Assembly: GCA_019359355.1 (NCBI GenBank) | Contig: JAHHHM010000007.1 | Span: 124,001-188,000, forward strand | Direction: 5' to 3' | Length of the DNA stretch: 64,000 nucleotides | From: Microcoleus vaginatus WJT46-NPBG5 | Lineage (GTDB): Bacteria > Cyanobacteriota > Cyanobacteriia > Cyanobacteriales > Oscillatoriaceae | In this document: in pieces, positions 1 to 64,000 of the stretch | Numbering within the stretch: the stretch's first letter is position 1 | Layout: each line of letters opens with the position of its first letter | The notes under the pieces: generated by a model | What the model was told of the DNA's origin: nothing | Database searches by the model: none | What the model saw: the letters and a program-made list of their open reading frames with translations, nothing else | Position numbers and translations under genes: made by a program

Positions 1-837
1 TCGATCCAGCGAGAACTCAGGACTTTGGTAACTAATTGATGCCGGCTGAGGGGAAAGCGGGATTTGGGTGCGTGTTGGATGGTGGTTATTGACTTGTTCC
101 TGCCAGAAGTTCAGGCTTTGCTGATAGTGTTCTAGGGCGGCTTCTATTTGATGATTGGCATAGTCATCGCGCCCTAAAATAAATTGCAAACCGGCTTCTA
201 AGGCGGGTTCTAGCTTAACTCCACGCTTTTGTAACTCTGTGCGGGCTGATTTCAGTTCTGAGGAAGAAGGGGAACCAAGGATGGTGGAGTTGGGCAAAAA
301 TTGGCCGGCACCAGCATTCAAAACCGCAGAAAATACCCGTTCGGTGTTTTGCCGGATGAAATCGATTAATTCTTCTGTAGTCAGGGCAAATTCAAAGGCA
401 GTGGCGTAGGTTTCAAAGTCGGGTGCTAAGCGAATCAGCTTTTGCAGCACTTCGTCATTCACCCACAATACGAGGGGAAAGCGAAAACTCTGGGGAAATT
501 CATCCCGAACTAAATTGGTTGAGGTGAGAACTTCATCGATAGCACTGACTGACTCTAAACCGAATACCATCAAAGCTTCCGGTTGTTCCTTCGCCAGTTC
601 TGTCTGGATGGTGGCGTAGAGCATCTTCACAGATGCCGGTAGTAAAAACTCTTGAATTTGAACGGGACATTGCTCCCGCAGCTTTTCTACGATACGCCCT
701 CGCAGGGTTGCGTAGTTGCAGCGGGCTAAAATCAACGAAAATTGCCCTTCTGAAAGCGTCAGCGCTCGGTTGAGCGTCCGCAAAGCGTTATTGTTTTGTG
801 TAGCGATATCTTCGTGTTGCCGGTGCGGATCGATCAT
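1..837 (-). CDS. STAND-type protein paralogue, N-terminal part (runs off the left edge)
   Basis: The frame is open from an ATG at 837 to the window edge (279 codons). Its product aligns along its whole visible length with the first ~270 residues of the complete STAND/WD40 protein at 2780-7546. Shared blocks include LSEGQFSLILARCNYATLR versus [19 protein letters not shown], and FPLVLWVNDEV versus [11 protein letters not shown]. The visible part is the N-terminal alpha/beta domain (about residues 20-180) and the start of the TPR-like helical region; any NTPase core and WD40 repeats lie outside the window. The 3' end of an upstream cistron survives at 834-875 and overlaps this start by ATGA, so the gene was once the second cistron of an operon like 7543-8901/2780-7546. 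Function is inferred only from the paralogue. Whether the rest is intact cannot be seen. Confidence 0.85.
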   Translation of the reverse strand, partial: MIDPHRQHEDIATQNNNALRTLNRALTLSEGQFSLILARCNYATLRGRIVEKLREQCPVQIQEFLLPASVKMLYATIQTELAKEQPEALMVFGLESVSAIDEVLTSTNLVRDEFPQSFRFPLVLWVNDEVLQKLIRLAPDFETYATAFEFALTTEELIDFIRQNTERVFSAVLNAGAGQFLPNSTILGSPSSSELKSARTELQKRGVKLEPALEAGLQFILGRDDYANHQIEAALEHYQQSLNFWQEQVNNHHPTRTQIPLSPQPASISYQSPEFSLDR

Positions 838-875
838 GCCTTAAATTCCTTTGTCAAAACCGAATTAATCTGAAA
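834..875 (-). pseudogene. 3' remnant of an AAA-type ATPase gene (partner of the STAND paralogue)
   Basis: Read on the minus strand, the last codons before TGA at 834-836 give INSVLTKEFKA. The intact ATPase at 7543-8901 ends [13 protein letters not shown]. Both stops overlap the next start as ATGA. Two codons further upstream an in-frame TAA (876-878) ends the similarity. Only about 13 codons of the gene are left; the rest has been deleted or replaced. The downstream STAND copy has therefore lost its partner in cis. Confidence 0.7.
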
Positions 876-1793
876 TTAGCACCCCCCTGTATGCGCTCAT
901 TCGATTTGCGGTCAGTCATGTTTTATTATTCCCACAACAACATACTGCCTCAAGCGCGTTGAATTTCCTGTTTTACCTATCAGGACTTGTGACTGGTGTG
1001 TTCAGGCAATAAGTTCCACTTATTTTAGTGATTTGTTTAGTCTGTGCAATCTTTGTATCTGGCTCAGCTCAAGTCATTGCAGCGTTTCTTGATTGCAGCT
1101 TTTCAGCAATTAAACTCAGTGCTGCCGGTTTGCTTTGCGAACACCCAGCGAGAGGAGAGGAAAGTTCGGCTGCTCTTGCCGGCACGCCCATCAACATTTT
1201 AGCCCGGTGGGAGTCAACTCGAAATTCACCCTAAAAAGGGATCAGTTAAATTACATTTAATTTGTCTTGCCACCGAGGGGGTTAAAATCTGCGATTTCTG
1301 CTCTCCATCGCCTGTGAAGCGGGCGCACACGTCGGTACGCCCCTACAGTTTCTCTTAATTTCAATCAACAAATTAAATCGGTAGCCACTAATCAGCGCAC
1401 TTCCCCTGTTTCTGCCTTCGTTGGTTGTTGCTGTCTAGATGCGGATGCGAGTCAGGTTCACTCAAGACTGGCTATTTTAGAACTTAGTATAAAAAGTCTG
1501 CCGGTTTCACTGCACTCTCAACCTGATCGGCACTGAGATTAACCGGCAGCCGGTTGGCGCAATGTCAGAGAGAGCCGGCTTGAATTCTGAAATAACTTTT
1601 TAACTTTGCAGCAATCAAAAATTGCTCCAAAATTGCTAATTTTTTTGCATAAACCAATCCTGGAGTTAGAACCCTCAACACGTCTTAGCCTATCCAGTTT
1701 TAACCGATTGAATTTTTCCAATTAGCTTAGGTGCGTCGCTTTTTGCTGTTTCACCCACAACCATAACCTTACTGAAGAGAAACCCGTCCCGCA
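876..1793. other. Gene-free stretch with one interspersed repeat
   Basis: No convincing coding region is visible on either strand. Short open frames exist (for example 1028-1234 plus) but lack a ribosome site and a protein-like composition. The segment holds one copy of an interspersed repeat at 1315-1372. It presumably also includes the scar left by loss of the ATPase gene whose last codons remain at 834-875. Confidence 0.6.
1315..1372 (+). repeat. Interspersed repeat, copy 1 (58 nt)
   Basis: It has the pattern TGAAG-N-GGGCGCACAC, then a variable stretch with CGCCC/CGCGC, CTACAG, and TTAATTTCAATCAACAAA. The same arrangement recurs at 27802-27858, just upstream of bioD, with about 13 substitutions and one 1-nt gap. 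GGGCG near the 5' end can pair with CGCCC in the middle. The two copies show a dispersed non-coding element rather than chance similarity. Confidence 0.6.
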
Positions 1794-2030
1794 TCAGATA
1801 TCACAATTTATCCCTAATAAACGGCACTCTCTTGTTTTCCGTCCAGTTGCCACAGGTGCAGACACAATGGGTTGGGGAAAATCGAACCTATCTTTACCGG
1901 CTCTTGCTATTGATTGAAAAACCGAGCTGTCCAACATGATCATCTTACTATTATCGGCCCAGCTCCGCTCCATACCCAGCCAGGGCAGCATTGGCAACGC
2001 TATCATCAAACTGACTATTTGCTTTCGCAT
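1794..2030 (-). CDS. Small secreted protein of unknown function (78 aa)
   Basis: I choose the ATG at 2030 because AAGGAGA stands 7 nt upstream; an upstream in-frame start at 2150 has no such site and would bury the signal peptide. The product begins MRKQ followed by a hydrophobic stretch (about residues 5-18) and a likely Sec cleavage site after SWA (residue 25), leaving a mature protein of about 53 residues. The mature part is basic near its end and carries two cysteines in its last 10 residues (ECRLLGINCDI), possibly a disulfide. It lies alone between the two STAND copies on the same strand. I recognise no family. The export signal is read directly; a role is not. Confidence 0.6.
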   Translation of the reverse strand: MRKQIVSLMIALPMLPWLGMERSWADNSKMIMLDSSVFQSIARAGKDRFDFPQPIVSAPVATGRKTRECRLLGINCDI

Positions 2031-2779
2031 ATTAACGATCTCCTTCTTTGTGCGAAAAACGGATAGAGGCTGTGCCCTTGGTTTTTGATTCTTCACGGCT
2101 TTTCTCAGTCTTTTTATTAATTTAGTAGATTCGTTGGGTTGCCCAAACATTGCTTGATGCCAACAGCTACTGGATCGTCCTTCAGGCTACAGTGAGACTA
2201 AAAACTGAAACCCTAAAGTTGAAAGATGTTTTTAATATTCGCTCACTTTGTCCTTTGCTTTTTCTTACGTGTCCCCTCGCATTACTATCTTCAACAACGA
2301 CAACAAATCGGGAAATTTACCGAGAATGCACTGGTAAACTCTATCAACTTTTCCTACCTAATTCCATTGTCTCTCTTCTGGCGAAAGATAGCGGAGTAAC
2401 TATGACACTCGCAGCAACGGATAATAGGCTCTGTACTGAAAGAGTACAGCCGGCAACGTTCCAACGTGCGTGTCTGCTGTCTCCAACCCTGATCAGGATT
2501 GGAGTGCGAACCATTTAGACGTAAGACGGCAACCGGCTGCCGGTGGTGCCTGTAAACAAAAGCACCGACTGAACATCAGGACGGTTGAGCAAGTGTTCCG
2601 TAATTACAGGACTCGCTCGCTCTGCATTGGCGTGGCGATGGGGAGTTCTGCCACCGGCAACCTGACTTTTAAGTGGGTTGCCGGTATAGAGGTAAAAAGG
2701 TTACACAGCATTCACGGGTTTACGTCTCATAGCTTATTTCTCTCGTCAAATACGGTATCCGTTCAATGGCAAAACGTTT
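2031..2779. other. Gene-free stretch between the small secreted gene and the STAND gene
   Basis: Overlapping plus-strand frames (2150-2518 from a TTG, 2470-2847) have no ribosome site and no recognisable domain, and the second runs into the end of the STAND gene on the opposite strand. I see no hairpin strong enough to call a terminator for the STAND gene and no other structured element. Confidence 0.5.
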
Positions 2780-5700
2780 TTAAGTCTCGTTTGCCATCCC
2801 CTCACACAAATGGCGCTCACTCTCACTCACATTGGGATTGGTTCTAAGATAGTCACTGAGCCAATTGCAACCGTGCAGCAGTAACTCATCGAGATCCAAA
2901 GCTTGGGGTTCTAGGCGATCAAGACTCCAGAGTTTCACCGTTTTATCAGCGCCGGCAGAGGCTAAAATCTGGCCGTCTGGACTAAAACTCACCTGTGAAA
3001 CCGTATCTTTATGACCCCGCAAAGTTTGCAGTTCTGTCCCGTCCAAACGCCAGAGTTTAATGGTTTTGTCTGCGCCGGCAGAGGCTAAAATTTGGCCGTC
3101 TGGACTAAAACTCACCGTCAGAACTAAATCTCGATGTCCCTCCAAGGTTTGCCAGAGTGTTCCATCCAAACGCCAAAGCTTAACGGTTTTATCCCAACTG
3201 GCCGAGGCCAATATCTGGCCGTCCATACTAAAACTCACATCCCAAACGCGCTCACTATGACCTGGCAACGTTGTCAAAACCGGCTCTGTAGCGCCTAAGC
3301 TTTCCAGGTTCCACAGCTTAACCGTAGAATCCCAACTCGCAGAAGCTAATGTCTGGCCATCGGGTGAAAAACACACACTCCAAACGTTGTCTGTGTGACC
3401 TCTCAGGGTGGCTAGCAGTGTACCGTCAAGACTCCACAGTTTCACGGTTCTATCCGCACTCGCAGACGCCAAAATCTCACCATCCGGCGAGAAACATACG
3501 CCACCGACCCAATCCTGATGGCCGGTCAGCGTTGCTAAGAGTGTGCCATCAACACGCCACAACTTCACGGTTCTATCCGCACTCGCAGACGCCAAAATCT
3601 GCCCATCCGGCGAAAAGCAGACGCGCTTCACCCAGTCGTTATGACCGGCAAGTGTTGCTAAACGTGTGCCATCAAGACGCCAAAAGTTGATCATTTTGTC
3701 GAAGCCGGCAGTAGCGAGTGTCCTGCCATCTGGAGAGAAACACACACTCATCACCCGATCTGGATGGGCAATATTTCGCCGGCAAGCCAGATCAATCTGC
3801 CACAGCCGAATCGTGGTATCTGCGCCGGCAGACGCCAGAATTGCCCCATCTGGCGAAAACCGCACGCTATTAATTTTGTCGGTGTGACCCCTAAAAGTGG
3901 CGATAGCGGTTCCGTCTAGCTGCCAAAGTTTCACGGTTTTATCCCAACTGCCGGTGGCTAATGTCTCCCCATCTGGAGAAAACCCGACGCTGGAAACCCA
4001 ATCACTATGGCCGGCAATTGTAGCCAGCAATGTCCCATCCCTTCGCCAAAGTTTCACGGTTTTATCGGCACTCGCGGAAGCCAGCAATTGCCCGTCTGGA
4101 CTAAAACTCACCTTCCAAACTCGGTCGCCATGACCGCTGAGGGTGGTTAGCAATGTGCCGTCAAGTTGCCACAGTTTCACGGTACTATCTGTGCCGGCGG
4201 AAGCAATGATTTGGCCATCCGGGCTAAAACTCAGGCCACTCACCCAACCCTGATGTCCCGTGAGGGTGGTTAGTAACGTTCCATCTAGCTGCCAAAGTTT
4301 TACCGTCATGTCCTCACTGGCAGAGGCAATCGTTTGGCCATCCGGACTGAAACACACGCTAAAGATTCGCTCACTGTGACCCCTAAAAGTAGTAATCACA
4401 GTGCCATCTAGCTGCCAAAGTTTCACCGTTTTGTCCCAACTGGCAGAGGCTATCATTTGACCATCTGGACTGAAACTGACACTATTCACCCAGTCGCTAT
4501 GGCCTTGAAAACTTAGGAGTGGGCTGCCGTCAAGTTGCCACAGTTTCACGGTTCCATCCCCACTCCCAGAGGCGAGTAGCCGGCCATTGGGGCTGAAACT
4601 TAGCTCAGTTACCCAATTTTGATGTCCTTGCAAACGATTGCGTTCTCGCGCTTCGGAAATCGCTTGCCGTAATCTCTCAACTGTTTGCTGTTTAACCTCT
4701 GGGGGGGCGTGTGTCTGTTGCAATTGTCTGCCAGCTTTGAGGCTAGCAACTAATGCGGCGAGTTGATCACGGGAGAGCAGCAACACTTGAGATAATGAAG
4801 AAAGCGCTTCAATTTCTGCAATTTCTGCCCGATTTCGCTCTTGCTGTTCTTGATAAAGTGCCTGTCTGAGTTGTTCTTTTGTTAGCCGCAATTCGGCTTG
4901 CAGTTGCGGTTCTTGGCGCTGGCGAATTAAGCTAACCAGATAATCGTGAACCAGTTGGTAAAAATCAACGGAGACTTCTTTTAATAACGAAATAATTCCA
5001 GATTTAACTAAAATTTCTAATACTAAATCTAATTTTTCGGTTTCTGCTGCTAAATCATCGGCTAATTGAGCGCGAGTTTTGATGGGCCGGGTGTCATTTT
5101 CATCGGTGAGAAAATACAGCACCATTCGGGCAATACTTTCGTTGTCTGGGCCACAGTCTTTGACAGCTTCTTCTAAAAACTCGGCAACTAATTTTGCTTT
5201 CGGCCCTTTTTGCAGGTACTGGCCTAGTGTCGTGATATTTTGCGCTTGCAGTTGGGCACCAACGACCTGTAACTCTATGGGGCGCACTTCGCCATTTTCT
5301 CCAGCCAGATCCTGCACGATTTGCTCAATTAAAGCCGGCTCTAAATAAAATCGGGAGCGTTGTGTCAAACTTTGAATAACGGCTTTCGCGTCTGTCGGAG
5401 TAAAATTTCCTAAATAATAAAGAATCTCTTTACTGAGAATATCGTTATCGATGGCATCCAGCCTAGTCAGGCGAGTACATTCTAATAAATAATGCAGGTA
5501 ATCCTGACGCATTGACAGGACGACTTTCACAAAAGGAATATTCAGACACTCGTTTAAAAAGGCGTAAAACTGCTGTCTTCCAGATTGAGATTTATTGGTG
5601 AAGAAAAATTCTTCAAATTGGTCAAAAATTAAGACGGTTAAGAGATTGCGCTCGGCATTTTGTCGCAATAATTCCAAAATTGCCAAGGGAGAATCCAGCG

Positions 5701-7546
5701 GATCGTTAAATTGAATGCCTTTAATTTCTAGGAGCGCATCTGATAACTGTCGGCCTAATTTGCTGACCCAATCGTTATAAACTTGTAGCACCACCGGCAA
5801 GGCGTCTCGCGTGCGAATACAACTTTCTTGGAGAGCGGGAACTAAGCCGGCAGTAATAATCGAAGTTTTGCCAACGCCAGACTGCCCGTGAATCACTGTC
5901 AATTTATGCTGAGGGCTGCTAATTCTCGCTTTTAAACGATTGACATCTTGCTGCCGGCCAGAGGCTGTAATTTCGCAGGCAACGGTGCCTTGATGTGCCG
6001 GTTCTACCAGTGCGGCTAGATTAACTGCCGGTTGTTGAGGTTGGAGCCGGCCGGCTCCAATAAAAGCCCGTAAACCATATTGCTGCTCAATTGAACGCTG
6101 TTGTTGCTTAATCCAAAATGCCGCTCGGTAGTGACCTTCTTCAAAGTACAGTGATCGCAATATTTCCAGAAATCGAATGTAGCGGAGGGGATCATATCGA
6201 GGCTCACTTTCACTAATCGCTGTTGTCATTTCCAAAGCCACTTCTTCTAAACTGTTGTGCGCTGCTGGTTGTTGCCCCAAATGCCGCTGCGCTTTCACCA
6301 GAAATAATTGGCAAACTTGCCTCCAAAGTAAGGGAAATAACTCTGGATTTTGAGTTGGGCCGGCCAAATCGTTTAAGATTTGTAGTGCAAGTTCCGCTTG
6401 TTGTTTGGCCTCTGCCCATCGAGCGTGTCGCAGGGCAGATTTTGCGAAAAACGCATAATCTTGGGCTAACTGAATGGAATTGCCAAACATCTGATGGAGT
6501 TGCAGGGATCTATGGGCCAGGACTTCTAGCGATCCCCAAGCAGATAATCGCTGCAAAACTTCTCCAAGGTGGGTGATAAATTGTGCAACTAAATCCGGAC
6601 GTCCTGCTCGCTCCAAGATATCTACACACTGTTGGAAATAACGTCGGGATTGTTGCCAGTATCTGCGCTTTTGGGCCGGCAGCCGGTCGGCAGTGCGGCG
6701 ATAGCACAGTCCGAGATGAAAGAGCAAAACACCCTGTCGCTCTAAATAAGGAGCCGGTTGCAGGGAACAAGTTTCAGGAGATGTCTCTGCCGGCTCCTCT
6801 TCTCTAGGCGTTTGCCAAAAGGCTAAACTTTTTTGGTAATTCTCGATTGCGCCATCAATGAGATCACGCGCGTAAGCATCTCGACCGAGAACAAATTTTA
6901 CACCGGCTTCTAACGCTGAATCTAACTGAATGCCGCGCCGTTGCAAATCCTTCAAAGCTGACTGAAACTCTAAGCAACTGCGCTTACCCAAGAGGGTGCA
7001 ATTGGGTAAAAACTTACTAGCGCCGGCTTCTAAAACCGCACTAAAAATTTGCTCAATTTTGTGGCGTAAAAAATCTATTAATTCGTTCGTGGGGAGCGCA
7101 AATTCAACCGTTGTCAGCCAGCTTTCAATATCAGGCACTAGCCGAATCATCTTGGGCTGAATTTCATCATTAACCCATAATAAAAGGGGAAACCGGCAGT
7201 GCTTGCGAAACTCCTCCCGGTCAGCATTCATTGAAGTTAGCACTTGCTCAATTGCTCTCACCCCATCTAACCCAAATACCATCAATGCCGGCGGCTGAGT
7301 GCTGCCGAATGCGGCTTGGATCGGGCTATAAAGTGTCTGAACTGTATCCGCTAAGACAAGTTCTGGTATTTCTATGCCACAGAGTGTTCGCAGCAGCCGA
7401 ACCATCCGCTCACGTAAAGATTCATAGTTGCAGCACACTAAGATCAGTGAAAACTGATCCTCACTGAGTGCGATTGCGCGGTAAAGGGTTTGCAATGAAC
7501 CCTCGTTACCGGCCACAACTTCTTCATCTTGGTTCGGCTGTATCAT
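2780..7546 (-). CDS. STAND NTPase with TPR-like helices and 14 WD40 repeats
   Basis: The 1588-residue product is probably an intracellular sensor/switch NTPase. Residues about 1-180 form an alpha/beta domain without a usable P-loop. About 200-500 are helical and TPR-like. The NTPase core begins near residue 548 with Walker [10 protein letters not shown], then a Walker B-type block [11 protein letters not shown], as in nSTAND1/NACHT-like families. About 970-1545 hold 14 WD40 repeats (GH...FSPDGQ..ASAS.DKTVKLW), enough for two seven-bladed propellers, followed by a closing motif [13 protein letters not shown]. The start overlaps the stop of the upstream ATPase gene by ATGA, so the two are co-translated. 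A truncated second copy lies at 1-837. Known STAND proteins oligomerise on ligand binding and many act in immunity or signalling. No toxic effector domain is recognisable here, so the output is unknown. Confidence 0.88.
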
Positions 7547-8901
7547 GACTTGAATTCTTTTGCTTCTGCCAAAATCGGATTGATGTCGTACCAGTGCCCT
7601 TGATCGTTGCGGTATTCAAACACAAACATACTGCGGAGCAAGATTTGATATTCTGTTTCACCCCTGACGCTTTTTGTGCGGGCGACTTGACGCAGTAATT
7701 CCCATTCATCCGGTTCAATTGCTCGCGAGAGTTCGTTGCAGCGTTCCTGAATAACGCTTTCTAAACGCTGGCGCGGAATGGGTAGATCGCCTTTTTGAAT
7801 ACAGCGATAGAGTAGCCCTAATAAATTCCGAACATGACCACCACTGACACGGCACAGCCGATCTAAGGTATCAAGGCTATCAAAGATTTCTGTTACTAAA
7901 GTAATGCGTCGATCTGGTTCGACATCCGGAAATGCACGGGCGAGTACCATCTGCCGCAGTAATGCGACGCCTTCGGTGCAGTCTTGGCCATCGGATAGCT
8001 GCGCCGGCACCATTGGCAAGACTTTAGCATCTACACCACCCCCCAAGCGAGACATCAATGAACCGTAATCATTTGAGAAGGTTAAGACGAGGGGAATTGT
8101 ATAAACGAGGTGACAGTTGAGTTTGCGTAACTGCTCCCCGCGATCCACAAAGAGATATTCTGGTTGTGTTCTCCCAGATGGCAGCCGGCGCGGATCAACC
8201 CGATCCAAGTTATCGACAATCACCACCAGTCCTTCTCTTCCTCGCTGCTTGAGTGACTGAATGGCCGGTTCTAGAAGTTCTTGGTTAATCGATTGCAGAA
8301 TGCTATTCGTGCGCGGTTCGAGGTATTCTCTGAGCCGGCTACGGACATCGGGGCTTTCTTTGGCTTGTGCGGTGATCTTGCCAATTCCCAAGGCAAGTGA
8401 AAACTGTCCGTCTGTGCCGGCACGCACTTTGCCTACTCCCGGCAGGGAGGCTTCAGCGGTTAAATCGATCTCGGTTTGCAGGAGATCGGTTGCGCCTTTA
8501 AGTAATGCTCTGAAACCTTTTGGTTTCAACTCGATCTGCAGTTTCTCAATACTTTCGCTGACTTGACGGGCGATCATCAGCAAAATATCGCTAACATCAA
8601 CGTCTACTAATTCCAAGTCTTGATTGGACTCGAAATAAACGACGTGAAATCCCTGTGCTTCTAATTCGGTTCTGAGTCTGAGCAGTTCTGTAGATTTCCC
8701 ACAACCTATATGACCGCTAAATAACTGGCAGGTTGGCTCATCGGCTTGCAGAATGGCGATGGTGCGCTCGATTTCTTCGATAATTTTGCTGCCTCTCACT
8801 GGGGAGAAATCAATGTAATATTTCTCCTCTTCAGCATTTTTCATATCGATCGCTTTGGAGGGGTTACAAGCTTTATAAAATCTGCGTACATCCAATGCCA
8901 T
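7543..8901 (-). CDS. AAA-type P-loop ATPase, partner of the STAND protein
   Basis: The 452-residue ATPase shows Walker A SGHIGCGKST (about residues 60-70), Walker B GLVVIVDNLDR (about 225-235), a sensor-like segment and a helical C-terminal part (from about 350), as in ORC/Cdc6-like or KAP-like ATPases. The ATG at 8901 has AAAGG about 9 nt upstream. It is the first cistron; its TGA overlaps the start of the STAND gene (ATGA). A 3' fragment of a homologous gene stands in the same position before the second STAND copy at 837, so the gene order is a conserved unit. Known: paired NTPases of this kind occur in prokaryotic conflict systems. Inference: it regulates or loads the STAND partner. It has no transmembrane segment. 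Confidence 0.82.
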   Translation of the reverse strand: MALDVRRFYKACNPSKAIDMKNAEEEKYYIDFSPVRGSKIIEEIERTIAILQADEPTCQLFSGHIGCGKSTELLRLRTELEAQGFHVVYFESNQDLELVDVDVSDILLMIARQVSESIEKLQIELKPKGFRALLKGATDLLQTEIDLTAEASLPGVGKVRAGTDGQFSLALGIGKITAQAKESPDVRSRLREYLEPRTNSILQSINQELLEPAIQSLKQRGREGLVVIVDNLDRVDPRRLPSGRTQPEYLFVDRGEQLRKLNCHLVYTIPLVLTFSNDYGSLMSRLGGGVDAKVLPMVPAQLSDGQDCTEGVALLRQMVLARAFPDVEPDRRITLVTEIFDSLDTLDRLCRVSGGHVRNLLGLLYRCIQKGDLPIPRQRLESVIQERCNELSRAIEPDEWELLRQVARTKSVRGETEYQILLRSMFVFEYRNDQGHWYDINPILAEAKEFKS

Positions 8902-9424
8902 AACAATTTACCTTTCTTACTACGCTTAAATCTGCTGCGCTGGGTTAGTTCGGCGCTCTTTATTAATTTAGGATGCTTGTGTTGCCATAATTGTTGCGAA
9001 TCGATTTAACCGGCACTGAAGATTCTGGCAAAACCCGTTCAACCTGCCAACCAGTATTCATTTTGCCTTTGTTTTAGCGCTTGAGCGCCTTTCGGCTGTG
9101 ACACTCTTGCAAAAAGTCGGTTAAGTCTTACACAGCCGGTGTCGATATCAAAGATTTGGATAAGACCGGCTCGCCTCACAAAAGTCGGCCTACAGACGCT
9201 CTCCATTACCCAGGATGGAAGCGTTGCCTGCGCTCTAAGCATTAAACTACTTTCTGCGGGACTGACACCCGGCAGAGTGGCACCTTGGCTTGCAGCCTAA
9301 TTCCGCTTGCGGTTTAACTTTGACAAAGCCGGTTAAGTATTTGGGTTTACTGAGTGATTAACCTAACCTCTTACTCTTGACATCTTAACAAAAATATGAG
9401 TTCAACTACACACATAGTTCTAAT
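8902..9424. other. Intergenic region upstream of the ATPase/STAND operon
   Basis: About 520 bases separate the divergent ATPase operon and regulator gene. It must carry the operon promoter, but I cannot place one with confidence. There is no convincing gene; minus-strand frames such as 9039-9242 lack ribosome sites. Confidence 0.5.
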
Positions 9425-9448
9425 CGTTCAGTCTTGACTGAACGTTCA
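9425..9448. promoter_or_regulatory. Palindromic operator candidate
   Basis: CGTTCAGTC-TT-GACTGAACG (9425-9444) is a perfect inverted repeat with 9-nt arms. It overlaps a second perfect palindrome, TGAACGTTCA (9439-9448). The palindromes cover the -35 box of the promoter at 9434-9462, the right place for a repressor. The adjacent regulator at 9501 is the likely ligand (autoregulation), which is inference from position. Confidence 0.6.
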
Positions 9449-9462
9449 GAAAGCTGTTAAAT
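9434..9462 (+). promoter_or_regulatory. Sigma-70 type promoter of the regulator gene
   Basis: TTGACT (9434-9439), a 17-nt spacer and TTAAAT (9457-9462) fit a group 1 sigma promoter, 38 nt before the GTG start at 9501. The -35 box lies inside the palindrome at 9425-9444. Confidence 0.55.
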
Positions 9463-9500
9463 TACAGATGGGTCAAAATCCCTGACAAAGGCAAAAACGT

Positions 9501-10004
9501 GTGGACGAAGAGCATCGGCAATTTGAAGTGAAGCGATTTGTCGAAGAAGTGGGCTTATTATTCGAGTTAGCCGGTCTACCTCGAATGGCCGGTCGAATTT
9601 TAGGCTGGCTGTTGATTTCAAACCCGCCGCACCAGTCTACCGGCGAACTGGCAGAGGTTTTGCAAGCCAGCAAAGGCTCTATTAGCACCATGACTCGGGT
9701 GCTAATTCAAGCCGGCTTAGTAGAGCGCACGAGCCTGCCCGGAGATCGCCGCGACTACTTTTGTATCAAACTGGGTGCTTGGTCAGCGTTAATCAAACAA
9801 CGAGTTGCCCAAATTACAGCAATTCGACAGCTAGCTGAACATGGGTTGCAACTCCTAGAAGGCGAAGATCCGCAGCGGCGGCAACGCTTGCAAGAGATGC
9901 ACGACTTTCACGCTTTTTTTGAGGGGCAATTTCCAATGATGATTGAGCGCTGGGAACAAGAACATCCCCAAAGAGACCGGCCCCATGTTTCGCAGAAGTC
10001 TTAA
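9501..10004 (+). CDS. GbsR/MarR-family transcriptional regulator
   Basis: The 167-residue product starts with GTG. It has the winged-helix layout of GbsR/MarR proteins: an N-terminal helix (VKRFVEEVGLLFE), then GELAEVLQASKGSISTMTRV as helix-turn-helix (about residues 45-70), a wing with ERTSLPGDRRDYF, and a long C-terminal helical dimerisation region. It has no ligand domain beyond this. It precedes the efflux genes at 10292-14665 on the same strand with a gap of about 290 bases, and sits behind a palindromic operator. Known: such regulators often control the neighbouring transporter and themselves. That it represses the MacA-MacB-like pump is inferred from position only. Confidence 0.82.
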   Translation: MDEEHRQFEVKRFVEEVGLLFELAGLPRMAGRILGWLLISNPPHQSTGELAEVLQASKGSISTMTRVLIQAGLVERTSLPGDRRDYFCIKLGAWSALIKQRVAQITAIRQLAEHGLQLLEGEDPQRRQRLQEMHDFHAFFEGQFPMMIERWEQEHPQRDRPHVSQKS

Positions 10005-10291
10005 AAGTCATCCATTCAGGTGAGTCAGCTGGAGGACGTGTATCTGTGCTGGAGAGGGTAAGTTGGAACGTAAGCCAACGAAATGGGTTCGCATCTGTGC
10101 CTCAGTGATTTCCGTTCCAGAAAAAAAGTGGTTACAAATCGTTACAATTAATACAACTCCACCCGCCGGCATTGAATTTAGCTGATTCGCAGTCAATCGT
10201 TATCTAGCCTAATCCGGCCTTGCTTTCCCAGAGTTTAGAAAGAATTCGACGAAATTTCGTTCACTTACTGATTAATTTCAGGAATACGGCC

Positions 10292-11872
10292 ATGCAATTG
10301 CAGCCAGCAAAGAATAAAGAATCAGCTCTCAAACAAGACCGGCAACTGCCACCAGAGCCACCTGTTGATCGCTCACCCAAGCCCAAACGAAAATGGATGC
10401 CGAAGGGTAAGGGTAAAGGTTGGGCGATCGGGCTGATTGCGGCTGCGTTGCTGGGCACCGGCGGCACGGCATTTGTGGCGTTGCGGAATGCCGCACCCAA
10501 GGTAGATATCAGTGAGCTAACCGTGCCGGTGGAGTCAAAAAACTTGACAGTGCGGATCGGGGCGAGTGGGGCAGTGCAGCCGGTGCAGCGGGTCAATCTC
10601 AGTCCGAAAACCCAAGGTCGTTTAGCCGAATTGTATGTGGAGCAAGGCGATCGCGTGGAGGCGGGAAAAGTCGTTGCTCGCATGGAAAGTGGCGAAATAG
10701 AAGCACAACTGATGCAGGCACAAGCGCGGCTATCGAGCGCCAAAGCCCGTTTGCAACAGCGCCAGACAGGGAGCCGGCCAGAAGAGATCGTCCAAGCGCG
10801 GGCACGTTTAAATCAAGCCCAGGCGAGTTTAGACCAATTGCGGGCCGGCAGCCGTTCTGAGGATGTTGCCGAAGCCGAAGCCGGTGTCACCAGAGCACAG
10901 GCGCAAGTAGAAGAGGCACAATCGCGGTTAAACTTAGCGTCAACCAATGTCAGACGCAACCGGGAACTAGCCGACGTGGGGGCAATTGCCCGAAAAGATT
11001 TGGATCAGTTTCTCGATGAAGAGCGTAGGGCACAAGCAAACCTAGAACAAGTGAGAGCCGGTGTTGCAGAAGCAAACCGCCGGTTAGAAAAACTGCAAAA
11101 TGGCACCCGCCCAGAAGAAATTGAAAAAGCCGAAGCGGCAGTGGCCGAAGCGCAAAGCAGTTTAGAGCAGCTGCAAAATGGCACCCGCCCAGAAGAAATT
11201 GCTGCAGCGAAGGCAGATGTCACCGAGGCAGAAGGGCAAGTGCGCTTTTATGAAGTGCAATTGGAAGATACGAAAGTTCGCGCTCCCTTTGCTGGGATTA
11301 TTACCCAGAGATACGCCATAGAAGGTGCGTTTGTGACGCCGGCAACCTCCGCTTCTGACGCGTCTTCCGCAACATCCACTTCGATTGTTGCGCTAGCGAG
11401 GGATTTGGAAGTCTTGGCCAAGGTGCCAGAAGCAGATATCGGTCAAATTAAACGCGGTCAAACGGTTGAAATTGTCGCCGATGCGTATCCCGATCGCGTC
11501 TTTAAAGGTCGCGTTCATTTGATTGCCCCGGAAGCGGTGAAAGAACGAGATGTCACCTTATTCCAAGTGCGGGTAAGCATTGATGCCGGTAAGGATCAGT
11601 TACAGTCGGGAATGAATGTTGATATTAAGTTTGTAGGCGACAAGCTCAGCAATGCTTTGGTGGTTCCTACCGTTGCAATTGTCACCAACAAAGGAGAAAC
11701 CGGCGTTTTAATTCCCGACGAAAAAAATCAACCCAAATTTCAACCTGTTACCGTCGGATCTACCATTGGCAATCAAATTCAAGTCTTAGATGGCATCAAA
11801 GTCGGTGACCGAGTCTTTCTGGAACTTCCCGAAGGTAAAAAACTAGAAGATGTAATCAAAACCATTAAATAA
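10292..11872 (+). CDS. Periplasmic adaptor subunit of a MacAB-like efflux system (HlyD family)
   Basis: The 526-residue membrane fusion protein links an inner-membrane ABC pump to an outer-membrane channel. I start at the ATG at 10292 (AGGA 8 nt upstream); a TTG at 10220 would add 24 residues. One transmembrane segment (WAIGLIAAALLG, about residues 47-65) follows a basic, proline-rich cytosolic tail. Then come the half lipoyl domain (VNLSPKTQGRLAELYVEQGD), a long coiled-coil hairpin with internally repeated GTRPEEI/GSRPEEI blocks (about 150-310), the second half lipoyl and beta-barrel (EVLAKVPEADIGQIKRGQTV), and the membrane-proximal domain. The two blocks QNGTRPEEI are nearly identical in DNA, so the hairpin probably grew by duplication. 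It is followed by the permease (12085) and ATPase (13892). Confidence 0.88.
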   Translation: MQLQPAKNKESALKQDRQLPPEPPVDRSPKPKRKWMPKGKGKGWAIGLIAAALLGTGGTAFVALRNAAPKVDISELTVPVESKNLTVRIGASGAVQPVQRVNLSPKTQGRLAELYVEQGDRVEAGKVVARMESGEIEAQLMQAQARLSSAKARLQQRQTGSRPEEIVQARARLNQAQASLDQLRAGSRSEDVAEAEAGVTRAQAQVEEAQSRLNLASTNVRRNRELADVGAIARKDLDQFLDEERRAQANLEQVRAGVAEANRRLEKLQNGTRPEEIEKAEAAVAEAQSSLEQLQNGTRPEEIAAAKADVTEAEGQVRFYEVQLEDTKVRAPFAGIITQRYAIEGAFVTPATSASDASSATSTSIVALARDLEVLAKVPEADIGQIKRGQTVEIVADAYPDRVFKGRVHLIAPEAVKERDVTLFQVRVSIDAGKDQLQSGMNVDIKFVGDKLSNALVVPTVAIVTNKGETGVLIPDEKNQPKFQPVTVGSTIGNQIQVLDGIKVGDRVFLELPEGKKLEDVIKTIK

Positions 11873-11943
11873 ACCCTCATCCCTAGATTTCTAACACAAC
11901 CCTCAAAGAATCCCCAACCAAACGCATCACACCCCTTAACCTT

Positions 11944-12052
11944 ATCTGCGTCATCTGCGTTTATCTGCGTGCATCTGCGGTTTTAAAATAATCCAAAACC
12001 CCTTGCAAAAGCCAAAAATACTGACGAAACATCTGTGTTTATCTGTGGATAA
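11944..12052 (+). repeat. Cluster of ATCTGCGTTT-type direct repeats
   Basis: Between adaptor and permease, ATCTGCG occurs four times at a spacing of 9-10 nt (11944-11980), and CATCTGTGTTTATCTGTGGAT follows at 12031-12051. A reversed form (CCACAGATAAACGCAG) occurs at 53388-53403. The words are short and degenerate, like dispersed intergenic repeats. No function is evident. Confidence 0.55.
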
Positions 12053-12084
12053 AAAAAATAACTCAGGAGCCATCACAAAAAACA

Positions 12085-13302
12085 ATGGATATTGTTGAAA
12101 GCGTCAAAATGGCAACCACAACGTTGCTAGCAAATAAACTCCGAAGCAGCCTAACCATGCTAGGAATTATTATTGGCAATGCTTCAGTCATTGCAATGGT
12201 TGGAATCGGAGAAGGCGCGCAAAAATTTGTTGGCGATCAGGTTAATTCTTTAGGCTCCAACTTGCTGTTTATAATTCCAGGGAGTCCTCAAGCTCAAAGA
12301 CGGCCTATTTACCCACCCCAAACCCTGGTGCTAGATGATGCAAAAGCAATTGCTGAGCAAGTTGCTTCAGTTAGTGAAGTTGCGCCCGCACTCAATGGCA
12401 GTGAACTGATTTCCTACCGCAACAAAAATAACTCAGCAACGATTATCGGAACCACCCCAGAATTTCTTTCTGTGCGAAGTTTCGATATTGCCAAAGGCCG
12501 CTTCTTGATGAATTTAGATTTGCAACGTCAAGAAGATGTTGTGGTTCTAGGTTCAGAAATAGCCCAGCAATTGTTTGGAAATAAAAACCCCCTGGGCGAA
12601 CAAGTGCGGCTTAAAAATGTCAGCCTGCAAGTGATTGGTGTGATGGAACCAAAGGGTTCAACGTTTGGTGATAATCAGGACATGAATGTTTATGTGCCAA
12701 TTACAACAATGGCGCGGCGAATTGTAGGCCGGTCATCTCCTTATGGAATTCAGGTAACCTTTATTTCCGTCTCAATTCAGGATGAGGCGAGCATGAAAAA
12801 GGCGCAGTTTCAAATTGAAAATCTGCTCAGGCTGCGCCATAAAATCATCAATGAAGATGATTTCACCGTTCGGAATCAGCAGGAATTAATGAATACCTTG
12901 GGTAGCATTACAGGGGCACTAACGTTGTTGTTGGCGGCAACTGCTGCGATTTCTCTGTTTGTGGGCGGCATTGGAATTATGAACATCATGCTTGTCTCCG
13001 TTACCGAACGTACAAAGGAAATTGGACTGCGTAAAGCAATTGGGGCTTCCCAGCAAGATATCCTGGTTCAGTTCATGATTGAATCGGTCATTCTGTCAGT
13101 TGTGGGCGGTTTAATTGGCGTGGGTTTCGGCATTAGCGGTATCATGCTGATCGGAGCATTTACGCCTTTGAAGGGTGGCGTTTCTCTCGTGGCAATCGCC
13201 GTCGCTACTAGCATCTCTGGAGGCATTGGCTTTTTCTTTGGGGTGGTGCCGGCACGCCAGGCGGCTAGACTTGACCCCATTGTTGCCCTTAGAAGTGCCT
13301 GA
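12085..13302 (+). CDS. MacB-type (FtsX-fold) ABC transporter permease
   Basis: The 405-residue permease has the MacB/LolC layout: an N-terminal helix after LLANKLRSSLTMLGIIIGNA, a large periplasmic domain (about residues 50-265), then three helices near 275-300, 325-355 and 365-390. The family signature SVTERTKEIGLRKAIGAS (about 310-327) and the end ARLDPIVALRSA are conserved. It has no ATPase domain; that is supplied by the gene at 13892. Order adaptor-permease-ATPase matches DevBCA and split MacAB systems of cyanobacteria. The stop lies 3 nt from the stop of an antisense gene (13306-13725), so the transport operon is interrupted. Confidence 0.9.
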   Translation: MDIVESVKMATTTLLANKLRSSLTMLGIIIGNASVIAMVGIGEGAQKFVGDQVNSLGSNLLFIIPGSPQAQRRPIYPPQTLVLDDAKAIAEQVASVSEVAPALNGSELISYRNKNNSATIIGTTPEFLSVRSFDIAKGRFLMNLDLQRQEDVVVLGSEIAQQLFGNKNPLGEQVRLKNVSLQVIGVMEPKGSTFGDNQDMNVYVPITTMARRIVGRSSPYGIQVTFISVSIQDEASMKKAQFQIENLLRLRHKIINEDDFTVRNQQELMNTLGSITGALTLLLAATAAISLFVGGIGIMNIMLVSVTERTKEIGLRKAIGASQQDILVQFMIESVILSVVGGLIGVGFGISGIMLIGAFTPLKGGVSLVAIAVATSISGGIGFFFGVVPARQAARLDPIVALRSA

Positions 13303-13305
13303 TGT

Positions 13306-13725
13306 TCACTCCAAGCTGTTGGGTTCAATATACCGGCTGTTTGCTCTGACAAAACACTGACCCCTGTTAAGATCCACACGAAGCCAAGGTTTGCCGGCAC
13401 TGTCCCGCTGAATCACAATCACTTCATCAGAACCCCCACGACCAAAGCTTGCTGCTTGAAACAACTCTTCCTGAGCAAATTGCCGGCTAACTCGGTGATT
13501 GACGCCAGGACCATTCCGGCAGTTTAAACCTTCGGTAACAACTCGCCAAGATCGATGTTCGCCGGCAACTCCCTGAATTTCCTGACCGTTGGCGCTGATT
13601 CTCTGGATTGAATTGTAATCTCCATTGCGGTCTGGAATCGGCTCTCGATTTCTTTGCGCTAAAGCAAGGGTCGCACTGGTACAAATTGAAGTCGTGATCA
13701 CGATTGCCGGCAAAAGACGAAGCAT
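13306..13725 (-). CDS. Secreted SH3-like domain protein
   Basis: The 139-residue product starts with a signal peptide (about residues 1-23, cleavage near ALA-QR). The mature part has a bacterial SH3 (SH3_3)-like core: LNCRNGPGVNHRVSRQF, then QEELFQAASFG, and a closing GKPWLRVDLNRGQCFVRANSRYIEP. LNCRNGPG resembles the LNVRSGPG motif of this family, and the two cysteines may bond. Known: periplasmic SH3 domains bind peptidoglycan or other wall components. It is encoded against the transporter genes, converging with the permease gene and sharing a 166-bp AT-rich region with the divergently read ATPase gene. A link to the pump is possible but unproven. Confidence 0.7.
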   Translation of the reverse strand: MLRLLPAIVITTSICTSATLALAQRNREPIPDRNGDYNSIQRISANGQEIQGVAGEHRSWRVVTEGLNCRNGPGVNHRVSRQFAQEELFQAASFGRGGSDEVIVIQRDSAGKPWLRVDLNRGQCFVRANSRYIEPNSLE

Positions 13726-13891
13726 TTTTATATCCGTATCTACAGGAATATTAAGCTTTCAATTTTTCAGATTACCATTATAATAGATCAAAATAGCAAT
13801 TAACATATTTTTCTGTAAAATCTTTTTTAAATTAAAATTTGTGTATTCTTCTAATTTTTCCAGCCGTTGAGTCTCTAGCGCGAATCTTCTT

Positions 13892-14665
13892 ATGAAAAAT
13901 CAACCCTTAGATAACCAAGCCGTAACAACTTTAAATAGCACCCCTCCGGTGCATAAGCCGGTGATTGTGGGGCTTGAAAATGTTTCTAAAATTTATGGCA
14001 TGGGCAACACAGAAGTTCGCGCTCTTAACGGTGTGGATTTGACGATAGAACAGGGTGAATACTGCTCGATTATGGGGGCTTCCGGATCGGGCAAATCTTC
14101 CGCCATGAATATTATCGGCTGTCTTGACCGGCCTACGTCGGGAAAATATTATCTTGATGGGTTAGATGTTGCGGAAATGGACGAATCCGAATTAGCAAAG
14201 ATTCGTAATCTTAAGTTGGGGTTTGTGTTCCAGCAATTTCACCTTTTGTCGCAACTGTCAGCATTAGAAAACGTGATGCTGCCGATGGTATATGCCGGCG
14301 TTTCTAGTCAAGAAAGGCGAGATAGAGCAACAGAAGCACTGATTCGAGTTGGGTTAGAAAACCGGCTGAATAACAAACCCAATCAGCTATCAGGGGGACA
14401 GCAGCAACGCGTGGCAATTGCTCGTTCAATTGTTAACCGTCCCGTGTTGCTATTGGCAGATGAACCCACCGGCGCTTTGGACTCTAAAACCACGCAAGAA
14501 GTGATTGATATCTTCTCCGAACTCAATGCTGCCGGCATCACAATTGTGATGGTGACGCACGAACCAGATGTCGCGCGTTGTACCCGTCGCATCGTCTGGT
14601 TCCGCGATGGCCAGATCGTACACTCCCATTTAACCCCAGACGATTTAGGCCACGCTGCTTTCTAA
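13892..14665 (+). CDS. ABC transporter ATP-binding subunit (MacB/LolD type)
   Basis: The 257-residue ATPase has all ABC motifs: Walker A GASGSGKSS (about residues 70-78), Q-loop FVFQQFHLLS, signature LSGGQQQR, Walker B LLLADEPTGALD, and the switch His in VMVTHEP. The extra N-terminal 20-25 residues are unstructured. It belongs to the DevA/MacB/LolD group that powers FtsX-fold permeases, so it should energise the permease at 12085 together with the adaptor at 10292. It is separated from the permease by an antisense gene and an AT-rich gap, so it probably has its own promoter. Confidence 0.9.
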   Translation: MKNQPLDNQAVTTLNSTPPVHKPVIVGLENVSKIYGMGNTEVRALNGVDLTIEQGEYCSIMGASGSGKSSAMNIIGCLDRPTSGKYYLDGLDVAEMDESELAKIRNLKLGFVFQQFHLLSQLSALENVMLPMVYAGVSSQERRDRATEALIRVGLENRLNNKPNQLSGGQQQRVAIARSIVNRPVLLLADEPTGALDSKTTQEVIDIFSELNAAGITIVMVTHEPDVARCTRRIVWFRDGQIVHSHLTPDDLGHAAF

Positions 14666-14788
14666 GGAGTATATTAAGCTGCAAGTGGATGATCATCGTT
14701 TAGTCAGATCTCGCGCTTTTTTATGGCGCTTCAAACTAGGCTAAGTGGTGCCAAAACATTGCGGCTCGCTTCTCAGGAGAGTTAAAAA

Positions 14789-17700
14789 ATGAGGCTGGCA
14801 TCTCGCTGGAACCGCGCCCACATTTTAGTGTGTTTAGGCGCTTTTTTGTTGGCTGTGCTGATGAGTCAGCTTTTTTCGGCTCAGTCGAGTTATGTTGGTG
14901 TTTCGCAACCCACAAATTCGCTGCCGGTGGCGATTACAGAAGGTTGGCAGTACCGCTGGGGTGATTCACCGTTGGATGCGGCGGGTGTGCCGGTGTGGAG
15001 TTATCAGGAACTCTCCAGTCCTGAGTGGAAATCCTTGCAAATTCCCGCAAAACTAGCGAAACCTCCGGGAGAAAAAATGGCTTGGTTTCGTGTTAAGTTG
15101 CCTGAAGGCCGGTGGCAATATCCCAGTCTTAATTTGCAAGGGGCTTATTGGGCATTTGAAGTCTATCAAAATCAGGAACTCATTGGTAAATTTGCCGATT
15201 TAGATGCAGCCAGCAACCTACTCACATTTAAAGATAGAAGTTGGTGGATTATTCCGGTAAGACCTAATTTACAAAACCAAATATTGCTTTTTAGAGCGAA
15301 TGTAGATTCTCAAAACTTAATTGATATTAGACTTGATAAAAAGATAGTCATTGGCTCGCTTCCACAGCTTATTAAATCAGTCGTAAAAAAAGAAATTTTT
15401 AAGTTTGTTTTAGGATGTCTATTTACTTTAATTGGATTTTTTTCGTTTTTATATTTGTTAAAAGATCGCACAAAAAAAGCTTACTTAGGATTTAGCTTTT
15501 TTTCAATTTGCTTAGGAATTTACAGCATTTTGGACAACCACACGATTAACTTAATTTTTACGATTCCCAAATATTATGAACCGATAATGCTAGCCTCGTT
15601 TTATTTAATACCTGTTGGGCTATATTATTTTTTCGAGCAAATATTTGGCACCGGCAGCAAATCTATCATCAGGCGGCTATGGCAATTGCATCTTGTTTAT
15701 GCGGTTGTCGCTTTAACTTTAGTGAGCCTTAAATCATCTTTTTTAGACGCTACAGTAAATACGGCATTTATTCTGTTTATTGGAAGTACATTCATTATAA
15801 TTGCAAGTGCAATAAAAGTCGCTTTAAAAGGAAATATTGAAGCAAAATTATTTACGTCAGGATTTACTATTTTTGCCCTCTGCGCTCTGCCAGATATTTT
15901 GGAAAGCCTGAAAATTATTAGCTGGCCAGTAGAAACTTATTACTGGGGAATGTTAGGCTTTATTTTATTTCTGGTAGTTATTTTAGAACGCCGATTTACA
16001 GAAGCGCGAAACCAACTAGAAATGCAGAATGCCACATTACAGCGAATCGCTAAGCTCAAAGATGAGTTTTTGGCAAATACATCCCACGAACTTCGCACAC
16101 CCCTTAACGGCATTATTGGCATTGCTGAATCAATGATTGATGGAGCCACCGGCTTGCTGACTTCCCAGCAAATTGCCAATCTTTCTTTAATTGTTTCAAG
16201 TGGCCGGCGTCTAACTCAGCTTGTTAATGATATTCTCGATTTTTCGAGACTAAAACATAAAAATATTGAACTGCAAAAGAGTGCCGTGGGGATGCGAGAA
16301 ATCGCAGATGTAGTGTTAACCCTTAGTCAACCTCTAATCGGTAAAAAATCTTTAAAGTTAATGAATAAAATCGACCCGGATTTGCCGCCCGTAGACGCTG
16401 ATGAAAATAGATTACAACAAATTTTACACAATCTAATTGGCAATGCCATCAAGTTTACGGAAGCCGGCACAATAGAAATTTCTGCTGTATTAGGAAATGC
16501 AGAAGAATTTTCTACCTCACCAATCCTCAATTCGCAATTACCAATATTAGCGATTACCGTTTCTGACACCGGCATCGGCATTTCCCCTGACAAATGGGAG
16601 AGAATTTTTGAGTCATTTGAACAAGCGGATGGCTCAACTGCCAGAGAATACGGCGGCACCGGCTTGGGGTTAGCCGTTACCAAACAGCTTGTCGAGTTGC
16701 ACGGCGGCAAAATTTGGGTGGAATCGACGCTGGGAGAAGGTTCGCGGTTTACGTTTACCCTGCCGGTTTCATCTCAAGATAGGCAACCCACAAATACCGG
16801 CACCCCTGGTTTGAAATTATCAAAATTAGCTGTAAAAGAAGAAGACATTTTGCTAGAACGCAATTTGGCTTTAGATTTATCGCTTAATCAAAGTTCTGAA
16901 CTGAATTTTTCTCAATTTAGCACTTCTCAAGGAGACTTTAAAATTTTAATTGTGGATGATGAGCCGGTGAATCTTCAAGTGCTTGTTAACCATTTATCTC
17001 TGCAAAACTATTCTCTCACGCAAGCAACAAATGGGGTAGAAGCTTTAGCAATTATTGAACAAGGATTTCAACCCGACCTCATTCTCTTAGATGTGATGAT
17101 GCCGCGAATGACCGGCTATGAAGTTTGTCAAAAACTTCGGGAAAAATTTGCAGCCAGTCAATTGCCGGTGGTGTTACTAACCGCTAAGAATCAAGTTTCC
17201 GATTTAATGGAAGGATTTACTTCAGGAGCTAATGATTATTTAACCAAACCGATTTCAAAAAATGAATTGCTTGCGCGAATTAAAATTCACATTCAACTGT
17301 CAAAAATAACCCTTGCTTACGGGCGTTTTGTACCTCATGAGTTTCTGCGCTTTTTAGGACATGAAAGCATCATTGATGTTAAATTAGGCGACCAAGTTCT
17401 TAAAGAAATGACAATTTTGTTTTCTGACATCCGCTCGTTTACAGCTATGTCAGAGAGCATGACACCGAAACAAAACTTTGATTTTATTAACGATTACTTG
17501 AAACGGGTTGGCCCTGTGATTCGGAATCACAAGGGTTTTATCGATAAATATATTGGAGATGCGATGATGGCATTGTTTCCTGAAACCGCAGAAGACGCGG
17601 TGCAAGCAGCAATCGCAATCCAACAACAAGTCTCACTTTATAACGCTCACCGGCAGGAAAATGGCGACCCTGCGATTGCGATTGGGATTGGTTTGCACAC

Positions 17701-18178
17701 CGGCAGTTTAATGTTAGGGACTGTTGGAGAAGAACAGCGGATGGAAACGACTGTAATTGCCGATGCGGTGAATCTAACGTCTCGCTTGGAAGGGCTAACA
17801 AAACTTTATGGCTCAGGAATTGTGATCAGCGAACAAACGCTTAATTGTCTCAACGAGCCGGCAAACTATTGCTATCGCTTTTTGGGCAAAGTTAAAGTAA
17901 AAGGTAAGCAAGAAGCCGTAGGAGTCTTTGAAATTTATGACGCAGAGCCAGCCCAACAAAAAGCCTTAAAACTGCAAACTCAATCTGATTTTGAACGGGC
18001 TATTAATCTTTATGAAAATCAAAAGTTTGCTGAAGCCTGTCAAGTTTTTGAGCAAATTTTGCAGGTAAATGATCAAGATAAAGCGGCTGCTTTTTATGTG
18101 AAACGCGCTCAAGAGCTGCAAATATCTGGAAAAGCGGGAAGTTGGAGGGGGATTGAAACCTTCGAGGAAAAATTATAA
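14789..18178 (+). CDS. Hybrid sensor kinase with receiver and class III nucleotidyl cyclase
   Basis: The 1129-residue protein combines two outputs. After an N-terminal membrane anchor (about residues 10-30) comes an extracytoplasmic beta-sandwich (about 35-190) and a seven-helix block (about 200-400), as in 7TMR-DISM receptors. The kinase follows: HisKA with [15 protein letters not shown] (His near 433), HATPase with [15 protein letters not shown] and GGTGLGL. A receiver domain has DDEP, LLDVMMP (Asp near 768) and the conserved Lys in YLTKP. The cyclase (about 860-1040) keeps both metal Asp ([17 protein letters not shown]) and the Lys in IDKYIGD, so it looks active. A TPR-like tail ends the protein. 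It resembles CyaC-like cyclases. A 28-nt heptamer repeat (16521-16548) is inserted in frame in the ATPase domain. The start has GGAG about 9 nt upstream. Confidence 0.88.
16521..16548 (+). repeat. In-frame heptamer (CAATNNN) repeat inside the sensor kinase gene
   Basis: Four consecutive heptamers CAATCCT, CAATTCG, CAATTAC, CAATATT run through the HATPase coding region and encode [10 protein letters not shown], extra residues between two conserved strands. The pattern matches the short tandem heptamer repeats of cyanobacterial intergenic DNA (see 19996, 58390). Confidence 0.6.
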
Positions 18179-18182
18179 AGAG

Positions 18183-18251
18183 ATTAGCAAATTTACAGCC
18201 CCTACATTCTGCTGTTATCTCACCGAAGCTGTAAGGGCCGGTTTTGCTAAT
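18183..18251. terminator. Bidirectional terminator-like hairpin between convergent genes
   Basis: ATTAGCAAA (18183-18191) pairs with TTTGCTAAT at 18243-18251, and the inner segments TTACAGCCCCTAC and GCTGTAAGGGCC are largely complementary. It lies between the ends of the kinase/cyclase gene and the nblB-like gene. Confidence 0.55.
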
Positions 18252-18280
18252 TACCCCAATCTTCTAACTCGGCAGCTCAT

Positions 18281-18946
18281 TTAAGCAGATGCCAAGCCGG
18301 TTTTAGCTTCCTGCGCCACCTGATCCACCTCATCGTTGGCAAGACTTTCTAAGGTTGAGCGAGTGTCCGCTCCGCCGAGACGTGCCAGCGCTTGTGCCAC
18401 TCTGTATCGGATCTGCCAGTCATCATGGGTGGCGAAGGGAGTCAGCAACGGGATCGCCCGCTTATCTCCGAGTTCCCCGAAGGAACTAATTGCAGCCATT
18501 TTTAGGAGGTCTTCGCCGGCATTCAAAGCATTTTCTAATAACTCGAATGAGCGCTCATCTCCCAGTTCTCCTAAAGCAGCAACAATACTGAATTTAACAA
18601 TCCACTCAGTCGTTGTTTGATAGAGTTGCTGTAAGTCTCCAAAGGCTTCTTTTAACTGTAGCCCTCCCAAAGAATCTGCCGCTGCTGCTTGCACATCGGG
18701 TTCAGGATCGTGGATTAGGCGATCACGCAGCACATTTAACGCCGTTTGTAAATCCTGCCGGCCTAATGATGCCATTTGGCTTGCCGCTGCGTAGCGAACG
18801 CGGGCGTTGCTGTCTTGAATAGCCGTTTGTGCCAGTTCAAATGCAATGGCCGGTTCGAGCTGACGCAGTTGGTTAAGGGAACGGAGGCGCTCACCCAAAT
18901 CTTCTGAATTTAGTAGCTGCCTAACAGACTCAGGAGTAATACTCAT
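18281..18946 (-). CDS. nblB: HEAT-repeat protein, NblB-like (phycobilisome degradation)
   Basis: The 221-residue product consists of about six HEAT/PBS-lyase-like helical pairs, for example DSNARVRYAAASQMASLGR, DPEPDVQAAAADSLGGL and DDWQIRYRVAQALARLGG. The N-terminus MSITPESVRQLLNSEDLGER and the length of about 220 residues fit cyanobacterial NblB. Known: NblB is related to CpcE/F phycocyanobilin lyases and is needed for phycobilisome breakdown during nutrient stress. It has no signal peptide. It stands alone, converging with the kinase gene. A general HEAT-repeat protein is the alternative. Confidence 0.72.
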   Translation of the reverse strand: MSITPESVRQLLNSEDLGERLRSLNQLRQLEPAIAFELAQTAIQDSNARVRYAAASQMASLGRQDLQTALNVLRDRLIHDPEPDVQAAAADSLGGLQLKEAFGDLQQLYQTTTEWIVKFSIVAALGELGDERSFELLENALNAGEDLLKMAAISSFGELGDKRAIPLLTPFATHDDWQIRYRVAQALARLGGADTRSTLESLANDEVDQVAQEAKTGLASA

Positions 18947-19054
18947 TCTCTTGCTTTTGCGAACTTACGAACTAACGGAGGGCTAATGGCTAATTGTTCA
19001 ACGATGATTAACGATTAGCGCCAAACTTTCGAGCGAAGATATAAAGACTTTTGA

Positions 19055-19519
19055 TTAATCTGGACTAGCCGCCATTTCTCGCACAATATCCCCACGGGTC
19101 AGGATACCAATCAGGTGGCCATCAGTATCCAGCACCGGCAAGCGGTGAATCTTGCGATCATGGATCTGCCGTGCTGCATCTTTCAGGGATTTATCCGGTG
19201 TGATCGTGATCGGATTTTGGCTCATCACTTCCCCCACCGTCTGCCCTAAGGCTTTGTGCAAGTCTCGTTCGTGGGTTGCTGGATTTTTTAAGTAAATCAC
19301 ACTATCTAGCAGCACGATATAAGCGGGAGGCGTCGTTCCAGTTGCCCGCACCATCAAGTCAGTTTCAGAAAGGATACCAACCAACTTGCCGGTCTCATCC
19401 ACCACGGGAAGACCACTAATGCGTCGTTCAGCCAGAATCTCAATCGCTTCCTGTAGGGGGGTTTCAGGCCGGACAATGATTAAATCCCGGCTCATCACAT
19501 CGGCAACGGTCTTAGGCAT
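19055..19519 (-). CDS. Two-CBS-domain protein
   Basis: The 154-residue protein is almost entirely a CBS pair (Bateman module). CBS1 runs from TVADVMSRDLIIVRPETPLQ to VGILSETDLMVRA; CBS2 from VGEVMSQNPITITPDKSL to LIGILTRGDIVREMA. Each has the typical LPVVD/LPVLD strand. Known: such modules bind adenosine nucleotides and, as free-standing proteins in cyanobacteria and plants (CBSX type), can regulate thioredoxins or other enzymes. A loop of about 30 residues between the two is slightly long. Start ATG at 19519. The target is not evident from neighbours. Confidence 0.85.
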   Translation of the reverse strand: MPKTVADVMSRDLIIVRPETPLQEAIEILAERRISGLPVVDETGKLVGILSETDLMVRATGTTPPAYIVLLDSVIYLKNPATHERDLHKALGQTVGEVMSQNPITITPDKSLKDAARQIHDRKIHRLPVLDTDGHLIGILTRGDIVREMAASPD

Positions 19520-19659
19520 GGTGGGTTAAATCTGCTACAAAGATCCACTCATCTCCTATCATAGCTCTGTCAAGACACTCAGCTTTTGATCTGCGAAGAC
19601 TCCTCACGCCTGCCGTTAAGATTGGAAGCATCAGGCAATTTACATGGCAACCCGAATCA

Positions 19660-19989
19660 ATGGCAGAAGCAGAAACTGAGCGTGACCAACCGCACCCGCA
19701 ACCCAAATATCGCTGCGTCATGGTTTGCCAGCATCTATCTTGCCAGCGAAACGGCTCAGCAGAGGTGCTACTAGCGTTTCGAGAGCATAAAGTTCCGGGA
19801 GCCACAATTAACCCTAGCGGCTGTCTGGGACAGTGTAGTTCGGGACCCACTGTCCGGGTGACGCCAGACGAGACTTGGTATTGCCGGGTGAAGCCGGATG
19901 ATGTGCCGGCAATTGTTGAGAAGCATTTGATCGGAGGAGAGCCGGTGGAAGCTAAGCTGCACCCTAGGATTCATTTGCGATTTTATTAA
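19660..19989 (+). CDS. Thioredoxin-like [2Fe-2S] ferredoxin-domain protein
   Basis: The 109-residue product has four cysteines spaced as in thioredoxin-fold [2Fe-2S] ferredoxins: VCQHLSCQRNG near the N-terminus and GCLGQCSSGPTV in the middle (plus one Cys before the first pair and one in WYCRV). The segment VRVTPDETWYCRVKPDDVPA is the usual beta-strand and loop before the last helix. It is a soluble electron carrier or iron-sulfur sensor; the partner is unknown. It reads away from the CBS gene and ends just before a heptamer repeat array. Confidence 0.75.
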   Translation: MAEAETERDQPHPQPKYRCVMVCQHLSCQRNGSAEVLLAFREHKVPGATINPSGCLGQCSSGPTVRVTPDETWYCRVKPDDVPAIVEKHLIGGEPVEAKLHPRIHLRFY

Positions 19990-19995
19990 GAGGGG

Positions 19996-20044
19996 CATTG
20001 GGCATCGCGCATGGGGCATCGCGCATTGGGCATTGGGCATCGGG
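19996..20044. repeat. Heptamer array (7 x 7 nt)
   Basis: On the plus strand seven exact heptamers follow one another: CATTGGG, CATCGCG, CATGGGG, CATCGCG, CATTGGG, CATTGGG, CATCGGG (minus strand: CCCAATG/CGCGATG/CCCCATG types). This is the short tandemly repeated repetitive type known from filamentous cyanobacteria. It begins 7 nt after the stop of the ferredoxin gene. Confidence 0.85.
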
Positions 20045-20194
20045 CTAGAGAAGAGAGGGTGCGAGTGGGAGAAATGTACCATCACCCTCATGATTAGGGA
20101 CTGACTAAAGAGTTGTCTTCTTTATTTTCCTTTCAGTAATCGCACTTGTAACAGAGAATTGCTTGCCGTGTTTTTTGGGCAAATAAGACTTTTC

Positions 20195-21118
20195 CTATTC
20201 CTTCTCGCTCGCTTCAGGCTTCTGGGTTGCCACAGATGAAAGTGCCCAAGAACGAATCAGATTATTAACCTGTTCTGGGATTTCGTCATGGGGACAGTGA
20301 CCGGCACGCAGGAAATATTCTGTTAGCTGGGGATAGTATTGGCGAAACTTGATGCTTCGTTCTCTGGAGTTCATCCAAGGATCGGCTTCTCCCCACAGCA
20401 TCAACAGCGGACAATTTAGCCGGCTCAACAGAAGGTCAACTTTTTCGCCTTGAGGCGATCTGAAGACGGAGGCAAACACTTTTGGTGCACCGGGATCACA
20501 AGAAGGCCGGTAGATATCTTCTACCAGTTGGTCTGTTACAGCACTTTTGTCTAGATAAACCTTCTCTAGCGTTTTGCGAATGATTGAGCGCTGGCGGGTA
20601 TATTGAAACAGCAGGAAACTCGCCCAATCTTGCAAAAATAGCCACTTCATGCCCTCTTTTAAGAAGTCTCCCATCGGGTCAGGTTGGCGCACCGGCTCGT
20701 TAGAAGTAAAAGGGCCGGCGCTGTTAATTAACACCAAACCTAAAGCAGACTCTGGCCGCTGGGCTGCAACGCACAGGGACGCATAACCGCCTAGGGAGTT
20801 ACCGACCAAGATTGCCGGCTCACCGATGACTTCGGTAATAAATTCATGCAGTTGGTCTCGCCAGAGATCGCCGCTGTAGAGTTGATCCGGTTTGGCAGAA
20901 CGCCCAAACCCTAGAAGGTCAATTGCCCAAACGTCAAAGTCGGCAGCTAAATCAGCAACATTTTTGCGCCAGTGGTCGGTAGATGCCCCAAAGCCATGAA
21001 TCAACAGCAGTGGCGGACGTTGTGGCTGCCGGCTGCCGCTGTGCAGGTAGTAAATAGAGTGCCCCCGCCATTTCCAGTACGCACCAGGAACTGTAGGTGT
21101 TGTAAGAGTTGCTTCCAC
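20195..21118 (-). CDS. Alpha/beta hydrolase
   Basis: The 307-residue hydrolase shows the oxyanion motif LLLIHGFGAS (about residues 37-46), nucleophile elbow VGNSLGGYAS (Ser near 107), the acid in LWGEADPWM and the His in RAGHCPHDEIPEQVN, all in canonical order, with a helical cap between about 140 and 215. It has no signal peptide. It belongs to the plant/cyanobacterial group that includes pheophytinase and chlorophyll dephytylase-like proteins, but the substrate cannot be read from sequence. It is monocistronic. Confidence 0.82.
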   Translation of the reverse strand: MEATLTTPTVPGAYWKWRGHSIYYLHSGSRQPQRPPLLLIHGFGASTDHWRKNVADLAADFDVWAIDLLGFGRSAKPDQLYSGDLWRDQLHEFITEVIGEPAILVGNSLGGYASLCVAAQRPESALGLVLINSAGPFTSNEPVRQPDPMGDFLKEGMKWLFLQDWASFLLFQYTRQRSIIRKTLEKVYLDKSAVTDQLVEDIYRPSCDPGAPKVFASVFRSPQGEKVDLLLSRLNCPLLMLWGEADPWMNSRERSIKFRQYYPQLTEYFLRAGHCPHDEIPEQVNNLIRSWALSSVATQKPEASEKE

Positions 21119-21683
21119 GCCGGATAAATTAATAAGTTTTATTAACTATTATAAAACTTTGTTTCGGATTCAGCTTGAGGCCATCGTTTCTCAGGAATTT
21201 GACTGCCGGTTTTGGCCAGTTAGAGAGACTTGTGAGCCATCGGATGCGCCGGCAGCACGCCTCTACGTTCGGGTTGGGGGTAATGCCTGTGGTAGAGATT
21301 CAACTTGTGAGCCATCGGATGCGCCGGCAGCACGCCTGTACTTCACTTTTTTACATAAAATCTGCCAATATATTGTGTTGATGAGCCAGCCGGCTCAGCA
21401 GACTTTCCTAGGATGCCCCGAACAACCCGATGGCAAAACGCAAAATCAGATCGATCAATCGCTATATTATAATTTCCTGGTCACTCGGAAAGCCGTAATT
21501 TGCAAAGGACAGGGTGCCGAAGGTGTGAAAGCTGTATTAACAAATAAGTTCCTTTGGTTTTTGCGGGCAGCGCCAACCGGCAAGCGCGGATTGCGTCAGA
21601 TTCCCTTGGAAGCAAGCCCTACGACTGGGCGACAACCGGCGCATCTTCCAGGCTAAAGTTTATAGATTTTGAAGGTGGAAATG
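21119..21683. other. Gene-poor stretch with a 35-nt direct repeat
   Basis: A plus-strand frame is open from 21159 to 21656, but half of it merely reads through a duplicated 35-nt sequence (21228-21262 and 21303-21337). The remainder (from an ATG at 21381) has no ribosome site and no known domain. I do not call a gene. Confidence 0.5.
21228..21337 (+). repeat. 35-nt perfect direct repeat, 75 bp apart
   Basis: The same 35 bases, starting ACTTGTGAGCCATCGGATGC and ending CAGCACGCCT, occur at 21228-21262 and 21303-21337 without a mismatch, separated by 40 nt of unrelated sequence. Each contains a GCCGGC core. It may reflect a recent local duplication or a mobile-element footprint. Confidence 0.85.
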
Positions 21684-22865
21684 ATGACGCAGCAGAACAT
21701 TTTAACTCTCGCCAAGCAAGGCAACCCGCAAGCAATCAAAGTCTTAATCAACCAATCCCTCCAATCTAAAGGAATTAGCGTCAAAGTTGGGATTAAGAAT
21801 AATTGTTTAATGGTATTTGCCGAATCGAACAATCCCCCAGATCAATCACTTGTCGTGAATTTTATCCGCAAGGGGATGATGAATTTAAAACCCGAATCAG
21901 TGCAGCGGGTGGTGGTACAGGGACACACTGCCGGCAACACAGCCCCAGCTTGGCGAGAAAAATTTGATTTGAATGCCGGTTCAGCAGCCACACTCGTTCA
22001 GCCTCCTACAGTCCAACCCCCCGCCAGCAAAAGTCCTGCCGCAAAAAAAACGCCCCCCAAAAACGCGAAACGTCCGCAGCCTAGTTCCGATCAAACCGAG
22101 CTGGTAACCCAGGTTTCAACTCCCCCTAAACCGCTTCATCCGGTTCTTGCTTTCATTAAAAGTTTCGTTTTTATTATTTTGTATGTGTTGTGTATTTTAG
22201 GTTTAGCTGCTTTAGCTTTTAGTGTCAAACTGGCGGCAATTTTAGTAGCCGAACGCTTGATTTATGAAATTCAACTTGTTGGCGATGTATTGCGCGGAAT
22301 TCAAATTATTGAAATTTTAAATATATTAGTTTTTGCAATTTTGGGAATGGGGTTTGGCGTCGCAACCATCCTATTACCTCGAAAGGTTGGGGTGCCGATC
22401 AGCAGTCTTTTGATTATTGCTTTACTTCCCGTTATTTTTTGCACAACGGATATCGTCAAGTATTCCACCTGGGTGAATGAAATAGCAGAGCGAGATAATC
22501 TAGAATACGTGAAAGCCGAACAGCTCACTAACTCATTTTTAAAAAGTCGGGTAGGGCAGCAAGGTTTTTTAGGGTTTTATATCCATACTGCCGAGTTTCC
22601 AGTTCTTCCCACAAAAAAAGCGGAGATGGAATCGGTTGGCGCTCATAAACAGAAAGTTACATCAAGATTCGCCACTATCACTAAAATAGATTCCAAAAAA
22701 ATAGCAGCTTTGTTTTCAATTTCTGGTTGGGGAATCCGAGCTTTCTACTTTTTAGTTGCCGTCATGACAACCATCATTCATTTTCGTGAAGGTTTGAGCG
22801 CTGTTAAGATTTTATCCAAACCTAGCTTTGAAAATGAGCCGTATATTAACACACAAGAAGCCTAA
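21684..22865 (+). CDS. Conserved cyanobacterial membrane protein of unknown function
   Basis: I start at the ATG at 21684, 5 nt after AAGGTGG; ATG 21681 and TTG 21669 are in frame too. The product is about 393 residues. Residues about 1-90 form a soluble alpha/beta domain (LAKQGNPQAIKVLINQSL ... GISVKVGIKNNCLMVF), a type common at the N-terminus of cyanobacterial proteins. A Pro/Ala/Lys-rich linker follows (about 100-150). Then come about four hydrophobic segments: FVFIILYVLCILGLAALAFS, ILNILVFAILGMGFGVATIL, ISSLLIIALLPVIF and a final one near AFYFLVAVMTTI. A soluble region (about 270-345) lies between the last two. The gene converges with prs across a perfect terminator. Confidence 0.7.
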   Translation: MTQQNILTLAKQGNPQAIKVLINQSLQSKGISVKVGIKNNCLMVFAESNNPPDQSLVVNFIRKGMMNLKPESVQRVVVQGHTAGNTAPAWREKFDLNAGSAATLVQPPTVQPPASKSPAAKKTPPKNAKRPQPSSDQTELVTQVSTPPKPLHPVLAFIKSFVFIILYVLCILGLAALAFSVKLAAILVAERLIYEIQLVGDVLRGIQIIEILNILVFAILGMGFGVATILLPRKVGVPISSLLIIALLPVIFCTTDIVKYSTWVNEIAERDNLEYVKAEQLTNSFLKSRVGQQGFLGFYIHTAEFPVLPTKKAEMESVGAHKQKVTSRFATITKIDSKKIAALFSISGWGIRAFYFLVAVMTTIIHFREGLSAVKILSKPSFENEPYINTQEA

Positions 22866-22867
22866 AA

Positions 22868-22917
22868 AAGCATAAAAGGTAAAAGTTTAGAAGATTTTCT
22901 TTTACCTTTTACTGCTT
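22868..22917. terminator. Bidirectional rho-independent terminator
   Basis: TAAAAGGTAAAAG (22873-22885) and CTTTTACCTTTTA (22899-22911) are perfectly complementary with a 13-nt loop; the outer AAGCA/TGCTT extend the stem after one bulge. A-rich and T-rich flanks serve both the membrane-protein gene and prs. Confidence 0.8.
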
Positions 22918-22925
22918 ATTGCCGG

Positions 22926-23918
22926 TTAACGGAACATACTGCTAACAGAACTATCTTCGTGAACGCGCCAGATGGTTTCACCGAGTAAGTTGGCAACTGT
23001 AAGCATCGTCAGCTGTGGGAAGCGGTTTTCTTCAGGGACGGGAATTGTATTTGTGACGATCACTTCCTCAAAAAGCCCACTCGAGAGACGTTCAATCGCA
23101 GGCGGCGAGAAAACCGCATGAGTTGCACAGGCGTAAACTTGCCTTGCGCCTTCACTCCGCAACAGTCTGGCTCCTTCTGCAATCGTGCCGCCGGTGTCGA
23201 TCATATCGTCTACCAGCACGGCTGTTTTACCTCTGACATCGCCAATGACGTTCATCACTTCCGCCACATTATGAGCTTGCCGGCGTTTATCAATAATTGC
23301 CAGGGGAGCATCATCTAACTTTTTAGCAAAAGCTCTGGCGCGTGCCACACCACCGACATCAGGGGAAACCACCACCAGATCAGGCAGATTTTTACTGGCC
23401 AGGTAATCTAAGATCACCGGCGAACCGTAAACATGATCAAAGGGAATATCAAAATAGCCCTGAATCTGGGCTGAGTGTAAATCCATCGCCAAAATGCGAG
23501 TGGCCCCAGCTTCAGTAATTAAGTTGGCCACTAACTTTGCCGTAATTGACTCCCGTCCAGCCGTTTTGCGGTCTGCCCGCGCATAGCCATAATAGGGAAT
23601 CACTGCCGTAATTTGCCGTGCCGAAGCACGACGACAGGCATCAATCATAATCAGCAATTCCATCAGGTTATCGTTCACCGGATGGCAAGTGGGCTGGATC
23701 AGGTAAACATCACAACCCCGAATCGATTCCTGAATTTGAATGTAGAGTTCTCCATCCGCAAACCGTTTGCGTACCATTGGACCCAAGTCTATTCCCAGGT
23801 ATCGAGACACTTCCTGAGACAGGGCCACATTGGCCGAACCAGAGAAGAGTCGCAGACGGTTATGATCAGCAACAGCTGGTAAAGCAGGCTGAAGAGTTAG
23901 AGTAGCAGAATGGATCAC
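22926..23918 (-). CDS. prs: Ribose-phosphate pyrophosphokinase
   Basis: The 330-residue enzyme makes PRPP from ribose 5-phosphate and ATP, feeding purine, pyrimidine, His and Trp synthesis in the cytosol. Family motifs are all present: the N-terminal LRLFSGSANVALSQEVSRYL, FADGELYIQIQESIRG, the flexible loop IPYYGYARADRK, the metal-binding LAMDLHSAQIQGYF, and the PRPP loop VDDMIDTGGT. The length is normal for the class I enzyme with a short N-terminal extension usual in cyanobacteria. The start is GTG at 23918. It converges with the membrane-protein gene across a strong terminator. Confidence 0.95.
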   Translation of the reverse strand: MIHSATLTLQPALPAVADHNRLRLFSGSANVALSQEVSRYLGIDLGPMVRKRFADGELYIQIQESIRGCDVYLIQPTCHPVNDNLMELLIMIDACRRASARQITAVIPYYGYARADRKTAGRESITAKLVANLITEAGATRILAMDLHSAQIQGYFDIPFDHVYGSPVILDYLASKNLPDLVVVSPDVGGVARARAFAKKLDDAPLAIIDKRRQAHNVAEVMNVIGDVRGKTAVLVDDMIDTGGTIAEGARLLRSEGARQVYACATHAVFSPPAIERLSSGLFEEVIVTNTIPVPEENRFPQLTMLTVANLLGETIWRVHEDSSVSSMFR

Positions 23919-24265
23919 AGCAGACCCTCGCAGCGCGTTCTTTCATGGCAATCTTATCATTCCTCTTTAAAATTATTGCCTAGGATTCTACGGAGAAATC
24001 CTTGAAATCGAGATCAATTGTTTCGGTAAATTAAAGAATATTGCTCTAACCGGCTGCCAAGCTTAACAGAGCGACCCGAGCCGGCTATCCCTAAGCCAGA
24101 CAAGCATGGAAGGGCATTCGTTTCACAGGCACCTGTGGGGATTGGGCCAAGCTTAGACTGGCCTAAAAACGTACAAGCTGTGGGTTTGGCACAGAAAATA
24201 AAAATAAAATAAAAAAATTCTCGCGTTCGCACCTGCGTGTCAAAGTCGTAAGAAAGGTTAACATC
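23919..24265. other. Divergent intergenic region prs / yqeY
   Basis: The 347 bases between the divergent starts must carry both promoters, but I cannot place the boxes reliably. A minus-strand frame (24014-24421) is a shadow of the gene on the other strand. No hairpin or RNA gene is evident. Confidence 0.5.
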
Positions 24266-24724
24266 ATGAGCTTGAAGGATCAGATTGGCGAAGACATCAA
24301 AGCAGCCATGAAATCTAAGGATAAAATCCGGCTGGAAACCGTACGCAGCATCAAAAAACTGCTTCTGGAAAAAGAAGTGAGCGTTCGTCCTGCCGGCCAA
24401 GAAGCACTCACCGAAGAGCAAGAAATGGAAGTCTTGGTGCAGCTAGCCAAACAGCGACGGGATTCAATCGAGCAATACCGGCAAGCCAAGCGAGAGGATC
24501 TGGCATCACAAGAAGCTCAGGAATTGGCCATCATCGAAGAGTATCTACCTCAACAGATGTCTGATGAAGAAGTCAGCGCCATCATTGACCAAATCATCGC
24601 CCAAGCCGGTGCCACGACAGCCAAAGACATGGGTAAAGTCATGGGTCCTGCAATGCAACAGCTCAAAGGAAAAACAGACGGCAAAAAAGTCCAAGAAATG
24701 GTCAAAGCCAAATTAAACGGTTAA
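24266..24724 (+). CDS. GatB/YqeY-domain protein
   Basis: The 152-residue protein is a complete YqeY domain: MSLKDQIGEDIKAAMKSKDK, RLETVRSIKKLLLEKEV, a central helix with QLAKQRRDSIEQY, the EYLPQQMSDEEV segment, and the closing MGKVMGPAMQQLKGKTDGKK. This domain is found alone in most bacteria and fused to GatB or GlnRS elsewhere; a tRNA-related role is suggested by the family but not proven. AAAGG lies about 10 nt before the start. A lipoprotein gene follows after 27 nt, probably on the same transcript. Confidence 0.9.
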   Translation: MSLKDQIGEDIKAAMKSKDKIRLETVRSIKKLLLEKEVSVRPAGQEALTEEQEMEVLVQLAKQRRDSIEQYRQAKREDLASQEAQELAIIEEYLPQQMSDEEVSAIIDQIIAQAGATTAKDMGKVMGPAMQQLKGKTDGKKVQEMVKAKLNG

Positions 24725-24751
24725 CGCATCCCTACGGGGAAGGTAGTAAAG

Positions 24752-25258
24752 ATGACCAAGCTGATGAACACAAAAACGCTTCTGACAACTTTAATGGCGG
24801 CAATGATCGCCGGGACAATGAGCGGCTGTTCCTTCTTTGGCACCGGGGCCAACTCATCACCGGCTCCTAAAAACAGTCAAACACCAGCCGTGATCGCCCA
24901 ACAGTCCCCAGACTCAAGCAGCGGGTCTCAAACCCAGAAATGGCGACCCATGACTGAACCAGAGAAAGCGGATGCCTTGCAGTACATTTTAAACAGACCC
25001 TTGGGCATTGCAGCGCTCAACCAGCTAGCCATTGAAGGCTTCATCAGCCCCCTCTGTCCCAAAACCTTCTATACCGACGAAACAGGGTTCCAAACCTTGC
25101 TGCGTGTGAAATGTCCCGACGCACGCGGCGTTTCCATTGCCGTGAGTTACGATGAAATGCGCGTGATTCTCAATCGTTTTGAGGATAACATTGAGAATTT
25201 CCAAGTTGAGCGAGTGGGTGACGAGACTCGCTCTCGCGTGGCCCCTCTGCCAGAATAA
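24752..25258 (+). CDS. Small lipoprotein of unknown function
   Basis: The 168-residue product has a lipoprotein-type signal peptide: a basic start (MTKLMNTK), a hydrophobic core and a lipobox-like MSGC with the Cys near residue 26. A Ser/Pro/Gln-rich linker runs to about residue 65. A compact domain follows (about 70-160) with two conserved-looking Cys (SPLCPKTF, RVKCPDARG) and a NRFEDNIENFQVERV end. I do not recognise the family. It lies 27 nt after the YqeY gene. Confidence 0.7.
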   Translation: MTKLMNTKTLLTTLMAAMIAGTMSGCSFFGTGANSSPAPKNSQTPAVIAQQSPDSSSGSQTQKWRPMTEPEKADALQYILNRPLGIAALNQLAIEGFISPLCPKTFYTDETGFQTLLRVKCPDARGVSIAVSYDEMRVILNRFEDNIENFQVERVGDETRSRVAPLPE

Positions 25259-25486
25259 AGCCCAAAGTCTAGTGAAGCGGGGAGGAAATCGTGAGCAGGG
25301 ACTTTTGATCACTGTATTTCAAAATTCAACCCCCTCTTCCTCGCTCTTGACCGGCATCCGCTCACGCCTCCCTCCCCTCTCCCCTTTTTTGTGATCCGAA
25401 CGTTTGGTAGGAAGCTAGAAAGTCTCTGAAGGGCAACCCGTTCACTGTCAATCTAAAATCTAGAATCTAAAATGGTCTAACCTGCT

Positions 25487-27682
25487 ATGCAACCACCAAT
25501 TCCTGCCGGCACCATCCTACAAAACCGTTACCGCCTGCTCAGTATTTTGGGTCAGGGAGGGTTTGGGCGCACCTACTTGGTTGAAGATACCAATCGCTTT
25601 GACGAACGTTGCGCCCTCAAAGAATTTATTCCCATTCAGACGGGTGCCTATGCGGTGGAAAAGTCGCAAGAGTTATTCCAAAGAGAAGCCGTCACCCTCT
25701 ATCAAATTCAGCATCCCCAAATTCCTCAGTTCCGAGCGACGTTTGAGCAGAATGGCCGGCTGTTTTTGGTGCAAGACTACGTTGCAGGGAACACCTATCG
25801 CACCCTGCTCAACGAACGTAAAGCAGCCGGCAGTACATTTTCCGAAACCGAAGTGTTGCAATTGCTGTGGCAGTTATTGCCGGTGTTGGAGTATATCCAC
25901 ACTCAGGGGATCATTCACCGCGATATTTCCCCAGACAATATTATTAAGCGAGAGGCCGATGGGGTGCCGGTGTTGATAGACTTTGGCGTGGTCAAAGAAC
26001 TCGCCACCCGTGTCCTCTCACCAGAGACAACGCCACCGGCAACCACCGTTGGGAAAATGGGCTATGCGCCCAGCGAACAAATCCAAACAGGCCGTGCCTA
26101 TCCGAGCAGTGATTTCTATGCTTTAGCCGTGAGTGCCCTTGTCTTGCTCACGGGTCGAGAACCTTTGGAATTATTTGATGACGTGCAGCTGACTTGGAAT
26201 TGGCAGCAGTGGGCATCAGTGAATCCCGATTTCTCCGTAGTCTTAAATCGGATGTTAAGTTACAGACCCGGAGATCGCTACTTGAGCGCAACCGAACTTG
26301 CTCAGGCGCTCAAACCCCTCGTCACTCCACCCCCCATTCCTGCCATCCCTGCGATTCCCCAGCCGCCAATTCCCGCTCCTCAACCCCCTCATCCCCCTCA
26401 TCCCAGTCTTTCCGAGGTGCAAACAGTAGCCGTTGGACGCCGGCTTGATCCAAATACCCCTGTTGCTGGCCCAGGCCCGAATCGAATCAATCCGATCATT
26501 GAGCCGCCACAAGATACGTCTATTTGGGATAATCCGCTGGCAGTCACAGCCATTGGTGCCGGCCTGGTACTGATCACCGGCTTTGGATCTTGGGCACTGG
26601 TGAGTTCTGTGGGAAATCGGCAGCCGGTTCAACCCTCCCCAACCACAACCGTTGCCGTTCCCCCCACCCAGGCACCGGCAGCCCCACTGCGACCCACTCC
26701 TCGTCCAACTCCAACGCCTACCCCAATCCCCATCAAGCGTTTACAAGTCCCCGTTGGCACAACTAAAGCTGCCAGTGGCAGTCTGAAAGCTGATGAAACC
26801 ATTAACTATGTGGTTCAGGGACAGCCTGGACTGCTATTGACCGCTAACGTGGTGAGTAGAGGAGTTCTCATGACACTGTTGGGGCCAAACGGACAACCCC
26901 TGCCCGGAGCGTCGCGAAGGGTGCCTTTGTGGCAGGGCGCTTTACCCACTGCGGGCGAATACACCATCCAGCTCAAACCTTTGTCCGGACAGTCCAAAAG
27001 CGACTACCGGCTAGAGGTAACTTTAGAGCAGCCGGTGGAACCCAAACCCGAACCGACTCCCCTTCCCACACCCGAACCCACTTTCAAACCCGAACCGACT
27101 CCCATTCCCACACCCGAACCTACGCCTATCCCAACGTTCACCCCGGAACCCATTCCCACACCGACTCCTACCCCAACATTCACGCCAACTCCAACTCCCA
27201 CTCCCACCCCCATCCCAACTCCCACCCCCATCCCAACTCCCACCCCGGAACCGACTCCCACCCCGGAACCAACTCCCACACCGGCACCCGAACCGACCCC
27301 CACATCTGCCCCGGAACCAACTCCCACACCTGCACCCGTCATATCGCCTACTCTCGAACCACCACAACCCACAATTCCACCCTTGAACGGAGAACCCCTT
27401 AGCTTTCAAACTGGTGAAACCCAAACTCAAATTTCTGGTCGCACCAGCCCCCAGTTACTCAAGCGCTATTTAGTGCGTGCTGCCAAAGGACAAGTAATTG
27501 CGGTTGAACCCGTCACCGGAGATGTTACGTTCAATATTCGCTATCCAGACGGTGAGCCGATTGAAGATGCCTCTGGCCTTTTGTCCTGGCAGGCTCAACT
27601 GCCCACTGCCGGTGATTATCAAATTGAGGTAATTGCACCCCAAGAAACTGCATTTACTCTCAATGTCAGCCTTCGCAATTAG
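25487..27682 (+). CDS. Membrane Ser/Thr protein kinase with Pro-Thr stalk and two PPC-like domains
   Basis: Of 731 residues, about 15-280 form a Hanks-type kinase: GQGGFGRTY, the Lys in [18 protein letters not shown] (the usual cyanobacterial variant of HRDLKPxN), DFGVVKE and GYAPSEQ. One transmembrane helix (about 355-375) separates it from the outside. There, two pre-peptidase C-terminal-like beta domains (about 425-515 and 645-730) flank a stalk of about 100 residues of [11 protein letters not shown] repeats. Both outer domains share the pattern [24 protein letters not shown]. Inference: an envelope sensor that signals inward by phosphorylation. The Pro-Thr stalk is encoded by C-rich 6-nt repeats that should vary in length between strains. 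Confidence 0.87.
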
Positions 27683-27801
27683 GGCAACGAGGGTTTGGGC
27701 TTTTAAAATTTTTGCCACAGGTGTAACTTAAGCTGACATACCTCTAACTTTTGCTGTTGGCGAACCGCTCATCATCAGCCAAGTCCTCTCCTGTCAACCG
27801 T

Positions 27802-27858
27802 TGAAGAGGGCGCACACCCTCTTGCGCGCCTACAGCCTCCTTAATCTCAATAAACAAA
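27802..27858 (+). repeat. Interspersed repeat, copy 2
   Basis: This is the second copy of the element at 1315-1372: TGAAG-N-GGGCGCACAC, a variable middle with GCGCGCC, CTACAG, TTAATCTCAATAAACAAA. It ends 19 nt before the bioD start codon and so forms most of that gene's 5' region. Confidence 0.6.
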
Positions 27859-27877
27859 CTTATTTGCTTAGCAGCTT

Positions 27878-28606
27878 ATGAATGCACTTCTGATTACTGG
27901 AACGGATACAGATGCCGGTAAGACTGTTTTGACAGCAGCTTTAGCTGCTTACCGGCAGACTTACTGCACGTCCCAAACCTTGGGAATTATGAAGCCGATT
28001 CAGTCGGGGGTGGGCGATCGCGAACTGTACCAACGTTGGTTTTCTTCTGAGCAATCCTTAGAAGAAATCACGCCTTTATTTTTTCAGGCACCCTTGGCAC
28101 CGCCGATCGCAGCGGAACAGGAAGGACGGCGGGTGGAGTTAGAACAGGTTTGGCCGGCGTTTGAAGCGCTGCGACGCCGATTTGATTTTGTGCTGGTGGA
28201 AGCGCTGGGGGGACTGGGTTCGCCGATTACGCACGAATTGACTGTGGCAGATTTGGCGAAAGATTGGCGAATTTCAACGGTTTTAGTGGTGCCGGTGAAA
28301 TTGGGGGCGATCTCGCAAGCGGTTGCCAATGTTGCCTTAGCCAGACTTGCCGGTGTTCCTCTTAAAGGAATTGTCCTCAATTGCGTCCAACCCCGCACAG
28401 AGCAAGAAATTGCTGACTGGGCACCGGCGGATCTAATCAGTTCCTTAACTCAAATGCCGGTTTTAGGCTGCTTGCCTTACTTGGATGATCCAACAGATCG
28501 GGCCAAACTTGCCCAAGTTGCATCGAGTTTAGAGCTTGAACGGTTCATGCCGATGGCTAATGCCTTCAGCTTGTCCTCTAACAACACAAGTCGATCTGCC
28601 GGTTGA
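27878..28606 (+). CDS. bioD: Dethiobiotin synthetase
   Basis: The 242-residue enzyme closes the ureido ring of dethiobiotin from DAPA, CO2 and ATP, the penultimate step of biotin synthesis. Motifs are canonical: P-loop ITGTDTDAGKT (about residues 6-16), IMKPIQSG with the substrate Lys, EALGGLGSPI in place of the more usual EGAGG, and the base-recognition segment GIVLNCVQP. Length is normal. Other bio genes are not in the window. The start lies 19 nt behind an interspersed repeat, and a terminator-like hairpin follows the stop. Confidence 0.92.
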   Translation: MNALLITGTDTDAGKTVLTAALAAYRQTYCTSQTLGIMKPIQSGVGDRELYQRWFSSEQSLEEITPLFFQAPLAPPIAAEQEGRRVELEQVWPAFEALRRRFDFVLVEALGGLGSPITHELTVADLAKDWRISTVLVVPVKLGAISQAVANVALARLAGVPLKGIVLNCVQPRTEQEIADWAPADLISSLTQMPVLGCLPYLDDPTDRAKLAQVASSLELERFMPMANAFSLSSNNTSRSAG

Positions 28607-28636
28607 GTATTTACTTTCAAGTGTATTTCTAGCCGC

Positions 28637-28680
28637 AAAGCCGGTCAACCACGCCCTCATTCGTCAAAAATCGGCTTTTT
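28637..28680 (+). terminator. Probable terminator of bioD
   Basis: AAAGCCG (28637-28643) pairs with CGGCTTT (28672-28678), the latter running into further Ts. The loop is long (28 nt), so strength is uncertain. Confidence 0.45.
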
Positions 28681-29494
28681 CAAAATAATATTTTGTCGCT
28701 CAACCTAAAATTTCTCGGCCCTAGAGTTTAAGCAAATCCTTCTCTGGTATGACAGACATTTTAGTTAGGCTGTATCTAAGTTTTCAATTTTCAGCAAACT
28801 TTCAGTAATAATACGGATAAAATATTTTTCCTTATGAAATCTTTATAAGTTTTTGTAAATGTTTCAGTAATTAAGCTTATATGTATAGCCTTGGTTCCCT
28901 CTATAGGCAAAAGTTATATTTCTAACTATCGGTAGATTCACCTAAATTCCGGAGAAAATATAAAAAGAATAGCTGGGTGCATCTCCCTTTTGCTACCAAT
29001 GAGTACGGATTTGTGTTTAGAGCGCTCTGCTGTGCAGTAACGCTTCGCGATTGCTCACGGAATCCCAGAGGAAAACATTTCTAAAAAGGAGTCAGCCTCT
29101 ACTGACTCAAGCACAGACCGGCTTGAGTCAGTAGCAACCAGACACCGATTTTGCAACAGGTGAGGCAAACATTTTGAACTCTTCCTGGCTACGGCATGGT
29201 TGGATTAGCTGCATAGCAGACTGTTACTCGGTTCTGGCTCCTGTACAAGATGCTTAATTGCTGGAAATTCCATCAATGAACACAACAAGGCGATTTGGGA
29301 TCGGGAATCTCTCAGTTGCTCTGAATGCGGGAACGTGATTTGAGCCAAAGCGACGGGAACGAATAGCTTGGGTGCATACAGAAAACAATGCTGCACCGCA
29401 ATCTAAATGACATCCCCAGAAAGCTAAACGCTGTGTAGATTAGCAAAAGCGAGATGCACCCAAAGGAGCGATTTAAAAGGGAGCACTTGCTAAT
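28681..29494. other. Long 5' region of the giant RTX gene
   Basis: More than 800 bases without a plausible gene precede the RTX protein. The first part (28740-28970) is AT-rich and promoter-like; the second holds three mutually complementary segments (29089-29134). A minus-strand frame at 29205-29396 lacks support. A long untranslated leader or an unannotated small RNA is possible. Confidence 0.5.
29089..29134 (+). promoter_or_regulatory. Mutually exclusive hairpins in the RTX leader
   Basis: Segment A GAGTCAG (29089-29095), segment B CTGACTC (29102-29108) and segment C GAGTCAG (29125-29131) allow A:B or B:C pairing but not both. The B:C form is a perfect 13-bp stem: CTACTGACTCAAG (29099-29111) with CTTGAGTCAGTAG (29122-29134) around a 10-nt loop. 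The layout resembles an attenuator or switch, but no U-tract follows. Confidence 0.5.
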
Positions 29495-32400
29495 ATGTCA
29501 ACGAGCAACAGCACATCTGGTAATGATTTTGTTCTAGGTACTACGGATAGAGATAATCTTCAAGCGCTAGGCGGCGACGATCTAGTTTTGGGACTAGAGG
29601 AAAATGATCAAGCTGAAGGCGACGCAGGCCAGGACTTTCTCGATGGCAACATCGGCGACGATAGAATATTTGGGGGTTCTGGAAGTGACACCGTCCGGGG
29701 CGGGAAAGATAACGATAATCTATTTGCTGAAACTGGCGATGACATCGTCTTGGGTGACTTAGGGAACGACATCGGTTTAGGTGAAGTTGGACGCGATATT
29801 CTCTTTGGTAACCAGGGTACTGATTACCTGGCTGGCAACGAAGACAACGATACCCTGCATGGTGGCGAAGGAAATGATACCCTTCGCGGGGGTAAGAACA
29901 ACGACCACCTGTTGAGCGAAAGAAATGATGACATAATCGCCGGCGATCTAGGAGACGACATTGGTTCAGGCGGCACCGGCAGCGATATTCTGTTTGGCAA
30001 CCAAGATGCCGACTGGTTGGGTGGCAATGAACAAAACGACTCCCTGTATGGCGGCAAACAAAATGACACCCTGCATGGCGGTCAAGACAACGACCAGCTA
30101 TTTGGCGAACTAGATGATGACGCACTCGCCGGCGATCTGGGAGACGACATCGGTTTGGGTGAGGTTGGCAACGATTATGTGTTTGGCAACCAAGGTGCTG
30201 ATTGGGTTGCTGGCAACGAAGGCAACGATACCATCTATGGCGGTAAAGATAATGATACCGGCCACGGTGGTAAAGATAACGACATGGTCTGTGGCGATCT
30301 CGGCGATGACGTGATGCATGGCGACTTGGGAGATGACCTCGTTTGCGGGGGTGCCGGCACAGACGTTTTATTTGGCAACGAAGGCAACGACTGGATCGGC
30401 GGTAACGAAAATGAGGATACACTTCATGGCGGCAACGGCAATGACTCCTTGTTCGGCGGGATGGAAAATGACTTCATCTATGGCGAAGAAGGTAATGACG
30501 TACTTGCCGGCGACATCGGTGCCGATACAGTCTTCGGAAACAATGGCAATGACACGTTTATCATTGGCCGGCGCAACGATGTTCCAGGCTATCGTACCAC
30601 CGGCGGCCCGGAACTCTCTGACGCAGACTGGTTCCTCGACTTTGGCAGCGATGACGTTATTTCATTGATAGGCGGTCTGACATCAGCCGAACTAAATATC
30701 TTTGCCGGCACTGAGGCATACGCCGGTTATACGATTATTCAAGATAATGTTCTCGGCGAATATTTAGCCATTATCAGAGGCACCCAGCCAAGCTCCTTTG
30801 TCCGCGACACTTACCAGCTGACTTACCAGCCTACCTCAGCACCGGCTGACGGTGCTGACGGAAGTCCTGCTGACGGTGGTGGCGGAAGTCCTGTGGTTCC
30901 ACTGCCAGTTGATAGCGGTGGCGGTACACCAGGCGGTGGCGGTACACCAGGCGGTGGCGGTACACCAGGCGGTGGCGGTACACCGGGCGGTGGCGGTACA
31001 CCGGGCGGTGGCGGTACACCGGGCGGCGGCGGTACACCGGGCGGTGGCGGTACACCAGGCGGAAATACTGCCCCAGTTGCCGTAAACGATGCGGTGACAA
31101 CTGATGAAGATGTGCCGTTGACTCTGCCGAACGTGTTAACCAATGACACCGATGGTGATGGCGGCGTCCTCACGATTAGCGGCATTACCAATCCGGTGAA
31201 CGGCACAGTAGTGAATAACGGCGACGGCACGTTTGTGTACACACCGACAGCCAACTTTAACGGCACAGATAGCTTTAATTACACAGTGTCAGACCCTCAG
31301 GGCACGACAGACATCGGCACAGTCACAATTACCGTCAATCCGGTTAATGATGCGCCGGCTTTTACAGGGGACAATGGGTTCAGCACAACCGAAAACACGC
31401 CGATACAGATTCCCAATCTAGTAGCCAATTTCACCGATCCCGACGGTGATCCTCTGAGTGTGACCCAGATCGGAGTGCCACAAAATGGCACCCTGACTCC
31501 AAATGAGGATGGCACCTATACCTACACCCCAGCACCGAATTTCAACGGGACAGACAACTTTACCTACACGGTTTCCGACGGCAAGGGTGGCACAACAACT
31601 AACACGGTAACGATTGATGTTGGTGGGCAAAATAATCCGCCCGTTGCCGTAGCCGATGCGGTGACGACTGATGAAGATGTGCCGGTGACTTTGCCGAACG
31701 TGTTAACCAATGACACCGATGCCGATGGGGACGTGCTCACGATTAGCGGCATTACCAACCCGGTTAACGGCACCGTGGTGAATAACGGCGACGGCACGTT
31801 TGTGTACACTCCGGCTGCCAATTTTAACGGCACGGATAGCTTTAATTACACAGTTTCCGACCCTCAAGGGGCCACAGCAGCCGGCACAGTCACAATTACC
31901 GTCAATCCGGTTAATGATGCGCCGGCTTTTACAGGGGACAATGGGTTCAGCACAACCGAAAACACGCCGGTACAGATTCCCAATCTGTTAGCCAATTTCA
32001 CCGATCCCGACGGTGATCCCGTGAGTGTGAGCCAGATTGGAGTGCCACAAAATGGCACCCTGACTCCAAATGAGGATGGCACCTATACCTACACCCCAGC
32101 ACCGAATTTCAGCGGGACAGACAGCTTCACCTATACGGTTTCAGATGGTAAGGGCGGCACAACGACTAACACGGTAACGATTGATGTTGGTGATGGTGGC
32201 GGCACACCCCCGACAAACACCGCCCCAGTTGCTGTAGCTGATGCGGTGACGACAGATGAAGATGTGCCGGTGACAATTCCGAACGTGTTAATCAATGACA
32301 CGGATGCTGACGGCGATGCCCTCACAATTACCGGCATCACCAATCCGGCTAACGGCGGCGTAGTAAACAACGGCGACGGCACGTTTGTGTACACACCGGC

Positions 32401-35104
32401 TGCCAATTTTAGCGGCACGGATAGCTTTAATTACACAGTTTCCGACCCCCAAGGGGCCACAGCAGCCGGCACGGTCACAATTACCGTCAATCCGGTTAAT
32501 GATCCCTCGACAATTAGCGATGTCACTGACCAATTTACCGCCCCAAACACTCCGACTCAGGCAATTCCATTCACCATCGGTGATGCGGAAACCGACCCAG
32601 CTAATTTAATTGTCACCGCGACTTCTTCCAATCCGGCTTTGGTGGCAGATGCCAATATTACACTGAGCGGCACCGGCCCTGATCGCGCAGTGACAGTGAC
32701 CCCAACTGCCGGTCAAGTGGGCACCACCACTATCACACTCACGGTTAGCGACGGGGTGACAACGACGACGGATACGTTTAATGTCAGCGTTAACGCTTTG
32801 CCAACTGCGGCTAATGATACGAGTCGGACGGTTTTATTGAGTAGCCCCTTGCAAATTACCGCAGCAGAGCTGGTGGCTAACGATACCGATCCCACCGGCG
32901 GCGGGCTGACAATTACTGCCGTATCCGACGCTGTTAATGGCACTGTAGCTATCGACCCACAAACTGGGGTAATTACTTTCCAGGCGGTTAGAAATTATTC
33001 AGGAACCGGCTCGTTTAACTACACAGTGCAAGACAGCAATGGCAGTACCGCAACGGCGACGGTGACAGTGCCGATTACTCCTGTGGTGGAGTTAGTCTCA
33101 ATTGCTACAAACACAAACGTGCCCGTGGGCACCGGCGGCTTTTCCATCAACGGCGAAACACCCGGAGACAATGCGGGTAGTTCGGTGAGTAGCATCGGGG
33201 ATCTCAATGGTGATGGCCTTTCAGATATGATTGTGGCCACAAGCCAAGCCGACATCAACGGCGTGGCTGATGTTGGCAAAGCTTATGTGGTTTATGGCAA
33301 GGCAGATCCGACTCCGATTAATTTAAGCCAAGTCAATGCCGGCATTGGCGGCTTTTCCCTCACAGGTGAGGCACCAAATGACCAGACAGGTCATGAGGTC
33401 AGTGGGGCAACAGATTTCAACGGCGATGGTGTTGTCGATATGATTATCGGCGCTCGCTATGCTGACGTTGGTGCCCTTGGCAATGCCGGCAAAGCTTATA
33501 TCGTCTACGGAAAAACAGACGGCAACCCAGTGGCTTTAAGCCAAGTGGCTGCCGGCACCGGCGGCGCAGTTCTGCTCGGTGAGGGGGGAGCCGATCAGCT
33601 CGGCAGTTCCGTGAGTGAGGCAGGGGATGTCAATGGCGATGGCATTGGAGATGTAATTATCGGTGCGCCCAGCGCGACTGTTGGTGCAAATACCTCGACT
33701 GGGAAATCTTACGTGGTATTTGGCAGAGCAGACGGCAGCGCCCCCTCTATCAGTAATGTAGTTGCCGGTATTGGCGGCTTTGTGATCAACGGCGAAGCGC
33801 TCGGTGACCAATCTGGTTCTTCCGTGAGGTCTGCAGGGGATGTCAATGGCGATGGCCTAGCTGATGTGATTGTGGGCGCTCCTTTGGCCGATGCCGGCGT
33901 CAATGACTCTGGGAAATCCTACGTGGTTTTTGGCAAAGCTGATGGGACAGCGGTGAATCTGGCTAATGTGACAGCCGGCCTTGGCGGCTTTGTGATCAAC
34001 GGCATACAACCGGGCACCCGTGCCGGTCGCTCCGTAAGTGGCGCTGGAGATGTCAATGGCGATGGTTTTTCGGACGTAGTCATCGGTGCTCGTGGTACCA
34101 ACAATACGACTGCCGGCAATTCTTATGTGGTGTTCGGTAAGGCAGACGGGGCAGCCATCAATCTCAGCAATGTGGAAGCCGGTACCGGCGGCTTTGCAGT
34201 CTTAGGTGAGCCAACGAATGACACAACAGGGCGTCCGGTTAGGTCGGCAGGGGATATTAACGCAGATGGTTTTGCTGATATCATTTTTGGCGCGAGTGTC
34301 GCTGATGTAAACGGCCCTCAATCTGGGAAAGCCTACGTGATCTTCGGCAAAGCCGACACTCAGTCGCTTAACTTGGCTCAGGTAGCCACCGGCCTTGGCG
34401 GTTTTGCCATTAACGGTGAGTCGCCGCAAGACTTGGCCGGTACTGCAGTTAGGTCGGCAGGGGATGTCAACGGCGATGGCTTCTTTGATGTGGTTGTGGG
34501 CGCTCCAGGGGCGACCCCGAACAATGCTGCCGGAAAATCCTACGTGGTTTATGGAGGCGATTTTACGGCCTCTGTGACCCAACAGGGAGGTGCCGGCGCT
34601 GATCTGCTGACCGGCACGGCGGCGGCTGACGTTCTGGTTGGTGGCGGCGGCAACGATACCCTCACGGGTGTCGGCGGCCCGGATGTTCTCTATGGTGGAA
34701 CCGGTGATGACATTCTCGGGGTCAGCGATGGGAGTTTCATCCGTCTCGACGGTGGCACCGGCATCGATACCCTACGTCTTGACGGGGCCGGTTTCAATCT
34801 CGACTTGGCAGCGATTCCTAATACCCGGATGTCGAGCATTGAGCAAATTGACCTCACGGGTGCCGCCAACAATGGCTTAGGACTCAATAAGCTGGATGTG
34901 GTGGCTTTGACCGATACCCAGAAGCAGCTGATTGTTAATGGGATTGCGGGTAATGTGGTGACGTTACAGGATCAAGGCTGGACACTTGTCGGTCAAAGCC
35001 CCCTGAATGGCATTACCTACAACCAATACACCAACGGCAATGCTTCCCTCTTACTGGATACGGACATTACCGTGCAAAACTTTGCCCAAAACGCTGCTGT
35101 GTAA
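29495..35104 (+). CDS. Giant modular secreted protein: RTX, cadherin-like and FG-GAP repeats
   Basis: The 1869-residue protein has no Sec signal and is probably exported by a type I system. Order of parts: RTX-like calcium-binding repeats (about 1-350, GGxGNDxLxGG types, many with atypical GDLGDDIGLG units); a small domain ending in RDTYQLTYQP; a GTPGGG linker (about 474-522); five cadherin-like/tandem-95 repeats in A-B-A-B-A order (about 525-1005, DEDVPVTLPNVLTNDTDADG and ENTPVQIPNLLANFTDPDGD types); two further beta-sandwich domains (about 1005-1197); seven FG-GAP repeats with calcium loops such as DVNGDGLADVI (about 1208-1688), fit for a seven-bladed propeller; and a last RTX block with GGGGNDTL and a C-terminal domain. 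Inference: surface adhesin or matrix protein. It is monocistronic; no transporter genes are near. Confidence 0.88.
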   Translation: MSTSNSTSGNDFVLGTTDRDNLQALGGDDLVLGLEENDQAEGDAGQDFLDGNIGDDRIFGGSGSDTVRGGKDNDNLFAETGDDIVLGDLGNDIGLGEVGRDILFGNQGTDYLAGNEDNDTLHGGEGNDTLRGGKNNDHLLSERNDDIIAGDLGDDIGSGGTGSDILFGNQDADWLGGNEQNDSLYGGKQNDTLHGGQDNDQLFGELDDDALAGDLGDDIGLGEVGNDYVFGNQGADWVAGNEGNDTIYGGKDNDTGHGGKDNDMVCGDLGDDVMHGDLGDDLVCGGAGTDVLFGNEGNDWIGGNENEDTLHGGNGNDSLFGGMENDFIYGEEGNDVLAGDIGADTVFGNNGNDTFIIGRRNDVPGYRTTGGPELSDADWFLDFGSDDVISLIGGLTSAELNIFAGTEAYAGYTIIQDNVLGEYLAIIRGTQPSSFVRDTYQLTYQPTSAPADGADGSPADGGGGSPVVPLPVDSGGGTPGGGGTPGGGGTPGGGGTPGGGGTPGGGGTPGGGGTPGGGGTPGGNTAPVAVNDAVTTDEDVPLTLPNVLTNDTDGDGGVLTISGITNPVNGTVVNNGDGTFVYTPTANFNGTDSFNYTVSDPQGTTDIGTVTITVNPVNDAPAFTGDNGFSTTENTPIQIPNLVANFTDPDGDPLSVTQIGVPQNGTLTPNEDGTYTYTPAPNFNGTDNFTYTVSDGKGGTTTNTVTIDVGGQNNPPVAVADAVTTDEDVPVTLPNVLTNDTDADGDVLTISGITNPVNGTVVNNGDGTFVYTPAANFNGTDSFNYTVSDPQGATAAGTVTITVNPVNDAPAFTGDNGFSTTENTPVQIPNLLANFTDPDGDPVSVSQIGVPQNGTLTPNEDGTYTYTPAPNFSGTDSFTYTVSDGKGGTTTNTVTIDVGDGGGTPPTNTAPVAVADAVTTDEDVPVTIPNVLINDTDADGDALTITGITNPANGGVVNNGDGTFVYTPAANFSGTDSFNYTVSDPQGATAAGTVTITVNPVNDPSTISDVTDQFTAPNTPTQAIPFTIGDAETDPANLIVTATSSNPALVADANITLSGTGPDRAVTVTPTAGQVGTTTITLTVSDGVTTTTDTFNVSVNALPTAANDTSRTVLLSSPLQITAAELVANDTDPTGGGLTITAVSDAVNGTVAIDPQTGVITFQAVRNYSGTGSFNYTVQDSNGSTATATVTVPITPVVELVSIATNTNVPVGTGGFSINGETPGDNAGSSVSSIGDLNGDGLSDMIVATSQADINGVADVGKAYVVYGKADPTPINLSQVNAGIGGFSLTGEAPNDQTGHEVSGATDFNGDGVVDMIIGARYADVGALGNAGKAYIVYGKTDGNPVALSQVAAGTGGAVLLGEGGADQLGSSVSEAGDVNGDGIGDVIIGAPSATVGANTSTGKSYVVFGRADGSAPSISNVVAGIGGFVINGEALGDQSGSSVRSAGDVNGDGLADVIVGAPLADAGVNDSGKSYVVFGKADGTAVNLANVTAGLGGFVINGIQPGTRAGRSVSGAGDVNGDGFSDVVIGARGTNNTTAGNSYVVFGKADGAAINLSNVEAGTGGFAVLGEPTNDTTGRPVRSAGDINADGFADIIFGASVADVNGPQSGKAYVIFGKADTQSLNLAQVATGLGGFAINGESPQDLAGTAVRSAGDVNGDGFFDVVVGAPGATPNNAAGKSYVVYGGDFTASVTQQGGAGADLLTGTAAADVLVGGGGNDTLTGVGGPDVLYGGTGDDILGVSDGSFIRLDGGTGIDTLRLDGAGFNLDLAAIPNTRMSSIEQIDLTGAANNGLGLNKLDVVALTDTQKQLIVNGIAGNVVTLQDQGWTLVGQSPLNGITYNQYTNGNASLLLDTDITVQNFAQNAAV
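30919..31062 (+). repeat. 18-bp minisatellite (8 units) inside the RTX gene
   Basis: Eight tandem 18-bp units with the core GGCGGTACACCAGGCGGTGG (A/G varies at one site) encode (GTPGGG)8, a flexible linker between RTX and cadherin-like parts. Length change in multiples of 18 bp would keep the frame. Confidence 0.9.
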
Positions 35105-35199
35105 ATTTGTCAGGGTTTCTTCACATGAAAACAACGCAATTACGGAGGTATCAATGAGCGAAACTGCATTTAATACGCACAAGTAGAAAAGTAGTTCTT

Positions 35200-35256
35200 G
35201 CCAGGAATCGGGATTCATTTTTACGCTTGAGGGCTAAATGAATCCCGATTTCTGGC
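35200..35256. repeat. Large inverted repeat downstream of the RTX gene
   Basis: Two 21-nt arms (35200-35220, GCCAGGAATCGGGATTCATTT, and 35236-35256) are complementary at 20 of 21 positions around a 15-nt loop. No T-run follows, so it is not a typical terminator. It could be an RNA-stabilising 3' structure, a REP-like element or a small MITE remnant. Confidence 0.75.
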
Positions 35257-35367
35257 ATAGGCTCGGCTGGAACTTGATTGATCAAATTATCTTTGGCTTC
35301 CTTTTCTTTCGCATTTTTTAATTCATTGTTTCCGTTCCTTAACAAAGGGAAATGGGATTATACTCTC

Positions 35368-35412
35368 AAGCTACAGGGCATTTTAAGGACGATTCCTGTA
35401 GCTTTTGGTTTT
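35368..35412 (+). terminator. Rho-independent terminator
   Basis: AAGCTACAGG (35368-35377) pairs perfectly with CCTGTAGCTT (35395-35404) over a 17-nt loop and runs into TTGGTTTT. It lies 264 nt after the RTX stop and may end that transcript or a separate small RNA. Confidence 0.65.
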
Positions 35413-36090
35413 ATAAATTCTGTAATTACTTTAATTTTAAAATTCATAAATAATAAAACATAACCTTCTATCTGTAAAGTCTGAGCCAGATTTAAAACCA
35501 AATTTATTTTAGTTCTGCTTAAATAATTATCGACTTAATTTTATAAACAACTAGATTTGAAAGCTCTCTAATAGCAAAGCTATAAAATTTAAAAGTAAAT
35601 TAATCAAGCGTAAAAATATTTTAAATTTTATTGAATGATTAATACTATCCAGACGATCATTAAAATGCACCGAGCAACCGTAAATTTTATCTCTGTAGGA
35701 ACAACCGGCAGCTAGGGAAAAATAAATGCATTGCTTGAACGCAGCCTGAAGCCTTAGAGGTTGCCACTTTAAAAAAATTAACAGCCGGTTTAGCCAAAAA
35801 CTGCAACCCCTCATTCAAAACCGATTAAATAGATTGAAAAGCCGCCTTAAAATCGTGAAATAGCCAGTGTAGAACTCAATGCCGGTGCGTGTCATCAGCT
35901 CATCGCCTCGTAGGCAGCCCCTTTCCCTGGAAAATTGGCATCATCACACAGACAAGGGGTTCGCTGCTGTCACAACAGAAAATGTGCCGCATCAGAGGTA
36001 ACAGAAATCTTATATGTTTCCGGAGAATATCAAAAAGAAGAGTTAACCCCTAAAATTGTGAAGTATCCTAGCTCAGCCCGGAAAGAACCT
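35413..36090. other. AT-rich intergenic region upstream of ppc
   Basis: About 680 bases with no supported gene. The frame of ppc is open back to 35935, but that part reads like random sequence (several Cys and His, no family similarity), so it is taken as leader. Promoters are likely but not placed. Confidence 0.5.
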
Positions 36091-39000
36091 ATGAGTTCGC
36101 TACTCCACTCCTCAGATCAGGCCATCAGTGTCACCTCAACCGATCTGTTCTTGCGACATCGCCTCAAAGTCGTGGAGGACTTATGGGAGTCTGTACTGCG
36201 ATCCGAGTGTGGTCAGGAATTCGTAGACTTGTTGAGACGCCTGCGCGATCTGTGTTCCCCGGAAGGTCAAGCGCCCGATTTCATGGGATCGGAAGTCTTA
36301 AGCATTGTAGAAAAACTTGATCTCAATGACGCAATTCGAGCGGCCCGCGCCTTTGCCCTATACTTCCAGCTGATCAATATCGTCGAACAGCACTATGAGC
36401 AACGAGAGCAACAACTAGCCCAAGCCGGCGGCAAAGGAGTCGGATCTCAAATATTCCCCAAACCGGAAGTAGAAGCTCACAGCGGTGGCCCAGAAGCCGA
36501 TTTACTTGAAAAAAGCTGGCACGAACCCAGCAGACCACGCCGGGACATTGGCACCTTCGACACCCTATTTCCCAGGTTACAAAGCCTTAACGTGCCACCG
36601 AAACAGATCCAGAAATTGATCGAGCGTCTGGATATCCGCTTAGTGTTTACCGCTCACCCCACGGAAATTGTCCGCCAGACAATGCGGGCCAAACAGCGGC
36701 GCATTGCCAAGATTCTGCAACAGCTTGACCAACAAGAGGAAAACACGGCCCCCCTGCCTGATCCTGCCCTGCTCATGGCCAACGCGGAAGCTAGCCCAGT
36801 AGGGGTATCTTCTTGGGAAGCCCAACTCCTAGACGAACAGCTGACTGAAGAAATCCGACTTTGGTGGCGCACCGACGAGCTGCATCAGTTTAAACCAACC
36901 GTGCTCGATGAAGTGGAATACACCCTCCACTACTTCAACGAAGTGCTGTTTGATGTGCTGCCCAAACTCTATCAGCGCCTGAAGCATTCATTGCAGGTGT
37001 CCTTTCCCTATTTGCAGCCGCCACGTCACAACTTCTGTAATTTCGGTTCTTGGGTTGGGGCAGATCGAGACGGCAACCCTTCAGTCACACCGCAAATTAC
37101 TTGGCAAACTGCCTGCTATCAGCGCCATGTTGTTTTAGAGAAATATGCTCAGTCGCTGCGGCAGCTAACGGAGCTGTTGAGCTTGTCACTGCACTGGAGC
37201 GATGTTTTGCCAGAACTGCTGGAGTCGTTGGAACAAGACCGGCAGCAAATGCCAGAAATTTATGAGCAGCTAGCCATTCGCTACCGGCAGGAACCCTACC
37301 GTTTAAAACTTTCTTACGTGCTTAAGCGGTTGGAAAATACCCGTGATCGCAACTGGCGTCTGTATAACGGTGATGATTGGCAGCGGCACATTCGGGAAAT
37401 TTCCGTCGTCCCCACTTACCGATCTGGGAACGACTTTTTGGCAGAATTACGGATGATTCAGCGCAACCTCTCCGCCACAGGTTTAAGCTGTCGCGAATTG
37501 GAAACGCTGATTTGTCAGGTAGAAATTTATGGGTTTACCTTGGCGCACCTGGATATGCGTCAAGAATCATCCCGTCACAGCGACACAATCAGTGAAATTG
37601 CTGAATACTTGCAAGTTTTGCCAAAGTGTTATAACGAATTGTCAGAATCAGAGCGCACGCTGTGGCTGGCAACTGAATTGCAAACACGGCGACCGTTAAT
37701 CCCAACTGAGCTGGCGTTTAGCGAAAAAACGAACGAGGCAGTTGAAACCTTCCGCATTTTACGAGCGCTGCAGCAAGAGTTTGGCCCAGAAATCTGCCAA
37801 ACCTACGTGATTAGCATGAGCCATGAGGCGAGCGACTTGTTAGAAGTGTTGCTACTGGCGAAGGAAGCCGGTTTGTACGATCCAGCCACCGGCATCAGTA
37901 GCCTTCAAGTCGTGCCTTTGTTTGAAACGGTCGAAGACCTTAAACGCGCGCCGGCTGTGATGCAAAGTTTGTTTGAATTGCCGCTGTATCGCGCCATGCT
38001 TGCCGGCGGCTATGAGAGATGGAAAAAGGAGAATGAAGAGAGCCAACTCAAGCAAGAGTCAACCGTTTTGAATTCTCAATTCTCAAATCAGAATTCTCTG
38101 CAAGAGGTGATGCTGGGTTACTCTGACAGCAATAAAGATTCAGGATTTCTTAGCAGCAACTGGGAGATTCATAAAGCTCAAAAAGCCTTGCAAAATATTG
38201 CTGAGCCGTATGAGATTGGCTTGCGAATCTTCCACGGACGTGGGGGTTCTGTCGGGCGGGGAGGTGGCCCTGCTTATGAGGCGATTTTGGCGCAACCTTG
38301 TAACAGTATTGGGGGACGCATCAAAATTACTGAACAGGGGGAAGTTTTGGCATCGAAATACACCCTGGCCGATTTAGCAATTTACAACTTAGAAAGCATT
38401 TCCACTGCCGTCATTCAAGCGAGTTTGCTAGGCACCGGCTTTGATGATATCCAGCCTTGGAATGAAATTATGGAAGAGTTGTCGGCGCGTTCACGATCTC
38501 ACTATCGTGATTTGATTTACGAGCAACCCGATTTCATCGAATTCTTCCATCAAGTGACCCCCATCGACGAAATCAGCCAGCTACAGATATCTTCCAGGCC
38601 GGCACGCCGCAGCAGCGGGAAAAAAGAGCTATCTAATTTGCGGGCAATTCCTTGGGTGTTTAGCTGGACGCAAACCCGTTTTCTGCTGCCTTCTTGGTAT
38701 GGAGTGGGGACGGCGTTGCAAAGCTTTTTGAACGAGCAACCCGAAGAACACATGAAACTGCTGCGCTACTTCTACTTTAAGTGGCCTTTCTTCAAAATGG
38801 TAATTTCCAAGGTGGAAATGACGCTTTCTAAAGTAGATTTGCAGATTGCTCACCACTATGTTCGTGAATTGGCTAAATCTGAAGATCAAGCTCGCTTTGA
38901 AGCACTATTTGAACAAATCGCTAGTGAATATCACCTCACTCGTGATTTAGTGCTAACCATCACAGGACACAAGCGACTGTTGGATGGCGATCCGGTTCTC

Positions 39001-39198
39001 CAACGTTCGGTGCAACTGCGAAATGGCACCATTGTTCCCCTCGGTTTGTTGCAAGTTTCTCTGTTAAAACGTCTGCGCCAGCACAGCACTAACTCGGTTC
39101 CCGGTGTGATTCACTCACGCTATAGCAAAGCGGAATTGCTACGAGGTGCGCTGTTAACAATTAATGGCATTGCCGCCGGCATGAGAAATACAGGTTGA
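36091..39198 (+). CDS. ppc: Phosphoenolpyruvate carboxylase
   Basis: The 1035-residue enzyme (start ATG 36091, [10 protein letters not shown]) carboxylates PEP with bicarbonate to oxaloacetate, the main anaplerotic reaction of cyanobacteria. Diagnostic motifs: catalytic His in [46 protein letters not shown], the catalytic [14 protein letters not shown] loop and the C-terminal IAAGMRNTG that carries the effector site. The N-terminus, with a 50-residue acidic and Gly-rich insert before RRDIGTFD, is usual for the group. Oddity: an insert of about 30 residues (about 643-672, rich in Glu, Gln, Asn, Ser) just before [11 protein letters not shown] comes partly from heptamer repeats (38072-38099). 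The enzyme presumably tolerates it as a surface loop. Confidence 0.96.
38072..38099 (+). repeat. In-frame heptamer repeat inside ppc
   Basis: ATTCTCA, ATTCTCA, AATCAGA, ATTCTCT follow one another and encode part of an extra hydrophilic loop (NSQFSNQNS) next to a highly conserved PEPC motif. It resembles the cyanobacterial heptamer repeats seen elsewhere in the window. Confidence 0.6.
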
Positions 39199-39239
39199 GC
39201 CGTTAAAAGTTAGGGAAGGAAGGGAATACTACGGTGAAT

Positions 39240-39317
39240 ATAGGTTCGGGAAAAGTTGCTGCGACAGCAAACGCTTAACTAGCGTGTAAACGTTGAGCTA
39301 ACTTTTTCTGAACCTAT
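39240..39317. repeat. Cloverleaf-like structured element between ppc and the double kinase gene
   Basis: An outer stem joins ATAGGTTCGGGAAAAGTT (39240-39257) and AACTTTTTCTGAACCTAT (39300-39317), 16 of 18 pairs. Inside, two perfect hairpins stand back to back: TTGCTG-CGA-CAGCAA (39256-39270) and ACGCT-TAACT-AGCGT (39271-39285), then a weak third arm GTT-GAGCT-AAC (39292-39302). It is not a tRNA. It may be a structured RNA, a folded repeat, or a processing/termination signal between the genes. Confidence 0.6.
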
Positions 39318-39362
39318 CTTGGCGGCAACTTTAAATAAATCCTTCTTCCTAAGCTAAATTCT

Positions 39363-42300
39363 ATGCTCGCACTGTCAGGCTATCACGTTACAGAAGAAAT
39401 TGTTTCCGGCATCAGAACAGTTATTTATCGGGGATGCGACGAGCGAGCGCAAAGGCCGGTTATTGTTAAAACTCTAAAATCAGAGTACCCTACCCTTGAA
39501 GAAATTACTTGCTTAAGGCAAGAATATACCCTTACTAAAAGCCTTAATTGCGAAGGAATTGTCAAATCTTATAGTTTAGAAAAATACCGCAACAGTTTTG
39601 CTTTAGTTATTGAAGATTTTGGCGGCCAGTCTCTTGCCGAGTTCCTTGCCGAGCAAAAAATTCAACTCATAGAGGTGCTACTAATAGCGGTTGCTTTGGC
39701 AAAAGCTTTAGATTATTTACACAAAATTCCGATTATTCATAAAGATATTAAACCTTCAAATATTATTATTAATCCCAGCACAAAAGAAGTCAAACTGACT
39801 GATTTTAGTAGTGCTTCTCGCCTCCATTTGCAGAAGACGACGAGCAGCCATTCTAATTTGCTAGAAGGCACTCTAGCTTATATGTCACCGGAGCAAACTG
39901 GAAGGATGAATCGCTCGGTTGACTACCGCACAGACTTTTATTCTTTGGGTGTAACTTTGTATGAGGTGCTAACAGGCCAGTTACCTTTTACAACAACCGA
40001 TCCAATGGAATTAGTTCATTGTCATTTGGCTAAACAACCTCTACCAGTTTCGAAAGTAAAAGGAATTCCGCAAGCAGTTTCTGATATTGTCATGAAGTTA
40101 TTAGCTAAGACGGCTGAAGACAGATATCAGACTGCTGCCGGCTTAAAGTTTGATTTAGAAATATGTTTGTCTCAATTGCAAGCATCCGGAACAATTGAAA
40201 GCTTTTCTTTGGGTAAACATGATCGGGGAAGCGAGCTTTTAATCCCACAGAAACTCTACGGACGGGAGATCGAGGTACAGATGCTCATGAACGCCTTTGA
40301 GCGCGTTAGTGAAGGAGCATCTGAAATTATGCTGGTTTCCGGTTATTCGGGAATTGGTAAAACTTCAGTGGTTCATGAAATTCATAAACCGATTGTAGGA
40401 GCGCGTGGGTATTTTATTGCCGGCAAGTTTGATCAGTTTAAACGAAATATTCCTTATGCGGCTCTGATTCAGGCTTTTCAAGAATTAATTCGCCAACTAT
40501 TAACAGAAAGCTCAGAAAAAATTGCAATTTGGAAAGAAAACCTTTTAGAAGCTTTAGGACAGCAAGGGAATGTAATTATTGAAGTGATTCCTGAAGTTGA
40601 GCTAATCGTCGGTAAACAGCCTGAATTAGCACAACTAGGTGCTGCGGAATCGCAAAATCGCTTCAACCGAGTGTTTCAACAATTCATTCATGTCTTTTGC
40701 CAATTTGAACACCCCCTAGTTTTCTTTCTAGATGATTTACAGTGGGCAGATTCAGCATCGCTGAAATTACTGCAGTTGCTAAGTACTGACTCGGACAGCC
40801 ACTATCTGTTAATGATTGGGGCGTATCGAGATAACGAAGTTAATCCCACGCATCCGTTAATTCAAACGCTGGAGAAGATTCAACAAGCCGGCGCTGTTGT
40901 GAATAATATCGTCCTCCGGCCTTTAGATATTAAAAATGTCAGTCAATTAGTCGTAGAGACTTTGGGCGAAAAAGAAAGTGAAAAAGGAGAAGAAGCTCAG
41001 ACCGATTCTTCAAACTCTCTCACTCCTTCTGATCGTTCAAAGCCTCTGTCTGAGCTACTTTTTAACAAAACTGGGGGTAATCCCTTCTTTTTAACCCAGT
41101 TGCTCAAAACTTTGTATTTAGAAAAGTTGCTGGTTTATGATGCAATTTCTGGTATTTGGCGCTGGGATATAAAAAAAATTCAAACGATTGGGATCGCTGA
41201 TTATACTGTTGTTGAATTAATGGCAAAAAATATTCGCAAATTGCCAGAGACAGCGCAGAAGGTATTAAAATTGGCGGCTTGCATCGGCAACCGATTTACC
41301 TTAGATGTTCTGGCGATTGTGAATGAGGAATCAACGACAACTACGGCAGCTCATCTGTGGCCGGCACTTCAAGCCGGTCTGATTTTGCCTCTGTCCAATG
41401 CTTACAAAATTCCTTTGGTTGGAGAATGGGAGTTTTTGAGTGAAGATTCCGTTTCGCACATTTCTAATCCTCAAACGCCTATCTCTTATAAGTTTTTGCA
41501 TGACCGAGTCCAGCAAGCTGCTTATTCTCTCATTCCTGAATCTGATAAACAAGCGGCTCACCTAAACATCGGCAAATTGCTACTGCAAAAAACGAATCCC
41601 GAAGAACGCAAAGAAAATATCTTCGCTCTGGTAAATCAACTCAACTACGGAAGCAATTTACTCACATCTAACACAGAAAAAGATGAGCTAGCCCAGTTAA
41701 ATTTGATAGCCGGCCAAAAAGCAAAAGTAGCAATGGCTTATGAAGCCGCTCTCAGGTATGTGAATGTGGGTTTAGCACTGTTGCCGGCAGACAGCTGGCA
41801 CACTGACTATGATTTGACACTGACACTTTATGTAGAAGCCGCAGAAATAGAGTATCTAAACACCTACTTCGAGCGTTCGCAACAGTTGACTGAGATTATT
41901 TTGCAAAAAGCCACAACTTTACTCGACAAGGTGAAAGCGCACGAGTTGCAAATACAGTGTTATATGGCTCAAAACCAGATGTTGAAAGCCTTAGAAACTG
42001 GATTGCAAGTGCTGGAAACGCTAGGGGTTTCTCTTTCTGCGGCTAGCATTGACGATTGTTTGGCGGTTGAGTTGCCTTCTGTGAAAGATTTAGAAAACAT
42101 CGCAGAAATGACCGAACCCTATCAATTAGCAGTCTTACGGCTACTCGTCACTGTAGCTACTCCCGTTCCTGTTGTGAAGCCGGAAATGCTGCCGGTGCTG
42201 ATATTGACTCAGGTGAAGTTCTGTCTCAAACATGGTCATTCTCCTCTATCCGCCGTAGGCTACGCTCTTTATGGAATGATCTTGTGTACGGTGATGGGAG

Positions 42301-44933
42301 ATACTGATGCTGGATATCACGCTGGACAACTAGCTTTGAGTTTGCTGGATAAATTTAATGCCAATTCGGTGAAATCAAAAGTTTACAATCTTATCAACCT
42401 TTTTATAAAACCTTGGAAAGAGCATATTCGGGAAACGCTTGCACCATTTTTGGAGGCCGTTCAAACAGGTATTGAAACCGGAGATATAGAATCTGTCGGC
42501 TATTGTCTGAATAATTACTGTTTTAACTTGTTTTTTACAGGAGAGCGGCTGGATGTTGTAGAGCAAGAGCAAGGGCAATATCTGGATTTAGCCGTGAAAC
42601 TTAAACAAGAATACTCGATTAATTTCAATCAGATATTAAGACAACTCACTTTAAATCTCCAAGGGTTATCGGAGGACAAAGTTCAATTAATTGGAGAGAG
42701 CTTTAATGAAGCAAAAAGTTTACCCATAATTCGATCAAATAATAATGGAACTTTGCTATTGCTTATTTATCTTGCTAAAACAATTCTGCTTTATTTGTTT
42801 AAAGAACCTGAGAAAGCTGTTGCCAGCGCCGAATTAGCAGCAGAACATCTAGCCTGTGTCAACGGAATGTTATATTCTGCCGGCCACAATTTCTATTATT
42901 CGCTGGCTCTCCTCGCTTTTTATCCCAAAGCTTTAAAAATTGAACAACAACAGTACATGAAGCAAGTAGAGGCTAATCAGGAACAAATGCAGCAGTGGGC
43001 GGCTCATGCACCGTGTAACTTCGCCCATAAGTACGAGCTAGTAGAAGCAGAAAAAGCACGAGTTTTAGGAGACATCGCCCAAGCAATTTTACATTATGAG
43101 CAAGCCATAACAGCAGCCAGAAAAGAAGGCTATATCCAAGAAGAAGCGCTTGCCTGTGAGTTAGCAGGAGAGTTTCATCTCGCTCGCGCTCAAGAAAATA
43201 TGGCGAGGTTTTATCTTACAGAAGCTTACTACGGCTATATTCACTGGGGAGCAACCGCAAAAGTAAAAGACTTAGAAGAAAGATACCCGGAGTTGTTAGC
43301 TAAAACGTTCACTCAAAAAACGGCAAGCAGCGAACTCAGCCATACAGCCACAACGACCGGTAGCGGCACTTCAGAACTTTTAGATTTTGCCGCCGTGACC
43401 AAAGCATCTCTTGCAATTTCAGGTGAAATAGTTCTGAGTCAACTGCTGAGCAAATTAATGAAACTAGCGATTGAGAATGCCGGCGCACAAAAAGGTTGTC
43501 TCATTCTGAATCAAAAAGATACTCTTGTCATCGAAGCAACTGGGAAAGTTGAGGGTAACGATGTTATCGTGAAGCAATCTTCTGTCCTAGAGATTTCTCA
43601 GGCTGTGCCAATGACGGTGATTAATTATGTGAGGAGAACTCAAAAAAATGTTGTGTTAACTGATGCGAAAAATGAAGGAATATTTAGCCACGATCCTTAT
43701 ATTATTAGAAACCAAAACCTGTCAGTGCTTTGTATTCCAATTTTAAACAAAGGAAGCTCAATCGGGTTACTTTATTTAGAAAATAATTTGACCAAAGGTG
43801 CTTTTAATAGCAATCGAATAGAAGTTTTAAAAATCTTGGCATCTCAAGCAGCCATTTCAATTGAAAACGCTCGCTTGTATGCCAACTTAGAAATGGTCAA
43901 TGAGCAATTAGAAGATTACAGCCGGACTCTAGAAGTCAAAGTTTCAGAGAGAACCCTAGAGTTACAAGACAAAAATGAGCGGTTAAATCAAACACTAAAA
44001 CAGCTACAGCAAACCCAAACTCAACTAATTCAAACGGAAAAAATGTCTTCCTTGGGACAGATGGTTGCCGGGATAGCCCATGAAATAAATAATCCCATTA
44101 ACTTTGTTTATGGAAATCTCATCCACGCCCATGAATATACCTTGGATCTGTTGCGAATGATTGAGATTTACAAGCGAAATCAGCCGTGCCCCATACCAGA
44201 ATTGCAAGCGGAAATCGAAGAAATTGACATCGATTTTGTTAAAGAAGATATGCCAAAAATGCTGGAGTCGATGAAGTATGGAGCCGAACGCATCCGCGAA
44301 ATTGTCCTTTCCTTGCGAAATTTTTCTAGACTTGATGAATCAGAGATTAAGGCAGTTGATCTTCATGAAGGCATTGACAGTACGCTGCTGATTTTGCAGC
44401 ATCGTTTGAAAGAGCGTAGCCACGGGCAGGGGGACGATTTTGCCACAGAAATTCAAGTAATTAAAGAATATGGAAAACTACCTTTAGTTGAGTGTTGCGC
44501 CGGCTTGTTGAATCAGGTGTTTATGAATGTCCTGAGTAATGCGATAGATGCGCTGCAAGCGTCTGGCAAAGAGGGTTGTGCCCAATCTCCAACCCGCAAA
44601 ATTTGGATTCGCACAGAGTTGGGGGTTGAAGGTGCCGGCCACTCAAACGGGCGATCTGCCGTCGGGACAAGCCAGAATTCTGTGGCGGTGATTCGCATTG
44701 CCGATAATGGTGCCGGCATGACAGAAGAAATCCGCTCAAAGCTGTTCGATCCCTTCTTCACAACCAAACCCGTTGGCAGCGGCACCGGCTTAGGGTTATC
44801 TATCAGCTACCAGATTGTCGTAGAAAAACACGGCGGACAATTAAAATGTATTTCAGCACCCGGAGCTGGTGCTGAGTTTATCATTGAGATTCCGCTCAAG
44901 CCCCATAAAACAGCGCAACTGAAACCCGACTGA
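39363..44933 (+). CDS. HstK-type double kinase: Ser/Thr kinase, AAA ATPase, GAF, histidine kinase
   Basis: The 1856-residue cytosolic protein joins two kinase types. About 1-270: Hanks-type kinase with [20 protein letters not shown] and TDFSSASRL (DFS in place of DFG) and [10 protein letters not shown]. About 295-560: an AAA/STAND-like ATPase with [14 protein letters not shown], Walker [11 protein letters not shown] and Walker [15 protein letters not shown] long helical, TPR-like region follows to about 1320. GAF about 1360-1510. Then a coiled coil and HisKA with [15 protein letters not shown] (His near 1573), and HATPase with DNGAGM and [13 protein letters not shown]. The HATPase has a Gly/Ser-rich insert. 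This order is that of cyanobacterial HstK proteins linked to nitrogen, iron or oxidative stress. The C-terminal kinase closely resembles that at 55709-57916. The partner receiver is not encoded here. Confidence 0.9.
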
Positions 44934-45223
44934 TGACCGCTAAGAAACGAGCCTTGATTTGCAGCTTAGTTGCGATTGCCTCTGGATTATTTGGTGCCTA
45001 CCTGGGTGGGCAAATTAGTGTCGTGGATCGCACCAACCAATGCCAAACCCTTCCGGAGGGATTCAAAAGCGTGTGCGCCCTTTTAGTCACGCCAGATGCA
45101 GCGATGCGAGGCAGTACCACCGGCTTGTGGGTGGGAACGATTGTTGGGGCGTTTGTAGGGGGATTGGCAACTCATCAGGAAGGGGAAGCGGAAATGGAGG
45201 AGAAAGCAAGAAGAGAGAAGTGA
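44933..45223 (+). CDS. Small membrane protein coupled to the double kinase
   Basis: The start ATG shares one base with the kinase stop (TGATG), indicating translational coupling. The 96-residue product has two transmembrane helices (about residues 8-26 and 65-83, both Gly-rich), with a loop of about 38 residues holding two Cys (NQCQTL, SVCALL) that could bond outside the membrane, and a charged tail EAEMEEKARREK. The family is not recognised. The tight link suggests a function with the kinase, for example as membrane anchor or sensor; this is inference. Confidence 0.72.
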   Translation: MTAKKRALICSLVAIASGLFGAYLGGQISVVDRTNQCQTLPEGFKSVCALLVTPDAAMRGSTTGLWVGTIVGAFVGGLATHQEGEAEMEEKARREK

Positions 45224-45315
45224 AGATTTTTTCTTCTTGCCTTCTCTTGTAAGCTTCAACTTTCTATCATCGCTTGTGACTTCTGATGTCTCACTTTGTT
45301 TTAAAAGGCTGGGTT

Positions 45316-46911
45316 ATGATACACGCGAAAAAATGGCACTCTAGACTGGCCTTACCGGCAGCAGGAATTGCAATCGCCGGCACGTTCATGCCTTGGGCAA
45401 TCGCGCCCTCACACGCTCAAAGCCGGTTTAACGACATCCAAGGTCACTGGGCGCAAGCCTGCGTTGAACAACTGGCCAATCGGCAAATTATCAGCGGCTA
45501 TCCAGATGGCACCTTTCGCCCCACCGCACCCGTCTCGCGCGTGGAGTTTGCCGTTTTAATTAACAAAGCGTTCCCCAATACAGCGCCGGTGCGCGATCCA
45601 ATTACTTTTGTCGATATTCCCACTGATTACTGGGCCGCAAGTGCGATTCAATCAGGATATCGAGCCAACTTTCTGACGGGCTATTCTGAGCGAATTTTCA
45701 ACCCCAACCGCAAGATTGAGCGGGCACAAGCGTTGAGTTCTTTGGCGAGCGGTTTGAGATATGCGCCCAGTTCCAGGGCAACTGAGATGTTAACAATGGC
45801 ATTTGAGGATGCTGCTGATATTCCCAGCTACGCCAAAACTGGAATTGCCGCCGCTACAGAAAGAGGGCTGGTTGTCAACTATCCCAATGTCAGGCAGCTC
45901 AACCCCAATCAGCCAGTCACTCGTGCGGAGATGGCAGCGTTTGTCTGTCAAGCGTTGAGCAGAGGGCAAACAGCTTTGGTGCCGGCGCAGTATATCGCCC
46001 AGTTAACACCGCAACAACAGCCGCAGCAACAAGCGCAGCAACAACCACAGCAACAGCAACAACAACAACCCCAACAACAACCACAGCAACAGCCGGCGGT
46101 GACTGTAGCGCCAAGGGTGACAGGTAAAATCCAATCCGTGGAATCTGGCAATGTCCGGGCTGAATTTTCTTATGATCCGCAAGGCACCGCCGGCACCGGC
46201 ATCGGCAATAATATGCGATTAAGAATTGCACGTGCCGGTCAGACGCTGCTAGATAAGCCGATACTTTTGCCAGTGGGGGGACTCGCAGAAAACTCAAGAC
46301 GTTCAGATGAACGGGTATCAGAAGGTCGGTTTCTCGGTTTAGAAGTCCGAGATATTGACGGTGATCGCGAACCAGAAATCATCGCCGATTTATTCTCCAC
46401 CAAGAGCGGCAACAACTGCTGCGCTTATTCCTATATTTATCGCTACGAGCCGGCGCAAAAACGTTACACCCACATTGAACAATCTTGGGCAAATGTGGGG
46501 TATGAAGTGAAAGATGTTGAGGCAGATGGAATTCCAGAATTTGAGAGTTTGGACAGCCAGTTTATCAATGCCTTCAACATTCCCGATGCAGATGCTCGCT
46601 TGCCGAAACGCATTTGGCATTACCGGCAAGGACAGATGGTTGATGTCAGCCGGGAGTATCCCCAATTAGTCTCTGAACACAACCAAAAGCTGTGGCAGGA
46701 GTACCAAGATCGGCAGGCGTTAAATCAGGAGGTTAAAGGCGTTTTAGCCGCTTACTTAGCAAATAAATTCTTGCTCAATGAAAATGTGGAAGGCTGGCAA
46801 GTCTTGCAACAAGTTTATACCGGCAGCGATCGCGATGAATATTTCGCACAACTCGGTAAACTTCTCAGCGATTTAGGCTATGACAGTCGCAAAGCAGGTT
46901 CAGGCCGGTAA
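45316..46911 (+). CDS. SLH-domain envelope protein with Gln-rich linker
   Basis: I start at the ATG at 45316 (AAGG about 8 nt upstream), which places a signal peptide at residues 1-34 (cleavage after SHA); an ATG at 45286 would add 10 residues. Three SLH motifs follow (about 37-85, 98-145, 160-210: FNDIQGHWAQ, FVDIPTDYWA, FEDAADIPSY), each with YPDGTFRP-like ends. SLH domains bind wall polysaccharide and tie proteins to peptidoglycan. A linker of about 40 residues is nearly all Gln and Pro (about 230-270). The C-terminal half (about 275-530) is a beta-rich domain with a calcium-type loop VRDIDGDREPEII and no known name. The mature protein of about 497 residues is probably periplasmic. Confidence 0.85.
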   Translation: MIHAKKWHSRLALPAAGIAIAGTFMPWAIAPSHAQSRFNDIQGHWAQACVEQLANRQIISGYPDGTFRPTAPVSRVEFAVLINKAFPNTAPVRDPITFVDIPTDYWAASAIQSGYRANFLTGYSERIFNPNRKIERAQALSSLASGLRYAPSSRATEMLTMAFEDAADIPSYAKTGIAAATERGLVVNYPNVRQLNPNQPVTRAEMAAFVCQALSRGQTALVPAQYIAQLTPQQQPQQQAQQQPQQQQQQQPQQQPQQQPAVTVAPRVTGKIQSVESGNVRAEFSYDPQGTAGTGIGNNMRLRIARAGQTLLDKPILLPVGGLAENSRRSDERVSEGRFLGLEVRDIDGDREPEIIADLFSTKSGNNCCAYSYIYRYEPAQKRYTHIEQSWANVGYEVKDVEADGIPEFESLDSQFINAFNIPDADARLPKRIWHYRQGQMVDVSREYPQLVSEHNQKLWQEYQDRQALNQEVKGVLAAYLANKFLLNENVEGWQVLQQVYTGSDRDEYFAQLGKLLSDLGYDSRKAGSGR

Positions 46912-46943
46912 TCTTAACTTCTGAGTTTGAGAAGAAGTTAAAC

Positions 46944-46978
46944 AGGGGATTCTCAGGTTCTCTGCCGAGATCCCCTTT
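46944..46978 (+). terminator. Terminator of the SLH gene
   Basis: AGGGGATTCTC (46944-46954) pairs with GAGATCCCCT (46967-46976) with one bulge, followed by TT. A second weaker stem precedes it (TTAACTTCT and AGAAGTTAA, about 46913-46941). Confidence 0.65.
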
Positions 46979-47341
46979 CATCATCCACCCCTTAAACCAC
47001 GGGCAAAAGTCTTATTGCCAACGCCCGAACCCATCTGTGGTAAAAAAAAGACTTTGATGCCACCGCACCCTAAATACTCGAACCAGATATAAATTCACAA
47101 ACTCATCTTTAGGAATATTTTTATAGTAGAGTGCGCTCCCTTTTTATGCCGGCCCTATCTCGCTTTCTGGGGAATTTTACGCTAGCTGTCTCCACTTTCT
47201 GCCCTTAGACGGAGTTAGTTTTTTCTTTAAACAAGCACTATAAGTATATAGGATGATCCGAAAAAACCAAGAGTCATACCATCTCTTGTTTAATGTCCCG
47301 GCTGTTGCAAGGGGAGGATATTTCGGAAAAAAATTAACTAA
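46979..47341. other. Gene-free stretch
   Basis: I see no supported gene here; the minus-strand frame 47177-47419 overlaps a decayed plus-strand gene and lacks a ribosome site. No other structure stands out. Confidence 0.45.
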
Positions 47342-47550
47342 TTTGCTGATCAAATAAACGCTGCCCGCCATTATTTGATTGAACAAGTTCATCGCGTCCA
47401 AGATAGGGCAATTTTGCAAAACTTCGCAATAAATTGAGTTTTCTTGAACGTCCTGAACTGAATTATCAAGGCGTCAATCAAGGTTTCCGTAACCTGTTTG
47501 ATGATCCAAAAGCAGGATTTGAGACAGAGAAGGAATTAGGAAATGGCTGA
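47342..47550 (+). pseudogene. Decayed gene fragment with a frameshift
   Basis: Two overlapping frames read like one protein. The first (47342-47437) gives FADQINAARHYLIEQVHRVQ and ends NFAIN-stop. The second, shifted by one base (47425-47550), gives KLSFLERPELNYQGVNQGFR followed by NLFDDPKAGFE and a stop. Composition and codon use look coding in each part and not outside it. A stop precedes the first part, so the 5' end is gone as well. I do not recognise the family. Confidence 0.5.
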
Positions 47551-47993
47551 TTTAATTTGATCTCATTTTAGTAAGTTTTGAGTGCCGGCATCTTGCCTGG
47601 TTGCTCTGATTTCCGGGAGCCTATTGATCCGATTCCCCCAATATGTTTGCCAAGCTGGGACGCACCTATTCAGGACGGTAACGGACTCTGCCGCAACTGC
47701 TACGATTGCTAGCGTCATTCGGTAGTCGGCATTACTGTATTCCTTCCTGAGTCGCAAAAAGTTTCCCCGTCTACCAACTGAATCTCCTTGATTGATAGGC
47801 CGGCTCTGTGCTGGCCTCTTTCTTTAAAATTTAGCTTTTTTTCAAATATTCATCAATATTTAACGCATTTAGACAGTAATTCAAACATTCAATAAAAAAT
47901 GTTAATTCTGATACGGTTAATTATTTAATTTGAATACAATATATCTAGAACAAGTTTTACTCCGTGTCAGTCCTGTCTGTAGAGGTCTTCTTT
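47551..47993. other. Gene-free stretch upstream of the 64-aa gene
   Basis: A minus-strand frame (47563-47757) has no ribosome site and no recognisable product. The last 150 bases are AT-rich and probably carry the promoter of the gene at 47994. Confidence 0.45.
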
Positions 47994-48188
47994 ATGTCAG
48001 ACTTAACCTATACTCTTTCCATTCCCAGCACCCTGCAAGAATTGGAACAAGCGGTTGAGCGCTACAAATCCAGCGATCTTAGCGGGAGTGAACTCCTTAG
48101 TTTGTGGCAGGCGATCCGGGATGGATCACTGAATCAGTTTTTAACCCAAGTGGATCAGGATGGAGTTCCCGGAGAAGAAAGTTATTAA
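47994..48188 (+). CDS. Small acidic protein of unknown function (64 aa)
   Basis: I choose the ATG at 47994, with AGAGG 8 nt upstream; a GTG further up (47964) adds 10 hydrophobic residues without a ribosome site. The product MSDLTYTLSIPSTLQELEQA... is short, acidic and mostly helical (LEQAVERYKSSDLSG, ELLSLWQAIRDGSLNQFL), with no signal peptide, Cys or membrane segment. The family is not recognised. The good ribosome site and protein-like helix pattern support a real gene. Confidence 0.6.
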   Translation: MSDLTYTLSIPSTLQELEQAVERYKSSDLSGSELLSLWQAIRDGSLNQFLTQVDQDGVPGEESY

Positions 48189-48496
48189 CTAACATTTCTC
48201 CCCAGAAAATGACGGCTGCCGCCATTAATTCAGCAATGACTCGCTGCTTTTTTTAACCAGTTGTTCAAGTTTTTGCCGGCAGAGGTGACGACTGCTTATT
48301 TACTTCTCGCATCTGCCTTTGACAACCCAGAGGCGTCTGGGAAGACGCCTCTACCGTTTACAATTGCGCCCTCCCTACACAGCGCAAATGCATATCAACC
48401 GCTTTCTTTTAAGTTAAAATAAATACATGGGCGGGTTATAAGACTTTGTTAAATAATCGGCCCATTAGGTTTGACAAAAGGTTTTTCCCCACAGAT
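48189..48496. other. Intergenic region with one strong hairpin
   Basis: It holds a perfect hairpin at 48329-48352. The reading frame of the next gene is open back to 48446 (TTG), but this part is not protein-like. Nothing else is seen. Confidence 0.45.
48329..48352. repeat. Perfect 10-bp hairpin
   Basis: AGAGGCGTCT-GGGA-AGACGCCTCT is a perfect inverted repeat with a 4-nt loop. No T-run follows. It resembles small GC-rich palindromic repeats scattered in filamentous cyanobacteria; alternatively it ends the 64-aa gene's transcript. Confidence 0.7.
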
Positions 48497-48979
48497 ATGG
48501 TTCAGTACACGCTCGCTCAGTGTCCAGAAGTTGTCCTCACTGTTTCCGGCAAAGATTCCACAAAAGCCCGTGACAAAGCAATGGATCAGCTAATGGAACT
48601 GATGGATGCCGGCAAACTCCCCACTGAACTCTCAGATGGATTTGGCCCTCAACAGCTGATTGAAGTGAAAGAGCAAGTAAGCGATACTGCGGGTGATGAG
48701 GACGCTGTAACCCAAGCAATACAGACGCTTAGCAACCTCGCCACCCTCAAGCTAAAGGTGCAAGAGTCCCGCGCCGAAGCGCTCAAGGTTCGCGCTCAAG
48801 TCGATATCCTGTTTTCTGATAAATCCGTAAGTGAGGAAGAAATCACCACCCTCAAGGACGGTTTTAAAGTTCTCAAAAGCTTTGCCCAAGCCAATCTGCG
48901 CTATCAAGAAGCCCGATCTAAAGCAGAAGATGCGCGTGCAGTGCTTGATCGCGCTTTGAAATCTCCTGAAGAAGGTTAG
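48497..48979 (+). CDS. Conserved helical protein of unknown function
   Basis: The product from ATG 48497 has 160 residues; an in-frame TTG at 48446 would add 17. It opens with a beta-alpha unit (VQYTLAQCPEVVLTVSGKDS, then KARDKAMDQLMELMD) and continues as long helices with heptad-like charge (about 60-155: TLKLKVQESRAEALKVRAQV, ANLRYQEARSKAEDARAVL), probably a coiled coil. No membrane segment or catalytic motif is visible. It converges with the CheB gene, and a perfect palindrome TTAGCCGGCTAA covers its stop. Confidence 0.65.
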   Translation: MVQYTLAQCPEVVLTVSGKDSTKARDKAMDQLMELMDAGKLPTELSDGFGPQQLIEVKEQVSDTAGDEDAVTQAIQTLSNLATLKLKVQESRAEALKVRAQVDILFSDKSVSEEEITTLKDGFKVLKSFAQANLRYQEARSKAEDARAVLDRALKSPEEG

Positions 48980-49034
48980 CCGGCTAAAAGAAAAAGCAAT
49001 TGCCTACTCATTTTGCAGACGAATTCTCGATAGA

Positions 49035-50669
49035 TTATTCGTCGCTATTTGCCATGACTAAATTTACAAGCGCCGGCGCAATCTCATCGAGTGGCAGAAT
49101 CGAATCTACAGTGCCGGTGGCAATGGCAGCACTAGACATTTCAAAAAATTGAGCTGTACTTTCATCCAGGGCAATTGTTTTGCCACCCATCTTGTGAATC
49201 GCCCGCACCCCCGACGCCCCATCACTGCCGGTGCCAGAAAGAATTGCGGTGATCGCGCGATCTTTGAAACTCGCTGCAACTGACTGAAGCAATAAGTCGG
49301 CTGAGGGACGCGCAAAGTCTACAAATACCGCCTGAGAAAGGCAGAAAGTGCCATTGGCAGTCACGAGTAAGTGTTCATTTGGGGGCGCAACGTAGACAAC
49401 GCCCGGTTGCAGTTGCTCTCCTTCTTGTGCCTGTTTGATCGGCAAGCTATTAGACCGGCTCATAGCATCCGCCATCAAACTAGAATCGGACCGGGTATCA
49501 AGGCGCTGCACCACGATGACGGCTGCCGGCAAGTTGGCGGGTAAAGCCGGCAGGATATAACTTAAAGCCAAACGCCCGCCGGCTTCCCCCACTAACACCA
49601 CCACTTTAAAAGCAACCTCTACAGCCTCACCCTCACTGGATGAAACTGCCCGCTCCTCTGGATTTTCAATCACCGGCACTTGACCCTCGAACAGCGTTCG
49701 CCGGATCGAGTCAGCACGTTGTTCGGCCTCCTTTGCTTGCGCTTCATAACGCTCTGCTGATTTGATATTGTTGCGTTCGCGAGCGTTCTTAGCCATCTTG
49801 TGCATCAACTCTGCACGCTCCTCTAGAGAGCGAACTGCGGCCCACAGCGCCACCTCTTGCGACTCGCTTTGCCCCGCAACCAAAGTCTGCCCTGAATAGG
49901 CGTGGCCCACACGACACCGGAACTTCAGCAAACCCTTGCCTTCCACTTGGAACAGCGTCCCGCCGCAATCTGGACAAGTAAAATTTGAGGCCGATCCAGG
50001 GTGTCCTTGCTGCCGCATCCCGGCCCCATCCACTTCCACAATGTCGATCTCGCGATCAATTCCGCTTTCGCTAGACACAGCCTCTCCTCCTTCCTTTACT
50101 ACTGGTTCATGGGCTAGACGTACCAACGCCGGTGCTATGGATGAGAGTGGCAGAATATGGTCAACGTTTGCGTATTCGATAGCGCTGCTGGGCATCCCCG
50201 AAAAAAGCGCATCATCTGGGTTCTGAACAATAGCGACGCCACCCAGCCGCTTCAACTCTATAAGTCCCTCAGTGCCATCGTCGAGCGTGCCCGAAAGCAC
50301 TACCCCTACCACGCGACGTCCGTATGCTCTTGCTGCTGTGCGAAACAAAGGATCGACTGCCGGACGCGTGCCGTTCTCCTTTGGCCCTTGCACCAAACGA
50401 ATGTAGCCGCTTTTGACGAGCAGGTGGTAGTCTGGCGGTGCTACATAAATGCGTCCGTGTTCGATCATCTCATGATCTTTAGGGTGAGCCGCCGGCAAAG
50501 GCCCATATCGGCTGAGGATATCCGGGAGAAAGCTTTTAGTTTCGGCTCGAATGTGAAGGACGATGAACAATGCTGCCGGCAAGTCTTTAGGCAAACCAGC
50601 CACCAGTTTATTCAGGGCTTCCACCCCGCCGGCGGAGGCTCCAATAACGATGATGTCGTGACCGGGCAT
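49035..50669 (-). CDS. Double CheB methylesterase with one dead domain
   Basis: The 544-residue protein has no receiver domain. Residues about 1-190 are a CheB methylesterase with the full triad: Ser12 in IGASAGG, His39 in IVLHI, Asp131 in SGTLDDG. A linker region follows with zinc-ribbon-like CPDCGG...FRCRVGHAYS (about 230-260) and a helical ALWAAVRSLEERAEL segment, typical of cyanobacterial stand-alone CheB proteins. Residues about 350-540 are a second CheB domain (VVYVAPPNEHLL, AILSGTGSDGASGVRA) where the nucleophile motif has become VGEAGG and the His position reads VVQR, so Ser and His are lost while Asp stays. Inference: a regulatory or scaffold pseudoenzyme half. No chemotaxis receptor, CheR or CheA gene is near. 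Confidence 0.87.
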   Translation of the reverse strand: MPGHDIIVIGASAGGVEALNKLVAGLPKDLPAALFIVLHIRAETKSFLPDILSRYGPLPAAHPKDHEMIEHGRIYVAPPDYHLLVKSGYIRLVQGPKENGTRPAVDPLFRTAARAYGRRVVGVVLSGTLDDGTEGLIELKRLGGVAIVQNPDDALFSGMPSSAIEYANVDHILPLSSIAPALVRLAHEPVVKEGGEAVSSESGIDREIDIVEVDGAGMRQQGHPGSASNFTCPDCGGTLFQVEGKGLLKFRCRVGHAYSGQTLVAGQSESQEVALWAAVRSLEERAELMHKMAKNARERNNIKSAERYEAQAKEAEQRADSIRRTLFEGQVPVIENPEERAVSSSEGEAVEVAFKVVVLVGEAGGRLALSYILPALPANLPAAVIVVQRLDTRSDSSLMADAMSRSNSLPIKQAQEGEQLQPGVVYVAPPNEHLLVTANGTFCLSQAVFVDFARPSADLLLQSVAASFKDRAITAILSGTGSDGASGVRAIHKMGGKTIALDESTAQFFEMSSAAIATGTVDSILPLDEIAPALVNLVMANSDE

Positions 50670-50879
50670 TCGCCTCTCCTTTTTGAACAGCGCTCACAGC
50701 TCTATCTTATTACTATAAAAGGGTGATTGGCCTCAAATAATTGTTTGCTCAATTTTGTCAGAAGGTTTTTGTTATCATGATGCCCGAATTTCCTGCTGAG
50801 ATCGGTGGCAAAATTCTCCATAAAATACTCCCCAGACTGTCAGGGGAGAATAAGAGTCGTGACAGAAGTTTTGCAACTC

Positions 50880-51842
50880 TCAAAAGCGGTCGCGAGAGTG
50901 GGGCGCATCTAAATCAAGTTTCGGCCCTTTCGGAACAATGCCGGTTGGGTTAATTTGATTGTGGCTTTTGTAATAATGTTGCTTAATGTGGTTCAGGTCG
51001 CACGTTTCCTTGACTCCTGGCTGCTGATAAATATCTTTCAAATAATTCCACAGGTTTGGGTAGTCCCAAATGTGGCGCAAATTGCATTTGAAATGCCCAT
51101 AGTAAACGGCATCAAATCGCAATAGGGTTGTGAAGATACACACATCTGCTTCAGTGAGGCGATCACCGCAGAGATAGCGCTGCCGGCTCAATACCTCGTC
51201 CCAATAATCGAGATTGTCAAAGAGTTCTGTAACCGCTTCTTCGTAGGATTCCTGTTTCGTCGCAAAGCCGGCACGGTAAACCCCATTATTAATCGGCTGG
51301 TAAATCGCATCAATGGTTTGGTCAATTTTCTCTTGCAAATCTGTGGGACAAAGATTGATATCTGATTTTGCTATCCCATCAAATTCCGTATCCAACATCC
51401 GGATAATCTCGCGGGATTCATTATTAACAATCGTGCCGGTTTTCTTATCCCACAGTATCGGCACTGTCACCCGTCCTGTGAAATTAGGTTCTGCCTTTAG
51501 ATAGATGTCTCTGAGATATTTTGCCCCATTCACACTATCAGGAATGCAAGCCGGTGCTTCAGAAAAAAACCATCCCTCATCCCCCATAAACGGATCAACG
51601 ATTGAGATCGAGATCGCCTCATCTAAACCCTTCAGTTTTCGCAGAATCAGCGTGCGTTGTGCCCAAGGACAGGCGAGGGCAACATAAAGATGGTAACGAC
51701 CGGCTTCTGGCAGATAATCGCTAGAACCGTCAGCCCGAATCCAATTGCGGAACGTCGTTGAAGGACGGATAAACTTACCCTGCGAGTCTTCTTGCTCTCG
51801 TTTGCTCGTCCATTTGCCATCAATTAGCATACCTAGCGCCAT
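50880..51842 (-). CDS. Glutathionyl-hydroquinone reductase (GST superfamily, YqjG/ECM4 type)
   Basis: I start at the ATG at 51842 (AAAGGAGA 7 nt upstream), giving 320 residues; a more distal start at 51905 lacks a site. The protein has the thioredoxin-fold N-terminal domain with catalytic Cys in ALACPWAQR, the typical lead-in FRNWIRADGSSDYLPEAGRY, then ILWDKKTGTIVNNESREIIR (the GSH-binding part) and the all-helical C-terminal domain (RYLCGDRLTEADVCIFTTLL). Known: enzymes of this family reduce glutathionyl-hydroquinones with GSH, a detoxification step. It is cytosolic and monocistronic. Confidence 0.88.
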   Translation of the reverse strand: MALGMLIDGKWTSKREQEDSQGKFIRPSTTFRNWIRADGSSDYLPEAGRYHLYVALACPWAQRTLILRKLKGLDEAISISIVDPFMGDEGWFFSEAPACIPDSVNGAKYLRDIYLKAEPNFTGRVTVPILWDKKTGTIVNNESREIIRMLDTEFDGIAKSDINLCPTDLQEKIDQTIDAIYQPINNGVYRAGFATKQESYEEAVTELFDNLDYWDEVLSRQRYLCGDRLTEADVCIFTTLLRFDAVYYGHFKCNLRHIWDYPNLWNYLKDIYQQPGVKETCDLNHIKQHYYKSHNQINPTGIVPKGPKLDLDAPHSRDRF

Positions 51843-51968
51843 AAATTGTCTCCTTTTGTTACTGCTAAGTGATGTTTCAAGTTTAGTTCTATTAAGTAAC
51901 ACCATCGGCTGAGAGAATCCGAGCGCATAAAGCGGTATATTTCAGGGAAGTCAGCGTCAGAATTTGCA

Positions 51969-52601
51969 GTGCCAAGAATCATCGCTATCATCAACGGTAA
52001 GGGAGGCGTCGGGAAAACCACGACGGCAGTCAATTTGGCTGCAGCCCTCTCAGAGAAGACACGGGTTCTTTTAGTCGATGCCGATCCGCAAGCATCTGCC
52101 TCTTGGTGGGTGGATCGCAGTGACGACGAAATGGGCTTCGATCTGTCTCGAAATACAGATCCCAAACTTTTGGGTCGTTTGCGGAAGGTAGAAGGCTACG
52201 AGATAGTCGTCGTAGATACGCCGCCGGCGCTGAGATCCGAAGCTTTAGCGGCGGTGGTGGCAAGTGCGGATTATGTGGTTTTGCCCACACCTCCAGCGCC
52301 GATGGATCTCGCTGTGCTGATTGAAACCGTACGGGAAGCCATCATGCCGGTGGGAACCGCCCATCGGGTGCTTCTAACTAGAGTGGATACGCGGAGTTTA
52401 GGAGAAGCACTAGAGGCTCAAAACACACTTCTCGAATTAGGAATCCCCGCTTGCAATGCCTTTGTTCGTGCCTATAAAGCCCACGAAAGAGCAGCGCTTG
52501 ATGGAGTTCCGATTACAAAAGCGAAAGGAAAAAACGCACGAGAAGCTGAAGCAGATTATCGCCGCGTAGCAGAAGAAATACAGCGTGACTGGAGGAAATA
52601 A
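51969..52601 (+). CDS. ParA-family ATPase, type-2 McdA candidate
   Basis: The 210-residue ATPase (GTG start) has the deviant Walker [12 protein letters not shown] with signature Lys, Walker A' [12 protein letters not shown], and Walker [10 protein letters not shown], so it should form ATP sandwich dimers that bind nucleoid DNA. It is short, with no N-terminal HTH, unlike plasmid ParA of the P1 type. Its stop shares one base with the start of a coiled-coil protein gene (TAATG), so the two are coupled. No parS-like sites or replication genes are near. The pair fits the type-2 McdAB system that spaces carboxysomes along the nucleoid. Alternative: another ParA-type positioning system. Functional call by context is inference. 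Confidence 0.8.
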
Positions 52602-53248
52602 TGGCTAAAAAACGGCTAGCAGACTTGTTACATGAAGAAGCGGATAAATTCCCTAATTCAGAAACTGAGGGAGTTGAAGAAGCTCAGGCTGATGAACTGA
52701 TAGCAGAGGAAACTGAAACAGAAGACGAGGCTGAAACAGAAGAACATGACGACACTCGCCCGAAACGCACAGCCCCAACCAAAGCTGAATTACAAGCCAT
52801 TGTCACTGAATTAACGACCTCTCTAGCTTTAGCTCACCAAACAGTAGATTCTCTACAGCAACAAATTGTTGACCTAGAGTCTGAGTTAGACATTCAAAAA
52901 GCATCCGTTGCTGACTTGCAGTCTGAATTGCACAAGCAAACAACATCCGTTAGTGATTTGCAGAAAAAGCTAGATCGCGCTCAGCAAAAGAAAAATGAAT
53001 TTGAGGAAGCTAAAAAAGCAGCCTTGCAACTGGCAGACGCCAACTCAAAACTCATTGAAGAAATCGAGACTATGAAAAAAGACAAGGAACCCGTTAAACA
53101 AAAAGAGAAGGAACCGGCTAAACCAAAAGACAGCGCAATCGTTAAAAAACAAGAATTCACCAAAGTGCCAGGAAGATTTGAGCGGTTTGTTCTCCCCTTA
53201 AGTCAGGAGAAGGCAGACACTGGGACAAATAGTTGGATGCTTGACTAA
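52601..53248 (+). CDS. Coiled-coil partner of the ParA-type ATPase, McdB candidate
   Basis: The 215-residue protein has a basic start ([17 protein letters not shown]), a strongly acidic disordered stretch (about 25-55), a central coiled coil (about 62-165, with repeated VADLQSELHKQTTSVSDLQK units) and a charged Lys/Glu/Pro linker, and ends NSWMLD. Known: McdB adaptors are coupled to McdA, have a central coiled coil flanked by disordered charged arms, and carry an invariant Trp very near the C-terminus; here Trp is the fourth residue from the end. It lacks ParB DNA-binding and CTPase motifs. I infer it links cargo, plausibly carboxysomes, to the ParA-type ATPase. A MinE- or other adaptor-type role is not excluded. 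Confidence 0.65.
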   Translation: MAKKRLADLLHEEADKFPNSETEGVEEAQADELIAEETETEDEAETEEHDDTRPKRTAPTKAELQAIVTELTTSLALAHQTVDSLQQQIVDLESELDIQKASVADLQSELHKQTTSVSDLQKKLDRAQQKKNEFEEAKKAALQLADANSKLIEEIETMKKDKEPVKQKEKEPAKPKDSAIVKKQEFTKVPGRFERFVLPLSQEKADTGTNSWMLD

Positions 53249-53287
53249 AAGTTATACGGTTTTTGTTTTGAGGCGCTACAAATAGAA

Positions 53288-53318
53288 CCCCCCTACCTTT
53301 CTTTTAGGATGTGGGGGG
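53288..53318 (+). terminator. GC hairpin after the ParA/coiled-coil pair
   Basis: CCCCCC (53288-53293) pairs with GGGGGG (53313-53318), and TACC/GGAT inside may extend it. No T-run follows, so it is at best a factor-dependent or processing signal. Confidence 0.4.
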
Positions 53319-53534
53319 ATCTGTAGCCGGGGAAAAAGAAAATAGGATTAGTACCCTATCTGCCGGTGCCGGTGTTGGAACAATTAACCACAGATAAACG
53401 CAGCGCTATCATCTGGCATTAACATTAAATCACTTTACTTCTAAGAAAGAAAATTAAGTGACTACAAAAAATTCCTCCAGACGGTATGGAAACTATCAGG
53501 AGGAAATAATAAGTGACGAATTAAAGAAAGCTAA

Positions 53535-54635
53535 TTAAGCAGGATTGGCTTGCGCTCTTTTCTCAAGTAAACTGATAATCGCAGCTTTTTCTATCAGTCC
53601 GACAATCGCCCCATTTTCACGAATCACCGGCAGCTCAGTTAGCTGTTTCGTTTCCAGTAATGTTACAACTTCGAGTAACGATTGTTCTGGTTTAACTGCG
53701 GTATCAAATTCGATGGGTTTCATCAAGTCTTTTACTTGAGTTTGTGGCCACTGATCAGTTGGAATTGCTTTCAAATCGTCAACCGAGATCGCGCCTAAAA
53801 CTTGCCCTTCAGTATCGGTGACAAAAAACTTACGCCAAGTTGCTTTGCCAATGATGTACTCATTTGCCAATTCTCTGAGGGTCAATTCTGCCGGCACAAT
53901 CGGACTATTCGGATTCACCGCATCTTCAGCCGTCAAACCGGCTAATTTATCTTGCACTCTGGCAAACTGAGCAGAACGACCGGCATTTTGCAGCAAGAAG
54001 AAACCGATTAACAAATTCCAGAAGTTGCCGAACACTCCAGTAGCGATTGCAATCCAGCCAATAATTTGACCGACGCGGCTGGCAAACACAACACCTTTAT
54101 AAGGATTGCCGGTGAACTTCCAGACTGCGGCTTTCAGGATATTGCCACCATCAAGGGGTAAACCAGGAATCAGGTTAAAGGCAGCCAGGACTAAATTAAT
54201 CGAAGCGAGAAGTCCCACAATCGCTGCAACCGGCCCTGTAAGACCGATGCCGGTGCCAATCGCGGTGAAGATACCAAATAGCATCAAACTAACTGCCGGC
54301 CCTGCAATGGCCACCCAGAACGCCTCTGCCGGTGTTTTTGACTCTCTTTCCAGACTTGCTAAACCACCAAACAGAAACAGCGTAATCGATTTAACTTCAA
54401 TTCCCTGCTGCATGGCGACAAAACTATGTCCCAACTCGTGCGCTAACACAGAAGCAAACAGCAACAGCGCCGCAACAAATCCCAAAATCCAGGGCATCGC
54501 GCCGCCCATTGCCGGAAATTGAGCTGCGAGTCCGCCACCATAGCTGAACGTCACTAAGCCCAAAACTAAAAACCAGGAGAGATTCACAAAAAATGGAATC
54601 CCGAATAAGTTGCCTACGCGGATGTTGCCGTTCAT
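53535..54635 (-). CDS. Site-2 protease (M50 family) with CBS pair
   Basis: I start at the ATG at 54635 with GGAG 6 nt upstream, giving 366 residues; an open extension to 54719 has no site. The membrane part (about 1-215) has six hydrophobic segments with the zinc ligands in VLAHELGHSF (HExxH, about residue 68) and the third ligand in NLIPGLPLDGG. A CBS pair follows (about 235-355: AEDAVNPNSPIV..., VKDLMKPIEFDTAV...). Family: intramembrane zinc proteases of the type found in cyanobacteria, archaea and plant EGY-like proteins. Known role: intramembrane cleavage of membrane-tethered regulators, with CBS domains sensing ATP/AMP. The substrate is unknown; no anti-sigma gene is near. Confidence 0.9.
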   Translation of the reverse strand: MNGNIRVGNLFGIPFFVNLSWFLVLGLVTFSYGGGLAAQFPAMGGAMPWILGFVAALLLFASVLAHELGHSFVAMQQGIEVKSITLFLFGGLASLERESKTPAEAFWVAIAGPAVSLMLFGIFTAIGTGIGLTGPVAAIVGLLASINLVLAAFNLIPGLPLDGGNILKAAVWKFTGNPYKGVVFASRVGQIIGWIAIATGVFGNFWNLLIGFFLLQNAGRSAQFARVQDKLAGLTAEDAVNPNSPIVPAELTLRELANEYIIGKATWRKFFVTDTEGQVLGAISVDDLKAIPTDQWPQTQVKDLMKPIEFDTAVKPEQSLLEVVTLLETKQLTELPVIRENGAIVGLIEKAAIISLLEKRAQANPA

Positions 54636-54820
54636 TCTCGGCTCCTTTTTAGTACACATTGGAGAAGGAGAAGCTTGGTTTCGCCTCTCGACTTCTCCAT
54701 TGTAACGAAGCGTAAACAAGGCTTTAAGTTTTCCACTAGCGTGGTTGCCGTCCCTTCAGGTTCGGTTTTGGGCATATAGCATGGGGCTTTTGATAGGGTA
54801 TTTGCCAAAGCCCTAAATCA

Positions 54821-54970
54821 TCAAGGGGATTGCTGAGTACAAAATTCTTTTGCTAAACCATCAAACTGTTGAGCAGTGAATTCTAGAGTTTTATAACCTC
54901 CCCAAGTGGCAAGACCTGTACCCCCGACTAATAATGTACCCATCACCAGTGGACCCCCAACAATTGTCAG
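54821..54970 (-). pseudogene. 3' part of a small membrane-protein gene cut by an IS630 remnant
   Basis: On the minus strand 49 codons before TGA (54821-54823) read LTIVGGPLVMGTLLVGGTGL ATWGGYKTLEFTAQQFDGLA and a short tail: a Gly-rich hydrophobic segment and a hydrophilic C-terminus. It has no start in reach. Similarity to protein-like sequence ends around 54960-54970, where the IS630-type sequence begins on the other strand. The 5' part is not found beyond the remnant. Confidence 0.55.
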
Positions 54971-55324
54971 CTCATCGGGACCACAGATGGGTTAACATTT
55001 GAAGCTTTTATCTCTCAAAGACTTGTCCCGAAGCTTTGGAAGGGTGCCTGTGTGATTATGGATAACTCCTCCATCGACAAGGGGAAAGAAATTAAAGCTC
55101 TAAGTGAGGCAGCTGGAGCCATCTTAATTTACTTATCTCCCTATTCACCGGACTTCTCACCGATAGAAAACTGTTTTTCAAAAATCAAAAATACACTCCG
55201 CTCTATCGGTGCCCGTACTTATCCAGAGTTATTGAAAGCAATTGAAGAAGCCTTCTCTCAAGTCTCTTTAGAAGATCTAAAAAGCTGGTTCACTCATTGC
55301 TGTTATTGTACCTCACCAGCTTAG
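54959..55324 (+). pseudogene. IS630-family transposase fragment
   Basis: The frame TTDGLTFEAFISQRLVPKLW-KGACVIMDN-SSIDKGKEIK, then LSPYSPDFSPIENCFSKIKN, is the second half of an IS630-type DDE transposase: the second catalytic Asp (VIMDN) and the Glu (PIENCFSKIK) are present, while the N-terminal HTH and first Asp are missing. The usual His in SSIHKG is Asp here. Upstream, the sequence turns into a broken gene on the other strand within a few bases near 54960. No terminal inverted repeats are recognised. It is an inactive remnant; a GTG at 55052 could give a 90-residue peptide, without known role. Confidence 0.82.
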
Positions 55325-55708
55325 AAAACGCTGTCTATCCGACTGCTACTACTAATAATTCTTTTTCCAACAGCCAAAGAGCAAATTTAAACAAATTTTG
55401 AAATGAGCAGCTGTTACTGGATTGAGTATCTACTAAGCTAAAGGGAATGAAGCAAATATCGTTTGTGTAGTGAGATCAGATAAGGTAGGAACAATGAAAG
55501 TATCGGATTTGGCGAAACCAACGATTTGTGGCAATGACCAGAGCGCGAGGCTGGGTTAGCTTAAGTGCAATTGCACAATGTTCCATGTATGAAAAGGTCG
55601 TTTTAATTTTCCCTTCCAGTATCCTAAACTTCAGGCAAAGCTCATAGAATGTTAGATACGGGGGCATCATAGGAATCGTCTATTAAAACTAGTATCGTCT
55701 TCCCTACA
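55325..55708. other. Gene-free stretch before the Cache-HAMP kinase
   Basis: I find no supported gene. A minus-strand frame (55476-55670) lacks a ribosome site and a protein-like pattern. The stretch may include the rest of the IS element's flank and the kinase promoter. Confidence 0.45.
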
Positions 55709-57916
55709 ATGAAAATTCATCAGTTTCGCCGAGTTAACGCGTTTCCATTACAAATTGTTCTGATTATTCCCTTCATTCTCCAAATTCTTGGAGCCGTTAG
55801 TTTAGTAGGCTACTTGTCCTTTAAAAATGGACAGAGAGCAGTCAATGACTTAGCAGAACAATTGATGGCTCGCACTAGCGATGTTGTGGGTGAACACCTG
55901 AAGTCCTATCTGGCAATTCCCCAAACCCTCAACCAAATCAATGCAGATGCCGTTCGTAGAGGAATGCTGGATGTGCGTGATCGCCAAACCGTTGGCAAGT
56001 ATTTCTGGGATCAGATGCAGGCGTATGACTTCACTTACATTGGGATTGGCTTAACCACAGGCGAGGGGGTTGGAGCGGCTCGCTACGATGGCAAAACCAT
56101 CACTATTGATGATTGGACTGCCAAACCTCCCAACAATGTGATTACCTACGCCACTGACAACCAGGGCAATCGAACTCAAGTCAATGCTCGCTGGGATTAC
56201 AGAAATGCGGATGAATCATGGTATACCCAGCCGATTGCTGCTGCTAGACCGATCTGGGCGAGGATCATTACCGGCAATTATCCTACAGGTCCCTATATTG
56301 CAGCTTCTGCCAGTCGTCCCATCTATGATGCTCAAAACCGCTTGGTGGGAATGATTGCAATCGACCTTCATCTGCTGAAACTCAGTGATTTTTTACGCAC
56401 TTTAGATATCAGTCAGTCTGGTCAAGTGTTCATTATGGAGCGAGATGGCACTCTAATCGCTAACTCCATAACAGCACAGCCTTTTACCCTCGCCGGTCAA
56501 AAAATCCAGAGATTACAGGCGATCAATAGCCCTAATTCAACGATTCAGAGCATTGCCACCTACCTTCAAGTCTCCAAAGGGCTTCAGTCTATTACCCAAT
56601 CCACAGCCTTTCAGCTTGAGGTGCAAGGAGAAAGACACTTTGTCAATGTTGTGCCCTGGCGCGACAACTATGGCTTAGATTGGCTTGTGGTCGTGAGTGT
56701 GCCAGAAAGCACATTTATGGGACAAGTCAATGCCAATGCGCGCACGACAATCGCACTTTGTCTGAGCGCATTGGTTCTTGCTTGTGTGATGGGTGTGTTC
56801 ACGTCTCGTTGGATTGCTCGTCCGATGCTTCGCCTAAATCAGGCAAGTGAGGCAATGGCCTCTGGCAATTTAGAGCAGACAGTGGAAACAAGCAGTATCC
56901 GAGAACTTAACACACTGTCTAATTCCTTTAACCACATGGCAGGGCAACTGCGCGGTTCTTTTGCTGCTTTAGAGAAAAGCAAGGAGGAATTGGAAGACCG
57001 GGTAGAAGAGCGCACAGCCGAACTCAAGAACACATTAGAGGAATTGCAGCGCACTCAATCTCAAGTGGTTCAAAGCGAGAAAATGTCAAGTCTTGGGCAG
57101 CTTGTCGCCGGAGTTGCCCACGAAATTAATAACCCGGTCAACTTCATTCATGGCAACCTTACCCATGTGCAGGAATGTACCGAGAGTCTATTGGAGTTTG
57201 TGGAATTATATCAGCAGCATAATCCTAACCCTGCTCCTGAGATTCAATCGCTAGCTGAAGATATCGATCTAGAGTTTTTGCAAGAAGACCTACCAAAAAT
57301 GCTGGCTTCTATGAAACTGGGAACCGAGCGCATTCGCCAGATTGTCCTCTCGTTGCGAAACTTCTCACGCATGGACGAAGCTGAGTTCAAAGCAGTTGAT
57401 ATTCACGAAGGGATTGACAGCACCCTGATGATTTTGCAACATCGCCTCAAAGCTACATCCGAACGACCAGCAATTGAACTGGTCAAAGATTATGCTGAAC
57501 TGCCGCTCGTCGAGTGCTATGCCGGACAGCTCAACCAAGTATTTATGAATATCTTAGTGAATTCAATTGATGCAATAGAAGAGAGTAATGCTGAGCGTAC
57601 CTATCAAAATATTATAGAGCATCCCAATCGAATTACAATTCGCACATCAACTGTGAATGCAGAATGGGTGAAAGTAGCGATTGCTGATAACGGGGTCGGT
57701 ATTTCTAAAGAGATTCAACAACGAATATTTAATCCTTTCTTTACGACCAAACCGCTTGGAAAAGGTACTGGAATGGGGATGTCCATCAGTTACCAAATAA
57801 TCATAGAGAAACATGGCGGCAAATTGGAGTGCTTTTCACTCCCCGGAGAAGGAACTGAGTTCACCATTCAGATTCCTCTTCGGCAACACGTTAATCGAGC
57901 AGTTAAGCTGGATTAA
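55709..57916 (+). CDS. Membrane histidine kinase with dCache and HAMP domains
   Basis: The 735-residue kinase has two transmembrane helices (about 14-35 and 345-368) around a double Cache sensor (about 40-335, with YIGIGLTTGEGVGAARYDG and RPIYDAQNRLVGMIAIDLHL), as used to bind small ligands such as amino acids. HAMP (about 370-425), a coiled coil, HisKA with LVAGVAHEINNPVNF (His near 471), a conserved helical segment LVLQ...[14 protein letters not shown], and HATPase with ADNGVGISKE and GKGTGMGMSISYQ follow. The GMGM in place of GLGL is a small deviation. The kinase core closely resembles that of the double kinase at 39363-44933. No response regulator gene is adjacent, so it is an orphan. Confidence 0.9.
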   Translation: MKIHQFRRVNAFPLQIVLIIPFILQILGAVSLVGYLSFKNGQRAVNDLAEQLMARTSDVVGEHLKSYLAIPQTLNQINADAVRRGMLDVRDRQTVGKYFWDQMQAYDFTYIGIGLTTGEGVGAARYDGKTITIDDWTAKPPNNVITYATDNQGNRTQVNARWDYRNADESWYTQPIAAARPIWARIITGNYPTGPYIAASASRPIYDAQNRLVGMIAIDLHLLKLSDFLRTLDISQSGQVFIMERDGTLIANSITAQPFTLAGQKIQRLQAINSPNSTIQSIATYLQVSKGLQSITQSTAFQLEVQGERHFVNVVPWRDNYGLDWLVVVSVPESTFMGQVNANARTTIALCLSALVLACVMGVFTSRWIARPMLRLNQASEAMASGNLEQTVETSSIRELNTLSNSFNHMAGQLRGSFAALEKSKEELEDRVEERTAELKNTLEELQRTQSQVVQSEKMSSLGQLVAGVAHEINNPVNFIHGNLTHVQECTESLLEFVELYQQHNPNPAPEIQSLAEDIDLEFLQEDLPKMLASMKLGTERIRQIVLSLRNFSRMDEAEFKAVDIHEGIDSTLMILQHRLKATSERPAIELVKDYAELPLVECYAGQLNQVFMNILVNSIDAIEESNAERTYQNIIEHPNRITIRTSTVNAEWVKVAIADNGVGISKEIQQRIFNPFFTTKPLGKGTGMGMSISYQIIIEKHGGKLECFSLPGEGTEFTIQIPLRQHVNRAVKLD

Positions 57917-58389
57917 TGTGTTGTAAGCACATAATGTTCGAGTTACTTCTTTACAGAAATCCTGTGGGCGAACTTGGCGTAAAGCTAGGAAAGCTGTCAA
58001 CACGGCAAAGTAGGTGAAACCAAATCAGACAGGGATTTCTCCATAACTTGGTCATAAACCTCCTGAGCTTTCCCAATACTTAATTAACTCCTTGACTTTC
58101 CGCCTGCGTATTCCTCACGCGAACCCCTTACGTCGCTCACAGTCTATTCTCAATGGGGTAGAGCTGCGCTCACGGTGAGTCGAGGAAACACTTTTTTGAT
58201 ATTATACCATCTTAGTAAACAAATAAAACGCCTCTGCAACCCAGCATCCTCTCAGAAAAAAAAGCCCCAATACATTGTGGGTCTTGAGCTTAATTTAGTT
58301 TGGTATATCGGCATAGATATGGGACAGATACACGCACATCAACCATTGATAAATATCGATGGGAATATAAGGAATAGATAAACAGTTAC
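57917..58389. other. Gene-free stretch
   Basis: No supported gene; a short plus frame (58175-58381) has no ribosome site. It leads into the heptamer and 28-nt repeats at 58390-58480. Confidence 0.5.
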
Positions 58390-58480
58390 CCAATCTCCAA
58401 TCCCCAATCCCCAATCCCCCATGCCCCTACCTTTAGGTTGGCGAAGCCTTGACCCTACCTTTAGGTTGGTGAAGCCTTGA
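58390..58480. repeat. Heptamer array followed by a 28-nt tandem repeat
   Basis: CCAATCT, three CCAATCC, CCCATGC and CCCTACC form a heptamer run (58390-58431). A 28-nt unit starting CCCTACCTTTAGGTTGGCGA is then repeated in tandem (58425-58452 and 58453-58480, one mismatch). About 40 nt of the array recur almost identically at 61821-61860, on the other side of the sbcC gene. Confidence 0.85.
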
Positions 58481-58508
58481 CCCATGATGCCCCATGCTCA
58501 ATCCCTAA

Positions 58509-61500
58509 TTAAACAGAAAGGCTGATTTTAGAGCCGGTTGGCGTTTTAATCACCTCAATTCGAGCCTGGAACGCCTCTTTGAATTGCGGCATATGAGTAA
58601 CAGTGAGGATGCAAGCAAACTCAGGGGCGATGGCATTGATTGCAGAAATCAAGCGATCGCATCCTTCTGCATCTTGGGTTCCGAAGCCTTCATCCACGAT
58701 TAGCATTTGCAAGGCCGTGCCAGAACGGTGTGCCAGCAAACGGGCGAGGGCGAGACGAATGGCAAAGTTAATGCGGAAGGCTTCCCCGCCAGAGTAGGTT
58801 TCGTAAGGGCGTGTGCCACGGGCATCGGCAATCAAAATATCTAAGGTGTCGATGAGTTTACCGGCACTCTTAGAGGATGCTTTTTTGCTTTTACCGGCTC
58901 GTTGTGTCACAAACTGGATGTGCAACTGATTGGCACTCAACCTCGATAAAATTTGATTGGTTTCTGCTTCCAACTGGGGCAGCACATTCTCAATCATCAG
59001 CGCTTGAATGCCATTTTTGCCAAAGGCGGCGGCGAGTTCCTGATAGACGCGCTGTTGCCTGAGTCCGGTTTGCAACTGTTGCTGCTGTTCGCTCAATTGC
59101 CTCTGGAGGTTTTCAAGATGCTGCTGTTGTTGTTGCAAACGTCCCAAACTCGCCAGCCGGCTATCTAGCTGAGTGCGTCGCGCTGATATCTGCTGTTCTA
59201 AAGATAGAATCTTGCTACCGGCATCGGGAGTTTCCAATAGCTGCCGGTTAATGCTTTCAATTTGATTGGCAATCCCTTGCCGGTCTTGATTTCGCACTTG
59301 CAGCCGGCTGGTTAATTCCTCTGCCCTAACAGACAGTTGCGGGTACTGTTCACGGGCAGATAGCAATTCTTGGTAACGCGCCAGCCAAGTTTGCGCCTTG
59401 CCTCTGGCTTCACTCACCGCTTTATGCACTTGCCGATCGTAACCGAGTTCAGCCAACTGCTGCTCAAGGGCGGCAATTTGTTGGGAGAATTCAGAAGTTG
59501 TTTGCTGCTGTTCGAGATCCTGGGTGAGTTGGGCAATTTGCGCTTGCAATTCTGGCTTGCGGGCGTCAATTTGCGCTTGCCGGCGCGTTGCCGTTTTAAT
59601 TTCCGCCTGCTTAATTTCCGCCCAGCGCCAGCGATCTACCTGTCCGCGAGTTAGGGCGTGATCTTTCTCGTCATAGTTAAGCTGTTGCAATTGCTGGTCA
59701 AGTTGTTGCAGTTCTGCATAAACCTCAGCCGCATAGGTGCCGGTGGATAGCGATCGCTCCAGCTTTTCTTTTTCCTCTGCTAATTGTTGCAGCCGGTGCC
59801 GGTGGGAAGTTGTGGCATCTAATTGTGCCTGCAAACTGCCCCGCCGTTCTCGCAGCGTGTCATAACCGGCCAGATCGTGGCTTAGCTGCTGATATTCCGT
59901 CCGCAGCACTTGAATTTCCCGTTCGGAAGTAGCTAGTTGCTCGCGCACCACCCACAGTTGATTGAGAATTTCTTGCTGTTCCGCTTGATGTTTTTCCATC
60001 ACCAAGTCCCAGTGATGTTCATCTAGCGGGCGATCGCACAAGGGACAGGGCGGAAATTGTGAATTCATCAGTGAAATCGCAGAATTTCCCCGACTTTCCT
60101 GCTCAACCGCTCCCTTTTGCAACATCAGCATTTTTTGCTCCATTTCTGAGAGCTTCATCTCATAATCTCGCTGATGCGCTTGCAGGCGTTCCATGAAACT
60201 GCGCCGTTCCAGTCCTTTTTCCCGCACGCGCTGCTGGTAAACGCGCTTTTTCTCCAAATCTTCCAACTGAACGCCCACTTCCATAATCGCTTGTTGCAGT
60301 TGTGGCTGGTGTTGTTGCTGTGTTTGCAGTTGGTAAGCTTGGTTATAAACTTCTTCCAGACGGGCATTCATCCGTGCGTGGGCGCGTTCTAGTTCGGTTT
60401 GCAGACTGTTGCGACGCTGGATCAGGGGGGCAACTTGGGTTTGCAATTGATCTAAACCGGCCAGTCGATCCCGCGCTTGTTGCAATTGAGCCATGCCGGC
60501 TTCTATTTCTGGGGCTTGTTTCAGGGTTTGCTGAATTTCTTCTTCCTGTTGCAACAAGGCGTCTAACTGGGCTTTTGCTGAGGAAATTTGGCCGCCCAGG
60601 TAAGACAAATGTTGCGTAAGCTGTTGTTGCACTTGCTGCCGGCGTTCTTGAATATCTTGGTGGGTTTGCCACTTGGAAACTTGAATTTCTTCTTGGGCTT
60701 GCAGTTGCAAAAATTGGGCGTAGCCGGCATCAATTTGTTGTTGCTGTTGTAAAAGTGCTTCTAATTCTTGTTGTCGCCGGCGCGTGGTGGCAAGTTCTTG
60801 TTGCAAGCGATCGCATTCGCTGCTGAGTTGATCATATTGCTGCCGGTGCCATACTTGCTGTTGTTGCCACGTTTGCCGCTGGTGCTGTTGAGCTTGCAGT
60901 TGTTGCAATTGTTGCCGATCACTATCTTGTTCGTGATGCAACTGAGCGATGATTTCTTCAAGTTGAGTGAGTTCTTGAGCAATTGCCGGCTTGACTTGCA
61001 GTTGCGCCTGAATTGATTGCAAACTCTGCTCTAATACTTCTATCTGACCTTTAAATTGGCGCGAACGATCTTTTGCCTGCTCTGCCAATTCGTCATAATG
61101 GTTGAGTTTGAGCAACTCTGCTAAAATTTCTTTGCGTTCGGTGGGACGCTTGAGCATGAATTCATCAGCTCGACCTTGGCGCAGATACGCAGAGTTAATA
61201 AATGTCTCGTAGTCGAGTTTCAAATGTTGGATAATTTTCTCTTGCGTTGCCCGAACGCCGCGCTCGGTTAACGCCCGAAAACCGTCTCCGGTGGCGATTT
61301 GAAATTCTAATCCTGATGCGTGTCCTCGCTGCCGGCTGCGTATGATGCGATAGATTTGATCGTTATTCTGGAAGGTAAAATCGACACGGGCTTCTTTGGC
61401 TCCCATGTGGATGATATCGTCTTCCGAGGCGGCGCGGCTTTGACCCCAAATTGACCAGGCGATCGCTTCGAGGAGGGATGATTTACCGGCACCATTCGGG

Positions 61501-61592
61501 CCACAAATGCAAGCGGTGTGAAGGCCGGCAAACTCTAGGGTTGCGTCAGAGTAACTTAGAAAGTTTTTTAGGATCAGTTGATGCGGAATCAT
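58509..61592 (-). CDS. sbcC: SbcC-type SMC-like nuclease ATPase subunit
   Basis: The 1027-residue ATPase is the large subunit of the SbcCD (Mre11-Rad50-like) nuclease that opens hairpin and protein-blocked DNA ends. The N-terminal half ATPase has LILKNFLSYSDATLEF and Walker A CGPNGAGKSS. Long Gln-rich coiled coils (about 180-480 and 560-860) flank the zinc hook CPLC in FPPCPLCDRPLDEHHW (about residues 515-530). The C-terminal half has the signature YSGGEAFRINFAIRLALARL and Walker B LIVDEGFGTQD. Complete length is usual. sbcD is not adjacent. The DNA of the coils is rich in CAG/CAA-type repeats. Near-identical heptamer repeats stand on both sides of this gene. Confidence 0.92.
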   Translation of the reverse strand: MIPHQLILKNFLSYSDATLEFAGLHTACICGPNGAGKSSLLEAIAWSIWGQSRAASEDDIIHMGAKEARVDFTFQNNDQIYRIIRSRQRGHASGLEFQIATGDGFRALTERGVRATQEKIIQHLKLDYETFINSAYLRQGRADEFMLKRPTERKEILAELLKLNHYDELAEQAKDRSRQFKGQIEVLEQSLQSIQAQLQVKPAIAQELTQLEEIIAQLHHEQDSDRQQLQQLQAQQHQRQTWQQQQVWHRQQYDQLSSECDRLQQELATTRRRQQELEALLQQQQQIDAGYAQFLQLQAQEEIQVSKWQTHQDIQERRQQVQQQLTQHLSYLGGQISSAKAQLDALLQQEEEIQQTLKQAPEIEAGMAQLQQARDRLAGLDQLQTQVAPLIQRRNSLQTELERAHARMNARLEEVYNQAYQLQTQQQHQPQLQQAIMEVGVQLEDLEKKRVYQQRVREKGLERRSFMERLQAHQRDYEMKLSEMEQKMLMLQKGAVEQESRGNSAISLMNSQFPPCPLCDRPLDEHHWDLVMEKHQAEQQEILNQLWVVREQLATSEREIQVLRTEYQQLSHDLAGYDTLRERRGSLQAQLDATTSHRHRLQQLAEEKEKLERSLSTGTYAAEVYAELQQLDQQLQQLNYDEKDHALTRGQVDRWRWAEIKQAEIKTATRRQAQIDARKPELQAQIAQLTQDLEQQQTTSEFSQQIAALEQQLAELGYDRQVHKAVSEARGKAQTWLARYQELLSAREQYPQLSVRAEELTSRLQVRNQDRQGIANQIESINRQLLETPDAGSKILSLEQQISARRTQLDSRLASLGRLQQQQQHLENLQRQLSEQQQQLQTGLRQQRVYQELAAAFGKNGIQALMIENVLPQLEAETNQILSRLSANQLHIQFVTQRAGKSKKASSKSAGKLIDTLDILIADARGTRPYETYSGGEAFRINFAIRLALARLLAHRSGTALQMLIVDEGFGTQDAEGCDRLISAINAIAPEFACILTVTHMPQFKEAFQARIEVIKTPTGSKISLSV

Positions 61593-61913
61593 AATAAAGT
61601 CAAGGTTATAAATTTAAAACGAGCAGCAATCTTTTGTCTTTTTCGTTTTCAGTTTTTCCTAACCGGCTGTTGTTGCTTTCCATGTTGTCTGACTTTTGAG
61701 CATTCCAAATAACTATTGTGTGTCAGTCAGACTAAGGATTACAGCTATTTAGTCATTAATTTTACAATTGTTTACATTTTTACCGACAACCCATAAGATT
61801 CTATCAAATCTTCCGAATGCCCAATCCCCCATGCCCCTACCTTTAGGTTGGCGCAGCCTTGCCCCATCCCCCATGCCCCTAACAACTCTACCGAATTAAA
61901 GGAAAATGATCGT
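61593..61913. other. Intergenic region upstream of sbcC with heptamer repeat
   Basis: Besides the repeat at 61815-61880, it shows AT-rich sequence likely to hold the divergent promoters. The frame of the next gene is open back to 61848 through the repeat, which is not taken as coding. Confidence 0.45.
61815..61880. repeat. Heptamer/28-nt repeat, second locus
   Basis: CCAATCCCCCATGCCCCTAC followed by CTTTAGGTTGGCGCAGCCTT (61821-61860) differs from 58411-58450 by a single base. CCATCCC/CCATGCC heptamers follow up to about 61880. Confidence 0.8.
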
Positions 61914-62768
61914 ATGAAAGGATTTGGCTATAGCCGTGAAAAGAATTTAATTGCTAAGGCAATCAAGACTCACAATATGGCGGTGGTTGATAAGCAACTT
62001 ACTGAATTTGAGAAGATTATGCCGGCAAAACAGATGGCGTCTCTTTTGTTTGAAGTAATAGAAGCGCTGCCGGCTGACGATAAAATTTGGGCTTATGCAA
62101 ATTTATTGCCAAAGGACGCTTTGCAAGAAATGTATCAAGAAGCGATAACGCTTCTCTATAAAATTTTAATCGAAAACGGATTTGAAGCCGGCAGAGATTT
62201 CAGCACAAGTGAGCAGGGATTAAAAATGAGCCGGCAAGCGAGTGAGACGCTATTAAAACAATTGCCGGCAGACTTTCAAGCGAATTTTGAGGAAATGCTG
62301 AGATCAGGTGTGATTGTCATTCAAGACGAATCGCCCATTGATGTCTTAGAGGCGCAGTTAGGAGTGCCCTTTGTGGAGAATTTGCTGCAACGAATTGAGC
62401 GCCGGCTTCCCGATTTAACCGATAGTGAGGCTTGTACTTATTTATATAACATTTTTGAGGGAGTCGAAGCGCGTACCGGCATCTCGGTGGTGGATTTAGT
62501 GTCTTCGCGTTTGCAAGGAAATAAACGCTTGGGCAAACTGTTTCAAATGATGGAAAAGGAAGAAACTGAGGAAAATCTTGATTGGATGTTTGATTTGGTG
62601 TATGCGGCGGGAGGTGAAGCACACTTGCAACCTGATCCAGAAGATGCCGGTCATTGGATTCTCAGCCGGCAAGCCATAAAATTATTAGATAAAGTTTATC
62701 TTGGTGAAAGGCCGGTTGCCTCTTTAATTGAAGCAGCAGAGTTGATTGAAAAGTTAGAGGAAGGGTAG
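61914..62768 (+). CDS. Conserved helical protein of unknown function (284 aa)
   Basis: I choose the ATG at 61914, with AAAGGA about 9 nt upstream; an upstream ATG at 61848 lies inside a heptamer repeat. The product is a soluble, mostly helical, acidic protein: KNLIAKAIKTHNMAVVDKQL, MASLLFEVIEALPADDKIWA, LLQRIERRLPDLTDSEACTY, GKLFQMMEKEETEENLDWMF. It has no Cys-rich, catalytic or membrane motif. I do not recognise the family. It reads away from sbcC, from a shared region of about 320 bp. Confidence 0.65.
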   Translation: MKGFGYSREKNLIAKAIKTHNMAVVDKQLTEFEKIMPAKQMASLLFEVIEALPADDKIWAYANLLPKDALQEMYQEAITLLYKILIENGFEAGRDFSTSEQGLKMSRQASETLLKQLPADFQANFEEMLRSGVIVIQDESPIDVLEAQLGVPFVENLLQRIERRLPDLTDSEACTYLYNIFEGVEARTGISVVDLVSSRLQGNKRLGKLFQMMEKEETEENLDWMFDLVYAAGGEAHLQPDPEDAGHWILSRQAIKLLDKVYLGERPVASLIEAAELIEKLEEG

Positions 62769-62796
62769 CCACGCGTTAAATTTACTTCTTAGTAAA

Positions 62797-63026
62797 TTAG
62801 TAATCATCTTCACTGTCAGAGGACCATAAATCATGCAGCGAATTTCCAGGCATATAGTCTGGACGTGCGGCTTTTGGTGCTACTGCTAACTTTGGCTATT
62901 TTTCAGTTTTGAGTCTAGCCTTTTCTTCTATATCTTCGCGCATCATCCGCGCGATAGATTCGATAAGTTCTAAACGTTCTTCTGCACTCATCTGCTTGAG
63001 TGTTCCAATATTTCTGTTTTTGTCAT
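62797..63026 (-). pseudogene. Antitoxin-like gene with a frameshift and a nonsense mutation
   Basis: An ATG at 63026 with GAGG 9 nt upstream opens MTKTEILE, then the frame is lost by one missing base (about 63003) and resumes as LKQMSAEERLELIESIARMM-REDIEEKARLKTEK. A TAG (62896-62898) follows, after which the same frame continues PKLAVAPKAARPDYMPGNSL-HDLWSSDSEDDY to TAA at 62797. With one base restored and TAG read as a sense codon (for example CAG) the gene would encode about 76 residues. The helix SAEERLELIESIARMMREDI and the acidic tail resemble small type II antitoxins. No intact toxin gene is visible next to it. A 31-residue peptide from ATG 62991 could still be made. Confidence 0.6.
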
Positions 63027-63404
63027 GGGTTAGCCTCGGTGGTTAGGCGCTCACGCTACAGGATTATTTTAAAACAATTAAACCTATCAAGGCTGGTTTA
63101 TTCTGTGTGCGCCTAATCTCCGTAACTTTTATGTGTCCAATTTTTACTTGCGCTTGCGCGATCTCCATCGGTTGTAAAGGCTGATAATGCAAGAACGCAT
63201 CACCCAAATTATCCGTCTCACAGTTTTACTCTTTTTGAGCTTTCGGTAGCCGGCTTTTGCTAACTCTTCTACTACCAAGACAAATATAATGTCGCATATA
63301 TGTGGGAGTGTAATTGCGGTCATAAATCGATGCTGAATCACTACTCTTTAATGATTACAACTGGCCTGTATGAGTGAGGTACGCGCTATGTCTGAGTTCA
63401 TGTA
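63027..63404. other. Gene-poor stretch before the NACHT gene
   Basis: A minus-strand frame (63144-63341, from GTG, 65 codons) ends in a Lys/Arg-rich tail but has no ribosome site. A plus frame of 30 codons (63370-63462) overlaps the repeats at 63405-63429. Neither is supported well enough to call. Confidence 0.45.
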
Positions 63405-63429
63405 CAACTTGCATGACTTGCATGAGTTG
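63405..63429. promoter_or_regulatory. Repeat element upstream of the NACHT gene
   Basis: The 9-mer CTTGCATGA occurs twice in tandem (63408-63425), framed by the inverted pair CAACT and AGTTG (63405-63409, 63425-63429). It lies 56 nt before the ATG at 63485, a position suited to an operator for the HTH protein encoded there. That is inference. Confidence 0.4.
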
Positions 63430-63484
63430 GAAAATACAGACCTGTTGAAGCGAGTAAAATAGATGAAAGTTTTGTAGTTAACCT

Positions 63485-64000
63485 ATGGCAAGTCGTTCAC
63501 TCAAGGCATCTTCAGAAGGCAAGCGGTTGGCAAAGCAAGCTCTAATCAGCAAGGGATGGAATCAAACGAATTTACTCGGTAAGATTTGTTCAAGTCGTTC
63601 TACGGTTTCCAAATTTTTCACTGGCAAACGAGTTGACGACCAGATTTTCGTCGCTCTATGCGAAAAATTAGGTCTGAAGTGGGAGGAGATTGCCGATCTA
63701 CCCAAAGAACAAGAACCGGCACCACCTGAGCCAGAGCCAACCCCCAAAATTGATATTGACGCGCTTGTGAAAGAGGTGCGAGGAAAGGTAAAACCCATTA
63801 TTCAAAAACGGTGCGGCAAAATGCGCGTGCTGGATATGACTAAGCCCATTGGGTTGAATGATATCTACACCAACGTCAATATTCTGGAGAAAATCATAGG
63901 ACGCCGGCGCAAAGCGATTGTGGAACTACTGCAAGAGTGTAACTCAGCAGATTTTGAGCGCTTTGGACTTGGTGAAATCGCTGAAGAACGAGTGCCAGGG
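63485..64000 (+). CDS. HTH-NACHT family NTPase, N-terminal part (runs off the right edge)
   Basis: The frame is open from ATG 63485 to the edge (172 codons). Residues about 5-75 are a lambda-repressor-like helix-turn-helix: GKRLAKQALISKGWNQTNLL, then ICSSRSTVSKFFTGKRVDDQ, and ALCEKLGLKWEEIADL. A Pro/Glu linker (about 80-95) leads to a helical domain with VKPIIQKRCGKMRVLDMTKP, GLNDIYTNVNILEKI and FERFGLGEIAEERVPG. In the cyanobacterial NACHT proteins I know, this last segment directly precedes the P-loop, which should lie just past 64000. Known: bacterial NACHT proteins include anti-phage defence NTPases. The C-terminal sensor is not visible. Confidence 0.8.
   Translation, partial: MASRSLKASSEGKRLAKQALISKGWNQTNLLGKICSSRSTVSKFFTGKRVDDQIFVALCEKLGLKWEEIADLPKEQEPAPPEPEPTPKIDIDALVKEVRGKVKPIIQKRCGKMRVLDMTKPIGLNDIYTNVNILEKIIGRRRKAIVELLQECNSADFERFGLGEIAEERVPG

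Follow-up and report, generated by a model that had tools for sequence, protein, structure and literature searches.

The gene considered here lies on the forward strand at positions 14789 to 18178 of the window (the whole 64,000-nucleotide stretch of Microcoleus vaginatus DNA that was analysed), where the open reading frame listing gives a single intact chain of 1129 amino acids with an ATG start. Pfam matches and structural models together give the order of the chain: an N-terminal helix, an extracytoplasmic domain of about 150 residues, a 7TMR-DISM_7TM membrane domain, HisKA, HATPase_c, a receiver, and a class III cyclase. All five Pfam domains score above their cut-offs, in keeping with the initial annotation, which had proposed a single protein with histidine kinase, receiver and cyclase outputs behind a 7TMR-DISM-like sensor. 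Two congeners retain the chain in full, and the overall dN/dS against them is 0.13–0.14, which marks this sensor–kinase–receiver–(predicted) adenylyl cyclase as a real gene under purifying selection; together with the Pfam scores, the ratio rules out a chance or broken reading frame.

The chain opens with a hydrophobic helix (residues 10–30; 14816–14878, this and all following domains on the forward strand) that may act as a signal anchor or a signal peptide, and that appears as a hydropathy peak at residues 12–30 and as a low-confidence model helix at residues 2–30. The predicted extracytoplasmic, mostly beta domain (residues 45–190; 14921–15358), which carries a GWQYRWGD motif, precedes the membrane domain (residues 205–397; 15401–15979), whose match to PF07695 covers profile positions 6–197 of 205 with 51.5 bits against a cut-off of 29. 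A helical linker (15980–16057) leads from the seventh helix into HisKA (residues 424–489; 16058–16255; 64.7 bits), with the phospho-acceptor H433, and then into the HATPase_c catalytic domain of the kinase (residues 538–660; 16400–16768; 106.5 bits), with N552 in the N box and D593 in G1. The receiver (residues 719–832; 16943–17284; 103.3 bits) contains D723, D724, D768, T798 and K820, and its phospho-acceptor is D768, just where the initial annotation had looked for it. Between receiver and cyclase lies a linker with an eleven-residue motif (17288–17398), likely a cyclase transducer element. In the class III cyclase domain (PF00211, Guanylate_cyc; residues 871–1044; 17399–17920; 75.3 bits) we find D880 and D924, which we take to be the metal ligands, K920 and T988, presumably contacting the purine, and N995 and R999, presumably the transition-state residues. 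The C-terminal tail (17939–18175) is weakly TPR-like, with a TPR_2 match at residues 1068–1096 of 13.7 bits, below the cut-off of 27. A single-sequence model of residues 700–1129 (receiver, cyclase and tail) had a mean pLDDT of 38 and was set aside.

For comparison we assembled 42 family sequences, 32 with the sensor–kinase–receiver–cyclase order (the long form, including L103, which is truncated at a contig end) and 10 with sensor and cyclase only (the short form). Every one of the 32 long-form sequences has H433, N552 and D593 of the kinase and all five receiver residues, and all six cyclase residues occur in 42 of 42. The HisKA His, HATPase_c N and G boxes and receiver Asp of a hybrid histidine kinase are thus all found, as are the two metal Asp, the purine Lys with Thr/Asp, and the transition-state Asn and Arg of a class III adenylyl cyclase. 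The key residues noted as intact in the window protein are therefore intact in every family member that has the domain concerned.

Immediately upstream of the receptor gene, and separate from it, is a gene for a MacB/LolD-type ABC ATPase (13892–14665, forward strand; NCBIfam matches, none above equivalog cut-offs), which ends 123 bases ahead of the receptor start codon. The two genes may be co-transcribed. A search for a promoter and terminator belonging to the receptor gene itself returned 7 and 3 candidates, against 7.0 and 3.7 in shuffled sequence. The adjacency recurs in at least 5 of the 42 loci (a lower bound, as some loci, such as L085 and L103, end at contig ends just upstream), namely the window, both congeners, L071 (80% identical) and L099 (65%), with gaps from the ATPase stop, given as measured distances minus the stop codon, of 48 bases in L071 and 4 in L099; transporter and receptor may be functionally linked. 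The region upstream of the receptor gene (9501–14665) holds in all a MarR-family gene, an RND-type adaptor, a MacB-like permease and the ATPase, as well as a small opposite-strand gene (13306–13725) that is kept in both congeners, and NblB (above cut-off) lies just downstream on the other strand. In five other loci (L009, L068, L070, L078 and L079), genes of a single cluster flank the receptor gene on both sides on the opposite strand, 189–367 bases upstream and 102–2543 bases downstream; one looks rhodanese-like by eye, and the clustering may join unlike genes. Elsewhere in the window we observed a 1588-residue protein with 14 WD40 stretches (2780–8901, reverse strand), overlapped by four bases by a 452-residue gene that has no Pfam match at E 1e-5 and in whose congener a P-loop-like motif can be made out by eye; a 1869-residue protein with RTX calcium-binding, cadherin-like, bacterial Ig and FG-GAP repeats (29495–35104); and a 1856-residue multi-domain signalling chain with Ser/Thr kinase, AAA_16 ATPase, GAF and HATPase_c domains (39363–44933).

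The proposed similarity of the N-terminal part to 7TMR-DISM receptors stands for the membrane domain, whose PF07695 score exceeds the cut-off; a DISMED-type outer domain was not found by Pfam. No Pfam family matches residues 1–200, and the DISMED1 and DISMED2 models are absent from the window protein and from all 22 family sequences scanned, so that Pfam supports neither assignment for the ectodomain; one or other of these domains is common, not universal, among 7TMR-DISM receptors. When a profile of the ectodomain (22 sequences) was compared with PDB sequences, the best match, a weak one, was the periplasmic domain of RetS (E 0.5). An AlphaFold2 model of residues 1–401, built from four sequences only and of medium confidence (mean pLDDT 63), begins with the N-terminal helix, continues with a domain made largely of beta strands, and places seven long helices between residues 191 and 400. 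Split into blocks of ten residues, the ectodomain stays at or below a pLDDT of 66 throughout, and from residue 191 on 16 of 22 blocks reach 70. Searching Foldseek with this model gave RetS as the second hit (E 0.044; TM-scores 0.13 and 0.31), with several GH2 glucuronidases next (about 0.06). The top match, TMEM87A, was the sole one below 0.001 (E 5.9e-4), and we discount it as a fold relative (TM-score 0.32, rmsd 14). The ectodomain is thus likely, though not established, to be jelly-roll-like and related to RetS. The count of seven helices is a softer point, as it comes from the Pfam 7TM match and the medium-confidence model, and a hydropathy scan of residues 200–400 gives only five separate peaks.

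Three relatives from other phyla, with records labelled Gemmatimonadota, Polyangiaceae and Clostridia, share a ten-residue motif without change, an identity that is partly built in because they were found with patterns including TEGWQYRW; the output of all three is a kinase. Against the two congeners, dN/dS is 0.19–0.23 for the ectodomain and 0.07–0.10 for the 7TM domain, so that the sensor as a whole is under purifying selection.

At the opposite end of the chain, the photoactivated adenylyl cyclase 5x4t has a Lys and a Thr at the positions aligned with K920 and T988. The corresponding residues are Glu and Gly in 2w01, which carries the PDB name adenylate cyclase and which we take to be the guanylyl cyclase Cya2; Cya2 is called a guanylyl cyclase in the available text of PMC4284465. 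In a published design, an E488K substitution in the guanylate cyclase employed was the basis of the adenylate cyclase constructs (PMC5995499, as far as its accessible text goes). On the strength of this precedent and of the alignment, cAMP is the expected product, and a guanylyl cyclase is disfavoured. The organism's own genome (6.46 Mb, 44 contigs) contains 38 cyclase-domain matches, five of which are class III domains of about 234–239 bits within 18 kb of one another (contig C17, 382479–400447), and 15 cNMP_binding matches that are candidate cAMP receptors.

The linkers between domains differ sharply. All 32 long-form sequences place the first cyclase motif 110 residues from the receiver Asp, and the receiver–cyclase linker shows zero amino-acid changes in 37 codons against the two congeners (the cyclase itself has a dN/dS of 0.02–0.03). 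From the kinase His to the receiver Asp, the same 32 sequences take 18 different values between 305 and 431, and the kinase–receiver linker evolves nearly neutrally (dN/dS of 0.72 and 0.78 against the two congeners, 67% identity). A loose phosphotransfer followed by a rigid coupling would be expected to leave just this combination of a variable, neutral linker and a fixed, unchanged one. Against this reading, the zero comes from 37 codons, and residues 401–490, which span the linker from the seventh helix and HisKA, are almost as fixed as the receiver–cyclase linker (dN of 0.007 and 0), so that a mechanical input to the kinase is equally constrained. The distance from the ExRF motif after the seventh helix to the kinase His is 40 in 27 of 32 sequences and 33, seven residues or one heptad less, in the three from the window's genus; in two further long-form sequences it is 32, which is 8 less than 40 and not a heptad multiple, a further point against it. 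Linker lengths seven residues apart also occur in two light-activated constructs among the designed phytochrome–cyclase fusions described in the accessible part of PMC5995499.

Taking these observations together, we consider it probable that a loosely tethered phosphorelay drives a rigidly coupled receiver–cyclase unit in a membrane-bound, multi-step cAMP receptor. An outside signal would be sensed by the extracytoplasmic domain, probably jelly-roll-like and ligand-binding, together with the seven transmembrane helices, and the sensor would set the activity of the attached kinase through the helical linker. The kinase would autophosphorylate at H433 and hand the phosphate, presumably within the same chain, to D768 of the receiver on its loose and variable linker. 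The receiver, probably dimeric, would change on phosphorylation, and the change would pass through the rigid helical transducer of fixed length to a cyclase that probably also works as a dimer, switching cAMP synthesis, presumably upwards. The initial suggestion that a phosphorelay could gate the cyclase thus gains a comparative fit, in the form of the invariant Asp-to-cyclase spacing and the unchanged linker.

The short form bears directly on this reading. These proteins (672–687 residues) lack kinase and receiver, neither of which was matched by Pfam in the two short sequences scanned (L011 and L086), and their seventh helix is joined directly to the cyclase: the stretch following it, typically ERRFTEAxxxLKAY, runs into RFVPHEF before the cyclase, with the first cyclase motif 51 residues from ExRF in 10 of 10. 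In a tree of the sensor (41 family sequences, omitting L103, rooted on the three relatives from other phyla, whose branches are long), the short sequences form one clade (100/99) within a 13-member clade (100/97) that holds three long sequences. A cyclase tree (all 42 sequences and three paralogues, with a weak root at 55/77) agrees, placing the short clade (100/97) among 11 sequences including one long one (98/86). The simplest reading of these topologies would be a single loss of kinase and receiver. An RNase-D-like exonuclease gene lies upstream on the same strand in 16 loci of both forms, 47 to 2742 bases away, and a trpB-like gene occurs in 13 loci (both names read from the sequences by eye); the shared neighbours suggest one ancestral locus for the two forms. 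We rejected a transfer of the missing kinase and receiver to an adjacent gene, as a kinase query finds none in the 10 short-form loci (5.8–18 kb each); a receiver query gives three matches there (32–37%, in L011, L073 and L077). Full cassettes are found elsewhere in some short-form genomes, such as G434, G446 and G527.

If the short forms work, they do so without kinase or receiver, and the sensor may therefore also reach the cyclase mechanically. One tentative extension is that the sensor drives the cyclase by two routes, through the phosphorelay and by pushing directly through its helices, and that one lineage dropped the relay with its function kept; we hold this to be possible, with the odds against it. 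If true, long and short forms would make a natural pair, the same receptor and enzyme with and without a two-component relay. A direct mechanical account, in which continuous helices carry the signal from sensor to cyclase and the kinase–receiver pair is a modulator or a brake and not the main path, seems to us unlikely. Its attraction lies in the ten relatives of one clade that join sensor straight to cyclase at constant spacing and keep all cyclase residues, with no kinase match at their loci; against it, the variable, nearly neutral kinase–receiver linker of the long form would be a poor conductor of mechanical signals, and the phosphorelay residues are kept throughout the 32 long forms.

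Two further accounts concern what the sensor and the kinase are for. That the cyclase is chiefly a sensor of bicarbonate or metabolic state, with the N-terminal part as a membrane anchor only, strikes us as very improbable. CyaC shares the purine-site Lys and Thr that the window cyclase has as K920 and T988. Bicarbonate stimulates a cyanobacterial CyaC, according to the available text of PMC4284465, and stimulation of the window cyclase is by analogy only a possibility; purifying selection on both parts of the sensor speaks against a mere anchor, as does the occurrence of different sensors on the same cassette. Hardly credible is the view that the main targets of the kinase are other response regulators, leaving the receiver–cyclase unit as a side branch or phosphate sink: hybrid kinases are often part of branched systems, and kinase and receiver matches abound in the genome, where 69 places match a kinase–receiver–cyclase query at E 1e-30 (mostly kinases, judging by the part matched) and where the window kinase could accordingly serve other receivers, but the receiver is fused to the cyclase at the same spacing in every long form.

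We return, then, to the phosphorelay reading, whose interest lies in the separability of its steps: a sensor and cyclase that occur with the relay (32 sequences) or lacking it (10), and a cassette that occurs behind other sensors, allow the two steps to be tested apart. In our judgement, both the switching of a class III cyclase by a receiver and the inward passage of a signal through a seven-helix bacterial receptor are poorly known. In outline, the short form is reminiscent of a receptor whose seven helices act directly on a cyclase, and the added value here is the natural pair of forms, with the relay present in one and absent in the other.

With the window's own genome counted at every level, all 3 genomes of the genus have the sensor, as do 3 of 8 in the family, 42 of 388 in the order (27 of 149 genera) and 4 of 388 drawn evenly from the class. 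PF07695 matches 25 of the 388 class-draw genomes at E 0.001 and 16 of them above the cut-off, figures that agree with the original remark that coupling to a seven-helix sensor is less usual. These 16 genomes hold 18 places above the cut-off, or 17 genes, two places in G345 looking like one gene. Four of the 17 belong to the present family; among the other 13, seven have a kinase motif, three have GGDEF and EAL, and three (L026, L027 and L029) were assigned no output motif in a scan that used loose motifs on the longest open frame per short locus (L016–L042). The cyclase of one genome (G171) lies outside its short locus (L030) and was found through the family alignment instead. Viral contigs gave no match to the window protein. 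Among the best 5000 matches to plasmid records, no place covers 80% of the protein; those from Leptospira interrogans cover residues 80–827 and a plasmid-borne ladS residues 203–827, at 27–28% (27% for ladS). In the open literature searched, including the available text of PMC1592074, PMC7695008, PMC6107284, PMC4284465, PMC1183210, PMC5995499, PMC5932348 and PMC2743650, we found no report of a cyanobacterial 7TMR-DISM kinase–receiver–cyclase protein; PMC1592074 has figures of domain neighbourhoods in which 7TMR-DISM parts and cyclases appear.

Close relatives of the cassette occur in the same genome. Three paralogues carry a kinase–receiver–cyclase cassette 61–64% identical to that of the window protein and share its receiver–cyclase spacing of 110 (computed directly for L154 and L156, and from motif positions for L155), but their sensors are dCache–HAMP (L154 and L155) or CHASE (L156) in place of 7TMR-DISM, with two hydropathy peaks each, unlike the window protein. 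The initial annotation should accordingly be refined on three points: an adenylyl cyclase is expected, one clade lacks kinase and receiver, and the cassette stands behind other sensors in the same genome.

Seven-helix sensing with a kinase and receiver is familiar from RetS and LadS, the 7TMR-DISM hybrid kinases of Pseudomonas, which like the window protein combine an extracytoplasmic domain, seven helices, a kinase and a receiver. The window protein differs from them in its cyclase output and in an ectodomain that matches no DISMED Pfam model, and its likeness to the RetS periplasmic domain is weak in both sequence and fold. Leptospira also has proteins that combine 7TMR-DISM with adenylyl cyclase. 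RgsP, NicD and Leptospira 7TMR-DISM proteins with GGDEF or EAL outputs are cyclic di-GMP enzymes (PMC6107284 and PMC5932348, in their available text); these share with the window protein a 7TMR-DISM sensor on a second-messenger enzyme, theirs for cyclic di-GMP and the window's, as predicted, for cAMP.

The order of the output half is that of CyaC, which in Anabaena and Spirulina is REC–GAF–GAF–HK–REC–AC. The same genome encodes a separate CyaC-type protein of this architecture (L157), 34% identical to the window protein over the kinase–receiver–cyclase part. By Pfam, the receiver and GAF domains that open this protein are missing from the window protein, which has the 7TM sensor instead, so that we do not regard the latter as an ordinary CyaC orthologue, and the receiver–cyclase spacing is 120 in the CyaC-type protein against 110 here, so that the analogy with CyaC is not exact. 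A precedent for the relay is nonetheless at hand: activation of the CyaC cyclase by autophosphorylation and phosphotransfer is the subject of a title by Kasahara and Ohmori (1999) cited in PMC1183210, and AphC and CyaC are treated in the available text of PMC4284465. The best reading of the window protein is thus as a new form of CyaC-type hybrid cyclase, one fitted with a 7TMR-DISM sensor.
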